This document shows, piece after piece, positions 1 to 64,000 of a stretch of DNA of 64,000 nucleotides. A program made the position numbers and the translations under genes. The notes beneath the pieces were generated by a model. That model saw only the letters and a list, made by a program, of their open reading frames with translations. It made no database searches and was not told the DNA's origin. The stretch is taken from NCBI RefSeq assembly GCF_021917145.1, contig NC_061073.1:3189673-3253672 (forward strand), given 5' to 3'. Each line of letters opens with the position of its first letter. Position 1 is the stretch's first letter. The stretch is from Hypomesus transpacificus (lineage: Eukaryota > Chordata > Actinopteri > Osmeriformes > Osmeridae).

Positions 1-3000
1 GGCAGAATTAACCTGCCCAAACATTGATTACATGAAGCAAAAGTATGGTAACGATAGTTTATTGCAAATGCAAATATGGATTGATATATGTGGATTTCGG
101 AGTGTGGGTTCATTTTGTTGTGAAATTATGAAAAGCTTGTGCAGAGAGAAATTGTTACACGATTTGGAAAATAATAGATGTAAGCTTGGTTGGATGGCTT
201 TTCAGAATTGGATGGAGGTAGGTAGAGTCAAAGAGAAATAGATATTAGAACAGATAGTGTGGGGAAATTTTCATCTATTTCCACACAGATTCACGATTCA
301 AATTGTATGGCTGTTCCGCAGACAAACTTTGCGGTGGGTATTCATCTGTAGCCCGTAGTGGTTAGCGGGTGGATGCGCAGGCGCATTAGGTCTTGCTGGC
401 TAAGCGAGAAGAAACTGAGGTCAGACGTACGTTTGTCTTACGACTGAAGTGTTTTCTGACAGACGGATGTCTAAGATAAGTCAAGAAAGCAGGATCCTGG
501 AATTTGTTTATAGATTTGCTTTGGATTCCCGCAAAGATTGCGGCTTGTGCTTTGACTTGCACTATTGCACTATTGCCTATTATTCAAAAGAAGGAGAAGT
601 TAAAGTCCCCTCCGGTACAAAAGGGTTTGAGTCCCTAAGGAGAAGTTAAAGTCCCCTCCGGTACAAAAGGGTTTGAGTCCCTGAACGAGTTTAAGAATGT
701 TATAGGCTTGGGTGGCATTGCTTCTGTCTCGAGGGACAGCACTGAGTTACGATTGATCAAAGTGAATGCAGAACATGTTTAAATGTGGTTGGAAAACATG
801 TAGGAAAGTCGAAGACACAAAGTTAGGCCAACACGATTGGATAGGAATGGTCAATCTATGTTGAGCACAAAATGTGTGGTTTGATTGGGTGTATTGAGCA
901 TTATGGACGTGAATGTACGAAGATGTGTCATCACTGTTGAAAGTTTTCTGGAAATTGGGGGCAAACTCGCAAATTCTTGACCGTAAATTGAAGTCCGAAC
1001 TGGTGACGAAGGCTACTATGTTGACACACGTACACAGATGAAACACTTGGGAGAGACTTTGTTATATTCTCTTCAGATTCTTATGGATGTTTATCGGTTA
1101 TGACATCGTTGGTAGAGGAGTGACGATTGACTTGTTATATTGTTTTACAACTGTGTGTTAACCGATATTTGATGTTAGATTTTACATCTGTCTGATTTGT
1201 TTTGAGGATGGAGACAGTCTGTTCTTGAAAATGCTAATGTTAATTCTTTGGCTGAATTCTCCATTTGAAAAGAGGCGCATGCGCTTGAGTCTAGCGGCTC
1301 ATTCTGCGTGCAGTGGCCCACAGCATCATGAGTGATTTAAAAAAAAAGAAAGAGGAAATAAAAATATATATATATACACTCATCTGAAAGAGAATTTGAC
1401 GTTGAAAATAGAAATGTATTGGTTTGAAACACATGTGTGTTTCTGTTTCTTTGTCAAAGTTAAGAAAATATTGTGAGTTGGCATACTTTTGATTTGGAAA
1501 TCATGTACAGACCGAGTTTCTATCTTATGAGCTTGATTCGATATTAGATTAGTAGGCTATTGCGCTGCTAAATTTGGGTTCTTGGGTCAGATAATTGGTG
1601 AAGGCCAGTTTTGGCAACGAAAGCGATATTCATTCGAAGAATTACAATCCAAGGTTATTGAAACGTTTATAGAGTTTTTTATGTGTTCAAACGGAAATTT
1701 CAGTTTATGTTGTTAAAGGAATATTTTTTGTTCAGGCCTACGTATTGAATTTATCTGGAAATGTTGCTTCGGTTTTGTGTTATGTGAATGAGGTTACTGT
1801 AATATCTACATTTGATTTTAACATGTGCGTACTAGATATCCATTGACATGGAAGCAAACGATGGTTTTTATTTTCATTTGTGTGGGAAGTTCACAGATGT
1901 GATGGTTGTTTAAAGAAAAAGTTTCAGAGTTTTGCTCTGTCCCAGAGCGCTTGTTTGATTCGAGTTTAAAATGCGTGCTGATAGATAAGCTATGTTTATT
2001 TGAGTTGATTCATTGAGTAAAACTAAGAGTAAAAGTGAGAAGTGTTACACTAAACCATATACAAACTACAAAATAGTCAAGTTAAATGTTTTCATTTTGG
2101 GGTTTTTGGTCCGCCAATTTGAGATTTGAGATCCGTGCATTACGCATGCTAAGGGTGTTTTGGTTGGTATATGAATATTCAAAGGAGTATTCTGTATTAC
2201 ATGCTTTGATAAGACATTTGAAAAGTTAAAGAACAAGGTTTTGTTTTATGGGGTTATGTTACTTTTGTTAAATTGTGAATTTAAAGGTTAAAAAAGGAAA
2301 AGGAACTATGCATATGCTTTGAAGAAGTATATGGGCAAACATTTTAAGTAAAAAAAAAAAAAAAGTAAAATCTAAGGTTTTTAAGAGTTTGATAGAGTAT
2401 TGGATGTAATTTGGTTTTGAAATGAGAAAGAGAAGATTATTACAATGTACTTTTATTTGAGTTTGATTGTAATGTGGTTTTAAGTTTTATTTGGGTGTTT
2501 TATCAGAGCCTGTCACAAGGTTTGGGATGAACAGTTAGGCTGTGATGAGGATGTTTTATTGTGGTATTGATGCATGAAGAGGGTTATTATAACTTTTGGG
2601 TTTGAAATGATTTGGGAAGACTCATTATGTCTGATAAATTGTGGTTTTGATGGTTTGTGCTAATTAGCCTGTTTTGGACTGCAGCCAAAGCAAGTTATGA
2701 AGCTCTACCTATCTAACCTATGTAGAAATATACAGGGGGTATAGGTTTGGCTAAGATTTATGTTTCATTTTGGAATCATGCAGATTAAATTCTGATTTGG
2801 GGTAGTGGATGGTTTTCCTAATGTCTTGGACAAAGAGAGATTTGATTTGGTGAATTTAAATACAGAAAAATAGAAGAGAATCAAATATAAAGGTAGTAAT
2901 TTGAACGGTTCATAAAGTATTTTTAAGAAAAGATAATAAGAGATTAAAAGTTGAGGTTATTCTTAGTTTGGTTGTTTTCTAAAATAGTTTGATTCTCTAA

Positions 3001-4384
3001 AGATTGGTTCAAAAGTTGGTTGCTTCAGTGTAAGCTTGTCAATTCATAAAAGGGAAAAGAGTTAAACACATTAGCTGATGGTTAAATACATCATTGGTGT
3101 TACATATGAATTTGGGAAAGGTATGGTAACAGGGAGTTTCTTATTTTCACCTGTAGAACAACTTGCTGTATGCAAATGTGGGGTTCACTCTAACAATGAT
3201 GATTATTTCACAGAGAAATGCTAGTGCTGAAACTAGCTGGAGAAGGTTTGTAGATTGCCTGCAAGCAATGATGAACTGACTAGAATATGTTTTTGATGTT
3301 GACATATGTTTACAGGGAGTGCTGAGATGGTGTTGCCATGTTCTGATAAGCTTAACTTAACAAATTTGGGTTTACAGGAGTCTTTTGAGAAAAATTGTTG
3401 TGTGACTTTGTTGCAATATTTGTCACAGATTCTTTAAGGGAAGCGCGGGCTTCTTAGAGAGGAAGAGATGACGTTTAGTAATTTATGACTGACTGATGAC
3501 TGACTGATCCAAACAGAAAGTGACTATGGGGGTTTTATGACTTTAGTGTCAGAAGTTTGGCTCTGTGGTAAGATTGTGGGGGTTTGATGAAATACTGCTA
3601 AGTTGAAAATGTTTGACTGTATTTAACCCAGAGTGAGAATTGTGTTTTGTTTGAGTATATTTGACAAGAATTACAGAATGCAGCAGACGGATGGAAAAAG
3701 GAATGGTGGAATGGAGATTTGGACTAATCCACAAGAAAATGCATTTTGGAAAAAGGAAGGATATGAGAATGAAATGGAGGTTGTATGGTCTGCATAACAC
3801 ATTTATCTTGAGATTTTGCTCAGTTAACACATGGAAAGATCATGCCTCTACAGTTTGTGTGATATATTAATTTTAACATACATGGGGATTTGTAATGATT
3901 GCATATTCATTTTGTTAGACTCATATGTGGAACAAGTAATATGGGAAAGGGAATTTAACACGTTAAGCTTCACGTTTAAGGTTAGAGAAACTATTTGATT
4001 ATTGATAGAAGGAGTTTTTAGAGTTACATTTTGGAGAAGTGATACTGTTTCATGATTGTTGATGATTGATAGAAGAAGTTGTTGGAAGAAGTTTTAGACA
4101 TTTCAGGCAGATTTGGGCTCAGTGGTCAAGCTTTTGGTAATTTAGATTATTCTTCAATTAGATTTTTCTTTTCTTTGAGGATATATAATGATAATGGGTC
4201 ACACTTGGTTAAGGAAGTTATTTTTGGAGTTGATAGGAGTCAACATTGTGTCAATAATTTCAGTTGAATGAGAAAATGGGATCTTGAAGTCGGACGACAA
4301 GAAGTCAGTTAACTTTTTAACTGACCTTTGTGAGTGTGCTTGTTTATCACTGTGCAACCCTTTGTAGTGTACTTTGTGTGAGAT
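1..4384. other. C-poor, AT-rich stretch without recognisable genes
   Basis: No ORF here resembles a known protein and none exceeds 100 codons. From about 1.1 to 4.3 kb the plus strand is strikingly poor in C and rich in T, G and A, unlike the sequence after 5.8 kb. It leads directly into a retroviral integrase remnant at about 4.39 kb on the same strand, so it may be the decayed internal part of an endogenous retrovirus, but I could not read gag, protease or reverse transcriptase motifs in it. It could equally be unrelated intergenic DNA. Confidence 0.4.
591..682 (+). repeat. 46-bp perfect tandem duplication
   Basis: Two adjacent copies, 591-636 and 637-682, of a 46-bp unit that starts aaggagaagttaaag and ends gtttgagtccct. 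They are identical by eye, so the duplication is recent or maintained. It sits at the edge of the C-poor stretch. No function is evident. Confidence 0.85.
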
Positions 4385-4620
4385 TCACAGGCAGGTGGAG
4401 GTTATTCTTCTTCCGGTGACTGGACCGCTGCATGATTTGATACCAGGGGACTGGATTGTGGTGAAGGACCTGAAACGCAAGTCCTGGTACCATACCAGAT
4501 TCTCCTGACGACTAATTCGGCGGTTAGGATCGAGGGGAGAGCAACGTGGATACACGCTAACCGTTGCGAGCGTGCGCCTTGCCTGGAGACGGAAGGAGAG
4601 GATGCGCGTTCTGCGTAGTA
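4385..4620 (+). pseudogene. Endogenous retrovirus pol remnant: integrase C-terminal domain
   Basis: The reading frame carries a PGDWIVVKD motif followed by a basic K-R-K-S-W segment, then after a frame change LLTT and ATWIHA. This spacing is typical of the C-terminal (SH3-like) domain of gamma/epsilon-type retroviral integrases. The frame breaks at about 4500, where several residues of the usual linker are missing and a stop follows in the first frame. Only the end of pol is recognisable and the fragment cannot be functional. It lies about 0.6 kb upstream of an LTR-like block on the same strand, the expected order for a provirus that has lost most of its coding sequence. Confidence 0.65.
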
Positions 4621-4639
4621 CCAAGAAAATTTCCGAGCT

Positions 4640-5199
4640 GTACGCAAAGTGCAGTGTCGTTGAAAGTTGCTGTGAGCAATTTGATCGTCGTTTGCAATTG
4701 GTTCGACTAGACTACACTGCCTGAAAGAAGATTGCCTATAGCCAACTGAAGATGGAAGAAGAGGTCAATGTGAATGATAGTATGAAATCAGATTTACAGA
4801 AGAAGATATTAATGTGTTTGCTTCTGATGTTCTAAATATAAGGGTATGTTTAGATTGATGGGAATACATTTGCTTTGTGTATGTTTGTATTCGGTATGGA
4901 TGTTTTTTACTGAGTTGCATTGCTTACTTATTTTGATGTTGATTTTTATTTTTCTCAATGCACTGTTTGAATTATGGTGTTGTTTAAAAAAAAAAAAGAA
5001 TGGAAATGTAGTGGAAATGTTGGTCATATGCATAGATGTATGTGTATGAAATCTATAATCTTCTATGTTCATTGGTAAGAGACAGGAAGGGAAAATAATT
5101 AAGTTGAGTTCAAAGGAATGTGAGGTGCTGATGGCTCTGTGGGCAGCTTGCCCTGGGGGATGGGTGAAGCATTTTATATGGCCTTCTGTCCTCTGGTTA
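4640..5199 (+). other. Stretch between integrase remnant and LTR, nothing clearly readable
   Basis: An env gene would be expected here in a provirus. A short hydrophobic frame (about 4846-5049) ends in a lysine run, but it is only 67 residues long and shows no surface/transmembrane hallmarks. I see no other feature apart from an A-rich run at about 4986-4998. Confidence 0.3.
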
Positions 5200-5787
5200 C
5201 TGTAAGGGGTCAATGAGACAGTTGCTCTGAACTTTGGCTAGAAGGACTGTGTCCTGTTTCATTGTTTGTATTAATTAAAAGTATTGTTCTTGTGACCTGG
5301 GGGAAGGTAGATAAATGGATCAAGCTGCTCTGACCCTTCCTGCTTCATAGGTGATGTTAATTAAATTCTTGTTTGAAGATGGTCACACAAAGGACAGTTG
5401 ACCATTTGGCTGGTCAACTCCTGCTGCTTTATTATCTATTGGTTTGGGGAGATATGCCCCATCAAAGAACAGTGAAGCAATTGCTAGGGAGATGTATTGT
5501 TTCAAACTGTCACCAAGTTGAGTTGGCCAATCACAGAGTTTGTTTCATTGATTGATTGACCATATAGAATGCCATTTGATCTTAAGTTTATATAAGGCAG
5601 TGCATGTGTGCTGGCTGATCATCACTCTTGCGAACGATTTGTGGCTATCACACCCTTCGCCAAGACGGATCACAAAGTACTTTGTTTAAATCATATGTAA
5701 TTGTATAGTCTAATAAATTGTATTAAAACCATATCCCTTGACTATTCAGATCGACACAGTGCCACTCGAATTCTTCCTTAACACTAC
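5200..5787 (+). repeat. LTR-like block of the decayed retrovirus
   Basis: The block begins near tgtaagg (about 5201) and ends near ccttaaca (about 5787), an imperfect short inverted repeat of TG...CA type. Inside, in LTR order, are a TATA box (tatataa, 5589-5595) and a polyadenylation signal (aataaa, 5712-5717) about 120 bp downstream, as expected for U3-R-U5. No second LTR is visible in the window and I could not identify a clean polypurine tract, so the exact edges are uncertain. Confidence 0.45.
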
Positions 5788-5949
5788 TGTCCTGTGCCAG
5801 CGGAGGCGCTGTCCTGGACCACTGTCCTGGACCACTAGCTACTGTCCTGTGCCAGCGGAGGCGCTGTCCTGGACCACTAGCTACTGTCCTGTGCCAGTGG
5901 AGGCGCTGTCCTGGACCACTAGCTACACTGTCCTGGACCACTAGCTACA
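5788..5949 (+). repeat. GC-rich minisatellite next to the LTR end
   Basis: About three to four imperfect tandem copies of a unit near 50 bp. Its core is tgtcctgtgccagcggagg, followed by a cgctgtcctggaccactag segment. Units differ in length because the final ones lack part of the core. It separates the LTR-like block from the start of tandem unit A. Confidence 0.8.
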
Positions 5950-6130
5950 GGACAGTACAGTTTCGGTTCTAACCGCTACTGATAATTATTAGGCTACTTC
6001 ATAACGTATATACTCAAATTTGTTTTTGTAAATATGGCAAATGTCAGTACAATGTGTTGGCCTGCTTGTCGTGTATTTTTTTGTAAACTAGCTCTTAGAC
6101 TTAAATATACTTAGCTGCTTGGAAGTGTCA

Positions 6131-6259
6131 AGTAAATAAAATTAAATATACTTAGCTGCAGGAGTCAGAAGGCACTTCACCCTACTTGCCTCGGGGGGAA
6201 TGTCCCTGTACTTACTTTAAGTCGCTCTGGGTAAGAGCGTCTGCTAAATGACTAAATGT
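6131..6259 (+). mobile_element. 5'-truncated teleost SINE
   Basis: The 3' half carries the conserved teleost SINE tail aagtcgctctgggtaagag plus the tctgctaaatgac segment. It is flanked by an exact 8-bp target duplication, aagtgtca, at 6123-6130 and 6260-6267. Unit B has a single aagtgtca at the matching point (about 25911-25918), which confirms a clean insertion. The tRNA-derived head is missing, so it is a 5'-truncated copy of a V-SINE/HE1-like family. Confidence 0.85.
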
Positions 6260-6413
6260 AAGTGTCACCCAGCTATTGTAGCTGTGATTGTGAACACCAG
6301 CTGATAACTATGGAGGATTATAGGGGCCAAAACTAAATAAATAAATACTTGGATAAATAAATAATTATATAACACAAAGCTTAAATAAATTACACAAAAT
6401 ATATAAATGTTAC

Positions 6414-6560
6414 ATGTATTTGTGTGTATATATATATATATATATATATACGTTTACGTTTTCATGTGTTTACATTTATTCATTTATACTTACATTTATT
6501 CATTTATACTTACATTTATTTATTTATACTTACATTTATGTATTTATACTTACATTTATC
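6414..6560 (+). repeat. TA microsatellite and ~18-bp tandem repeat in left foldback arm
   Basis: A (ta)n run at about 6427-6450 is followed by repeated tttacatttattcattta-type units. The same units occur in inverse orientation at about 8760-8880 in the right arm, so the arrays belong to the foldback arms and are not independent repeats. Confidence 0.8.
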
Positions 6561-6637
6561 CACGGTGAAACTTCCTGCAGCAAAATAAATCTGTCGTCCC
6601 CCCGTCACCAAGTCAGGGGGCGGGTCAAAGCCTCTGA

Positions 6638-6892
6638 TTGGTGGTTAAACTTGAATCGACTGCTTTTGACTATTTCAAGGTGGCAGCACCTTGTGCGTAT
6701 TCAATGAATGAAATATTGAATGCTACAGTGGTCGAAATGTTGGCGGAAGCTGAAGAGATGGAGGCACCTGCCAGTTCACTTTTTTTTTACATCATTTTGA
6801 GAGCTTCGCTGAAATTATAGGAATGATATTGGCCCTAACTGACACAGACATCGATGAAAACGTGTTCACGATCCTCAGCGAGATGATACAGC
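6638..6892 (+). pseudogene. Possible coding remnant inside foldback 1
   Basis: A frame starting MVVKLESTAFDYF continues through MNEILNATVVEMLAEAEEM. After a frame change it continues with an acidic segment ending TILSEMIQH just before 6893. The amphipathic, non-repetitive composition suggests degraded coding sequence, perhaps the first exon of the foldback family's own protein, now interrupted by a MITE. I recognise no domain. Confidence 0.3.
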
Positions 6893-7204
6893 ATAGGGGT
6901 GGGCATATCGATCTTAAGACCGACAGTGGCCGGGTTGGGAAACCCGGCAACTATCGATACCAACGTTGGTATCAATAGCCTGATTGATAGCGTGATAAGA
7001 TCGATACTTAAGTTTCATTCCACACTGAGTACACAACTCCCTTTACATCATAGTGGTTGTGCAAACACCGTCTAACTTCGCTCAAACTCACTTTGCCCCT
7101 CCACTGCTTTTCTAAGCCCAAAGTATCGGTATTGGCAATACTGGCCCTGTATTTACTCCTTGGTATCGGATCTATACCACATCGTGCAGTGTCGCACACC
7201 CCTA
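6893..7204. mobile_element. Probable hAT-type MITE
   Basis: The left edge ataggggtgggc and right edge gcacaccccta form short inverted termini of the common hAT 'aggggtg' type. A 5-bp acagc repeat lies at both edges, but a full 8-bp target duplication is not clear. Inside are several short GATC/ATCGAT-containing inverted repeats. It interrupts the putative coding remnant upstream. Confidence 0.4.
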
Positions 7205-7295
7205 ACAGCTGTAGAGTGAGGCGATAGAGGATCCCTCTAGCTTGAAGAGAGCTTGATCGACTGGTTGAGCCTGCGTGGTGTGTAATATTGTTCAT

Positions 7296-8671
7296 TACGG
7301 TGGCCTTGAAGTGCAAATGACCCCCCTTAATATGAGTACATCCCCCAAATGAAAATACTCCCCCCCAATAGAGTCAACTCCCCTCAAATCGCATGACTTG
7401 TTCACCTCCCCCCAATACAAAAACGCGCTCCCCCAAATGGAAAACAACATTACATTAACTCAAAAACACATTACATTAACTCTGAACGGAAAGGGTAGGT
7501 ACTACACTTTAGCGCTGATTGGATGCAGTAGGCTAACTGACAAGAAATAAGAAATTGATTGACAGAAGTACAAAATGCAATAGCCTGACAGAGTTACGTG
7601 CACCAGAACATTTATTTGGGTATCAAAGCATGTAGCATAGGCTATGTATGCAAAAGCATAAATTGCAGTGTTAAACGTAAACATCGATAGCCAAACAACT
7701 AGTCCAAGTAACTCTGTCATTATCATGAACTTAATCGTTTTGATTGGAAGGAAAGAGGAAACATTAATGTTTACAATTCAGAGTCATTACACTACTCTTT
7801 ATTTTAATCAGGGTAATTCCTATTAAATAATCTTAGATCTGCTGTTAACGTTTCACAATATGTAGCCTATGCGCACGCTAAAAACGCAGTTGAAGGAAGC
7901 AGGACTTTTCAGAAGAAAAAACTAATAGTCCACTACAGAAGAATGAAATGCCACAATGACAGAGTAACGTGGACCAGGATAGATGTTTGGCTATCGATTT
8001 TTACATTTAACTCGAAATACTTTTGCCTAAGTAGCCTACTATTTGCTACATTCTTCTATAGCCAAACACATGTTCTGGTGCACGTAACTCTGCCAGGCTA
8101 TTGCATTTTGTACTTCTGTCGATCAATTTCTTATTTCTTGTTAGTTAGCCTACTGCATCCAATCAGTGCTAAAGTGTAGTACCTACCCTTTCCGTTCAGA
8201 GTTAATGTAATGTGTTTTTGAGTTAATGTAATGTCGTTTTCCATTTGGGGGAGCGCGTTTTTGTATTGGGGGGAGGTGAACAAGTCATCCGATTTGGGGG
8301 GAGTTGACTCGTATTGGGGGGGAGCGCGTTTTTGTATTGGGGGGAGGTGAACAAGTCATCCGATTTGGGGGGAGTTGACTCTATTGGGGGGGAGCAGGTT
8401 TTTGTATTGGGGGGAGGTGAACAAGTCATCCGTTTTGGGGGGAGTTGACCCGTATTGGGGGGGAGCGCGTTTTTGTATTGGGGGGAGGTGAACAAGTCAT
8501 CCGATTTGGGGGGAGTTGACTCTATTGGGGGGGAGCAGGTTTTTGTATTGGGGGGAGGTGAACAAGTCATCCGTTTTGGTAGGGGGGTTGACTCGTACGG
8601 GGGGGGGAATATTTTCATTTGGGGGATGTACTCATATTAGGGGGTGTGGTTTGCACTTCAGGGCCACCGTA
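7296..8671. mobile_element. Foldback transposon 2 nested in foldback 1, TACGG ends
   Basis: The termini TACGGTGGCC and GGCCACCGTA are inverted. An exact 6-bp target duplication, gttcat, lies at 7290-7295 and 8672-8677. The arms (about 7296-7720 and about 8010-8671) pair nearly throughout, the right arm being longer because a G-rich tandem repeat has expanded in it. The element is inserted within foldback 1. It encodes no transposase. The TACGG end and 6-bp duplication parallel the TATGG elements. Confidence 0.85.
8235..8625 (+). repeat. G-rich minisatellite in the right arm of foldback 2
   Basis: About five imperfect copies of a unit near 65-70 bp containing ttggggggagttgactc and gggaggtgaacaagtcatcc. 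Each unit has several G5-G8 runs. The left arm (about 7318-7440) has roughly one copy in inverse orientation, so this array expanded after the arms formed. The G runs could form G-quadruplexes on this strand. Confidence 0.85.
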
Positions 8672-9139
8672 GTTCATTCACCAATCAGAGGCTTTGACCC
8701 GCCCCCTGACTTGGTGACGGGGGACGACAGATTTATTTTGCTGCAGGAAGTTTCACCGTGGATAAATGTAAGTATAAATACATAAATGTAAGTATAAATA
8801 AATAAATGTAAGTATAAATGAATAAATGTAAGTATAAATGAATAAATGTAAACACATGAAAACATAAACATATATATATACATAAAAAACACAAATACAT
8901 GTAACATTTATATATTTTGTGTCATTTATTTAAGCTTTGTGTTATATAATTATTTATTTATCCAAGTATTTATTTATTTAGTTTTGGCCCCTATAATCCT
9001 CCATAGATAACTGGACGCGAGGTGATACAAAACTTGCATAGAAACGGACATACTTTTTGGAGCTTTTTCCTCTTGGCAGCAGGAGATGGAACAAAAATCG
9101 AACTAACCTGGATTGTGACATATTTGTTTCCAGAGTTCC

Positions 9140-9243
9140 ATTGATGTGACCATTGGATAAAACCAATAAACTAGTCGTGACGTAACACAGCCATTAGTAG
9201 TCTACGACGATACGTGATGTCATAATGTAGCCGAGCATATAAT
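9140..9243 (+). promoter_or_regulatory. CCAAT/CRE/TATA promoter of unnamed gene, copy A
   Basis: In order there are ATTGG/CCAAT boxes near 9154-9166, a TGACGTAA half-CRE (9178-9185), a CRE-like TGATGTCA (9215-9222) and a TATA-like TATAATT about 16 bp further on (9238). In unit B the TATA reads TATAAAT, so copy A has lost one A. A first, non-coding exon should start about 30 bp downstream. CRE plus TATA promoters suggest cAMP/CREB-family control; that is inference. Confidence 0.6.
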
Positions 9244-9264
9244 TCATGTTAAGTCATACGTTTC

Positions 9265-9866
9265 AGCATCGTTCCTGTGTGATACATTTGGAGACGCCAC
9301 GCCGTGGAAAGCGAACACTTCACAGCACAAGTAGCAGAAGATTCCGTGGGTAAGTAACAAATATTGAGGTCTGGGATGAATCTGCCAAGAAAGTTATAGC
9401 CTAAAACTAACCTCACAATCTACTTTTGTGTTAAATGGTTTTGTTACTGTAAATATGTTGACGGTATCTGAGAACTTTGGCGTCGAATGGACTGTGATAA
9501 CATTCAAAGTCAAAGTTGTCCATCTCGGTTTTTGATAGTTTTATACTATTGTGATATTTTCTTTATGAAAATTGTAAATTTCTCAGAGCCTAGTTATTAA
9601 TCAGTCAAATGTTGTGTTCCGTGGTTTCAGATACTGGAGACTTATCGTTCACCCATCGTTCAGTGTGTTCGCTTGAAGGGCAGGTGTAAAATTGTGACAC
9701 ATTTGCTGAACTTAGAGGGTGTCATAATCAGTATGTAGGATCATCTATAAATGACCAAGGTGAGTACTAAATTAGACTTTAATTGTAAACTGATAAGTAA
9801 AATCACGTTTTTCTATCAAGTGGCCTGGTGTTTGCAGTGTCTCTCCCTTCGCCTTCCTTTGCAGTC
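9265..9866 (+). other. 5' non-coding exon and intron region, copy A
   Basis: A probable first exon ends at ttccgtgg before a gtaagtaac donor at about 9351. A small second exon may end at atgaccaag before gtgagt (about 9760). Joined to the coding exon, that ATG would read only three codons and then a stop, so it would be an upstream mini-ORF. The acceptor before the coding exon is the pyrimidine-rich ccttcctttgcag ending at 9864. Confidence 0.5.
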
Positions 9867-11394
9867 ATGAATAAAGGAAAGAAAGAAGATGGGGCGTCCC
9901 TTCCAGGGGCGTCTCGCTTTCCCTCACTAACCTCATCCAGGAAACGGAAGGAGACTGAGCCAGGGAAACAGTCCAGGGATCTCACCAGAAACCCAAAGTT
10001 ATCTGGTAAGACCAGCTCTGGTTTGCAGTCGGTACCAGAAGACACCTTGGCCGATGCTCCAGCAGCAAAGACTCGCCTGCCTCCGCTGAAGACACAGGAG
10101 GCGGCAGGTGCCTCTAAGAATCAGCACGGTAAAAAAGAGGCCAAACTGAAAGTTCCTCGGCCCCCGAGCTGCAAGTCCAGTTCTATGGTTCGTTTGATTT
10201 CAAACAAAGATTCAAGCGTCCAGCCATACTCCAAACTTGAGTTCAGGCCCAAAACTGGACTGAAGCTGGATCAGACAGAGCAGAGGCAGCCGTTCCCTCC
10301 TCTGTGCTCCCCTGCTCGGCCTCCAGGGCAGCCGTCTGCTCGCGGCAAGCGTAGACGTCTCGTCGCCGCGTCTGACTCTGAGAAGGCGCCCCTGACTCCG
10401 GTCCTCCCTCACATCGAGGCACCGGCCGTCTCACGCACCGCAACGCTGGACTCCCAGATGGACGTCTCCTGCGCTGTGCCAACTACACGGATCGTCCTAC
10501 AAAGTAAGTTCTTGAATGCTAACCTCAATACATTCTCTTCTCAACCTTCTGGCACCCACTATGCCTGCTGGAGTTAGACTAGAAGCTGCCGGAAGTCACG
10601 CTAACCAGAAGTTTGATTTCCCTACAGAACAAACAAAGGTTGCCCAGGAAACTCTGCCCTCTCTTCCTACCAGTCTGGTGGGCAAACGGCGTCCTAGCTA
10701 CCTTCTGATTCGTCCACCCATTGACAACGCAGCTTCCGCAGACAGGACACAGAAGTCAGCTCACCCGTCCAAACTGTCCAACCCTGTCAGCAACCTGGTT
10801 GTGGCTCCACCCACCAGCGCCAAACCACAGAAGCGTACCTCCCAAAAGGTCCGGCGTCTGCAAGCGCGTGCTGACCAGGCCTCCGAGGCCTCCCAGGACG
10901 ACGGCGCAGCGAAGAAATCCTGTCTCTTCCCGCCGATCTCTCGCCACCCGCCTGACGGAGACGGCAAGACTCAGGCCCCGCTGAGGCCTCAGGCCCCGCT
11001 GACCAGGCCACCTCAGGCCCCGCTGACCAGGGCATCTCAGGCCCCGCTGACCAGGGCATCTCAGGCCCCGCTGACCAGGCCACCTCAGGCCCCGCTGAGG
11101 CCCCAGGCCAGTGAGGAGCAGCCGGCTCTGCTCCCCAAGAGGAGAGCCATGGACATGGTGGAGGGGACCTCCTCTCCTGAGAGGATGCTGGATCTTGTGG
11201 CCGAGCAGTACTCCTTCAGCCAGTGCCTCATGTCCTGCCCCAGCACCCCACCAGAGCACGTGTGGATGCACAGCCACAACACTCAGGAGGAGCGGGTGTT
11301 CCTGCCTGACTTTGGGCAGATGTTTGAGGAGGAAGATATTGAAATGACGTCTGGAAACAAGAGGGAGACCCTGAGAGGAGACGGGTCCCAATAG
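9867..11394 (+). CDS. Unnamed basic/proline-rich protein, copy A (spliced, intact)
   Basis: Two coding exons, 9867-10503 and 10628-11394, join across a 124-bp intron (gtaagt...ccctacag) to give 467 residues. I chose the ATG at 9867 because the acceptor ends at 9864 and the upstream frame lies in the intron. The protein begins MNKGKKEDG, is Ser/Pro/Lys-rich and has a basic GKRRR cluster that could direct it to the nucleus. About residues 328-372 are five to six QAPLTR/QAPLRP-type repeats. The acidic C-terminus contains ERMLDLVAEQYSFSQCL and VFLPDFGQMFEEED. I recognise no domain and no family. Compared with copy B the intron has a 4-bp insertion, which breaks an unspliced reading frame but not the spliced one. 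About nine substitutions and no stops separate the two proteins, so both copies look maintained. Confidence 0.75.
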
Positions 11395-11524
11395 TCTGGG
11401 GCCCATCCAGACATGCAGGACTAGGGTTCTAGAGAAGATGATGTGTCCTCTCTCTCTTTTCAACACCTAAACGAGGAGATCACCCAACACCTTCTTACCC
11501 CTCCCCCCTCCCCCCCATCCACCC

Positions 11525-11584
<60 letters not shown>

Positions 11585-11668
11585 ACTATCAATTTATCAA
11601 TCTTATTTTTCTGTCTGTCTATGCACCCCTACAACCATTATCCTTCAAACATACATTACAACATACAT

Positions 11669-11750
<82 letters not shown>

Positions 11751-12090
11751 CCCTCTATCTATTCATCCATCCAACCATTCATCCTACAAACACGCACGAC
11801 CCATCAAACCAATCCCCCCCCTCCCCCCCCCTTCCCCTGGGTGTTCTCCCGTAGAGACTCTCCAGAACATCCGAGACGTCCCATCAAGAACACATCCCTC
11901 AGCCCTGGAACTAACCTGCAGCACAGTCTCCTCCTCCACCAGCCCTCCAGACCTCACACACCTCCCTGATTGGCCTCAACATTACACAGAACTTCCACTC
12001 TGATTACCAACAGGGTGACAGCATAGCAACAGGATTTTTTCATGTATTTCCTTTAACATGCTCCGTGTAATAAATTTTGCATTTAAAAAA
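11395..12090 (+). other. Probable 3' UTR of copy A with CT microsatellites
   Basis: Two long CT runs (about 11529-11582 and 11671-11746) lie in a C/T-rich region after the stop codon. A polyadenylation signal aataaa occurs at about 12069-12074. The long CT-repeat reading frames here are simple-repeat translations and not genes. In unit B the same two CT runs are shorter. Confidence 0.6.
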
Positions 12091-12184
12091 TAACATGTAG
12101 GCAATTCATGTGTATGTGCCAGGTTTACAATCATGAATTCATGAAAACGTTTTGTTGCATTTAATTTCATGAACAAATACATTT

Positions 12185-13115
12185 CAGAATCAGAATCAGA
12201 AGGGATTTTATTCGTCATGAGTGTTTGCACAAACAAGGAACTTACTTTGGCAGGGAGGTGCATACATTTAACATATAGGAATATTGAAACTTAAATATGT
12301 GGACTAACTATACAAAAGGAGCAAAGTCTAGCTAATACTAAGGGGGGTCTAGGTAATACTAAGGGGAATAAGAAATAAAAATATAAGTAGCATAAAAATA
12401 TAAGTAGCAATTTACAATTTAACCTAAAAATACCCAAGCGGAAGGACTCCACAGTGTTGACTGGGGAGTCACACAGGGTTATGGTGTGAGTGGGGCTGTG
12501 TTCTTCCTGAAGTCCACAACCATCTCCACTGTCTTAAGAGTATTGAGCTCTAAGTTGTTCTGGCTACACCAGGTCACCAGGTTGTCAGCTTCCCACCTGT
12601 AGTCAGACTCGTACCCGTCAGAGATGAGCCCAATGAGGGTGGTGTCATCCGCAAACTTCAGGAGTTTGACAGACGGATGACTCGAGGTGCAGCTGTTGGT
12701 GTACAGGGAGAAGAGCAGAGGAGAAAGGACGCAGCCCTGAGCAGATCCGGTGCTGATGGACCGGGAGTCAGAGACTTGTGTTCCCAGCTTAATGCACTGC
12801 TTCCTGTCAGACAGGAAGTCTGTGATCCACCTGCAGGTGGAGTCGGGGACGTTCAGCTGGGAGAGCTTGTCCTGGAGCAGGGCGGGGATGATGGTGTTGA
12901 AGGCAGAGCTGAAGTCCACAAACAGGATCCTGGCGTAGGATGCTGGGGAGTCCAGATGCTGTAGGGTGAAGTGGAGGGCCATGTTAACGGCATCATCCAC
13001 CGACCTGTTGGCTCTGTAGGCAAACTGCAGTGTGTCCAGGAAGGGGTCTGTGATGGATTTGAGGTGTGCCAGCACAAGGCGCTCAAAAGACTTCTTTACC
13101 ACAGACTTCATTACA
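12185..13115 (-). pseudogene. LINE reverse transcriptase fragment, copy A
   Basis: Minus-strand frame with the FVDFSSAFNTIIP and KFADDTTLIGLI motifs (the latter carries the catalytic DD), preceded by FERLVLAHLK and followed by WCSQNNLELN, the order of a CR1/L2/Rex-type non-LTR reverse transcriptase. The frame is open through the palm domain but is cut after ESFRLG, where the remaining C-terminal part is missing. The plus-strand (cagaat)n at 12185 is the simple-repeat 3' tail of this minus-strand copy. Upstream of about 13115 the frame runs into unrelated sequence. It is a 5'-truncated, internally deleted insertion, also present in unit B. Confidence 0.8.
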
Positions 13116-13364
13116 TTACCATTTGCGTATAGCCTTAGCTTTTCTAGATAACCTCTCTCTGAAACAGGAAGAACTGCACCTGTGACTGAGGAGAGCCACA
13201 CTGACCTGGCGGAACATTTACATTCAAGCAAACACTCTACAAACACTCCACAAACACATTGTCGTTACTGTAAATAGTGTCTTCAGTGTGAGGGTGGTTG
13301 GGGGCAAGAAAGACAGATGACCCTGGAAGACAGAGAGATGTGCCGGGGAACACTACCTGGTCCA

Positions 13365-13730
13365 GGATGCTGTGTGGTGACTTCACTGTAAACACTGCCT
13401 GGTCCAGCATGCTGTCCTGTGACTTCACTGTAAACACTGCCTGGTCCAGCATGCTGTCTGGTGACTTCACTGCAAACACTGCCTGGTCCAGCATGCTGTC
13501 CTGTGACTTCACTGTAAACACTGCCTGGTCCAGCATGCTGTCCTGTGACTTCACTGTAAACACTGCCTGGTCCAGCATGCTGTCTGGTGACTTCACTGCA
13601 AACACTGCCTGGTCCAGCATGCTGTCCTGTGACTTCACTGTAAACACTGCCTGGTCCAGCATGCTGTCCTGTGACTTCACTGTAAACACTGCCTGGTCCA
13701 GCATGCTGTCTGGTGACTTCACTGTAAAGC
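13365..13730 (+). repeat. 42-bp minisatellite, copy A (about 8-9 units)
   Basis: Tandem 42-bp units beginning cactgcctggtccagcatgc and ending with the tgacttcactgtaaa segment. Variants alternate between tgtcctgtgac and tgtctggtgac. Because the unit is a multiple of three and lacks stops, both strands stay open for about 160 codons; this is a repeat artefact and not a gene. Unit B has about 15 units plus an inverted block. Confidence 0.9.
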
Positions 13731-13739
13731 CCTCGGTCA

Positions 13740-14985
13740 GCGTTTCAATGTGCCCTCTAAGAGAACAAACCGCTAAATGAAGGCCTTCATTTCTTTCACT
13801 GTGAGCCTATTTCTAACAGACACTAGTTATTTGAAGTAATCTGCAATTTTTGCATTGATCTGCAATTTTTGCACTATTGTACTGTACTCCACCTAGGTTA
13901 GAATAGGATATTGAGTTGTAATGGTGTTTATGTGCATTTAGGGTTAGTATAGTGCAGCTTCTAGGGATTCCCAAAGTGTGGTGCGCCTCTAGGGGGTGCG
14001 CGAGAGGAAAAATGTAATGGTGGTCTATTGGTGTAATATGAATTATTATATGGCAACGACAGTACAAGCTTTCTGATCGGCTAATGGGTCCTGCTAGCCG
14101 CGTATTGCCCTCCTCGCCCGTCTGACACGGATCCGGACCAATTATTTGTTTGTAAACATTCTGGATACGCGCGCAGCATGGTGGCAGAAAACGGGGTAAC
14201 TGTAGCCTTTATAAGGGCTAGTTACACGGATTATTCCAATAGTTAGATTTTAAAAGACCAAAAAGGTCGAGGAGGACAACCTTTTTGGGAGAAAGCTATT
14301 CCACATTGATCTGTCACATCAGAATTTTGATTTGGGGCACGGAATTCTTGAAATTTGAGTGAGAATGTCGCCCGGTAGACCGCATAGTCTTAGGCGGCAG
14401 CCATGTCTTCACGTCAAGACAAAGTTCATTTTTTTTTCAGTTTTACAGTCAGTCCTACATCAAAAAAAGTCGAGCAGGGCAGCTTTCAAGAGATCTGGGA
14501 ATTCTGCTTTTTGCCAGCTGGTCCAATTATTTTTGTGATTTGTGTAAAACTGGCAATCTGAGTGAGACTGCGTCCCCGTTACTGTACAGTAGTGTTTTGA
14601 CGTTAGCCTCAGTCAGACTCGGCTCGCTCACTGGCAGTCTGCACAATGTTGTTTGTCACTCCATTCTACACTTAGAACGTCAGGGAGGACTGCCTTTGGT
14701 AGATACAAGCCATCTGAAGATAGCCAGAATTTCGGATTTCTTCAACCAAACCTGTTTCATTCATCATTTGCCTGAGAAAGAGATCTCCGTTACTAGCTAG
14801 CCAGGCTAGTTTAGCCCGTTTCACTCCTCAGGCTATTTAAGGGTACATGTTAGCCAATGAACGCCAGCAAGATTGGCACGTGACTTGAGCATATTAATTG
14901 ATGTGTTCCTGTCAAATAAATATTTCTCTAGTTTCTCTCCCATGAGAGCCAGTTCAGAAACATGGTTCTTTCACCTGCACTGTTA
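13740..14985. other. Non-coding stretch of unit A, possible hAT remnant
   Basis: I see no convincing gene. The segment gattcccaaagtgtggtgcg (about 13967) resembles the end of a hAT element. In unit B a segment with repeated gggggtgcg at about 32890-32932 may be its other end, which would make most of this a non-autonomous hAT into which a LINE tail later inserted. An 86-codon frame at 14540-14800 is unsupported. Confidence 0.3.
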
Positions 14986-15368
14986 ACACTGGGTCAAATA
15001 CTTACTCTCCTGTCTGCAAGGCAAAGGACGTCAACAAACTGAGAAAACTCATAAGGAAAGCAGAGTCTGTGGTTGGCTCTAAGCTTGTCACCCTGGAGGA
15101 GGTGGTGGAGGACAGGATACTGACAAAACTGCTGGCAATCATGGACCATCCCTCTCACCCCCTCCACAAAACCCTGGACAAGCTAAGAAGCAGCTTCAGC
15201 CACAGACTCATTCAACCCCGCTGCTCTAAGGAACGATTCAGGAAATCGTTCCTCCCAACCGCAATAAGACTGTTCAACTCATCTACCTCTTTCAGAGCCA
15301 CCATCACAGAACTGCACTAAACCTGTCTACTTGCACTTTATTCTATTGTATTGTATTTTATTGTATTC
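14986..15368 (+). pseudogene. LINE ORF2 C-terminal fragment, copy A
   Basis: Plus-strand frame reading DVNKLRKLIRKAESVVGSKL, later MDHPSHPLHKTLDKLRSSFS, then a Cys/Arg-rich RLIQPRCSKERFRKSFLP. This is the domain that follows reverse transcriptase in CR1/L2/Rex-type LINEs. It is an independent 5'-truncated insertion on the strand opposite the 12.2-13.1 kb fragment. Its 3' tail (in unit B, an aataaa and tctatc repeats) is missing here because the transposon junction cuts in at about 15363-15368. Confidence 0.75.
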
Positions 15369-16175
15369 GTAAATGCAAGTACCATGATCCACAAATATTT
15401 CACGATTTACAAATGTGTTTTGCGATCCACAAAAACAAAATTCTAACTCGTGATTTGTAAGTTGGCATTTACATAAATGTGCTATGATTTGTACACATAG
15501 ATGTCCATTCGTAAATATATCGTTTGTAATTTCTTAAAATACTTAACATTTCGTGCGTGCATTTCTCATGGTCTGTCATTTGTAAATCTACAATTCGCGT
15601 GTGAAGTGTTGAATCTGCATTTGTGGATCGCCCAATACACGCGTGCAAATCCTTCTTCCTATGACGTAATTTTGAGACAATCTTTTCGGTCTTTTGCGAT
15701 CCACACACAAATGGCTTTCTGATTCACAAATGCAAGCCTCCCCCCCCCCCCCCCCCCCCCCCCCCTTCGACAGTGCCATCCTATCCGGTAGGTGGCAGTG
15801 TTGTCCTCTGCCTTGATGGTTGTACGCCAGCGCGTTCAAGGATTTTGCCGCCTTCAGGGCGCTTTCAGATTCTTAAAGCTATGGCTGGACAAGGATCGAC
15901 TCCTGATGGTGTGCCTTCGACAGTAAGTAAAAATCGCTTGAAAATGCCTTACTCGCTTAACAGCGAGATAGTAAGCCAGCTAGTTAGCTAATGAAATGTG
16001 TAACTTTGCTAAGAGAAGTGATTGTAATTGCTGGATTTGTGATAGTGATTGTAATTACATTACCTTACTACTTTGGTTTTTGTTAATTAGCTAGCTACTG
16101 TTAGCTGTACCAACATAAACAATGGAGCTAGTTAACTAACTAGCTTTCGACAGTGAAATGATAGGCGGCAGTGTT
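15363..16175 (+). repeat. Left TIR of copy 1
   Basis: Pairs with 24309-25154 in inverse orientation. The outer 350 bp contain many copies of gatccacaaa/tttgtggatc and atttacaaat-type motifs in both orientations, likely transposase-binding sites. A poly-C run (26 C at 15740-15765) follows, then the putative promoter, the ATG exon (15881-15922) and part of its intron. The TIR stops matching at about gcagtgtt (16175). The outermost 30 bp present in copy 2 are missing here. Confidence 0.85.
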
Positions 16176-19100
16176 CGATATAAGATAATGATTCCATATC
16201 TCTTTGTAACAACATTTTGAATGGGAATTTGTACCATATTTTAAATAACAGAACATGGTGGAGAACATGGCTCAGGCATTGTTGACTGCTCTGACTAGGG
16301 CAGCCAATACCTCTCATAGCCTTCCTCCAGCTCTACACCCCGGCATCCTCCCCAACTGCCCAACTACAACTAACGGTATCTGTCAGACCCCCACCACGCC
16401 CACCATGACTTCAAGTGTTAACCAGTCATTAAAGAGGTAAGACTGAAGATGGCAAACTTTAAGACAATATGGCCATCCAGTGGGAAACAACTACATTTCT
16501 GTTATAAATAAAAATGAGAGTTCCATTATTCTTGTAAATGCTATCTTGTTTGTCTCCTTTTGTAGGCAGTTTCCAAATATGTTTTTATCAAAAACAAACA
16601 AAAGAGGGAAAGGACGGTTTTCCAGCTCTCCCCGGTCTGTTCCTGTTAAAAACCTTGACCTCCAAATAAATGTAATGTCAGGACCCACCAATCGGACCCC
16701 CACAGGTTCTAAGGAGCTCGAGCTAGCCCAGACAGGGCTAGGAAAACGAATGGTGTCAGTGCCAGAGGACAGCAGCCATAAAGAGGTCTTAATTTGATTT
16801 TATATGTTGCTATGAAATAATAATGACATTTACGTAGGCCTCATTTGATATATTATTGATTTCACTGCCCCTTTGTCCATTGCAGAGGATGCCACTTAGA
16901 ACTCAACATCTTTATTGTGATTTTGATGTCTTTTTAGATAGTGTCACTGATAGAAGAGGAGTTTTTGAAACTCCGCCCCCTTGAAGGAAGGTGGATGTTT
17001 TTCAAGGCAACAGGTATTGTTCACAGAAACAAGATCTTTTTTGCACTGATGGTTAGCCCTTATGCTTACTGCTGGTGTGGCTGTTAGAGAGCAGTGTGAC
17101 ATTTTTTTCCACTATTGTTGTCATACTGACATCATTTTATGTTATGATTTAGGAGGCAGTGGCCAAAGGAAGCTCTCTATCGTCCCCATGGACACAGAAG
17201 GCTACTCTGTCCGGCAGCTTCGCACTGCATCAAACAATGGGAAAAATGTCCTCTTTTTGGTTCCTCTGCAAGAGGAGTTGGACACAGAGCCACTTCCTTA
17301 CAATGCAGCAGAATTTGCAAGGATGCCACAGGTGCCTTGCCTGACTTGCAATACAACCATGCCCCTGCAAATGTTGGCACTTCATGCCGAGAATTGCCAA
17401 CCAACAACAGAGGTGAGTTGTGTGATCTGTGATTGGATGTCATGTTGATAAGATGTTTCAATGTCAATTGCAATCACAATGTCAATTGGGCACAATCCAA
17501 CAGTGTTAATTGATCTTTACACTGTATTACGTATTATGTGCACTATTTAAACAATTACATTGTGTAACATGGCTCAACAACATTGCTAACAGGAGCAGAG
17601 TGGTGTGGCGGTCATAGAGGAGGAGAATGAGGAGGAGAATGATGCCATTGGCACTTCAGAGGAGCAAGGGGTAACTGTTGCCAAATTTACCTACTTGAAA
17701 CAAACTATGGAAAATGGCGATTAATGTACTTTGTTATAAATCTTTATCAATTTTTTTTATAATTGTTGTCATCAGTGTTTTCTGTTGTAAGTGATGTTGA
17801 ATATATGGTTTCCTATTTGTCAATATTGTCATCTGTACAGGTGTGCCCTATATGCCAAGAAGTATTTCCTACTTCAGTGCTCCCTCTTCATGCCAGTGTT
17901 TGTGCAGAAAGGTAAAACAACTTGTTAATTTTAATGCAGTATCACATGTGAAAGCATTTATTTTCCAGCTATAGCATAGGAAGTGTACAAACAGAAATGG
18001 CACATAAAACAATTGTGCTTGGTGAATAAAATGTGTTTTAAAGGTTTAAGGTTGTGAAAGGATTTTATGGTAAGCAATGTATGGTAACAAAAGAGGATCC
18101 AAGCTATTCTACACAATTACTGTGGTATTGACATGTGCCATAATGTTTTGTGTTATGTCCCTTTTGTTGTAAGATCCTTCTGCAACAACACAATTGTGGA
18201 GCCTGATATGGAGGTTCCAGGCCCTTCATCTGCAGATTCCTCTGTGGCTCGATCAGCCCTTCGTTTAACAACTTCTTTAGCAACAGGTAACAAAGCAAGA
18301 CTATTGTGATATAGGGAGACACTAAAGCTTTCTTGGACCTGATCAACTGCTCATACAATCATCATGTCAGCTAAATCCTTACATGAATCCAACATTTGTA
18401 TATCCTGTTTGGAAATGAAACTGTTCATGATCAGTGTAGTATAATTACACGCATTCCATCCTTGTCTCACAAAAAGCATGGAAAACAGCAGATACCCCCC
18501 TAGAAGCCATGCGGCTGTTTCTACAAGAACTGAGGCAAGGAGGAGAACACCAGCCATCTCTACTGCTGTCACTGGATGCCAGGGATGATGATGAGGAGCG
18601 GGACAGTGCCCTTGTTTCTTTTTACAAAGAAATGCGTCAAAAGAGCCAATGGACAGCACCTTTCAAGTGCCGCATTCTAGGTATTGTTTGATAGATGTAA
18701 CACATTAATTAAACATTCTATATGTTAAAGTGCAATCAGCATTAATACGTTTTTTTTTATGCACTGCCCATGGAAATCATGCCTATGTTGTATCAAATTT
18801 CTGTAATGACCCCATGATAGTTGTACAGTAAATCCAGCAACTTCAAATCACATATGAATTGGGACATTTCCCAAACTGTATGTGATGAGTTAGTACCATG
18901 GTCTTTAACTATATCTATTTCAGAATGACACATCTGTGTTTACATTTACTTTTATTTTAACCAGTATGTGGATGATTTTGAAGAGCAGAGTGACAAAATA
19001 TGAACATTTTGTTAGAGAAGGAAGTAAAATACTTGTCTCACATAAGTGTTTTTATTGCAGGGGATGCTGCAGTTGGTGTGGGGGTTGCTAGACATACCCT

Positions 19101-20945
19101 GTCATCAACCATTTCCAAATTAAAACATGGGTTTAAACTGAACTTGGGTTTGTACTTTTCACTAACATTTGGCATTTAGTGCTATTCAAACATAAACTAA
19201 TAGGCTGGAGCGAGATAGGGATACCAGTGTAAACACATTTCCTGACACTAAATTTCTCAAATGTGTTTCTTCAAACTGTCCTTATAGTACCTGTCATGTT
19301 CTTCAATTAACTTTGATTTGCTTGTGTATTTATCTGTAATGGTTCAGGAAATGCTGCAGTGACTACAATGTTTGAAGGACAAACAGACCACCTTGTGCCT
19401 GCCTTGTCCGCAGCCCTCATTGACAGTGACCTGTTCCTTATGGCTGGTAGGATGATTGGCCACTCCGCAATTCATGGCGGTCCTACTCTGTCAGGGCTTA
19501 GTCTGGCAGTGGTGGATTCCTTGAGATATGGCTCAAAGGAAACGGCCACATCATCGCTCTGCCTAGAGGACTGCTCAGATATAGACCACAGGGAAACCAT
19601 CGGTCTGGTGAGTAAAGAATAACTTCTGTCACAAGATCAGCGTCATTCATGTTTCATGTCCACAAACTGATGTGTATATTAATTTTACTCTGTTGAAGTT
19701 GCTGAAGGAAGAATTGGGTGAAGAAGAGTCTTCACGAGTAACCAACCTTTGTCTGGAGTGGTATTTCCCGGTGCCAACCAAGGAGACAAACAGACTACTA
19801 CTCTTCCAGCAGCTGCTTTCTCATGCTGTAATTTGTATTTCTCTGAAAAACCTTTTTTAAATATCTTAACCCATAAGCCATATTATAGTAATTCCTTGCG
19901 CTTTGCATCATTTATTAATCAAAATGAATGTAAAATTATCCAACTTGAATTTAAAAGTTAATATTTCACAGGTACTTGGCAGATCAAATGCTCAAATAAA
20001 GCAAATCAGAAAGGGGTTGAAGGACACTGGAATTTGGCCACTACTTGCCTGTCGACCAGATGTTGCTCCCCTATTGTTCCCCAGAGAGTCTGTTGTGAAA
20101 CTCACCTCCCAAGTAAGTTGACAAGTAACTACACTGCTCAAAAAAATTAAGGGAACACGTAATCATCACAGTACAACACCAAGTCAATTAAACTTCAGAG
20201 ACATCAATCTGTCCAGTTAGGAAGCATAAGCGATTGAATCAATGAAGCCTGACATTCTCCGGTGGGACCTGTGCTCACAGCCCAGCATCGTGCAGCTTGA
20301 TTGGCATTCGCCAGACAACACCAGGATTGGCTGGCAGGTCCGCCATTGGCACCCTTTCTCTTCTATTTAGTCCATTGAGACCCGATGACTTCAGTGTTCC
20401 CTTAATTGTTATGAGCAATGTATATGATTACTTCTTTATAAATGTTACATGGAATAATGTTTTTCCCCACTTGTCAGATGGTCCTAGAGTCCATCACATG
20501 GCCCCCATCGAAACAAACAGATGACAGTGACAACAGTGACAGTGAAATCTCAGATGGCAAAGTCAGCCTCATCTCTGGATTTCTTCGAACCTTCGTTGAA
20601 GAGGGTACAAGTTCTAAAACATATATCTAAATATACAAATATCTAGCAGACAATCATCAAATCATGTTCATAAATATAAATACCATATGTAATAATCTTT
20701 GTTGTATTGCTTTAGCATCCCCAGACATTTTGCGGCAGCTTCTGAAGTTCTGGGTCGGTTGGGAGGTGCCATCCAATACCCTCAAGTTAGAAATTGTGAA
20801 CTCATGTGGTCGTAACCACCTACCAACCTCGAGCACCTGCTATGAGCGTTTACGTATCTCTAATCACTACACCAGGTACTCCGCTCTAAAAGCGGATCTA
20901 ATTATATGTCTACAGTCTGTTGAGAGTGGGTTCGGCCTGGTGTAA
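15881..20945 (+). CDS. Transposon-encoded HECT ubiquitin ligase-like protein with C2HC zinc fingers, copy 1
   Basis: Fifteen exons, all with GT-AG borders and matching phases, give 740 residues: 15881-15922, 16252-16436, 16566-16785, 16938-17013, 17153-17412, 17593-17670, 17841-17911, 18174-18286, 18477-18680, 19061-19147, 19348-19607, 19699-19827, 19972-20112, 20478-20604, 20716-20945. Two C-x2-C-x11-H-x3-C fingers (C237/C240/H252/C256 and C289/C292/H304/C308) resemble Rad18-type UBZ4 ubiquitin-binding fingers. From about residue 350 to the end is a HECT-type domain with RMIGHSAIHGG and the C-lobe LPTSSTCYERL. The Cys (706) lies 35 residues from the C-terminus and GFGLV supplies the conserved Phe at -4. 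Expected activity is ubiquitin transfer through a Cys thioester. Fish proteins of this kind are often annotated as G2E3-like. The first exon lies in the TIR. Confidence 0.85.
20132..20420. mobile_element. 289-bp Tc1/mariner-type MITE in HECT-gene intron 13, copy 1
   Basis: Termini cactgctcaaaaaaattaag and the inverse cttaattgttatgagcaatg, flanked by TA (20130-20131 and 20421-20422). The terminal sequence is that of a Tc1-like family widespread in fish. No coding capacity remains. It sits in the intron between exons 13 and 14 and leaves the splice sites intact. The same insertion is in copy 2, so it predates the split of the two transposon copies. Confidence 0.8.
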
Positions 20946-21327
20946 TAAGGTGAACAACTTAAAAAAACATTTTATTTTGCTTGTGACACTTTGAAAAGAA
21001 TGCAGAATGAAGAATGGCCTTCTCTGCTGCGCTTGCGTAACACAACATAGCTAGCACATACTGAGTAAGTGATGGTCAGTTGTTCTATTTTGGAGTATTT
21101 ATTTTTTGACTAATCACCCTACGTTATACTTTTCAACACACCTCAATACAGAAAGAAATCAAGGTACTGTGGATTACATTTCTGACCAAAAAAAAAAATC
21201 ATTTGTGAGGGTTTCTGAACTTGGGTTACGTGTTCTGTTTTTGTGTTGAAAACTTGAAAGAAAAATAAATATCTGATCAACCAATTTTTTTTTTGAGGAT
21301 TTCTATTTTTCACATGAAAGTAGCATC

Positions 21328-24300
21328 TTAACGTTCCTGCAGCAATCCTTCAACATACTGCACGGTTGTCATATATATGTCAATACCATTGGATTCTGAA
21401 GGCTGCAGAGGATGAATGTGGTGCTGTAATGCAGCCAGTTGCTCAGGAGTGAGTGGGCTCCCCAGCTGAGGAACATTCACTCCAATATGTGGGTCTGGGA
21501 CCTCCCCACTTTCCTCCCAATCAATCTGAGGGATGTTCATCTCCTTAAAAGTTGGAAGAAAAAACATGTAGAAAGGGACATTTTTTTTCCTATAGTAAAC
21601 CATTGTGTATTGCAGTATCTATTTGCATATAAAGAGAAAGGAATATAAGCAAAAATAATTCATGTTCAATGATACCTCTGGATTTGGAATGGGATGTTGC
21701 ATCTGACCAACCTCCCACAACTGGTTTGGTGTGAGGTTCTGCTCCGTTCTTAGAGGGTGATTGTCCCATCCTTCTCTAAACACATCTAGGTTTACTTCAA
21801 GACGTGGCAGAAAAACATAGTGAAGGCAAAAGAAATGCGTGGCATTGCTTAGATCGAGGAGGCCCTCTTCCTCCAGCATGTGGAAAATGTGGTAAAACAC
21901 ATTGGTGACCCCCATCCAAATGTCACGCCAAAGTCTCTCGATTCTGTTGAAAACAAAATATATATCTGCTAGCCACATTAAGTAGTTCTGTCTTCTTACT
22001 AAAATATTTAAGACAAGGTATACCTTTGGTTATGGACACTTTTTCCAGCTATAAAGCTGCCACTGTCTGGTCCACGCACGGTAAACATCAAACGGGCAAC
22101 ACCAACATTCTCTCCCCCTTGATCTGCTCGCACTCTAAAGACATTGACCAAAACACAAATAATGGACCTTTGGAACAAGACAGGCTTTTTTTGGGTAACA
22201 AATCATTAACACAGCACCTGACCTGAGTTACAAATTTACCTGAGTGGATATCCAAAATCCTGAACAGCCTGGCTGAAGAAGGCTAAGGTGGTGTCGGACC
22301 GATTATTGTTTGCAGCCCTCAGGTACATAATCTGTAGACATACACAATTATTGTACGTACCATCATTGCGAATACAAAAAAATGTAGTTCAACCCAAATA
22401 ATGGTGGAGTGTCACAACTCTCTTGCATACCCTTACATGGTGAAACTGATGAATAGAACATGTATAGTACAAGTATAACTGAAATCTTCAATGACATCAA
22501 TTTTGACAAGATCTCTCAAATGTAAACAGACAAAATTGCAGAGGAAATGTTTTACTCAATCTTGGTTGATTTTAATATCTTGTGGTAATAAAACTTTTAT
22601 CTGAGCTGAAGCAGTGTATGTTGTTAGTCCAATGATTATCTTAACATTGAGCTGCTCATTATGTGAAATTGAAGGTTACTCTCACCTTACGTGAAAAGCC
22701 ATCAATTCCACCAAAAATAACTATGTTGTACCTGATGGACAGTGAAAAGAACAATCCTTAGAAAAAGGTGACTACATCTCGGGTGCTATTTTCAGTTTTG
22801 TATGTTCGTTATCAAACATCTGTCGAACATGCATAAATTAGTCCACCTTATTAAGCACAAGAACACAGGTTACCTGATGAGTTTGTGATTGGTGTCTATA
22901 TGCACAAGGTACTTGGGGCATGGCACGGAGTATGTTCGCCTGATAACACATCCCAGTTGGGTCATTCTTGACAGTATCCCAACGCTGTCTACACGATGCA
23001 TTGATGCTTTCACACGAAGCCACTGGAGTCGATGTCCTTGTGCCTTCAGAGTACCCTTCACTAATCTGTACCCTGCATGCGGCATCCTCTCTTTTATTTC
23101 AGAGACACGTTCATCTACTTCTGCATCGGTCATGGCACTGTACATTCCTCTGACAGAGAGGTTGTTGTCAGCCATTCTTCTGTACAGTGTAGCACGAGAA
23201 ATCCCGACTAAACTTGCAATTGTCACCACTGGCAGTCCAAGTTCCAGTAGATGCCTTAGATATTCAACACATATTGTTATCTTTGGTCGTCCACATCCAC
23301 TTTGCATGTCAAGTTGGACTGGTGTGGGAGGACGTTGCTGATGTTCTCTCTGATTTTGAAGTGCATTGCATAACTCCATTAACTTCTCTGTAACTTCCTG
23401 GGACACCGGAATATGGTGTGACATAACGTTGAGGAAAACCATTTCCTGTCTACATACAAATTCCAGATAGTCTGTATCAAGTGGTGTTTGCTGGAGTGCA
23501 TGTGTCACTCTGCTGAGCAGTCTATCCAGAACGTGTTGTCTTAAAATTTCCTAAAAAGCGAATATAACAGGAAATGTCTGGTGAGAAGTCAGGCTTTTAA
23601 ACCAAGGTCAATCTTTTCAACCAAAATTAACATTCACTAAAGGGCAGCAGCATGCAAAGTGCAACAATAATTTAAATTCTATAGAAGAGAGTCCACGGCA
23701 GAAAAGTACTCAGTACATCCATCAGGATACATGAGCTACAGTTAAACTGGTACTTATGACATTGTGACACTGGCTCTATAATACAAATTAAAAACGTTGT
23801 TGTCACAGCATTGTACTTTTAATATATATAGATACACACATATATTATAACATTCTGGTTTTGAAATCCAATCAGGATATGCCTAGAAATGTTACTTTCC
23901 TGATTTTAGCAGTTAGCCAGGGGGTCCCATTATCGTCTACCCAACCACTTTCAATGGAGAAATGTCAGTTTGACGCTGCTGAAGGCAATGCTACACGTAC
24001 GGTTTGAGAGCGTATTTACATACTCAAATATCAAAGTAAGCTGTAATTTGGTGTGCAGCAATACAAGATGTGTACAGGTCGATGTTACTTTCTTTCATTG
24101 CTGCTGCATATCTTCTTTAAGAAATGCTACAGTAAACGAAAATCCGTTGGCTGCAAAGTACACGGACCTGTTAGTCACAGGGACTAGTCTGCACATCGCT
24201 TTTACTGATATTGCATAGCACATACCCATCCCGTTTGTTGACTTCTGTCAGCTTCCATGACAGCAGCGTAGCAGCCCAGGTGTAACTTGCTCACTGGCTG

Positions 24301-24608
24301 ATCGAACAACACTGCCGCCTATCATTTCACTGTCGAAAGCTAGTTAGTTAACTAGCGTTAGCTCCATTGTTTATGTTGGTACAGCTAACAGTAGCTAGCT
24401 AATTAACAAGAACCAAAGTAGTAAGGTAATGTAATTACAATCACTATCACAAATCCAGCAATTACAATCACTTCTCTTAGCAAAGTTACACATTTCATTA
24501 GCTAACTAGCTGGCTTACTATCTCGCTGTTAAGCGAGTAAGGCATTTTCAAGCGATTTTTACTTACTGTCGAAGGCACACCATCAGGAGTCGATCCTTGT
24601 CCAGCCAT
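21328..24608 (-). CDS. DDE integrase-type transposase, copy 1
   Basis: Seven exons on minus give 483 residues: 24608-24567, 23550-22874, 22731-22686, 22331-22240, 22134-22024, 21943-21676, 21543-21328, all GT-AG and in phase. A helix-turn-helix lies at about residues 118-140 ([18 protein letters not shown]). The rve-like catalytic core follows: D233 in [10 protein letters not shown]290 in [11 protein letters not shown] and E325 in [10 protein letters not shown], a D-x56-D-x34-E arrangement. This is the fold of retroviral integrases and IS3-type transposases, which cut and join DNA ends with two metal ions. The first 14 residues come from the TIR exon. An alternative first exon, 24258-24226 ([11 protein letters not shown]), is also in phase. 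No stops or frameshifts are seen, so the gene may be functional. Confidence 0.85.
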
Positions 24609-24723
24609 AGCTTTAAGAATCTGAAAGCGCCCTGAAGGCGGCAAAATCCTTGAACGCGCTGGCGTACAACCATCAAGGCAGAGGACAACACTGCCACCTA
24701 CCGGATAGGATGGCACTGTCGAA

Positions 24724-24754
<31 letters not shown>

Positions 24755-25154
24755 GGCTTGCATTTGTGAATCAGAAAGCCATTTGTGTGTGGATCGCAAA
24801 AGACCGAAAAGATTGTCTCAAAATTACGTCATAGGAAGAAGGATTTGCACGCGTGTATTGGGCGATCCACAAATGCAGATTCAACACTTCACACGCGAAT
24901 TGTAGATTTACAAATGACAGACCATGAGAAATGCACGCACGAAATGTTAAGTATTTTAAGAAATTACAAACGATATATTTACGAATGGACATCTATGTGT
25001 ACAAATCATAGCACATTTATGTAAATGCCAACTTACAAATCACGAGTTAGAATTTTGTTTTTGTGGATCGCAAAACACATTTGTAAATCGTGAAACATTT
25101 GTGGATCATGGTACTTGCATTTACGAATACTTTTGAGACATATCTCTCTCCATA
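24309..25154 (-). repeat. Right TIR of copy 1
   Basis: Inverse of the left TIR, here with the complete outer end: moving inward from 25154 come TATGGAGAGAGATATG, gtctcaaaag, then the gatccacaaa-type motif cluster. The poly-G run here is 30 bp (24724-24753), against 26 in the left TIR. It contains the mirror-image ATG exon (24608-24567). No target duplication can be called because the left flank is deleted. Confidence 0.85.
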
Positions 25155-25530
25155 CATTTCAGGGCAGGGCTGTAGGCTTGCCATGAAAAGAAGTGACAAC
25201 GAAAAATCCTCGCAGTCGACCATTGTATAAAACCAATAAACAATTTGTGAGTGACACCATAGTCTTTATATATATATATATATATAAATATATATATTTG
25301 TGAGTGACACAGCCATGAGTACCGCAACACGTGACGTCATAATGTAGCCGAGCATATAAATCCATGGGCAAATCATTTAGGTCAGTTATACGTTTGAGCA
25401 TCATTCCTGTGTACATGTGGAGACGCCAAACCGTGGAAAGCGGGAGACACTTCACAGCACAAGTAGCGGAAGATTCCTTGGGTAAATAACAAATATTGAG
25501 AGGTCGTGATGAATCTGCCAAAAAGTGTGA
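25155..25530 (+). promoter_or_regulatory. Relic third copy of the unnamed gene's promoter and first exon
   Basis: Resembles 9140-9380 and 26090-26330 but is more diverged. It keeps CCAAT, a perfect CRE TGACGTCA (25332-25339), TATAAAT (25355-25361), the first-exon sequence and a degenerate donor (ggtaaataac). A (ta)n microsatellite at about 25270-25300 splits a locally duplicated gtgagtgacac segment. No coding exon follows. It shows that the tandem array once had more units. Confidence 0.7.
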
Positions 25531-25776
25531 ATAGGTTTCACATGCGCCTGTGCCAGCATTTAATTTGTAGGCCTATGTGTAGTAACTTTTCAGTAGTATG
25601 AATGTGTGTGAACGTTTCATATGTGAATGTCTATGTGGTTCATGTTTGTGTAAGGGACAGTCTGAATTTTCTAAACGGCCCCACAAACCGCCACAGTTGC
25701 GATTTAACCAGAAAGTCTCAATCCATAGGCCAACTGTACTACTACTACTAGATTTGGAGGAACTCACTATTATTAT
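25531..25776. other. Spacer before unit B, nothing recognised
   Basis: No repeat or gene is recognised. A 100-codon plus frame (25598-25900) crosses into unit B sequence and has no similarity I know. Confidence 0.4.
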
Positions 25777-26089
25777 CAGGCTACTTCATAACGTATATAC
25801 TAAAATTCGTTTTTGTAAATATGGCAATTGTCAGTACCATGTGTTGGCCTGCTTGTCGTGTATTTTTTGTAAACTAGCTCTTAGACTTAACTATAGTTAG
25901 CTGCTTGGAAGTGTCACTCAGTTATTATAGCTGTGATTGTGAACACCAGCTGATAACTGGACGCGAGGTGATACAAAACTTGCATAGAAACGGACATTAA
26001 TTTTGGAGCTTTTTCCTCTTGGCAGCAGGAGATGGAACAAAAATCGATCTAACCTGGATTGTGACATAATTGTTTCAAGAGTTCCATTG

Positions 26090-26190
26090 ATGTGACCATT
26101 GGATAAAACCAATAAACTAGACGTGACGTAACACAGCCATTAGTAGCCTACGACAATACGTGATGTCATAATGTAGCCGAGCATATAAAT
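26090..26190 (+). promoter_or_regulatory. CCAAT/CRE/TATA promoter of unnamed gene, copy B
   Basis: ATTGG and CCAAT boxes near 26098-26113, TGACGTAA near 26123, CRE-like TGATGTCA (26161-26168) and TATAAAT (26184-26190). The first exon and its donor (ttccgtgg before gtaagtaac, about 26296) match copy A. The TATA box is closer to consensus than in copy A. Confidence 0.65.
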
Positions 26191-26813
26191 TCATGTTAAA
26201 TCATACGTTTCAGCATCGTTCCTGTGTGATACATTTGGAGACGCCACGCCGTGGAAAGCGGACACTTCACAGCACAAGTAGCAGAAGATTCCGTGGGTAA
26301 GTAACAAATATTGAGGTCTGGGATGAATCTGCCAAGAAAGTTATAGCCTAAAACTAACCTCACAATCTACTTTTGTGTTAAATGGTTTTGTTACTGTAAA
26401 TATGTTGACGGTATCTGAGAACTTTGGCGTCGAATGGACTGTGATAACATTCAAAGTCAAAGTTGTTCATCTCGGTTTTTGATAGTTTTATACTATTGTG
26501 ATATTTTCTTTAGGAAAATTGTAAATTTCTCAGAGACTAGTTATTAATCAGTCAAATGTTGTGTTCCGTGATTTCAGATACCGGAGAGTTATCGTTCACC
26601 CATCGTTCAGCGTGTTCGCTTGAAGGGCAGGTGTAAAATTGTGACACATTTGCTGAACTTAGAGGGTGTCATAATCAGTATGTAGGATCATCTATAAATG
26701 ACCAAGGTGAGTACTAAATTAGACTTTAATTGTAAACTGATAAGTAAAATCACGTTTTTCTATCAAGTGGCCTGGTGTTTGCAGTGTCTCTCCCTTCGCC
26801 TTCCTTTGCAGTC

Positions 26814-28337
26814 ATGAATAAAGGAAAGAAAGAAGATGGGGCGTCCCTTCCAGGGGCGTCTCGCTTTCCCTCACTAACCTCATCCAGGAAACGGAAGGAG
26901 ACTGAGCCAGGGAAACAGTCCAGGGATCTCACCAGAAACCCAAAGTTATCTGGTAAGACCAGCTCTGGTTTGCAGTCGGTACCAGAAGACACCTTGGCCG
27001 ATGCTCCAGCAGCAAAGACTCGCCTGCCTCCGCTGAGGACACAGGAGGCGGCAGGCGCCTCTAAGAGTCAGCCCGGTAAAAAAGAGGCCAAACTGAAAGT
27101 TCCTCGGCCCCCGAGTTGCAAGTCCAGTTCAATGGTTCGTTTGATTTCAAACAAAGATTCAAGCGTCCAGCCAGACTCCAAACTTGAGTTCAGGCCCAAA
27201 ACTGGACTGAAGCTGGATCAGACAGAGCAGAGGCAGCCGTTCCCTCCTCTGTGCCCCCCTGCTCGGCCTCCAGGGCAGCCGTCTGCTCGCGGCAAGCGTA
27301 GACGTCTCGTCGCCGCGTCTGACTCTGAGAAGGCGCCCCTGACTCCGGTCCTCCCTCACATCGAGGCACCGGCCGTCTCACGCACCGCAACGCTGGACTC
27401 CCAGATGGACGTCTCCTGCGCTGTGCCAACTACACGGATCGTCCTACAAAGTAAGTTCTTGAATGCTAACCTCAATACATTCTCTAACCTTCTGGCACCC
27501 ACTATGCCTGCTGGAGTTAGACTAGAAGCTGCCGGAAGTCACGCTAACCAGAAGTTTGATTTCCCTACAGAACAAACAAAGGTTGCCCAGGAAACTCTGC
27601 CCTCTTTTCCTACCAGTCTGGTGGGCAAACGGCGTCCTAGCTACCTTCTGATTCGTCCACCCATTGACAACGCAGCTTCCGCAGACAGGACACAGAAGTC
27701 AGCTCACCCGTCCAAACTGTCCAACCCTGTCAGCAACCTGGTTGTGGCTCCACCCACCAGCGCCAAACCACAGAAGCGTACCTCCCAAAAGGTCCGGCGT
27801 CTGCAAGTGCGTGCCGACCAGGCCTCCGAGGCCTCCCAGGACGACGGCGCAGCGAAGAAATCCTGTCTCTTCCCGCCGATCTCTCGCCACCCGCCTGACG
27901 GAGACAGCAAGACTCAGGCCCCACTGAGGCCTCAGGCCCCGCTGACCAGGCCACCTCAGGCCCCGCTGACCAGGGCATCTCAGGCCCCGCTGACCAGGGC
28001 ATCTCAGGCCCCGCTGACCAGGCCACCTCAGGCCCCGCTGAGGCCTCAGGCCAGTGAGGAGCAGCCGGCTCTGCTCCCCAAGAGGAGAGCCATGGACATG
28101 GTGGAGAAGACCTCCTCTCCTGAGAGGATGCTGGATCTGGTGGCCGAGCAGTACTCCTTCAGCCAGTGCCTCATGTCCTGCCCCAGCACCCCACCAGAGC
28201 ACGTGTGGATGCACAGCCACAACACCCAGGAGGAGCGGGTGTTCCTGCCTGACTTTGGGCAGATGTTTGAGGAGGAAGATATTGAAATGACGTCTGGAAA
28301 CAAGAGGGAGACCCTGAGAGGAGACGGGTCCCAATAG
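26814..28337 (+). CDS. Unnamed basic/proline-rich protein, copy B (spliced, intact)
   Basis: Exons 26814-27450 and 27571-28337 flank a 120-bp intron and encode 467 residues. The intron length is a multiple of three without stops, so the unspliced frame is also open; the perfect gtaagt donor and ttccctacag acceptor, plus the 4-bp indel in copy A, show it is an intron. Features are the same as copy A: basic N-terminal half, GKRRR cluster, QAPLTR repeats (about 328-372) and an acidic tail with FGQMFEEED. Differences from A include Y/D, S/P, L/F, A/V, G/S and G/K changes, mostly in the low-complexity parts. Function unknown; probably nuclear (inference from the basic cluster). Confidence 0.75.
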   Translation: MNKGKKEDGASLPGASRFPSLTSSRKRKETEPGKQSRDLTRNPKLSGKTSSGLQSVPEDTLADAPAAKTRLPPLRTQEAAGASKSQPGKKEAKLKVPRPPSCKSSSMVRLISNKDSSVQPDSKLEFRPKTGLKLDQTEQRQPFPPLCPPARPPGQPSARGKRRRLVAASDSEKAPLTPVLPHIEAPAVSRTATLDSQMDVSCAVPTTRIVLQSKFLNANLNTFSNLLAPTMPAGVRLEAAGSHANQKFDFPTEQTKVAQETLPSFPTSLVGKRRPSYLLIRPPIDNAASADRTQKSAHPSKLSNPVSNLVVAPPTSAKPQKRTSQKVRRLQVRADQASEASQDDGAAKKSCLFPPISRHPPDGDSKTQAPLRPQAPLTRPPQAPLTRASQAPLTRASQAPLTRPPQAPLRPQASEEQPALLPKRRAMDMVEKTSSPERMLDLVAEQYSFSQCLMSCPSTPPEHVWMHSHNTQEERVFLPDFGQMFEEEDIEMTSGNKRETLRGDGSQ

Positions 28338-28478
28338 TCTGGGGCCCATCCAGACATGCAGGACTAGGGTTCTAGAGAAGATGATGTGTCCTCTCTCTCT
28401 TTTCAACACCTAAACGAGGAGATCACCCAATACCTTCTTACCCCTCCCCCCTCCCCCCCATCCACCCTCATCTCTCTC

Positions 28479-28517
<39 letters not shown>

Positions 28518-28601
28518 ACTATCAATTTATCAATCTTATTTTTCTGTCTGTCTATGCACCCCTACAACCATTGTCCTTCAAACATACATTACAACATACA
28601 T

Positions 28602-28665
<64 letters not shown>

Positions 28666-29000
28666 CCCTCTATCTATTCATCCATCCAACCATTCATCCT
28701 ACAAACACGCACGACCCATCAAACCAATCCCCCCCCTCCCCCCCCTTTCCCTGGGTGTTCTCCCGTAGAGACTCTCCAGAACATCCGAGACGTCCCATCA
28801 AGAACACATCCCTCAGCCCTGGAACTAACCTGCAGCACAGTCTCCTCCACCACCAGCCCTCCAGACCTCACACACCTCCCTGATTGGCCTCAACATTACA
28901 CAGAACCTCCACTCTGATTACCAACAGGGTGACAGCATAGCAACAGGATTTTTTCATGTATTTCCTTTAACATGCTCCGTGTAATAAATTTTGCATTTAA
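28338..29000 (+). other. Probable 3' UTR of copy B with CT microsatellites
   Basis: CT runs at about 28470-28516 and 28607-28662, shorter than in unit A. A polyadenylation signal aataaa lies at about 28983. Confidence 0.55.
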
Positions 29001-29098
29001 AAAATAACATGTAGGCAATTCATGTGTATGTGCCAGGTTTACAATCATGAATTCATGAAAACGTTTTGTTGCATTTAATTTCATGAACAAATACATTT

Positions 29099-30030
29099 CA
29101 GAATCAGAATCAGAAGGGATTTTATTCGTCATGAGTGTTTGCACAAACAAGGAACTTACTTTGGCAGGGAGGTGCATACATTTAACATATAGGAATATTG
29201 AAACTTAAATATGTGGACTAACTTTACAAAAGGAGCAAAGTCTAGCTAATACTAAGGGGGGTCTAGGTAATACTAAGGGGAATAAGAAATAAAAATATAA
29301 GTAGCATAAAAATATAAGTAGCAATTTACAATTTAACCTAAAAATACCCAAGCGGAAGGACTCCACAGTGTTGACTGGGGAGTCACACAGGGTTATGGTG
29401 TGAGTGGGGCTGTGTTCTTCCTGAAGTCCACAACCATCTCCACTGTCTTAAGAGTATTGAGCTCTAAGTTGTTCTGGCTACACCAGGTCACCAGGTTGTC
29501 AGCTTCCCACCTGTAGTCAGACTCGTACCCGTCAGAGATGAGCCCAATGAGGGTGGTGTCATCCGCAAACTTCAGGAGTTTGACAGACGGATGACTCAAG
29601 GTGCAGCTGTTGGTGTACAGGGAGAAGAGCAGAGGAGAAAGGACGCAGCCCTGAGCAGATCCGGTGCTGATGGACCGGGAGTCAGAGACTTGTGTTCCCA
29701 GCTTAATGCACTGCTTCCTGTCAGACAGGAAGTCTGTGATCCACCTGCAGGTGGAGTCGGGGACGTTCAGCTGGGAGAGCTTGTCCTGGAGCAGGGCGGG
29801 GATGATGGTGTTGAAGGCAGAGCTGAAGTCCACAAACAGGATCCTGGCGTAGGATGCTGGGGAGTCCAGATGCTGTAGGGTGAAGTGGAGGGCCATGTTA
29901 ACGGCATCATCCACCGACCTGTTGGCTCTGTAGGCAAACTGCAGTGTGTCCAGGAAGGGGTCTGTGATGGATTTGAGGTGTGCCAGCACAAGGCGCTCAA
30001 AAGACTTCTTTACCACAGACTTCATTACAT
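29099..30030 (-). pseudogene. LINE reverse transcriptase fragment, copy B
   Basis: Same insertion as 12185-13115, with FVDFSSAFNTIIP and KFADDTTLIGLI motifs, the same C-terminal truncation and the same (cagaat)n tail. The palm frame is still open. Only a few substitutions separate it from unit A. Confidence 0.8.
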
Positions 30031-30269
30031 TACCATTTGCGTATAGCCTTAGCTTTTCTAGATAACCTCTCTCTGAAACAGGAAGAACTGCACCTGTGAC
30101 TGAGGAGAGCCACACTGACCTGGCGGAACATTTACATTCAAGCAAACACTCTACAAACACTCCACAAACACATTGTCGTTACTGTAAATAGTGTCTTCAG
30201 TGTGAGGGTGGTTGGGGGCAAGAAAGACAGATGACCCTGGAAGACAGAGAGATGTGCCGGGGAACACTA

Positions 30270-30895
30270 CCTGGTCCAGGATGCTGTCTAGTGACTTCAC
30301 TGTAAACACTGCCTGGTCCAGCATGCTGTCTGGTGACTTCACTGTAAACACTGCCTGGTCCAGGATGCTGTCCTGTGACTTCACTGTAAACACTGCCTGG
30401 TCCAGGATGCTGTCTGGTGACTTCACTGTAAACACTGCCTGGTCCAGCATGCTGTCCTGTGACTTCACTGTAAACACTGCCTGGTCCAGCATGCTGTCCT
30501 GTGACTTCACTGTAAACACTGCCTGGTCCAGGATGCTGTCTGGTGACTTCACTGTAAACACTGCCTGGTCCAGCATGCTGTCCTGTGACTTCACTGTAAA
30601 CACTGCCTGGTCCAGCATGCTGTCCTGTGACTTCACTGTAAACACTGCCTGGTCCAGCATGCTGTCCTGTGACTTCACTGTAAACACTGCCTGGTCCAGC
30701 ATGCTGTCCTGTGACTTCACTGTAAACACTGCCTGGTCCAGCATGCTGTCTGGTGACTTCACTGCAAACACTGCCTGGTCCAGCATGCTGTCCTGTGACT
30801 TCACTGTAAACACTGCCTGGTCCAGCATGCTGTCCTGTGACTTCACTGTAAACACTGCCTGGTCCAGCATGCTGTCTGGTGACTTCACTGTAAAG
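30270..30895 (+). repeat. 42-bp minisatellite, copy B (about 15 units)
   Basis: Same unit as in unit A with extra variants (tccaggatgc as well as tccagcatgc). The array is about six units longer than in A. Confidence 0.9.
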
Positions 30896-30947
30896 CCCTC
30901 GGTCAGCGTTTCAATGTGCCCTCTAAGAGAACAAACCGCTAAATGAA

Positions 30948-31076
30948 GGCAGTGTTTACAGTGAAGTCACAGGACAGCATGCTGGACCAGGCAGTGTTTA
31001 CAGTGAAGTCACCAGACAGCATCCTGGACCAGGCAGTGTTTACAGTGAAGTCACAGGACAGCATCCTGGACCAGGC
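30948..31076 (-). repeat. Inverted block of three minisatellite units, unit B only
   Basis: Three units of the same 42-bp repeat in opposite orientation, placed about 50 bp beyond the main array inside atgaaggc|cttcatttc. In unit A that site is uninterrupted (about 13779-13794). Together with the main array it forms a potential hairpin. Confidence 0.85.
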
Positions 31077-31084
31077 CTTCATTT

Positions 31085-32281
31085 CTTTCACTGTGAGCCT
31101 ATTTCTAACAGACAGTAGTTATTTGAAGTAATCTGCAATTTTTGCATTGATCTGCAATTTTTGCACTATTGTACTGTACTCCACCTAGGTTAGAATAGGA
31201 TATTGAGTTGTAATGGTGTTTATGTGCATTTAGGGTTAGTATAGTGCAGCTTCTAGGGATTCCCAAAGTGTGGTGCGCCTCTAGGGGGTGCGCGAGAGGA
31301 AAAATGTAATGGTGGTCTATTGGTGTAATATGAATTATTATATGGCAACGACAGTACAAGCTTTCTGATCGGCTAATGGGTCCTGCTAGCCGCGTATTGC
31401 CCTCCTCGCCCGTCTGACACGGATCCGGACCAATTATTTGTTTGTAAACATTCTGGATACGCGCGCAGCATGGTGGCAGAAAACGGGGTAACTGTAGCCT
31501 TTATAAGGGCTAGTTACACGGATTATTCCAATAGTTAGATTTTAAAAGACCAAAAAGGTCGAGGAGGACAACCTTTTTGGGAGAAAGCTATTCCACATTG
31601 ATCTGTCACATCAGAATTTTGATTTGGGGCACGGAATTCTTGAAATTTGAGTGAGAATGTCGCCCGGTAGACCGCATAGTCTTAGGCGGCAGCCATGTCT
31701 TCACGTCAAGACAAAGTTCATTTTTTTTTCAGTTTTACAGTCAGTCCTACATCAAAAAAAGTCGAGCAGGGCAGCTTTCAAGAGATCTGGGAATTCTGCT
31801 TTTTGCCAGCTGGTCCAATTATTTTTGTGATTTGTGTAAAACTGGCAATCTGAGTGAGACTGCGTCCCCGTTACTGTACAGTAGTGTTTTGACGTTAGCC
31901 TCAGTCAGACTCGGCTCGCTCACTGGCAGTCTGCACAATGTTGTTTGTCACTCCATTCTACACTTAGAACGTCAGGGAGGACTGCCTTTGGTAGATACAA
32001 GCCATCTGAAGATAGCCAGAATTTCGGATTTCTTCAACCAAACCTGTTTCATTCATCATTTGCCTGAGAAAGAGATCTCCGTTACTAGCTAGCCAGGCTA
32101 GTTTAGCCCGTTTCACTCCTCAGGCTATTTAAGGGTACATGTTAGCCAATGAACGCCAGCAAGATTGGCACGTGACTTGAGCATATTAATTGATGTGTTC
32201 CTGTCAAATAAATATTTCTCTAGTTTCTCTCCCATGAGAGCCAGTTCAGAAACATGGTTCTTTCACCTGCGCTGTTAACAC
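31085..32281. other. Non-coding stretch of unit B, possible hAT remnant
   Basis: Counterpart of 13740-14985, nearly identical. No convincing gene. Confidence 0.3.
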
Positions 32282-32727
32282 TGGGTCAAATACTTACTCT
32301 CCTGTCTGCAAGGCAAAGGACGTCAACAAACTGAGAAAACTCATAAGGAAAGCAGAGTCTGTGGTTGGCTCTAAGCTTGTCACCCTGGAGGAGGTGGTGG
32401 AGGACAGGATACTGGCAAAACTGCTGGCAATCATGGACCATCCCTCTCACCCCCTCCACAAAACCCTGGACAAGCTAAGAAGCAGCTTCAGCCACAGACT
32501 CATTCAACCCCGCTGCTCTAAGGAACGATTCAGGAAATCGTTCCTCCCAACCGCAATAAGACTGTTCAACTCATCTACCTCTTTCAGAGCCACCATCACA
32601 GAACTGCACTAAACCTGTCTACTTGCACTTTATTCTATTGTATTGTATTTTATTGTATTCAAATATACCGGCTGCTATGACAACTTAATTTCCGTTCGGG
32701 GATGAATAAAGTACTCTATCTATCTAT
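32282..32727 (+). pseudogene. LINE ORF2 C-terminal fragment with complete 3' tail, copy B
   Basis: Same fragment as 14986-15368 but continuing past ttgtattc into the genuine LINE 3' end: gatgaataaagta and a (tctatc)n tail at about 32709-32727. It shows what was lost from unit A when the transposon junction formed. Confidence 0.8.
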
Positions 32728-33465
32728 CTTACGCCAGGATCGCTGCAGAAACCTACTCTGCAAAACAGGGCATTTTCAGCGGACTAAATCTTGTAAAAAA
32801 ACTCCACGCGCTAGCAAACTGTTCTCTCATTGGTACGATTTTAATGCGGCTTAATAGGCTGTTGCTTTTTTTTTTAAAGGTGTGGGTTAGTGGGGGTGCG
32901 TGAACCCAGTCGGCATGTAGTAGGGGGTGCGTTATGGAGAGAGATATGTCTCAAAAGTATTAGTAAATGCAAGTACCATGATCCACAAATATTTCACGAT
33001 TTACAAATGTGTTTTGCGATCCACAAAAACAAAATTCTAACTCGTGATTTGTAAGTTGGCATTTACATAAATGTGCTATGATTTGTACACATAGATGTCC
33101 ATTCGTAAATATATCGTTTGTAATTTCTTAAAATACTTAACATTTCGTGCGTGCATTTCTCATGGTCTGTCATTTGTAAATCTACAATTCGCGTGTGAAG
33201 TGTTGAATCTGCATTTGTGGATCGCCCAATACACGCGTGCAAATCCTTCTTCCTATGACGTAATTTTGAGACAATCTTTTCGGTCTTTTGCGATCCACAC
33301 ACAAATGGCTTTCTGATTCACAAATGCAAGCCTCCCCCCCCCCCCCCCCCTTCGACAGTGCCATCCTATCCGGTAGGTGGCAGTGTTGTCCTCTGCCTTG
33401 ATGGTTGTACGCCAGCGCGTTCAAGGATTTTGCCGCCTTCAGGGCGCTTTCAGATTCTTAAAGCT

Positions 33466-36400
33466 ATGGCTGGACAAGGATCGACTCCTGATGGTGTGCC
33501 TTCGACAGTAAGTAAAAATCGCTTGAAAATGCCTTACTCGCTTAACAGCGAGATAGTAAGCCAGCTAGTTAGCTAATGAAATGTGTAACTTTGCTAAGAG
33601 AAGTGATTGTAATTGCTGGATTTGTGATAGTGATTGTAATTACATTACCTTACTACTTTGGTTTTTGTTAATTAGCTAGCTACTGTTAGCTGTACCAACA
33701 TAAACAATGGAGCTAGTTAACTAACTAGCTTTCGACAGTGAAATGATAGGCGGCAGTGTTGTTCGATCAGCCAGTGAGCAAGTTACACCTGGGCTGCTAC
33801 GCTGCTGTCATGGAAGCTGACAGAAGTCAACAAACGGGATGGGTATGTGCTATGCAATATCAGTAAAAGCGATGTGCAGACTAGTCCCTGTGACTAACAG
33901 GTCCGTGTACTTTGCAGCCAACGGATTTTCGTTTACTGTAGCATTTCTTAAAGAAGATATGCAGCAGCAATGAAAGAAAGTAACATCGACCTGTACACAT
34001 CTTGTATTGCTGCACACCAAATTACAGCTTACTTTGATATTTGAGTATGTAAATACGCTCTCAAACCGTACGTGTAGCATTGCCTTCAGCAGCGTCAAAC
34101 TGACATTTCTCCATTGAAAGTGGTTGGGTAGACGATAATGGGACCCCCTGGCTAACTGCTAAAATCAGGAAAGTAACATTTCTAGGCATATCCTGATTGG
34201 ATTTCAAAACCAGAATGTTATAATATATGTGTGTATCTATATATATTAAAAGTACAATGCTGTGACAACAACGTTTTTAATTTGTATTATAGAGCCAGTG
34301 TCACAATGTCATAAGTACCAGTTTAACTGTAGCTCATGTATCCTGATGGATGTACTGAGTACTTTTCTGCCGTGGACTCTCTTCTATAGAATTTAAATTA
34401 TTGTTGCACTTTGCATGCTGCTGCCCTTTAGTGAATGTTAATTTTGGTTGAAAAGATTGACCTTGGTTTAAAAGCCTGACTTCTCACCAGACATTTCCTG
34501 TTATATTCGCTTTTTAGGAAATTTTAAGACAACACGTTCTGGATAGACTGCTCAGCAGAGTGACACATGCACTCCAGCAAACACCACTTGATACAGACTA
34601 TCTGGAATTTTTATGTAGACAGGAAATGGTTTTCCTCAACGTTATGTCACACCATATTCCGGTGTCCCAGGAAGTTACAGAGAAGTTAATGGAGTTATGC
34701 AATGCACTTCAAAATCAGAGAGAACATCAGCAACGTCCTCCCACACCAGTCCAACTTGACATGCAAAGTGGATGTGAACGACCAAAGATAACAATATGTG
34801 TTGAATATCTAAGGCATCTACTGGAACTTGGACTGCCAGTGGTGACAATTGCAAGTTTAGTCGGGATTTCTCGTGCTACACTGTACAGAAGAATGGCTGA
34901 CAACAACCTCTCTGTCAGAGGAATGTACAGTGCCATGACCGATGCAGAAGTAGATGAACGTGTCTCTGAAATAAAAGAGAGGATGCCGCATGCAGGGTAC
35001 AGATTAGTGAAGGGTACTCTGAAGGCACAAGGACATCGACTCCAGTGGCTTCGTGTGAAAGCATCAATGCATCGTGTAGACAGCGTTGGGATACTGTCAA
35101 GAATGACCCAACTGGGATGTGTTATCAGGCGAACATACTCCGTGCCATGCCCCAAGTACCTTGTGCATATAGACACCAATCACAAACTCATCAGGTAACC
35201 TGTGTTCTTGTGCTTAATAAGGTGGACTAATTTATGCATGTTCGACAGATGTTTTATAACGAACATACAAAACTGAAAATAGCACCCGAGATGTTGTCAC
35301 CTTTTTCTAAGGATTGTTCTTTTCACTGTCCATCAGGTACAACATAGTTATTTTTGGTGGAATTGATGGCTTTTCACGTAAGGTGAGAGTAACCTTCAAT
35401 TTCACATAATGAGCAGCTCAATGTTAAGATAATCATTGGACTAACAACATACACTGCTTCAGCTCAGATAAAAGTTTTATTACCACAAGATATTAAAATC
35501 AACCAAGATTGAGTAAAACATTTCCTCTGCAATTTTGTCTGTTTACATTTGAGAGATCTTGTCAAAATTGATGTCATTGAAGATTTCAGTTATACTTGTA
35601 CTATACATGTTCTATTCATCAGTTTCACCATGTAAGGGTATGCAAGAGAGTTGTGACACTCCACCATTATTTGGGTTGAACTACATTTTTTTGTATTCGC
35701 AATGATGGTACGTACAATAATTGTGTATGTCTACAGATTATGTACCTGAGGGCTGCAAACAATAATCGGTCCGACACCACCTTAGCCTTCTTCAGCCAGG
35801 CTGTTCAGGATTTTGGATATCCACTCAGGTAAATTTGTAACTCAGGTCAGGTGCTGTGTTAATGATTTGTTACCCAAAAAAAGCCTGTCTTGTTCCAAAG
35901 GTCCATTATTTGTGTTTTGGTCAATGTCTTTAGAGTGCGAGCAGATCAAGGGGGAGAGAATGTTGGTGTTGCCCGTTTGATGTTTACCGTGCGTGGACCA
36001 GACAGTGGCAGCTTTATAGCTGGAAAAAGTGTCCATAACCAAAGGTATACCTTGTCTTAAATATTTTAGTAAGAAGACAGAACTACTTAATGTGGCTAGC
36101 AGATATATATTTTGTTTTCAACAGAATCGAGAGACTTTGGCGTGACATTTGGATGGGGGTCACCAATGTGTTTTACCACATTTTCCACATGCTGGAGGAA
36201 GAGGGCCTCCTCGATCTAAGCAATGCCACGCATTTCTTTTGCCTTCACTATGTTTTTCTGCCATGTCTTGAAGTAAACCTAGATGTGTTTAGAGAAGGAT
36301 GGGACAATCACTCTCTAAGAACGGAGCAGAACCTCACACCAAACCAGTTGTGGGAGGTTGGTCAGATGCAACATCCCATTCCAAATCCAGAGGTATCATT

Positions 36401-36740
36401 GAACATGAATTATTTTTGCTTATATTCCTTTCTCTTTATATGCAAATAGATACTGCAATACACAATGGTTTACTATAGGAAAAAAAATGTCCCTTTCTAC
36501 ATGTTTTTTCTTCCAACTTTTAAGGAGATGAACATCCCTCAGATTGATTGGGAGGAAAGTGGGGAGGTCCCAGACCCACATATTGGAGTGAATGTTCCTC
36601 AGCTGGGGAGCCCACTCACTCCTGAGCAACTGGCTGCATTACAGCACCACATTCATCCTCTGCAGCCTTCAGAATCCAATGGTATTGACATATATATGAC
36701 AACCGTGCAGTATGTTGAAGGATTGCTGCAGGAACGTTAA
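33466..36740 (+). CDS. DDE integrase-type transposase, copy 2
   Basis: Seven exons on plus, 483 residues: 33466-33507, 34518-35194, 35337-35382, 35737-35828, 35934-36044, 36125-36392, 36525-36740. Helix-turn-helix (about 118-140) and D233/D290/E325 are as in copy 1. Substitutions relative to copy 1 include V/L in [11 protein letters not shown] near GCERPK, R/C in FLPCLEV and P/S in DNHSLR. None touches the catalytic residues. The first exon is the TIR exon; an alternative in-phase exon lies at 33810-33842 and begins outside the TIR match, so it would be specific to this gene. Intact and potentially active. Confidence 0.85.
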
Positions 36741-37121
36741 GATGCTACTTTCATGTGAAAAATAGAAATCCTCAAAAAAAAATTGGTTGATCAGATATTT
36801 ATTTTTCTTTCAAGTTTTCAACACAAAAACAGAACACGTAACCCAAGTTCAGAAACCCTCACAAATGATTTTTTTTTTTGGACAGAAATGTAATCCACAG
36901 TACCTTGATTTCTTTCTGTATTGAGGTGTGTTGAAAAGTATAACGTAGGGTGATTAGTCAAAAAATAAATACTCCAAAATAGAACAACTGACCATCACTT
37001 ACTCAGTATGTGCTAGCTATGTTGTGTTACGCAAGCGCAGCAGAGAAGGCCATTCTTCATTCTGCATTCTTTTCAAAGTGTCACAAGCAAAATAAAATGT
37101 TTTTTTAAGTTGTTCACCTTA

Positions 37122-40100
37122 TTACACCAGGCCGAACCCACTCTCAACAGACTGTAGACATATAATTAGATCCGCTTTTAGAGCGGAGTACCTGGTGTAG
37201 TGATTAGAGATACGTAAACGCTCATAGCAGGTGCTCGAGGTTGGTAGGTGGTTACGACCACATGAGTTCACAATTTCTAACTTGAGGGTATTGGATGGCA
37301 CCTCCCAACCGACCCAGAACTTCAGAAGCTGCCGCAAAATGTCTGGGGATGCTAAAGCAATACAACAAAGATTATTACATATGGTATTTATATTTATGAA
37401 CATGATTTGATGATTGTCTGCTAGATATTTGTATATTTAGATATATGTTTTAGAACTTGTACCCTCTTCAACGAAGGTTCGAAGAAATCCAGAGATGAGG
37501 CTGACTTTGCCATCTGAGATTTCACTGTCACTGTTGTCACTGTCATCTGTTTGTTTCGATGGGGGCCATGTGATGGACTCTAGGACCATCTGACAAGTGG
37601 GGAAAAACATTATTCCATGTAACATTTATAAAGAAGTAATCATATACATTGCTCATAACAATTAAGGGAACACTGAAGTCATCGGGTCTCAATGGACTAA
37701 ATAGAAGAGAAAGGGTGCCAATGGCGGACCTGCCAGCCAATCCTGGTGTTGTCTGGCGAATGCCAATCAAGCTGCACGATGCTGGGCTGTGAGCACAGGT
37801 CCCACCGGAGAATGTCAGGCTTCATTGATTCAATCGCTTATGCTTCCTAACTGGACAGATTGATGTCTCTGAAGTTTAATTGACTTGGTGTTGTACTGTG
37901 ATGATTACGTGTTCCCTTAATTTTTTTGAGCAGTGTAGTTACTTGTCAACTTACTTGGGAGGTGAGTTTCACAACAGACTCTCTGGGGAACAATAGGGGA
38001 GCAACATCTGGTCGACAGGCAAGTAGTGGCCAAATTCCAGTGTCCTTCAACCCCTTTCTGATTTGCTTTATTTGAGCATTTGATCTGCCAAGTACCTGTG
38101 AAATATTAACTTTTAAATTCAAGTTGGATAATTGTACATTCATTTTGATTAATAAATGATGCAAAGCGCAAGGAATTACTATAATATGGCTTATGGGTTA
38201 AGATATTTAAAAAAGGTTTTTCAGAGAAATACAAATTACAGCATGAGAAAGCAGCTGCTGGAAGAGTAGTAGTCTGTTTGTCTCCTTGGTTGGCACCGGG
38301 AAATACCACTCCAGACAAAGGTTGGTTACTCGTGAAGACTCTTCTTCACCCAATTCTTCCTTCAGCAACTTCAACAGAGTAAAATTAATATACACATCAG
38401 TTTGTGGACATGAAACATGAATGACGCTGATCTTGTGACAGAAGTTATTCTTTACTCACCAGACCGATGGTTTCCCTGTGGTCTATATCTGAGCAGTCCT
38501 CTAGGCAGAGCGATGATGTGGCCGTTTCCTTTGAGCCATATCTCAAGGAATCCACCACTGCCAGACTAAGCCCTGACAGAGTAGGACCGCCATGAATTGC
38601 GGAGTGGCCAATCATCCTACCAGCCATAAGGAACAGGTCACTGTCAATGAGGGCTGCGGACAAGGCAGGCACAAGGTGGTCTGTTTGTCCTTCAAACATT
38701 GTAGTCACTGCAGCATTTCCTGAACCATTACAGATAAATACACAAGCAAATCAAAGTTAATTGAAGAACATGACAGGTACTATAAGGACAGTTTGAAGAA
38801 ACACATTTGAGAAATTTAGTGTCAGGAAATGTGTTTACACTGGTATCCCTATCTCGCTCCAGCCTATTAGTTTATGTTTGAATAGCACTAAATGCCAAAT
38901 GTTAGTGAAAAGTACAAACCCAAGTTCAGTTTAAACCCATGTTTTAATTTGGAAATGGTTGATGACAGGGTATGTCTAGCAACCCCCACACCAACTGCAG
39001 CATCCCCTGCAATAAAAACACTTATGTGAGACAAGTATTTTACTTCCTTCTCTAACAAAATGTTCATATTTTGTCACTCTGCTCTTCAAAATCATCCACA
39101 TACTGGTTAAAATAAAAGTAAATGTAAACACAGATGTGTCATTCTGAAATAGATATAGTTAAAGACCATGGTACTAACTCATCACATACAGTTTGGGAAA
39201 TGTCCCAATTCATATGTGATTTGAAGTTGCTGGATTTACTGTACAACTATCATGGGGTCATTACAGAAATTTGATACAACATAGGCATGATTTCCATGGG
39301 CAGTGCATAAAAAAAAACGTATTAATGCTGATTGCACTTTAACATATAGAATGTTTAATTAATGTGTTACATCTATCAAACAATACCTAGAATGCGGCAC
39401 TTGAAAGGTGCTGTCCATTGGCTCTTTTGACGCATTTCTTTGTAAAAAGAAACAAGGGCACTGTCCCGCTCCTCATCATCATCCCTGGCATCCAGTGACA
39501 GCAGTAGAGATGGCTGGTGTTCTCCTCCTTGCCTCAGTTCTTGTAGAAACAGCCGCATGGCTTCTAGGGGGGTATCTGCTGTTTTCCATGCTTTTTGTGA
39601 GACAAGGATGGAATGCGTGTAATTATACTACACTGATCATGAACAGTTTCATTTCCAAACAGGATATACAAATGTTGGATTCATGTAAGGATTTAGCTGA
39701 CATGATGATTGTATGAGCAGTTGATCAGGTCCAAGAAAGCTTTAGTGTCTCCCTATATCACAATAGTCTTGCTTTGTTACCTGTTGCTAAAGAAGTTGTT
39801 AAACGAAGGGCTGATCGAGCCACAGAGGAATCTGCAGATGAAGGGCCTGGAACCTCCATATCAGGCTCCACAATTGTGTTGTTGCAGAAGGATCTTACAA
39901 CAAAAGGGACATAACACAAAACATTATGGCACATGTCAATACCACAGTAATTGTGTAGAATAGCTTGGATCCTCTTTTGTTACCATACATTGCTTACCAT
40001 AAAATCCTTTCACAACCTTAAACCTTTAAAACACATTTTATTCACCAAGCACAATTGTTTTATGTGCCATTTCTGTTTGTACACTTCCTATGCTATAGCT

Positions 40101-42186
40101 GGAAAATAAATGCTTTCACATGTGATACTGCATTAAAATTAACAAGTTGTTTTACCTTTCTGCACAAACACTGGCATGAAGAGGGAGCACTGAAGTAGGA
40201 AATACTTCTTGGCATATAGGGCACACCTGTACAGATGACAATATTGACAAATAGGAAACCATATATTCAACATCACTTACAACAGAAAACACTGATGACA
40301 ACAATTATAAAAAAAATTGATAAAGATTTATAACAAAGTACATTAATCGCCATTTTCCATAGTTTGTTTCAAGTAGGTAAATTTGGCAACAGTTACCCCT
40401 TGCTCCTCTGAAGTGCCAATGGCATCATTCTCCTCCTCATTCTCCTCCTCTATGACCGCCACACCACTCTGCTCCTGTTAGCAATGTTGTTGAGCCATGT
40501 TACACAATGTAATTGTTTAAATAGTGCACATAATACGTAATACAGTGTAAAGATCAATTAACACTGTTGGATTGTGCCCAATTGACATTGTGATTGCAAT
40601 TGACATTGAAACATCTTATCAACATGACATCCAATCACAGATCACACAACTCACCTCTGTTGTTGGTTGGCAATTCTCGGCATGAAGTGCCAACATTTGC
40701 AGGGGCATGGTTGTATTGCAAGTCAGGCAAGGCACCTGTGGCATCCTTGCAAATTCTGCTGCATTGTAAGGAAGTGGCTCTGTGTCCAACTCCTCTTGCA
40801 GAGGAACCAAAAAGAGGACATTTTTCCCATTGTTTGATGCAGTGCGAAGCTGCCGGACAGAGTAGCCTTCTGTGTCCATGGGGACGATAGAGAGCTTCCT
40901 TTGGCCACTGCCTCCTAAATCATAACATAAAATGATGTCAGTATGACAACAATAGTGGAAAAAAATGTCACACTGCTCTCTAACAGCCACACCAGCAGTA
41001 AGCATAAGGGCTAACCATCAGTGCAAAAAAGATCTTGTTTCTGTGAACAATACCTGTTGCCTTGAAAAACATCCACCTTCCTTCAAGGGGGCGGAGTTTC
41101 AAAAACTCCTCTTCTATCAGTGACACTATCTAAAAAGACATCAAAATCACAATAAAGATGTTGAGTTCTAAGTGGCATCCTCTGCAATGGACAAAGGGGC
41201 AGTGAAATCAATAATATATCAAATGAGGCCTACGTAAATGTCATTATTATTTCATAGCAACATATAAAATCAAATTAAGACCTCTTTATGGCTGCTGTCC
41301 TCTGGCACTGACACCATTCGTTTTCCTAGCCCTGTCTGGGCTAGCTCGAGCTCCTTAGAACCTGTGGGGGTCCGATTGGTGGGTCCTGACATTACATTTA
41401 TTTGGAGGTCAAGGTTTTTAACAGGAACAGACCGGGGAGAGCTGGAAAACCGTCCTTTCCCTCTTTTGTTTGTTTTTGATAAAAACATATTTGGAAACTG
41501 CCTACAAAAGGAGACAAACAAGATAGCATTTACAAGAATAATGGAACTCTCATTTTTATTTATAACAGAAATGTAGTTGTTTCCCACTGGATGGCCATAT
41601 TGTCTTAAAGTTTGCCATCTTCAGTCTTACCTCTTTAATGACTGGTTAACACTTGAAGTCATGGTGGGCGTGGTGGGGGTCTGACAGATACCGTTAGTTG
41701 TAGTTGGGGAGTTGGGGAGGATGCCGGGGTGTAGAGCTGGAGGAAGGCTATGAGAGGTATTGGCTGCCCTAGTCAGAGCAGTCAACAATGCCTGAGCCAT
41801 GTTCTCCACCATGTTCTGTTATTTAAAATATGGTACAAATTCCCATTCAAAATGTTGTTACAAAGAGATATGGAATCATTATCTTATATCGAACACTGCC
41901 GCCTATCATTTCACTGTCGAAAGCTAGTTAGTTAACTAGCTCCATTGTTTATGTTGGTACAGCTAACAGTTGCTAGCTAATTAACAAAAACCAAAGTAGT
42001 AAGGTAATGTAATTACAATCACTATCACAAATCCAGCAATTACAATCACTTCTCTTAGCAAAGTTACACATTTCATTAGCTAACTAGCTGGCTTACTATC
42101 TCGCTGTTAAGCGAGTAAGGCATTTTCAAGCGATTTTTACTTACTGTCGAAGGCACACCATCAGGAGTCGATCCTTGTCCAGCCAT
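37122..42186 (-). CDS. Transposon-encoded HECT ubiquitin ligase-like protein with C2HC zinc fingers, copy 2
   Basis: The same 15-exon gene reflected: 42186-42145, 41815-41631, 41501-41282, 41129-41054, 40914-40655, 40474-40397, 40226-40156, 39893-39781, 39590-39387, 39006-38920, 38719-38460, 38368-38240, 38095-37955, 37589-37463, 37351-37122. It encodes 740 residues with both C2HC fingers and the HECT Cys in TSSTCYERL. A C-to-S change in the N-terminal GILPN segment does not involve a finger. The gene converges tail-to-tail with the integrase; the two stop codons are 382 bp apart, with no other feature between them. Intact open frame in both copies suggests recent activity or selection. Confidence 0.85.
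37647..37935. mobile_element. 289-bp Tc1/mariner-type MITE in HECT-gene intron, copy 2
   Basis: Exact counterpart of 20132-20420 in reverse orientation, flanked by TA on both sides. Same length (289 bp). Confidence 0.8.
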
Positions 42187-42721
42187 AGCTTTAAGAATCT
42201 GAAAGCGCCCTGAAGGCGGCAAAATCCTTGAACGCGCTGGCGTACAACCATCAAGGCAGAGGACAACACTGCCACCTACCGGATAGGATGGCACTGTCGA
42301 AGGGGGGGGGGGGGGGGGGGAGGCTTGCATTTGTGAATCAGAAAGCCATTTGTGTGTGGATCGCAAAAGACCGAAAAGATTGTCTCAAAATTACGTCATA
42401 GGAAGAAGGATTTGCACGCGTGTATTGGGCGATCCACAAATGCAGATTCAACACTTCACACGCGAATTGTAGATTTACAAATGACAGACCATGAGAAATG
42501 CACGCACGAAATGTTAAGTATTTTAAGAAATTACAAACGATATATTTACGAATGGACATCTATGTGTACAAATCATAGCACATTTATGTAAATGCCAACT
42601 TACAAATCACGAGTTAGAATTTTGTTTTTGTGGATCGCAAAACACATTTGTAAATCGTGAAACATTTGTGGATCATGGTACTTGCATTTACGAATACTTT
42701 TGAGACATATCTCTCTCCATA

Positions 42722-43338
42722 TGCAAGCGATTTTTACTTACTGTCGAAGGCACACCATCAGGAGTCGATCCTTGTCCAGCCATAGCTTTAAGAATCTGAA
42801 AGCGCCCTAAAGGCGGCAAAATCCTTGAACGCGCTGGCGTACAACCATCAAGGCAGAGGACAACACTGCCACCTACCGGATAGGATGGCACTGTCGAAGG
42901 GGGGGGGGGGGGGGGGGGGGGAGGCTTGCATTTGTGAATCAGAAAGCCATTTGTGTGTGGATCGCAAAAGACCGAAAAGATTGTCTCAAAATTACGTCAT
43001 AGGAAGAAGGATTTGCACGCGTGTATTGGGCGATCCACAAATGCAGATTCAACACTTCACACGCGAATTGTAGATTTACAAATGACAGACCATGAGAAAT
43101 GCACGCACGAAATGTTAAGTATTTTAAGAAATTACAAACGATATATTTACGAATGGACATCTATGTGTACAAATCATAGCACATTTATGTAAATGCAAAC
43201 TTACAAATCACGAGTTAGAATTGTGTTTTTGTGGATCGCAAAACACATTTGTAAATCGTGAAACATTTGTGGATCATGGTACTTGCATTTACGAATACCT
43301 TTGAGACATATCTCTCTCCATACATATCTCTCTCCATA
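42722..43338. repeat. Extra partial TIR attached to copy 2
   Basis: Starts at the first-exon donor region (gcgatttttacttactgtcg) and runs outward through the ATG exon, a 23-bp poly-G and the motif cluster to a second TATGG end at 43322. A duplicated catatctctctccata then ends at 43338. It duplicates the outer two thirds of the right TIR in direct orientation, and the junction at 42721 is abrupt. The 43322-43338 step is itself a terminal 16-bp duplication. Confidence 0.85.
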
Positions 43339-43737
43339 TTATGTAAACACCCTGTTGCCTCATGTGAGCGGTGAACCTGAGAAGGCCAGTCTGCTTGTGA
43401 GGTGGCTAGGGTTAACAGATGTCACCAGAGTCACAATGTAAACACTTTGATGGTGATTGGGTATCACCTCTGGCACACCCACTAAACGCAGTTAAACTAC
43501 ATCAAGAGCTGTTGGGCACCGGTGTGCATCATAACCACCAACCACATGACGAACCGGTATATAACGTAACGCTGTTCAATGTCCCCCATGTGCGATAAAC
43601 AAACTATGTACAAATATACATGCCATACATGCCATACAAGACAGGCCCCGCAAGTCACTAGGGTCATGCCCGAAAGCAGTAGGAGCTAAATCTCTGAGAG
43701 CGTTATGGACGTCCATAGACTGACGGCGAAGGCTGCT
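43339..43737. other. Spacer between transposons, nothing recognised
   Basis: About 0.4 kb of unique-looking sequence between copy 2 and foldback 3. It contains a short duplicated acatgccatacatgcc. No gene seen. Confidence 0.5.
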
Positions 43738-43763
43738 GATCTTTATGGAAGGCCTAGTGGGCT

Positions 43764-44275
43764 ATGGAAGGCCTAGTGGGCAAGTATTAAGACGCCCCCG
43801 TGTGTTAGCACGCGTAATTAACGCCGACTTGGCATGCAAAGTCGGCGTCTTTTGCGCCTTGTTTGACACGGCCTCGTCTCAACCACGCGTAAAAAACGCC
43901 GACTTCCATACAAAGTCGGCGTCTTTTTCGCCTCGAATTGAAGCGTGTCACGTGACACGTTGCATTTACACACGTAAATTACGTCTCAAACTTTGAGACG
44001 TGTCTAGCAAACCACACGAAATTAACGCCTGGTTTATGGAAGGCCTAGTGGGCAAGTATTAAGACGCCCCCGTGTGTTAGCACGCGTAATTAACGCCGAC
44101 TTGGCATGCAAAGTCGGCGTCTTTTGCGTCTTGTTTGACACGGCCTCGTCTCAACCACGCGTAAAAAACGCCGACTTCCATACAAAGTCGGCGTCTTTTT
44201 CGCCTCGAATTGAAGCGTGTCACGTGACACGTTGCATTTGTCTAGCAAACCACACGAAATTAACGCCTGGTTTGG
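43764..44275 (+). repeat. Palindrome-rich subterminal region, left arm of foldback 3
   Basis: Two tandem copies of a ~290-bp terminal module. Each has two gccgactt...aagtcggc hairpins with a 7-8 bp loop. Each also has the 16-bp perfect palindrome CGTGTCACGTGACACG (first at 43944-43959, containing the E-box CACGTG). The first copy alone also has an acgtctcaaa/ctttgagacgt palindrome. The right arm has four of the same hairpins (about 49525-49825). Such ordered palindromes are candidates for transposase or replication-protein binding. Confidence 0.8.
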
Positions 44276-44794
44276 CACAATCAGCGTCTGGTTTTCCAAA
44301 ATTAAAGTCTGCTTGCTTGAATCTCCGATGGGAAATTATGACAACAATTGTAACAACTAATACGTAAGCCAAGTAGGTCAAAGGATGCTCATGCGAGCTA
44401 CTAACAAATGCAATGTTGGTTAGCTAGTTAGCTATTAGTATGAAGTTGGTGGTCACAATTGCAATCCTAAAAAGGGGTGCAGACTAGAGACAAATAAATG
44501 CAGTAATATCAAACTGGCTGGTTGTCTGGCTTGAAGCTTTGTGAACTTTCCTTGCACTGCGATTGCGTTGCCTCAGTATTGTGCGCGATTTGGTTTCACT
44601 GCCAACATTCCTTAATGTAAGAGGCAATGCGCAAACTCAGTTGGTGGCAAAATACAACTGTTGTTACTATTCATGTCAAGTGTATTTTATTGTCATTTTC
44701 AATTACATATGATCGTACAAACGAAACAGAGTTTCCCCAGGACCATGATGCCATGTTAAAAAACATGACAGTAAGGTGCCAGCGTATATGTAGC

Positions 44795-45150
44795 CTACAG
44801 TGACAGGACAGTATGTACAGTGACAGGACAGTATGTACAGTGACAGGACAGTATATACAGTGACAAGACACTATGTACAGTGACAGGACAGTATGTACAG
44901 TGACAGGACAGTATGTACAGTGACAAGACACTATGTACAGTGACAGGACAGTATGTATAGTGACAGGACAGTATGCAGTGACAGGACAGTATGTACAGTG
45001 ACAGGACAGTATGCAGTGACAGGACAGTATGTTCAGTGACAGGACAGTATGTACAGTAACAGGACAGTATGTTTAGTGACAAGACAGTATGTACAGTGAC
45101 AGGACAGTATGCAGTGACAGGACAGTATGACAGTGACAGGACAGTGTGTA
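44795..45150 (-). repeat. 20-bp minisatellite, left arm of foldback 3
   Basis: About 17 tandem copies of agtgacaggacagtatgtac with 16-bp and 20-bp variants. The inverse array lies at about 48535-48888 with the same order of variants, so it was present before or copied during arm formation. Long frames here are repeat artefacts. Confidence 0.9.
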
Positions 45151-45970
45151 CAGTGATTGGAGGTAGCAGTTATGAAGTGACAGGTTCTCGTGCCAATATA
45201 TTGTGATGCCAATTTGTTGAGCGGTCATCTTCCTTGTATAGACCTACAAAAGTGAAATACAATAAATAAAGGTTCATCGGCTGTCCTCACATTCACACAA
45301 TGTTGTCCTTATACTATACAAATCATCTATGATGTCCTAAAGGCCCAACTCCTTCTCAGGTCACCTTCTGGCAGCAACCTTACAGGTGGGTTTCACTGTG
45401 CAACCAGGCCTACCCAAGCTGCTGCTGCTGGGCCAAGGGCTGATTGGAATGGCACACTGGGACTTGCAGATGACGTGAAATAACATTTTTATTTCTGCTG
45501 TGTAAGATGTAGGCCTACTGCTTTTAATTTGAGTTGAACGCTGTTAAACACTGCCATGGTCAGCAAACACAAGCCATGGCTCTACTTCAGAAAGGATACT
45601 GTTCACAGCTGTATGAATCAATAGGACATTACCATTACCTGAATGACTTGTAGTGGTCAGGAGGTTATGCCTGTTCTGATGTAGGAAATAAACCATGTTA
45701 GATTGTTGGCTCTGTGTATTGTTTGGGTCTCCTCTCCCTGTTTTCTGTTTCTGTGTCTTTGGTTCTGTTGCAGGATGGCAGGCAGGTAGAGGAGCTGTGA
45801 TTGCTGCAGGGGCACACCTGTGACCTGTGCCTTGGTCCTTAATAAGCTGTGCCCTAACAAGCTGGGTCTCTCCATTACTAGCAGGAACATCATCACTGTT
45901 TGCCTTTTAGTTTGTAATGATTCTCTACACTTGCACTGATCCCACATCCACTCCCTACACTACTAATTTA

Positions 45971-47706
45971 CATGACCGTCACATAAAACCGTTTTTTGTA
46001 AGCACTTTCTATTGAAGAAATACACTGTTATCCATATTCATGTGGCTTTCCACTTCATTTACTTCTGGAGCAATAAAGTATCAATCTAATCTTCCAATGA
46101 ACCCGGTTAACACAAAATATCGTACACTGCTAATCGTCAGCTAACTAAATGGTAGGCGAATAGACAATCAAGCTTGATATGGTATAGTCATGAACTAGCA
46201 CTGTTCAAAGATGTCCAACCCAAGTTCTCAATGTCTGCAGAAAAACACAAAAGAGAAGAAACCTGCTCTCGCAATGCAGTGTTAGGCTACCAATAAAATA
46301 ATTGTGATAACTTTATCTTCACAGTGCCTGCTCACTAGGGATAATTTTCCATAACAAATAACGCAATGCGTCCTCTACTTTTATGAGGTGACCTGACGCT
46401 CAGGTCATTGACCCTTTAGTGACACCATCTATAAGGGTAACACCATTTTCATTATCTGGGAAATCATACCCTAACCTTTTGTTACATTTCCTTCTCATGT
46501 AATACACTTTCCCCTACATTCAGCCTTAAAACATACTCCAAACGAACACAATGTACCATCATTAGGCTACAGTGTCTTGGTAAAGGGGTGAAAAATACTA
46601 GATTTTAACTAAACTTCCATTCAGGATTACGACTGCAGATGCATTGATTAAAGAGAAGTTTAAAGAATTATAAGACATTTTTGTAAGTCCAACGGTAATA
46701 TCTGTAGGTTGCCACCTACACTCAGAAGCCAATGCTACTAAGAAACCCTTTTAAAATCAAACACTCTAAAAGTAAGGTTATACAATTTAATTTTATGTCT
46801 TTAATTAATTCAATTATGCCTTATGTTTTACGGTGTGTGGTGGTAGGATCCAAACGCAGGAGAGTAGCCAGACTTTGCCTCAAACAAAGGGTTTATTCTT
46901 TTAAACGGGAAACAGCCAGGGTCAGTAGCGGTCCTAGCACATTTGGCGCCCTAGACTGATTTTTCACCAGCACCCACTCTTATGCCGCCCTAGGCGGCTG
47001 CCTATGTCGCCTATAGGAAAGACCGGCACTGGACAGGGTATTACGTTAACAAGGGTAAGGACAAGACAAAGACTAGACACAAAACAGGAACCTAAAATAC
47101 ACAGAACCAAACAAGACACAGGTGGACACGATAATACAAACAAGAACTGAAACCACTCAACGAGACGCAGGTGAAGACAATGGCAGACACAAGGACGCGG
47201 TAGGGCAGGGCAAAACCAAAAACGGGGGCACGGCTGTGGCCGTGACATTATGCCTGCCCAAAGGTGGGTGCCTGTATTATCCCAGACTTCATGTACTGTT
47301 TGAACTGGGTTGTGTGTATGGGCAGTCTCAGGGTTATGTCACAGGTGTTGGCCTCTGGGAACACCCTTGGTGCTGGGGGAGGACCAGGGGACAGAAAGAT
47401 AGTCAAAATATAGTATTTTCCTTAGAGTAGAGGTGCTAGACATGTCGTAAATGGATACAGGTCACTACACAGACGTTGAATGTATTCATTCACACGAGGT
47501 AGTAGCCTACACTAAACCTTACAAAGTGCCAATACACACATCTGTAGAAGCCTGGCATGAGGTGTGTAGCCAACCAGTGCTTGTTTAATGTTGTCATAAC
47601 TGGATTCATAGGAAGATTAGATAAGAACTTCAGGAAGTGACAAGCCACGGTAATAAGAATAAACATGTATTTATTTAATAAAAAGTGCTTACAAAGAAAC
47701 TGTTGG
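45971..47706. other. Core of foldback 3
   Basis: No convincing ORF. Apart from the hAT MITE below, the stretch 46840-47270 (acgcaggagag, gtttattc, then short C/A-rich direct repeats to gccgtgacatt) looks like a teleost interspersed repeat that I cannot assign. Confidence 0.35.
46923..47031. mobile_element. 109-bp hAT-type MITE
   Basis: Termini cagtagcggtc and the near-inverse gaccggcactg. The flanking octamers gccagggt (46915-46922) and gacagggt (47032-47039) match at 7 of 8 positions, as expected for an aged hAT target duplication. Confidence 0.6.
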
Positions 47707-48534
47707 TAAATTAGTAGTGTAGGGAATGGGTGTGGGATCAGTGCAAGTGTTGAGTGTAGAGAATCATTACAAACTAAAAAGCAAACAGTAATGACATTCC
47801 TGATAGTAATGGAGAGACCCAGCTTGTTAGGGCACAACTTATTAAGGACCGAGGCACAGATCACAGGTGTGCTCTAGCAGCAATCACAGCTCCTCTACCT
47901 GCCTGCCATCCTGCAACAGAACCAAAGACACAGAAACAGAAGACAGAGAAAGGAGACCCAAACAATGCACATAGAGCCAACAATCTAACATGGTTTATGC
48001 TATCATCAGAACAGGCATAACCTCCTGACCACTACAAGTCATTCAGGTAATGGTAATGTCCTAATGATTCATACAGCTGTGAACAGTATCCTTTCTGAAG
48101 TAGAGCCATGGCTTGTGTTTGCTGACCATGGCAGTGTTTAACAGCGTTCAACTCAAATTAAAAGCAGTAGGCCTACATCTTACACAGCAGAAATAAAAAT
48201 GTTATTTCACGTCATCTGCAAGTCCCAGTGTGCCATTCCAATCAGCCCTTGGCCCAGCAGCAGCAGCTTGGGTAGGCCTGGTTGCACAGTGAAACCCACC
48301 TGTAAGGTTGCTGCCAGAAGGTGACCTGAGAAGGAGTTGGGCCTTTAGGACATCATAGATGATTTGTATAGTATAAGGACAACATTGTGTGAATGTGAGG
48401 ACAGCCGATGAACCTTTATTTATTGTATTTCACTTTTGTAGGTCTATACAAGGAAGATGACCGCTCAACAAATTGGCATCACAATATATTGGCACGAGAA
48501 CCTGTCACTTCATTACTGCTACCTCCAATCACTG

Positions 48535-48888
48535 TACACACTGTCCTGTCACTGTCATACTGTCCTGTCACTGCATACTGTCCTGTCACTGTACATACTG
48601 TCTTGTCACTAAACATACTGTCCTGTTACTGTACATACTGTCCTGTCACTGAACATACTGTCCTGTCACTGCATACTGTCCTGTCACTGTACATACTGTC
48701 CTGTCACTGCATACTGTCCTGTCACTATACATACTGTCCTGTCACTGTACATAGTGTCTTGTCACTGTACATACTGTCCTGTCACTGTACATACTGTCCT
48801 GTCACTGTACATAGTGTCTTGTCACTGTATATACTGTCCTGTCACTGTACATACTGTCCTGTCACTGTACATACTGTCCTGTCACTGT
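48535..48888 (+). repeat. 20-bp minisatellite, right arm of foldback 3
   Basis: Inverse counterpart of 44795-45150: tandem gtacatactgtcctgtcact units with the same short variants. Confidence 0.9.
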
Positions 48889-49885
48889 AGGCTACATATA
48901 CGCTGGCACCTTACTGTCATGTTTTTTAACATGGCATCATGGTCCTGGGGAAACTCTGTTTCGTTTGTACGACCATATGTAATTGAAAATGACAATAAAA
49001 TACACTTGACATGAATAGTAACAACAGTTGTATTTTGCCACCAACTGAGTTTGCGCATTGCCTCTTACATTAAGGAATGTTGGCAGTGAAACCAAATCGC
49101 GCACAATACTGAGGCAACGCAATCGCAGTGCAAGGAAAGTTCACAAAGCTTCAAGCCAGACAACCAGCCAGTTTGATATTACTGCATTTATTTGTCTCTA
49201 GTCTGCACCCCTTTTTAGGATTGCAATTGTGACCACCAACTTCATACTAATAGCTAACTAGCTAACCAACATTGCATTTGTTAGTAGCTCGCATGAGCAT
49301 CCTTTGACCTACTTGGCTTAGGTATTAGTTGTTACAATTGTTGTCATAATTTCCCATCGGAGATTCAAGCAAGCAGACTTTAATTTTGGAAAACCAGACG
49401 CTGATTGTGCCAAACCAGGCGTTAATTTCGTGTGGTTTGCTAGACACGTCTCAAAGTTTGAGACGTAATTTACGTGTGTAAATGCAACGTGTCACGTGAC
49501 ACGCTTCAATTCGAGGCGAAAAAGACGCCGACTTTGTATGGAAGTCGGCGTTTTTTACGCGTGGTTGAGACGAGGCCGTGTCAAACAAGACGCAAAAGAC
49601 GCCGACTTTGCATGCCAAGTCGGCGTTAATTACGCGTGCTAACACACGGGGGCGTCTTAATACTTGCCCACTAGGCCTTCCATACGCAAAAGACGCCGAC
49701 TTTGTATGCCAAGTCGGCGTTAATTACGCGTGCTAACACACGGGGGCGTCTTAATACTTGCCCACTAGGCCTTCCATAAACAAGGCGCAAAAGACGCCGA
49801 CTTTGTATGCCAAGTCGGCGTTAATTACGCGTGCTAACACACGGGGGCGTCTTAATACTTGCCCACTAGGCCTTCCATAGATCTT

Positions 49886-51342
49886 TGCATGGATGGACGG
49901 ACGGCGATGCTGTTCAGAGTGCCGTCCATAGAGGGAGAAAATTATGTCAAACGACAGTCTCCTAAGGCAGGTTATCCATGTCCCTTTCCGCTCGCCATAC
50001 TGGCTTCACCATGACATTCGAGGTATCGTCAGAGCCTGTTTAAGGATAGGCTGCAGAGGATATCTTTTAGAAAAAATGCATTTGTGAATCTAAGCGCGTC
50101 AGGAAAGTTCCAAAAATCCACACGAACGAATGCAGGGATTTACACGAACGAATGCAGGGATTCACACCAACGAATGCAGGGATTTGTAACTTGTGTTTGT
50201 CAGGTTGCAAACGAATGTAATAGGGTCATTTATTTGTGAATCGCGTTACATTTGAGAATCACGAAATACATTTGTGAATCGTGTTACGTTTGTTTGAATC
50301 GTGTTACGTTTGTTTGTTTGAATCGTGTTACGTTTGTATGAATCGTGTTACGTTTGTTTGGATCGTGTTGTTTGTTTGAATCGTGTTGCGTTTGTTTGTT
50401 TGAATTATGAAACTAATCTAACTCCATAAACTATTGTCACTTCCTATATAAAAGGCTCAACAGTTTAATGAAGACGACTGTCAAGCTCAATCTATGCGAA
50501 AATTATCGATGGGAAAAGAGTAGATAGCGCTGAACATGAACAACGCGCCTCACAGCTGAAAGTTTATGTAGCGCAATTGCATGAACTGGTTAATGAATGA
50601 ATTTGTCCTGATTGCACAAGGACAGGGTTCAAAATTATTATTCATCCGCAAAATCATGGCTTTTAGTAGTAGTTTGCTTCTGGAGTGTAGTCCGTGCAAA
50701 ATAGATGGGTAGGCTACCGCAAAAGTATATATAGGCTTACGCGTCTGCAAGACGGAACGAGAAACGACGTTGCCTTTGACTTGAATGTGCGAATGGTGCT
50801 CTTAGCCCACGAGTTAGGGTTGGGGTATGGGAAGATAAATGCATCTTTCCCACTCTGGTCAAATGTGGCACTTTGGATAACATCAGTGACTAATGAAAGC
50901 ATTGCTGTATTGTCTTCTCCCCACACCCCCACACACACTGCTCCACTGTAGCCTTCATCAATTTGTTTTACGGATCAATAAAGTATTTAATTCATGTGTT
51001 ATTTAGTCAGTTTTACAGTAGGCCCCACAGGCTTTTCCCTTTAATATCAGGGTGGACAATATTTAGATAATGTCGCCTACCAATATACATACATTTTTTT
51101 TACTTTAGTGGCAAAAACATAACTTTAACAATAAAACTTGGCAAATGAACAGTAAGTAAATACACCAAGCATTAGATTTTAGTGTCAGGAATTGAGAGAG
51201 GGCTGGAGTCACTGCAAAGGACCAGGGAGCAGATCATGCAGGCTTTCTGGTGTTGGTATAGAAAAGCAGAGGAGAATGGAAATCACCTGGTAGCCATAAA
51301 CACCATGCTGGAACCTATTTAACCCATGAGGTGGGGAAGCAG
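49886..51342. other. Intergenic stretch with short tandem repeats
   Basis: Holds three copies of acgaacgaatgcagggatt (about 50118-50185). These are followed by a run of gaatcgtgttacgtttgttt units (about 50270-50400) and isolated atttgtgaatc motifs. These resemble, in style, the subterminal motifs of the 9.8-kb transposon, so it may be a relic end of a related element. No gene is seen. Confidence 0.4.
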
Positions 51343-51723
51343 CTTATCCCAGTGTATCACCGCATGTCAAGTGACAGCCTGCTGCAGCGAATGCAGCATT
51401 GAGGCACTCAGAATGCAAACGAGTGCCTCAACTCTGTTTTATGGGTGCAGTGTCCAAAAAGCAGAGTTGAGGCAGCAGCCAGTATGGCCATCTCCACTTT
51501 TAATGAAGGTGCCTCTGCCATGCTAAGTGTAATGGAGAGGCTTCAGAGCACAGTTGTTACAGTTAATGCCATGAGAGAAACTGATCGGTTCCGAATGTCC
51601 AAATCTGAGGCTTACGCAACCAGCATGAAGCCGAGACGCAAGTGTCTGAGCACTGCAATACTGAATAGGCATCAGCTAGATAGGGATGAGGGTCCAACAT
51701 ATGAAGCAGGCATGGAAAACTAG
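51343..51723 (+). pseudogene. Mutator-like transposase C-terminal remnant
   Basis: The frame reads LIPVYHRMSSDSLLQRMQH, then an in-frame TGA at about 51400. It continues NANECLNSVLW, EAAASMAISTFNEGASAML and ends with GPTYEAGM. This matches my memory of the C-terminal part of fish Mutator-like transposases (with a terminal GPxYxAGxF motif). The N-terminal catalytic part is absent and one stop interrupts the frame. Confidence 0.5.
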
Positions 51724-52665
51724 GCTGCACACATAAGTTAGGCTATAGGCAAAGTTAAGCAGGATGGACAACCACCAAACCAGGGTGGAAGTTCTAGTAG
51801 CAGTGTGTCTGTGCGGGTGCGTGTGTGTTTTACTACAGTTCTGTTCAGTTAAAAGCCAATACTGGTTAAATTTTCAGTTTGAATGTGTTTGGCATGTTTT
51901 CTGTTGTTGTTGCCAAGGTCTTGATTAGATATTTTGTCTGTAAATAGTGCTTTAATTCAAATCCATTTGCACACAATTTTACAACACTCTTTTTTAAAAG
52001 TCAGTTTTCTCAAAATGAGGTTTTTCTCATGCTCTGAGCGTGAAATCTCCACTTCTGTAGTACTTACATACATCAAACTTTCTATTTATCTTCCTATTTA
52101 CTTTGTCTATGAGTTTACAGAGGGGTCTGTTAATAAATGTTTCATAGTCTGATTTATCTGGAATTTTATAAAAAAAAAGTGGCGATAATCGTTTTTTGGA
52201 GTGTTGACAGTATTTTCTGATTTCTGAAGTGATAAAAAGAGATCAAAAATCTCCTCTGTAAAAAACTTTATATTCAAAGTTTCAACAAAAGGACAAAAAA
52301 AGTTTTTACCTAGCTTTAACCAATAATCAGATTTCAGTTCTGGAAAAGTACGCATATTTAATTAAATTGTGCCTCATTTGCAGATAATTTGCATATCTAA
52401 ATAAAATAGTCAGAAAACTTGTAATGCATTAAAACATTGTCTTAATATAAGTAATCAACTGGGGAAGTTTAATGGTGATATCTATCAGCTAACATTTTTA
52501 CCCTATTAACCTGTGGTGTCTGGCCTTAAAAAAGAAATATAAGGTAATTATTTGGTGAGATATATGCTGCATGTTATCGCAATCTGCCTTTTCAAATGAA
52601 TGCGTAATCTATATATCAGCTTTTCGTGTGCGTGTGTGCACGCACATATATGTTTGCTATTGCAG
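51724..52665. other. AT-rich spacer, nothing recognised
   Basis: No convincing gene or repeat. The left end of the neighbouring Harbinger element should lie here or upstream but I could not find its terminal inverted repeat. Confidence 0.4.
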
Positions 52666-53357
52666 GATCTGAAAACGCCAAAGACTGGTTCAGGGACCGA
52701 AAGCGGGGAGAAAACAGCTGCCAACTGGCCATTCTATGGGGATATGCACGAAGTTCTCGGTGCCAGACCATGCATAGAGCCCCCTGTGTTAGTGGCATCT
52801 TTTAATGAAGGCAGTGATGCCACAACATTACTGATGGTAAGTAAGGAAAATACACTTAAATTGATCTCTTACATTTAACCGGTGCAAAACCTCAATGGCA
52901 CCAACATATCTAAGGCCTGAAGTACATATCATGTCGGTAGATCTCCAAAACATTCAGTGTGAATGGACCTTCAGGCCCTGGTTTACTGCTGTGTGTGTGC
53001 TTGCAGTGTGCACATGATGTTACTGTGTATGGTACTGAACCAATCTGGTTATTCATTTTCTATGTACAGAACATCGTTGAACCAAGAGAAGATTCTGCCT
53101 CCAGTCCTGGTCCTCCAACCACTCCCACTGCTCCTGATCCCACAACACTGTCTCCCAGGAAGAAACGCATGAAGACCAATCCTATACTGGAATTTCTCAA
53201 ACAGGAATCCGCAAAGGAGCAGAAGAGGCACGAGAAGACTGAAGCCAAAACGGAACGTTTCCTCAGCCTATTTGAGAAGCTAGTTAATAAAAATGCCAGA
53301 GCAGTAATTTTGTTTTGCAAATGTTTTATCTGGAACAAATATATAAACAATAAATAA
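52666..53357 (+). pseudogene. PIF/Harbinger Myb/SANT-like partner protein, C-terminal exons
   Basis: Two exons with good borders, 52666-52836 (after ttgctattgcag, before gtaagtaag) and 53070-53357. The first contains WPFYGDMHEVLGARPCIEPP, the second a Pro/Thr-rich linker and ILEFLKQESAKEQKRHEK with FLSLFEKL. This is the C-terminal part of the Myb/MADF-like DNA-binding protein that accompanies Harbinger transposases. The N-terminal DNA-binding exons are not visible, so I treat it as partial. It converges on the transposase gene 71 bp away, the usual Harbinger arrangement. Confidence 0.65.
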
Positions 53358-53428
53358 GAAAATACAGGACAAAATTATTGAATGAGAACATGTGCATGTG
53401 AACTATTTACAAGTTTGTAGAAGCATTC

Positions 53429-54381
53429 CTACTGAGGCACTTCTATATTGCCAGTGATCAGGGCAGCAAGCCTGTCCCTCGTGGCATTCCCTGGCCGTTC
53501 ATGTGGTGCAGGGGCTTCCTGCAGAGGTCCTGGAGCCATGATGTCCTGTGCCACATCATCATCAGATTCAAGGAAATCCCCATTGTCTATGCACACATTG
53601 TGGAGGAAGGCACACGATGCGATAACCCGAGGCGCAAATGTGGGCTTCACCTCCAAGGCCTTGAAAAGAGTAGACCTCCATTGGGTCTTCATCACACCAA
53701 ACGCTCTCTCGACTATTGTACGCCCCCTTGATTGATGGTAGTTAAATCGCTGCCTCTCCCGTCCATTCACTGGCTCCATGTATGGTGTGATTAGGCAGAT
53801 TGGAGTCTCCAAACAAGGATATCCAACATCGCCAAGCAGGAAGTATCCAGCGGGAGGGTACCTTTTAGACAGGTAAAAGGGGCTATTTTTTAAAACCCGG
53901 GTGTCATGTACTGATCCTGGGTATCCAACAAACACATCTAGAAATTTTCCATATGCATCACAAATGGCCTGCATGTTTATTGAGAAAAAGCCCTTGTAAT
54001 TTAGATAGTCCAACCGGTGTAGTGATGGGGGCTTAATGCGAATGTGACAGCCATCAATGGCACCCACAGCTTTATTAAAGACTGGATTCCTCGCTAGTTG
54101 GCCAAATCCGAGTCCAATATTGTCCAGATCTGCAGGTGTTGGGAAAGAGATGGCTCGATGTAGGTTGCTCCAAATGTGTTGAGCGGTTTTGTGTATGACT
54201 CGTGGACTGTTGCTCGGGGTACATTGAATACCCGTGACGCTACATGATATGACAGTCCATGAGCAAGCCAGTACACATAGATGAGGACCTCCAGTTCATG
54301 ACCCCAGCCATGATCCTGCCTGCTTTTCAGCAGTATCTGCAGGGCATGTACGGCCCGTCTGCACAGTCTGAAGTCCTCCAT
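53429..54381 (-). pseudogene. PIF/Harbinger transposase (HARBI1-like) with one frameshift
   Basis: The N-terminal part begins MEDFRLCRRAVHALQ at 54381. The catalytic part has D in GAIDGCHIRI, D in FLLGDVGYP and E in RTIVERAFGVMK, the DDE triad of DDE_Tnp_4 Harbinger transposases. The two parts are in different frames; reading on from the first gives a stop near 54094. A single-base loss at about 54199-54203 accounts for the shift. Everything else is open to the stop at 53429, so inactivation is recent. Confidence 0.8.
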
Positions 54382-54706
54382 TAGCTCCAGCTCTACATTT
54401 AATCACAACCGCAGGATGGGCACGTTGATATTAAGATGACAGTAGGTCATCATACGGCCACTCTGAAGAACAAACAATAATCAATATTATTGGACAAAGG
54501 CTAAACTTCACTGTTTCTACCAATGAATTGTGATGTCTCAATGAAAAATAAGTAGGCCTAATCTAGTTGAACTGTTTGTTGAGTGCTTGTGTTTATGTTA
54601 TTTTTCCTTAATTTCCGACACAAGAGATGGCAATAATAACACAGAAGAACAAATAACTTTTAGTTTTTATTTACATTAACCATGATCGCCACTGGGCTAA
54701 CGTTAC

Positions 54707-56102
54707 CCCTTACAAAAAAGAAGTATACTAAAATATGGATAGTACACTTTTAGTTCACATTTGATATACTTTTAAGTATGCTTTGAAAATAGTTCACTTT
54801 TGATATACTTTTAAGTATGCTTTGAAAATAGTTCACTTTTGATATACTTTTAAGTATGCTTTGAAAATAGTTCACTTTTGTAAGAAGTATACTTAGAAAA
54901 TAGTTCACTTTTTATGTACTTTTAAGTATGCTTTAAAAATAGTTCACTTTTGATATACTTTTAAGAAGTATACTTAGAAACAGAAAAAGGTATACATTTC
55001 TTCTGGAGTAGGATGTACGTTTTCTATTATTATACAGCAAAAACAGTCAAAATAATTTTTAAGTACATTACAGGTTACATTTTTTAGATCCATCTTATCC
55101 TAATTATTAATGTCTATGAAAATCTATTATGCATTGCACATTTAATCTGTTTTGGTATTGAAGCTGTAACCTTAATTACTGCCAAAACATTCTGAAGCCC
55201 TATAATCTTATACTAATAATTATCAATTGGAGTATTAATGGAAAAAAAAGAAAAAGCTACTTGAGAAACAAGCAGACAGAAGGGTTGCATTATGCATTTG
55301 AAGGTTATAATGTCAAACTGACTGAAGAACGAAATAACTACGTGAATTAATGAAGATAGTGTGGCTCATTGGCTAGTCAATTACCATGATGCAAGGCGGT
55401 AAATAGTGTTAAAATTTGCTGCTAAGTTTGCCGTTTGCTCGAAATACAAATGTAACTTCATGAATTTCGTTTTTTAAATGTGTCTGCTTAGAATGTAGTG
55501 TTTTGTTGAGTGGTAATTGTCATTGTTGTGCTGGTTTACCATTGTAACCATGAGTTAAATGACTGTTACATTTCATAAGAACAGCTGGATTCCTCCAACC
55601 ATATGTAGTGCATAGCGGCTTTCAGCTAAGAAGCTGTAGTGAAATGATGTGAGGGCCCCGTTTTCACCACGTGATTTAAGATCTGAGGAGTTTCAGGGGC
55701 CTCTAACATTTTAATACATTAGTAAGTAATAGTCAAATTAAATTTTGAAGTTTACTTCTTGAAGTACTTAAATGTAAGTGCACTTGTAAGTATTGCAAAG
55801 TATACTTTGAAGCCCTTTAGGAAGTATACTTGATGAACTGAAAGTGCACTACACAGGCTACTTTGAAGTATTCAAAAGTAAACCTTGAAATACACTATAA
55901 GTGTACTTTAAAGTGTATTAATGACCTAAAACGTGTGCTTCAAAGTGTACCTAAAAAGTGGGCCAATTCAGTTTACTTAGTACAAAAAGAGTATATAAAT
56001 AAGTACACTGCTAGTATACTTTAAGTAACATGATAATAGTATACTTTTTATATTAAGTATACTTACAAAATAAACTTGAAGTATACGTCTTTTTTGTAAG
56101 GG
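54707..56102. mobile_element. Non-autonomous element with cccttac ends and tagtatactt repeats
   Basis: Ends cccttacaaaaaagaagtat and the near-inverse cttttttgtaaggg. Inside, about 54740-54990 holds five tandem or near-tandem copies of a ~46-bp unit (tttgatatacttttaagtatg...). The right half (55740-56090) is rich in aagtatactt palindromes. No target duplication is clear. It lies inside the Harbinger remnant. Confidence 0.6.
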
Positions 56103-56712
56103 ACTACTAAACAATAACAACAGGTATCTCTCTTTGTGAGAAGGCGATAATAGCTAACGTTACGATAACTAGGCTAACTGTTAACACAAAAGTCATTCAA
56201 ATTTTAACTGTAAATAACTGTTTCAACAGAAACGTTCGCAAAATTTGTTCCATACACTGTAACGTTATGATGTGAACGCACCTCGAGCAGGTTAGACTAA
56301 CGTTAACACATCGCAATCATACCAGCTAAGTTCAGTACAACGTTAAATTTCTAAAACAAATGTACATACCTGAAAGACATCCACCATCGCTAGTTGGTGT
56401 CGAAGCCGTCTTCTGTTTGTCTCATTTTTTCTCCGTTGGTTGTTTAAACGGAGAAGGATGATAAAAGCTAACAGAACAGCTGGAGCCGGCATTTTCATGA
56501 ATGGAATTACTACTACTACTTTCGTTGATGCGTGTGACGTAGGTGAACTTGTTGGCTACTAATGACGCAATGACGCATCGAGTGGTGTCCCATTTCGCAG
56601 TTAAAGATTTCAATCCCTTAACACTTCACACTTCGTTGTGAAGGGGCACTCTCCAGAATTGAAGTGCTAGGGTGAAGTGCTAGGGTGAAGTAGTAGTATT
56701 GGGACAGGGCCC
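56103..56712. other. Right end of the Harbinger element
   Basis: The terminal segment runs through tgaagtgctagggtgaag (tandem) to attgggacagggcc at about 56709, the typical terminal sequence of fish Harbinger elements read outward. No matching left terminus is seen. The 56.1-56.6 kb part is otherwise unremarkable. Confidence 0.55.
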
Positions 56713-57309
56713 TAGTGACCACTTCCTCCTTCCGGGCAACAGCCTCCTCCCTCTTAGTGACCACTACCTCCTTCCTGGTCACTTCCTCTTCCCTCTTAGT
56801 GGTCACTTCCTACTTCCGGGCAACAGCTTCCTCTCTGATAGCGACCACTTCTTCCTTCCTGGTCACTTCCTCCTCCCTCTTAGAGACCACGTCCTCCTTC
56901 CGGGCTACAGCCTCCTCTCTCTTAGTGACCACTTCCTCCTTCCTGGTCACTTTCTCCTCCCTCTTAGAGACCACTTTCTCCTTCCGGTCAACAGCCTCCT
57001 CTCTGTTAGTGACCACTTCCTCCTTCTTGGTCACTTCCTCCTCCCTCTTACTGAACACTTCCTCCTTCCTGGTCACTTCCTCCTCCTTCTTAGTGACCAC
57101 CTCCTCCCACCTGGTCACTTCCTCCACTCTCTTAGTGACCACTTCTTCCCACCTGTCCACCTCCTCCATCTTGCTCCCCAGCTCCTACTGCTGCTCCATC
57201 AACAATTCAACCTTCAGTGCAAGGTGTACTGCTTGGCGGCCAGGATCTTCTCCTGTCGCCTGAGCTCCCTCGAGAGCACTGAGAGTTGTTCAGGATCCAT
57301 CTTCACCAT
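56713..57309 (-). pseudogene. Broken coiled-coil repeat ORF
   Basis: On minus, from the ATG at 57309 (or 57300), the frame starts MVKMDPEQLSVLSRELRRQE. After a frameshift near 57225 and a TAG near 57188 it continues as about 150 residues of 14-residue repeats of the type EEVVTKREEEVTRK. The highly charged heptad pattern is that of a long coiled coil. The frame ends where the Harbinger terminus abuts, so that insertion probably truncated it. The plus strand also stays open because the 42-bp unit lacks stops. I cannot name the parent gene. Confidence 0.5.
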
Positions 57310-57582
57310 AGGGAACACAAAAACCAAAACATTAGGTTGTCAGCGCTTGACATTAACAGTTTTGCTCACCAGCCACTGTGGCTAGTGGTTTTCCAAAGTT
57401 ACTGGCCATTCATTACCAGTTTTTCTCTTTTGTGTTGGTGTCTGGCCTCCGGGTTTTCCTACACCTGTTATGTGCCGCCATATCCTTGCCATGAAATGAG
57501 TTTATTATTTTAGACAGGGTCCTCAAGTTTGATCAAAAGCTTGGAGTGAGATCACATGCGTCATGTGTGTTCGCGCGTCTAT

Positions 57583-57652
57583 GTTGCCTGGTAACGAACG
57601 TACGGTGGCCGAGACTGTTCCATGTGTTTGCGCATCTATGTTGCCTAGTAAC
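57583..57652. promoter_or_regulatory. Two X-box (RFX) motifs in a 57-bp repeat
   Basis: GTTGCCTGGTAAC (57583-57595) and GTTGCCTAGTAAC (57640-57652) each fit the X-box consensus of two half-sites around one base. They belong to two imperfect copies of a ~57-bp unit (cgcgtctatgttgcc...). A third X-box-like site, GTTGCGTGGCAAC, is at 58535-58547. RFX factors control ciliary genes, but no such gene is recognised here. Confidence 0.4.
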
Positions 57653-57699
57653 AAACGCACTGTTGCCGAGGCTGTTTAACACAGGGGAAAAAGATACGT

Positions 57700-59555
57700 G
57701 CTGGCGGCAGGAAACTTCACTCCGTGTGCCTGCGCCTAATGTATAATATGCTATACAACGTTAGCAGGACAACTGGTTGTCGTTGCCTTCACAGCGTGAG
57801 AAATACAAGGTGTGGCTTGTGAGTCAGTGAACTGGTTGAAATGCGTGTGTCTCACGGGCAATGCGTGAGGCTAGAGAACCCTGTTTTAGATGTGTTTTGA
57901 GAAGACTACAATAAAAACAATATATAGAGAGATAGGCTTTATAGAATTCCACCCGCCAAAGTGGCAAGTAAGAGTGCTAATGTCAAGCCCTGGTTGTCGC
58001 CCCATTAAGCAAATATGACGTGAAATCTTTATTTATTCGCATGAACTACTAAGTAGGACGTGAATCACTTAACAAAGAACGCCTAATCCAAGCAATTCAT
58101 TCATAAGATATTGGAAGACTACAGTGAAAATAAACTTCGATTTTATATTTACAACAGACTGAAATGTGCTCAAATCATATTAGGCCTATGTAAAGGTAAA
58201 GCTTATACCTGTAGAAATAGACCCATGAAGAAACACGGGTTCTAAGTGTCCGCTAATGCAGGTTGGTAAGTGGTCAATGCAAGTAACGCTTGTAGTATAG
58301 GAGATGTCTTTGCAGTCAATGTCACGAATGATCATTTTCAGTCTGAAAAGTCTTATTTAAGCTTCTAAAACTGGTTGTTCCCATCCTTGATTGTGATTGG
58401 CTATATCGCATTCCATGCCGTTGTAAAATCCAGCATAACCTCACAGGTTGTCCTCATAACATTCTTTAACATTCCATATTACTGCGCATCGAATATTTCA
58501 AATTGAAAAAGACGGCAAAGGTGTCCATCTGGCTGTTGCGTGGCAACGATTTATGTAGGAACTATTACTTTGTAGTAGCGGAAGAATGACGGTTTATTAT
58601 TAAACTATTTTGTTTTAATTGTTTTTATTGATGAAACTATATCAAATATTTGTAGTAACAGTTTTAGAAAAGCAATAAGCCCCGCGAGTCCGTGGTTTAC
58701 GCTGATTTTAGAACAGGTAAGGGGGTTTTCGGCACTCCGCTTCACGTCGTGCCTAACAACTCCCCTTATTCGAATGTTGATTCTATTTCTATAGTTTCTT
58801 CCCATTCTAACGTCAACGGGCCTATCTGAATTCGAATGAGCGGACATCACTTCATCGTAAAGATGGATGATGTGGATGATGTAGGTTATCGTGCGGTGTC
58901 GTTGTCGTCCACATAAACACATTTTAGATTTTGGAATCCAAATGACTATGGTTTTCCTTGTAGCCTACTACTACTGCAAGTTAACATCAAACTCGTTTTT
59001 CAACATTACCCTTTCAAAACCAATTTTCCCAATTTGAAGTTTCCTCATCCTCACAATAACAAGGACTTGATGTCGTAAAAAGGTCAGCAGTTTTTCAATA
59101 ATTTGATGAAGCAACTTCGGGTATATTGACATTTATTGTCATGAACATGGGTATGGTTTTCTACTCGACATGTATCCAAAACAACCAAAACATAAATACA
59201 GCAATCTCTTCATAAAATATCTTTAGAAATCATTAACATTTATCATTTCTATTTACAAATTTCAGTGCATTCCATTACTGTGTGCTATTAGTGAAAGCTG
59301 AGGGACTGCTATACTGCCAGTGAACAGCAGATGACAGCAAAGGGTAGTTAAGAGTCCAGCTCCAACATTTGTCTTCAGCAGGTTAGAAACACATACAAAT
59401 AGACATGCTCGATGCACAAGCCAGGTGATATGCATGTTGCCCTCAGTAGCACTTTCAGAACTAAGGTCATGCCCCAGGCAAATGAGACTGCCGAAGTCGC
59501 ACAGACTCAGGGTTTATCCTTTGATGCTGTTTCCAGGCCTGGTTCTTCCATTCAC
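57700..59555. other. Intergenic stretch, no gene recognised
   Basis: The only sizeable frame (minus, 58605-58922) has no family I recognise. Near 59.28-59.55 kb the sequence is probably the 3' UTR of szl, which is transcribed from right to left. Confidence 0.4.
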
Positions 59556-60941
59556 TCAGCACCTATGGTGCTTCCACTTGCGTGTTCCTACAGCCAGGTT
59601 AGCGTCCTTTTTGTGCCAGGGGAACAGGTGGTTGAGGGCCAGGGTGCGGTCGAGCAGCACGCTGCCAGTCAACAGGTAGAGCTGGGAGCGCCCGGGCCGC
59701 ACCAGAGTGTGGGAGCAGCGTAGGTTGATGAGGAGCCACTGCTGTAGGAGGTGCTGGGTGTCATAAGGAAGGAGAGGGCCCTGGCGAATGAACTCCACCC
59801 TGCCCTCCACCTCAAACTCAGGCTTCCCCGTGTGATGGCGTCGGCGGGACAGTTTTGCTGTTACAGCTGTGGAGGAGAGAGAGAGAGACAGAGTGTAAGT
59901 ATACGTTTGGGGAAAAAATACATTACACTGTCTCTAATGATGCACACACACAGACTTATTATTTAACCGTGAGTCTTACCAAATTCATCCCGGCACAGTG
60001 CATCCAGCACAGTTCTCAGCAAGGGGCTCTCCTCTACAGAAGGGCAGGACTGGCATGCAGGCTTGGGAAGTACTACAAGAGAGAAAACAAAGGGTAAACA
60101 TCACTATGCTGAGCAACAACAGCACCGTCAGAAGACCTGGGAGCTAATAGCCACGTATCTATTGATTCAAATGGGAACAGGGTGCACAGTTATTGAAATT
60201 CAACTTGAGTTCATTCAACTCGCGACACTTCGTTCACACCACAGAGGAGAGTTGTGGGTAACTGACCTTTAGCCAGGTGGCTGTTCTGTTTGGGGTGCGG
60301 TGACAGACACATGTCCTCCTGCGTGGGGAAGCGGTCACAGTCCAGGGCCTCTGGCCAGGTCTGACCCTGACAGGCCAACACCGGAGCACAGCTGTCCCTC
60401 ACAGACACACACAGACTCCTACAGGGCTGGATGAACCTAAGGATGAGGAGACGGGACTTATTATTGCCAGGTACACACCAGTTACACCACTCTGGACATG
60501 AGAAAACCTACACAATTACAGGATTTCCGGCAAAAATAAACAGCTTGAAAATTGAGAACATTTAAATTAAAAAAATACTGTAAACAAAGAGAGAGGAGAG
60601 AGAGGGTAAAATAAGACATAAGCAGACGCATATTATTTAAATATTGTTGAAGCTCCTTACGTGTCAAGGCAGACGGGGGCAATGAGGGAGCAGAGGAAGG
60701 CCTGGGCCTGGGGGTGGCACCCCGTCTGGAGCAGGGGCTTCCAGTCCTCCGACCGCGGCACCACCTCAGCCTCCAGGCTGCTGTGGCCCAGGAAGTTGGG
60801 CAGACGCATCTCAGAGTAACCCACATCCTGGCACACGCTCATCTGCTTGGGAATGGGCACGCAGCGGGTCGACTGGCCCAGGTCAAAGGCCCCGGCTGAG
60901 GATAGGAGCACCAGGAGAGTCAGGGTGATGGAAAGATCCAT
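59556..60941 (-). CDS. szl: Secreted Frizzled-related protein, sizzled type
   Basis: Four exons, 60941-60661, 60436-60267, 60072-59980 and 59866-59556, give 284 residues with GT-AG borders in phase. A signal peptide (MDLSITLTLLVLLSSAGA) is followed by a Frizzled cysteine-rich domain (CVPIPKQMSVCQDVGYSEMR, later LLQTGCHPQAQAFLCSLIAP and FIQPCRSLC). The domain runs to about residue 140. A netrin-like domain with CQSCPSV and WLLINLRCSHTLV follows. Length and layout fit sizzled, a ventral secreted inhibitor of tolloid/BMP1 proteases that stabilises Chordin and limits BMP signalling. The related sFRP1/2/5 are less likely given the CRD wording; this is from memory. The MDLS start is chosen because a TATA box 100 bp upstream places the more distal ATG in or before the 5' UTR start. 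Confidence 0.85.
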
Positions 60942-61037
60942 TTTTGGAAGGAAACGGATAAGACGAAATCCAGGGATAGATGGGTTCTGTTTGTGGAGGC
61001 TTGCTGCTGTCAGTGCCTCTCTGGTGGCTGGTCTCTC

Positions 61038-61047
61038 CTTTATATAG
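61038..61047 (-). promoter_or_regulatory. TATA box of szl
   Basis: On minus, tatataaagg lies about 97 bp upstream of the szl ATG, giving a 5' UTR near 65-70 bp. Confidence 0.6.
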
Positions 61048-64000
61048 ATGGAGCCCAGCCCCATTAGTCTGTTATCAACTACCTATCAAAGAGGCCGAGA
61101 CGATGTGTGAGGAGACAACGGCTTGTTTTGTGATGACTGCAGACAGACAGGGGCGTTATAGGTAGATGTGGGGGGCGGGGGGGTTGAAAGAGGGGTGTTG
61201 AGATGGGGGGGTGGGGGGGTGCTCCACAGGGAATCACAGGCTGGCTTCATTAATAGACACCCATCTGTAGAACATGTTGAACTAAGTAAATGTTTGCTTT
61301 CCAACAGTTTTCACAGAAATCTACACAGTACTACTACAACATCATACACATTTCTTGGTGCTTTAACCTTGTATGTACGAGTATATACTCTACTAAACAA
61401 TTCCTCAAAAGGAAAAAACGTGATTGAATTGATTCAGGATTTCTCGGTAGGTTGCCTCCCAACAGTAGCGTGACTGTGATAAAGATGTGCTTTGTGGGAA
61501 GGTGCACTTTTAGGGGTTGTGTGCAGACAGACAAGCAGTCTGCTCCAACTTTAGTCTCTTTCATGTCCAACTGGCTGCTCATTTGCAGGTTTCCTCAGAA
61601 GAAATCCGAGTCTAGCTCTCATTAGCAGAGCAGTGTCTCAACCTCACCTGGCTTTGATGTGACACAAGCTCTGCCATATTCAAATGCTAAATGCTATTGA
61701 CCAGTATACAAGACCATCTGGTAGTCTTAACAGCCTACAGACAGACACAATTGGCTATAAAGTATGATGTTGAGGGTCTTGTGTCTGGGAGTGATTTGTG
61801 CTTGACTTCATTTGTTAGATGAGCTTTTAAGATATTTTAATTTCAAGCCTGCTCATTAGGGAATGCTTTGCCAGTGTCTGAGGATCGAGTTCACTTGATG
61901 TACAGCAATCAAAAAGTAATTCACGATAAATGTGTTTGTGTCTGTTTCACAGTCTTTCAACACCACATCGCTAATGTAAAGGAAAAGACAATTGAGGCCT
62001 TTTAATTCATAAAATGTAAGAAAAGAAAAAAAAATATTGGAAACAACAACATAAAACACAGCAAACGTCATTTGACGCCTTTTTCTTTTCATTTTTAACA
62101 AGCATGTTTTCAACAAACACTTGCAGCCCGATTGTCCCACCATCTGAGCTCTGTCACACTCTTGATCCAGGCACAGCTACCAATGACATGTCTGGCTCTG
62201 GCTTTCCCCCCTTCCGTCTCTTGCCAGTCCCATCATCTCAAGGCGACTCAGCGGCGGGACACTACGGTACCTCGACGGCGCTCCGCGGATTCCGTCTGTC
62301 TCCGTGTTTAGATGTCTATCTCGTCAAGTGCCTGAGGGGGATCTGGAGAGTGCGTGAGAGCCTGGACTCCCACAGAAGGCCGAGGGGGCTGCAGACGCGC
62401 CGTGCCAGCCCTGAGAACCCCCCTCCCGTCTGGCTGGCCCTTCTCCTACAGTCCTGTCTGCTGCCAGCTCTCCAGCGGCCCCAGCCTCACTGCCTGCCTT
62501 TACAGCCCGGGTCTGGGGGAGACGGGGAGAGCCAGTGGGAGCTACGGAGAGGGGCCTAACTGGGCAATTAGAGCCGCAGACCAATTTGGGAGAACAATGG
62601 GGCCACACGTTTAACTAGCTCCCCCCTACCATCACCTCAGAGGGAGTTGTTTTCTCTGCCTAATGGCCCCCCTGCCCTGCTGTAGACGCTGGGTTTGTGT
62701 TGGTAATGTGTGGCCTGCCCTAGCCTCCATTACAGACTACTGTGGCCGGGCACCTGTGTGTCCAGGACTGTCTGCTCTCGCCAAAGATCCAGTCAAATCC
62801 AGGAATCTATTCAGTATCCAAGATACTGAACCACAAACATTCAGATGTATTCACACAACACCACCAACTGTGGGAGAAAGCTACAATGAGGGTTGTGGCT
62901 CTCTGGTGTCTCTACCACCCCGTAGAAAGTGTCTGCGAATTCAATCGACATTATCATTAGGTCAATCAAACTTTGAAGTCCTGGATTCACGCAGTTGTAC
63001 TGAAAAGACAACCCGGATGTGAACGTTAAAGCCACATGGATGCTAACATATGAGCCACAACAACCAGCTATGAATCACAGCCATATGTCACCTGAGGCCT
63101 ACATCAAAGACATAGGTGTGTGTGTGTGTGTGTGTGGGGGGGGGGGGGGGGCATGGTACATGCAGATAAAAGCAGTCTCCTCCCTTCTCATTAGCCCACT
63201 ATTGACTGAATGATACAATACCCCCACCCCCCTTTTCCCTCCTCTCTCTTGGGCTCCAGCAGTCCTGACAGCTGCTCAGACTGTCACTAGCACTCGGTCG
63301 TCACATCCAGTCTGGGGGCCTGCGCCCAGACGCAGCGTACCCCACCAAGGTGTTTCAGACATCCCTCCCCCGTCCCCTCCCTCCCTGCCTGGCCCTGGAG
63401 ATCCACATGGCTCTGGGGAGGGACACGCGACATGAACAACAGATGCGAGTGTGCCGTTTCCAAATGGAACACCACTTGTTTGAATGACTCTCATACTCAT
63501 AATATAGCTCAGTAGTTCAGACGCATTCTTTCTTCTGGACTAATCCTGGGTTCTTTGTACACACTATGCACCCATTAGCCATTGAAACCACACTCTTGCA
63601 CAGAGGATGTCTAGTCATCTTTATTTCCGCCACCCAGTGGACAACATGATATCTACAATCGAAGCATTCCCACACAGTTCGAAGAAACGTAGTCGCGCGA
63701 TGTCGTTTTCTGTGCAGGACCAATGTGGAAAAAGCCAAGTCACGGTAAAGGAAAGATGGAAGAACGATAAGGAATGTTGGTTGGCTTGGTGAGGGTCTCT
63801 CTCTCTCTTAGGACTTCTTATTTGAAGCTCTGGACAGGAGAGGAAAGAAAGGAGCCAGCGTGAACCCTGATGTCGTGCTTCATACTGTAGCTACAGACAC
63901 TGCTGTATACTGGAGCTGTGTGTGTGTGTGTGTGTGTGTGCGTTTGTCTGGGCTGCTCTGGGGAGCACCCAGACCATCTGGCATACCTGTGTGAAGTCCT
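61048..64000. other. Upstream intergenic region of szl
   Basis: No gene is supported. G-rich runs lie at 61170-61220. A GC-richer block lies at 62.2-62.7 kb with a 151-codon frame of no recognisable family. Simple repeats are (tg)n plus poly-G at about 63116-63152 and (tg)n at about 63919-63940. Confidence 0.5.

Follow-up and report, generated by a model that had tools for sequence, protein, structure and literature searches.

Here, we describe a DNA transposon of the delta smelt, Hypomesus transpacificus, in which a transposase gene and a gene encoding a HECT ubiquitin ligase-like protein lie convergently between the same long terminal inverted repeats (TIRs). We demonstrate the anatomy of the element, the mobility of the gene pair as one unit, its conservation in teleosts, and the co-divergence of the two proteins. 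Judged by its termini, its 6-bp target duplication, and its transposase type, the element is a recent, autonomous-type transposon of the IS3EU kind. The overall explanation that we consider likely is that its TIRs would drive both the transposase and a HECT ligase that serves the element. The window (the whole 64,000-nucleotide stretch of DNA analyzed) contains the following features.

15363..25154, no strand assigned: element copy 1, with the outermost 24 bp missing at its left terminus
15363..16175, plus strand: left TIR of copy 1, with a poly-C tract, three TTCGACAG motifs, and a first exon inside
15881..20945, plus strand: HECT ligase gene; 15 exons, GT-AG introns, 740 aa
15881..15922, plus strand: HECT gene exon 1, inside the left TIR; phase-0 donor GTAAGT, 14-residue peptide
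21328..24608, minus strand: transposase gene; 7 exons, 483 aa, D233/D290/E325
24567..24608, minus strand: transposase exon 1, inside the right TIR; peptide the same as that of HECT exon 1
24308..25154, minus strand: right TIR of copy 1, with the true terminus ..CCATA at 25154
32933..42721, no strand assigned: element copy 2, inverted; TATGG..CCATA, both termini present
42718..43322, no strand assigned: further, incomplete copy of the terminal region that directly adjoins copy 2 at its right end
43307..43338, no strand assigned: terminal 16-mer CATATCTCTCTCCATA, two tandem occurrences

The initial annotation had proposed a TIR element with convergent split genes at 15363-25154, and this was borne out, with a second, inverted copy at 32933-42721. 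Both gene models, the 15-exon, 740-residue HECT protein (Cys706, with Phe at -4) and the 7-exon, 483-residue transposase with D233/D290/E325, were reproduced. The left and right TIRs of copy 1 are 98.5% identical over 823 columns, and GTATTC microhomology is found at the junction of the shortened left end of this copy. The partial copy at 42718-43322 is 98.3% identical to 42121-42721 over 605 columns. The window had no match in Rfam at gathering thresholds. Both genes had been described as intact in both copies; while the HECT and transposase reading frames are indeed all open, the copies differ by 14 substitutions, some of them at conserved transposase positions. The HECT proteins differ by C50S and the copy 2 transposase differs from that of copy 1 by V46L, G101E, R370C, and P386S. 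Two of the altered residues, G101 and R370, correspond (with an offset of six) to sites with 90% or higher conservation in an alignment (A2) of 44 transposases. Given these coding substitutions, "intact" refers here to open frames and implies no claim of activity.

The two window copies are part of a segmental array of five on C14, in which flanking sequence recurs between members on one or both sides. Because they lie within this array, they are not independent transpositions; a target duplication was sought and not found at the window copies, nor was there one at the C14 copies with both flanks readable. Dispersed copies were found on C6, C22, and C23. The C6 copy holds both genes between TATGG..CCATA ends and is flanked by a perfect 6-bp target duplication; the GAGAGA run of its left end is shorter by two bases, and its HECT gene is interrupted, with exon 10 deleted. 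A C23 copy of the window family retains part of the HECT gene between its TIRs, truncated and with stops. On C22 and C23, a second family carries the convergent HECT and transposase pair between TIRs, again with perfect 6-bp target duplications, and its HECT protein is 46% identical to that of the window family. The duplication is thus perfect in all three dispersed two-gene elements examined. Four TIR-only relatives that we examined are short and nonautonomous, and neither gene was found in them; here the 6-bp duplication is perfect in one, matches at five of six positions in two, and is unreadable in one. Co-occurrence of the two genes between TIRs at further loci, which had been put forward as a check, was seen in the C14 copies and at C6, C22, and C23, and these elements rule out the HECT gene as a single-copy host sequence captured only here. 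Purifying selection was sought among the smelt copies and none was seen: in the C6 copy, 10 of 14 changes in the HECT gene (expected fraction, 0.73) and 6 of 8 in the transposase gene (expected, 0.75) are nonsynonymous. Since changes among the smelt copies follow the neutral expectation, constraint is visible only between families.

In a Pfam scan, the transposase contains HTH domains (HTH_7, residues 109 to 142) upstream of an integrase core (PF24764, residues 221 to 406; E = 2.3e-74). No zinc-binding integrase (HHCC) domain was detected by Pfam at E values up to 1, a range in which HMMER filters drop most matches above 0.1. In the homologue P0084, D227 is invariant, and D284 and E319 are at least 90% conserved, in 44 sequences; its predicted structure resembles IstA, TnsB, and retroviral integrases. 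Searches of viral contigs and of prokaryote genome contigs with transposase queries returned no relative. As described in the available text of PMC10045372, IS3EU/GingerRoot elements have TA..TA termini, 6-bp target duplications, and an integrase-like DDE transposase in which no HHCC domain was detected. The smelt elements have all of these in common with them, the termini (TATGG..CCATA) being present at C6, C22, C23, and window copy 2. They differ from that description in carrying a HECT gene: a term search of the main text of PMC10045372 gave neither HECT nor ubiquitin. A HECT-bearing IS3EU element may already have been deposited in Repbase.

As claimed previously, the window HECT protein has a C-lobe (Pfam, E = 1.9e-10). 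This was its only Pfam match; the N-lobe becomes visible through the structure model of a homologue, P0004, in which a two-lobed HECT fold is predicted at residues 324 to 711 (by eye, approximately window residues 350 to 740). Among the matches listed, identity to solved HECT chains is only 12 to 19%; the structure matches listed are HECT ligases and bear on the HECT part, not the N-terminal part. Taken by itself, the order of strands and helices in the model suggests a possible ubiquitin-like fold in the N-terminal region, at homologue residues 95 to 203. A phmmer search of the HECT protein against the PDB gave a single irrelevant match, and a profile of homologues was needed instead. The spacing C-x2-C-x11-H-x3-C occurs twice in the window protein (residues 237 to 256 and 289 to 308), so that the two C2HC fingers noted in the initial annotation are present, but their proposed identity as Rad18-like UBZ4 fingers was not established: a homologue profile matched RAP80 (E = 0.0063), RAD18 (E = 0.12), and XAF1 (E = 0.17), all weakly. 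Among 58 members, Pfam found XAF1_C in 4 and zf-C2HC_2 in 1. Like host HECT ligases (HUWE1, UBR5, and G2E3), the protein combines a two-lobed HECT fold, as modeled, with a catalytic Cys and Phe(-4); unlike them, it has a different N-terminal half and is encoded by a mobile element.

A search of fish proteins, as had been recommended, recovered database homologues of the element proteins across teleosts. The Cys and Phe(-4) pattern, which was written after the homologue tails had been viewed, is present in 81 of 133 HECT homologues (truncated predictions included) and absent from 52, many of which, taken as a group rather than sorted singly, look like truncated gene predictions. Proteins that keep the pattern include members without a precomputed Pfam HECT match, and two C2HC-spaced fingers occur in 76 of the 133. 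The teleost ligases are 21 to 77% identical to one another (nine pairs). By a Mantel test run without the pair P0242/P0142 (two Triplophysa species), HECT and transposase proteins co-diverge, a result that is uncorrected for host phylogeny and for which linkage alone could suffice. Proteins of medaka, goldfish, loach, and catfish have their first residues in common, and in three further species the HECT and transposase genes are numbered consecutively; matches to both proteins on one contig were considered weak evidence and set aside. The name G2/M phase-specific E3 ligase-like is borne by some of the fish homologues, but names of this kind are database labels only. G2E3 consists of PHD-type fingers plus a HECT domain, and no PHD family was found at E values up to 0.01 among the 58 members scanned; we therefore rejected the idea of a G2E3 orthologue.

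Since a second smelt family and database proteins of other bony fishes indicate that the pairing recurs, the HECT ligase seems to belong permanently to the transposon and not to be a stray host gene. The TIR-coded first exon is common to the transposase and HECT genes in the DNA of two families. Each long TIR may be a portable 5′ module: its sequence supplies a short phase-0 first exon with a start codon, and it would also hold a putative promoter; the TIR exon would then be spliced to the body of either gene. As 5′ modules for both genes, near-identical TIRs would drive convergent expression of transposase and HECT, with an N-terminal peptide common to both. Given the conserved zinc fingers, the modeled two-lobed fold, the Cys, and Phe(-4), the HECT protein is probably an active ubiquitin ligase, and it would be kept for the element's own benefit. 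It might act on repair proteins, chromatin, or the transposase. Its most likely targets would be host proteins which silence or restrict the element or which act in the repair of transposition sites; to such host-directed action we give slightly less than an even chance. We offer more tentatively the fuller scenario of an old teleost transposon lineage with HECT as a second core gene, coexpressed from the TIRs, that degrades host silencing or restriction factors.

It is rather unlikely that the ligase is instead a built-in governor which ubiquitylates the element's own transposase and so limits host damage. Because their TIR modules match, the two genes may well be expressed at matched levels, and the co-divergence of their proteins would fit direct recognition; however, co-divergence can also be obtained from linkage alone, and, as a matter of general reasoning, a selfish element is usually selected less strongly for self-restraint than for evading its host. 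A noncatalytic cofactor that guides integration, with its fingers and HECT fold binding to the transpososome or to chromatin marked by ubiquitin and with ligase activity dispensable, seems improbable. The recurrence of the paired fingers in homologues and their weak profile similarity to those of RAP80 and RAD18 would suit such a role, but Cys and Phe(-4), needless in a binding-only protein, are kept in the 81 homologues mentioned above.

We strongly disfavor the notion of a host HECT gene captured once and carried as functionless cargo. The changes among smelt copies do look neutral, but cargo would have decayed, and the pairing in a divergent family and in other fishes counts against it: the family with 46% HECT identity has the same gene in the same orientation with a TIR-coded first exon, and the common first residues and consecutive gene numbers of the other fishes point the same way. 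Finally, we give almost no credence to an assembly artifact or to the pair having arisen by accident, through segmental duplication beside an unrelated host gene. The two window copies do lie in a near-identical five-copy array, and copy 1 is truncated at its left end; nevertheless, the C6, C22, and C23 elements have both genes within their termini and are flanked by perfect target duplications, which refutes this as a general explanation.

A two-gene transposon with its own ligase, the reading that we prefer, has partial counterparts elsewhere. In maize MuDR, a convergent gene pair (mudrA/mudrB) has its promoters in identical long TIRs, and the function of the second gene is unclear. MuDR is not known to have a HECT domain or a coding exon within its TIR, and its transposase is of the Mutator type; the smelt element thus resembles it in its convergent pair and long TIRs and differs in its HECT gene and TIR-coded exon. 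Ulp1/SENP-type protease genes occur in MULEs. Transposon-borne anti-silencing in Vandal families of MuDR is mentioned in the accessible part of PMC12730594. Vandal and MULE systems likewise encode a regulator of silencing or of ubiquitin-like modification, but the enzymes differ, being HECT here. According to the same passages of PMC12730594, rust IS3EU families have TAYGG..CCRTA termini and 6-bp duplications, fungal TET-bearing IS3EU elements carry oppositely oriented transposase and alpha-kinase genes, and the TET/JBP accessory enzyme is proposed to aid the element's escape from silencing. The smelt element similarly has its transposase and enzyme genes in opposite orientations; the fungal accessory enzymes, as reported there, are a kinase and a DNA dioxygenase, whereas that of the smelt is a HECT ubiquitin ligase. 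Neither HECT nor ubiquitin appears in the available text of PMC12730594, and its relevant passages do not mention a shared TIR-coded exon.

In searches of the open PMC literature, no paper on the HECT and transposase pairing was found. Within this scope, there was no match for IS3EU together with HECT, nor for transposable elements together with "phase-specific E3 ubiquitin-protein ligase." By term search of the accessible text, a report on tongue sole g2e3 (PMC11394658) does not mention transposons; the available portion of a Hypomesus nipponensis paper (PMC12083275) mentions neither IS3EU nor HECT, and that of PMC4255032 is irrelevant to the pairing. In the part of PMC5638112 available, G2E3 is among the blastx matches of unclassified repeat candidates from Cottus, and these matches may fit a smelt-type element.

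It is customary to describe DNA transposons by their transposase, but the second gene of this one encodes a ubiquitin-pathway enzyme, so that it can be asked concretely in fish cells which proteins a transposon must ubiquitylate to survive. Our findings suggest that some fish genes annotated as "G2/M phase-specific E3 ubiquitin-protein ligase-like" or "uncharacterized" are transposon genes, and their presence among fish annotations would affect studies of gene families and their expansion. The TIR-coded first exon provides a start codon and a splice donor that travel with the element, probably along with a promoter; by this route, the element could give rise to new fusion genes in the host. 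If the fuller scenario given above is true, the transposon brings its own ubiquitin-based counterdefense.

We found that the HECT ligase gene and the DDE transposase gene of this TIR element transpose as one unit. The initial annotation had described, from the sequence alone, a DDE transposon carrying its own HECT ubiquitin-ligase-like gene, and our models, rebuilt from sequence with GT-AG introns, gave the same numbers: two convergent split genes in one element, one encoding a 740-residue HECT protein with Cys706, Phe at -4 and two C2HC fingers, and the other an integrase-type transposase with D233, D290 and E325. In the former, Pfam recognized the HECT C-lobe (E 1.9e-10); in the latter, it recognized an HTH domain and the integrase core PF24764 (E 2.3e-74). 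The window holds the following.

15363-25154: TIR element, copy 1
15881-20945, + strand: HECT gene, 15 exons, 740 residues
24608-21328, - strand: transposase gene, 7 exons, 483 residues
32933-42721: TIR element, copy 2, inverted

Among database records from Hypomesus transpacificus (delta smelt), P0001 corresponds to residues 232-740 of the window HECT protein with 0 substitutions, except for one additional annotated stretch. P0083 differs from the copy 1 transposase at exactly three sites in its span, those where copy 2 differs, and thus matches copy 2.

On co-occurrence between TIRs at other loci, which the initial annotation had proposed as a check, we found the pair together on contigs C6, C22 and C23. 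The independent C6 element (ca. 4543866-4555107) has TATGG..CCATA ends and a perfect 6-bp duplication, ATACAT; it holds both genes, its HECT gene being broken by a ca. 1.6-kb insertion and lacking exon 10. P0026, a HECT protein that is 46% identical across the searched region to that of the window, gave 94 exon-by-exon matches in the smelt genome, with close copies on C22, C23, C18, C4, C15 (two places) and C26. The two loci retrieved for inspection carry a divergent family (family 2; the window family is family 1).

C22:4753527-4763355: family-2 element, HECT and transposase genes convergent, duplication AAAATC
C23:15948832-15958662: family-2 element, HECT and transposase genes convergent, duplication CTAACT

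These elements are 99.1% identical, with TIRs of 720 and 719 bp (2 mismatches each), and their transposase is 52% identical to that of the window over the longest aligned stretch. By eye, the C22 element sits within sequence resembling a Tc1-type transposon. Changes among the smelt copies look neutral, as expected of copies decaying after insertion.

Both gene models have their first exon inside the TIR. The TIRs of family 1 each code for a 14-residue peptide followed by a phase-0 donor, and by predicted splicing this exon would join exon 2 of the HECT gene at the left end or of the transposase gene at the right. In family 2, each TIR encodes MASGGSRPPN and then a GTAAGT donor; on one side, a phase-0 AG precedes transposase exon 2, and downstream on the other there is an open frame similar to HECT exon 2. 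HECT and transposase proteins of one species can likewise begin with identical residues (23 in Carassius auratus, 23 in Paramisgurnus, 15 in Oryzias latipes and 10 in Trichomycterus) and diverge beyond them. We compared N-termini in 14,835 HECT-transposase pairs whose species are known: 12 or more of 16 positions match in 3 of the 198 same-species pairs and in none of the remaining 14,637. Lowering the threshold to 9 gives 5/198 and 6/14,637 (label permutation p 5e-5). One of these six cross-species pairs joins two Triplophysa species, four fall among Danio, Carassius and Paramisgurnus, and the sixth involves an Oryzias melastigma protein resembling a chimaeric prediction. Separately, in protein alignment A3, five predicted proteins from five Cypriniformes genera (P0021, P0023, P0027, P0054 and P0065) have a RING/B-box (TRIM-like) N-terminus joined to a transposon-type HECT protein at about the same place, as if replacing the TIR exon; two of them, P0054 and P0065, lack the HECT C-lobe. 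The arrangement points to a candidate host fusion gene.

The terminal sequence of the window family matches 43 places in the smelt genome, whose coordinates and strands yield nine closely spaced inverted pairs outside full elements (on C9, C21, C29, C6, C13 and C17), with ends 80-95% identical. Six are ca. 1.3 kb long and the others 0.6, 1.9 and 4.9 kb. They are probable non-autonomous relatives: none of the four retrieved shows the HECT gene, the transposase gene or exon 1, and their target duplications are perfect in one and match at 5/6 in two, one end being altered in the fourth. In the 378-bp outer TIR arm (15363-15740), GATCCACA/TGTGGATC occurs four times, and the interior of the element, from one outer arm to the other, has none; ATTTGT/ACAAAT occurs eight times in the arm versus 11 times in the 8.1 kb that separates the TIRs. 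Such sub-terminal repeats are possible transposase-binding sites.

HECT-gene DNA gave eight genome matches at seven loci (the C6 locus being split): five within ca. 160 kb of C14, on which the window spans 3189673-3253672, and single loci on C6 and C23. The window copies do not represent separate jumps; the other three C14 copies share flanks with them on at least one side each. Copy 1 is missing the outermost 24 bp on its left, with GTATTC microhomology at the site of loss, and copy 2 retains both termini and adjoins another partial terminus. They differ by 14 substitutions, giving C50S in HECT and V46L, G101E, R370C and P386S in the transposase. Because G101 and R370 map to positions at least 90% conserved among 44 transposases (offset six residues), the copy 2 transposase may be impaired. 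The window also contains other features.

9006-15368 and 25952-32660: tandem segmental duplication, ca. 6.4-6.7 kb, main blocks 97.9% and 99.8% identical, containing 42-bp and 24-bp tandem repeats
29393-30178, - strand: reverse-transcriptase fragment (PF00078, E 4.6e-21), probably from a LINE-like element
43763-49684: nearly palindromic fold-back element, arms ca. 2 kb and 98-100% complementary in main blocks, 20-bp tandem repeats, centre ca. 1.7 kb
53429-54295, - strand: open reading frame of a DDE_Tnp_4 transposase (PF13359, E 6.5e-33), Harbinger-like

Searching proteins with the window HECT protein (82 listed) and with a profile (78), each search scoring only the ca. 8,000 candidates sharing most words, gave 133 distinct homologues; among those listed with an organism, all are teleost save one sturgeon record labelled UNVERIFIED_CONTAM, and four are nameless. 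Transposase and HECT genes have consecutive numbers in Merluccius (N1851_027114/027115), Misgurnus (LOC129441490/489) and Melanotaenia (LOC121653126/125). For nine pairs picked by adjacency or common prefix, distances between HECT proteins correlate with those between transposases (r 0.86, Mantel p 1.5e-4, uncorrected for host phylogeny). Even so, the loaches Misgurnus and Paramisgurnus fall in separate lineages for both proteins, the Misgurnus pair grouping with smelt and hake. Different lineages retain both the HECT fold and the catalytic residues.

IS3EU elements have TA..TA ends and usually 6-bp duplications (PMC10045372), with TAYGG..CCRTA ends in rusts (PMC12730594). The fish element fits IS3EU by anatomy, with the HECT ligase as second gene, because its ends and duplications are like those given there. 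In TET-bearing fungal IS3EU families, a TET/JBP gene is flanked by a transposase gene and an alpha-kinase gene of opposite orientation, and the TET enzyme is proposed to counter silencing (PMC12730594). We found no paper in the open PMC literature on the pairing of HECT with a transposase. The layout resembles that of maize MuDR, whose two convergent genes are driven by promoters within identical TIRs, although the fish TIR additionally provides a start codon and splice donor.

What would the ligase do for the element? The main rival reading is self-regulation, the HECT ligase regulating the element's own transposase. We favour, as the most likely reading, an active ligase that would modify host proteins to the element's benefit.
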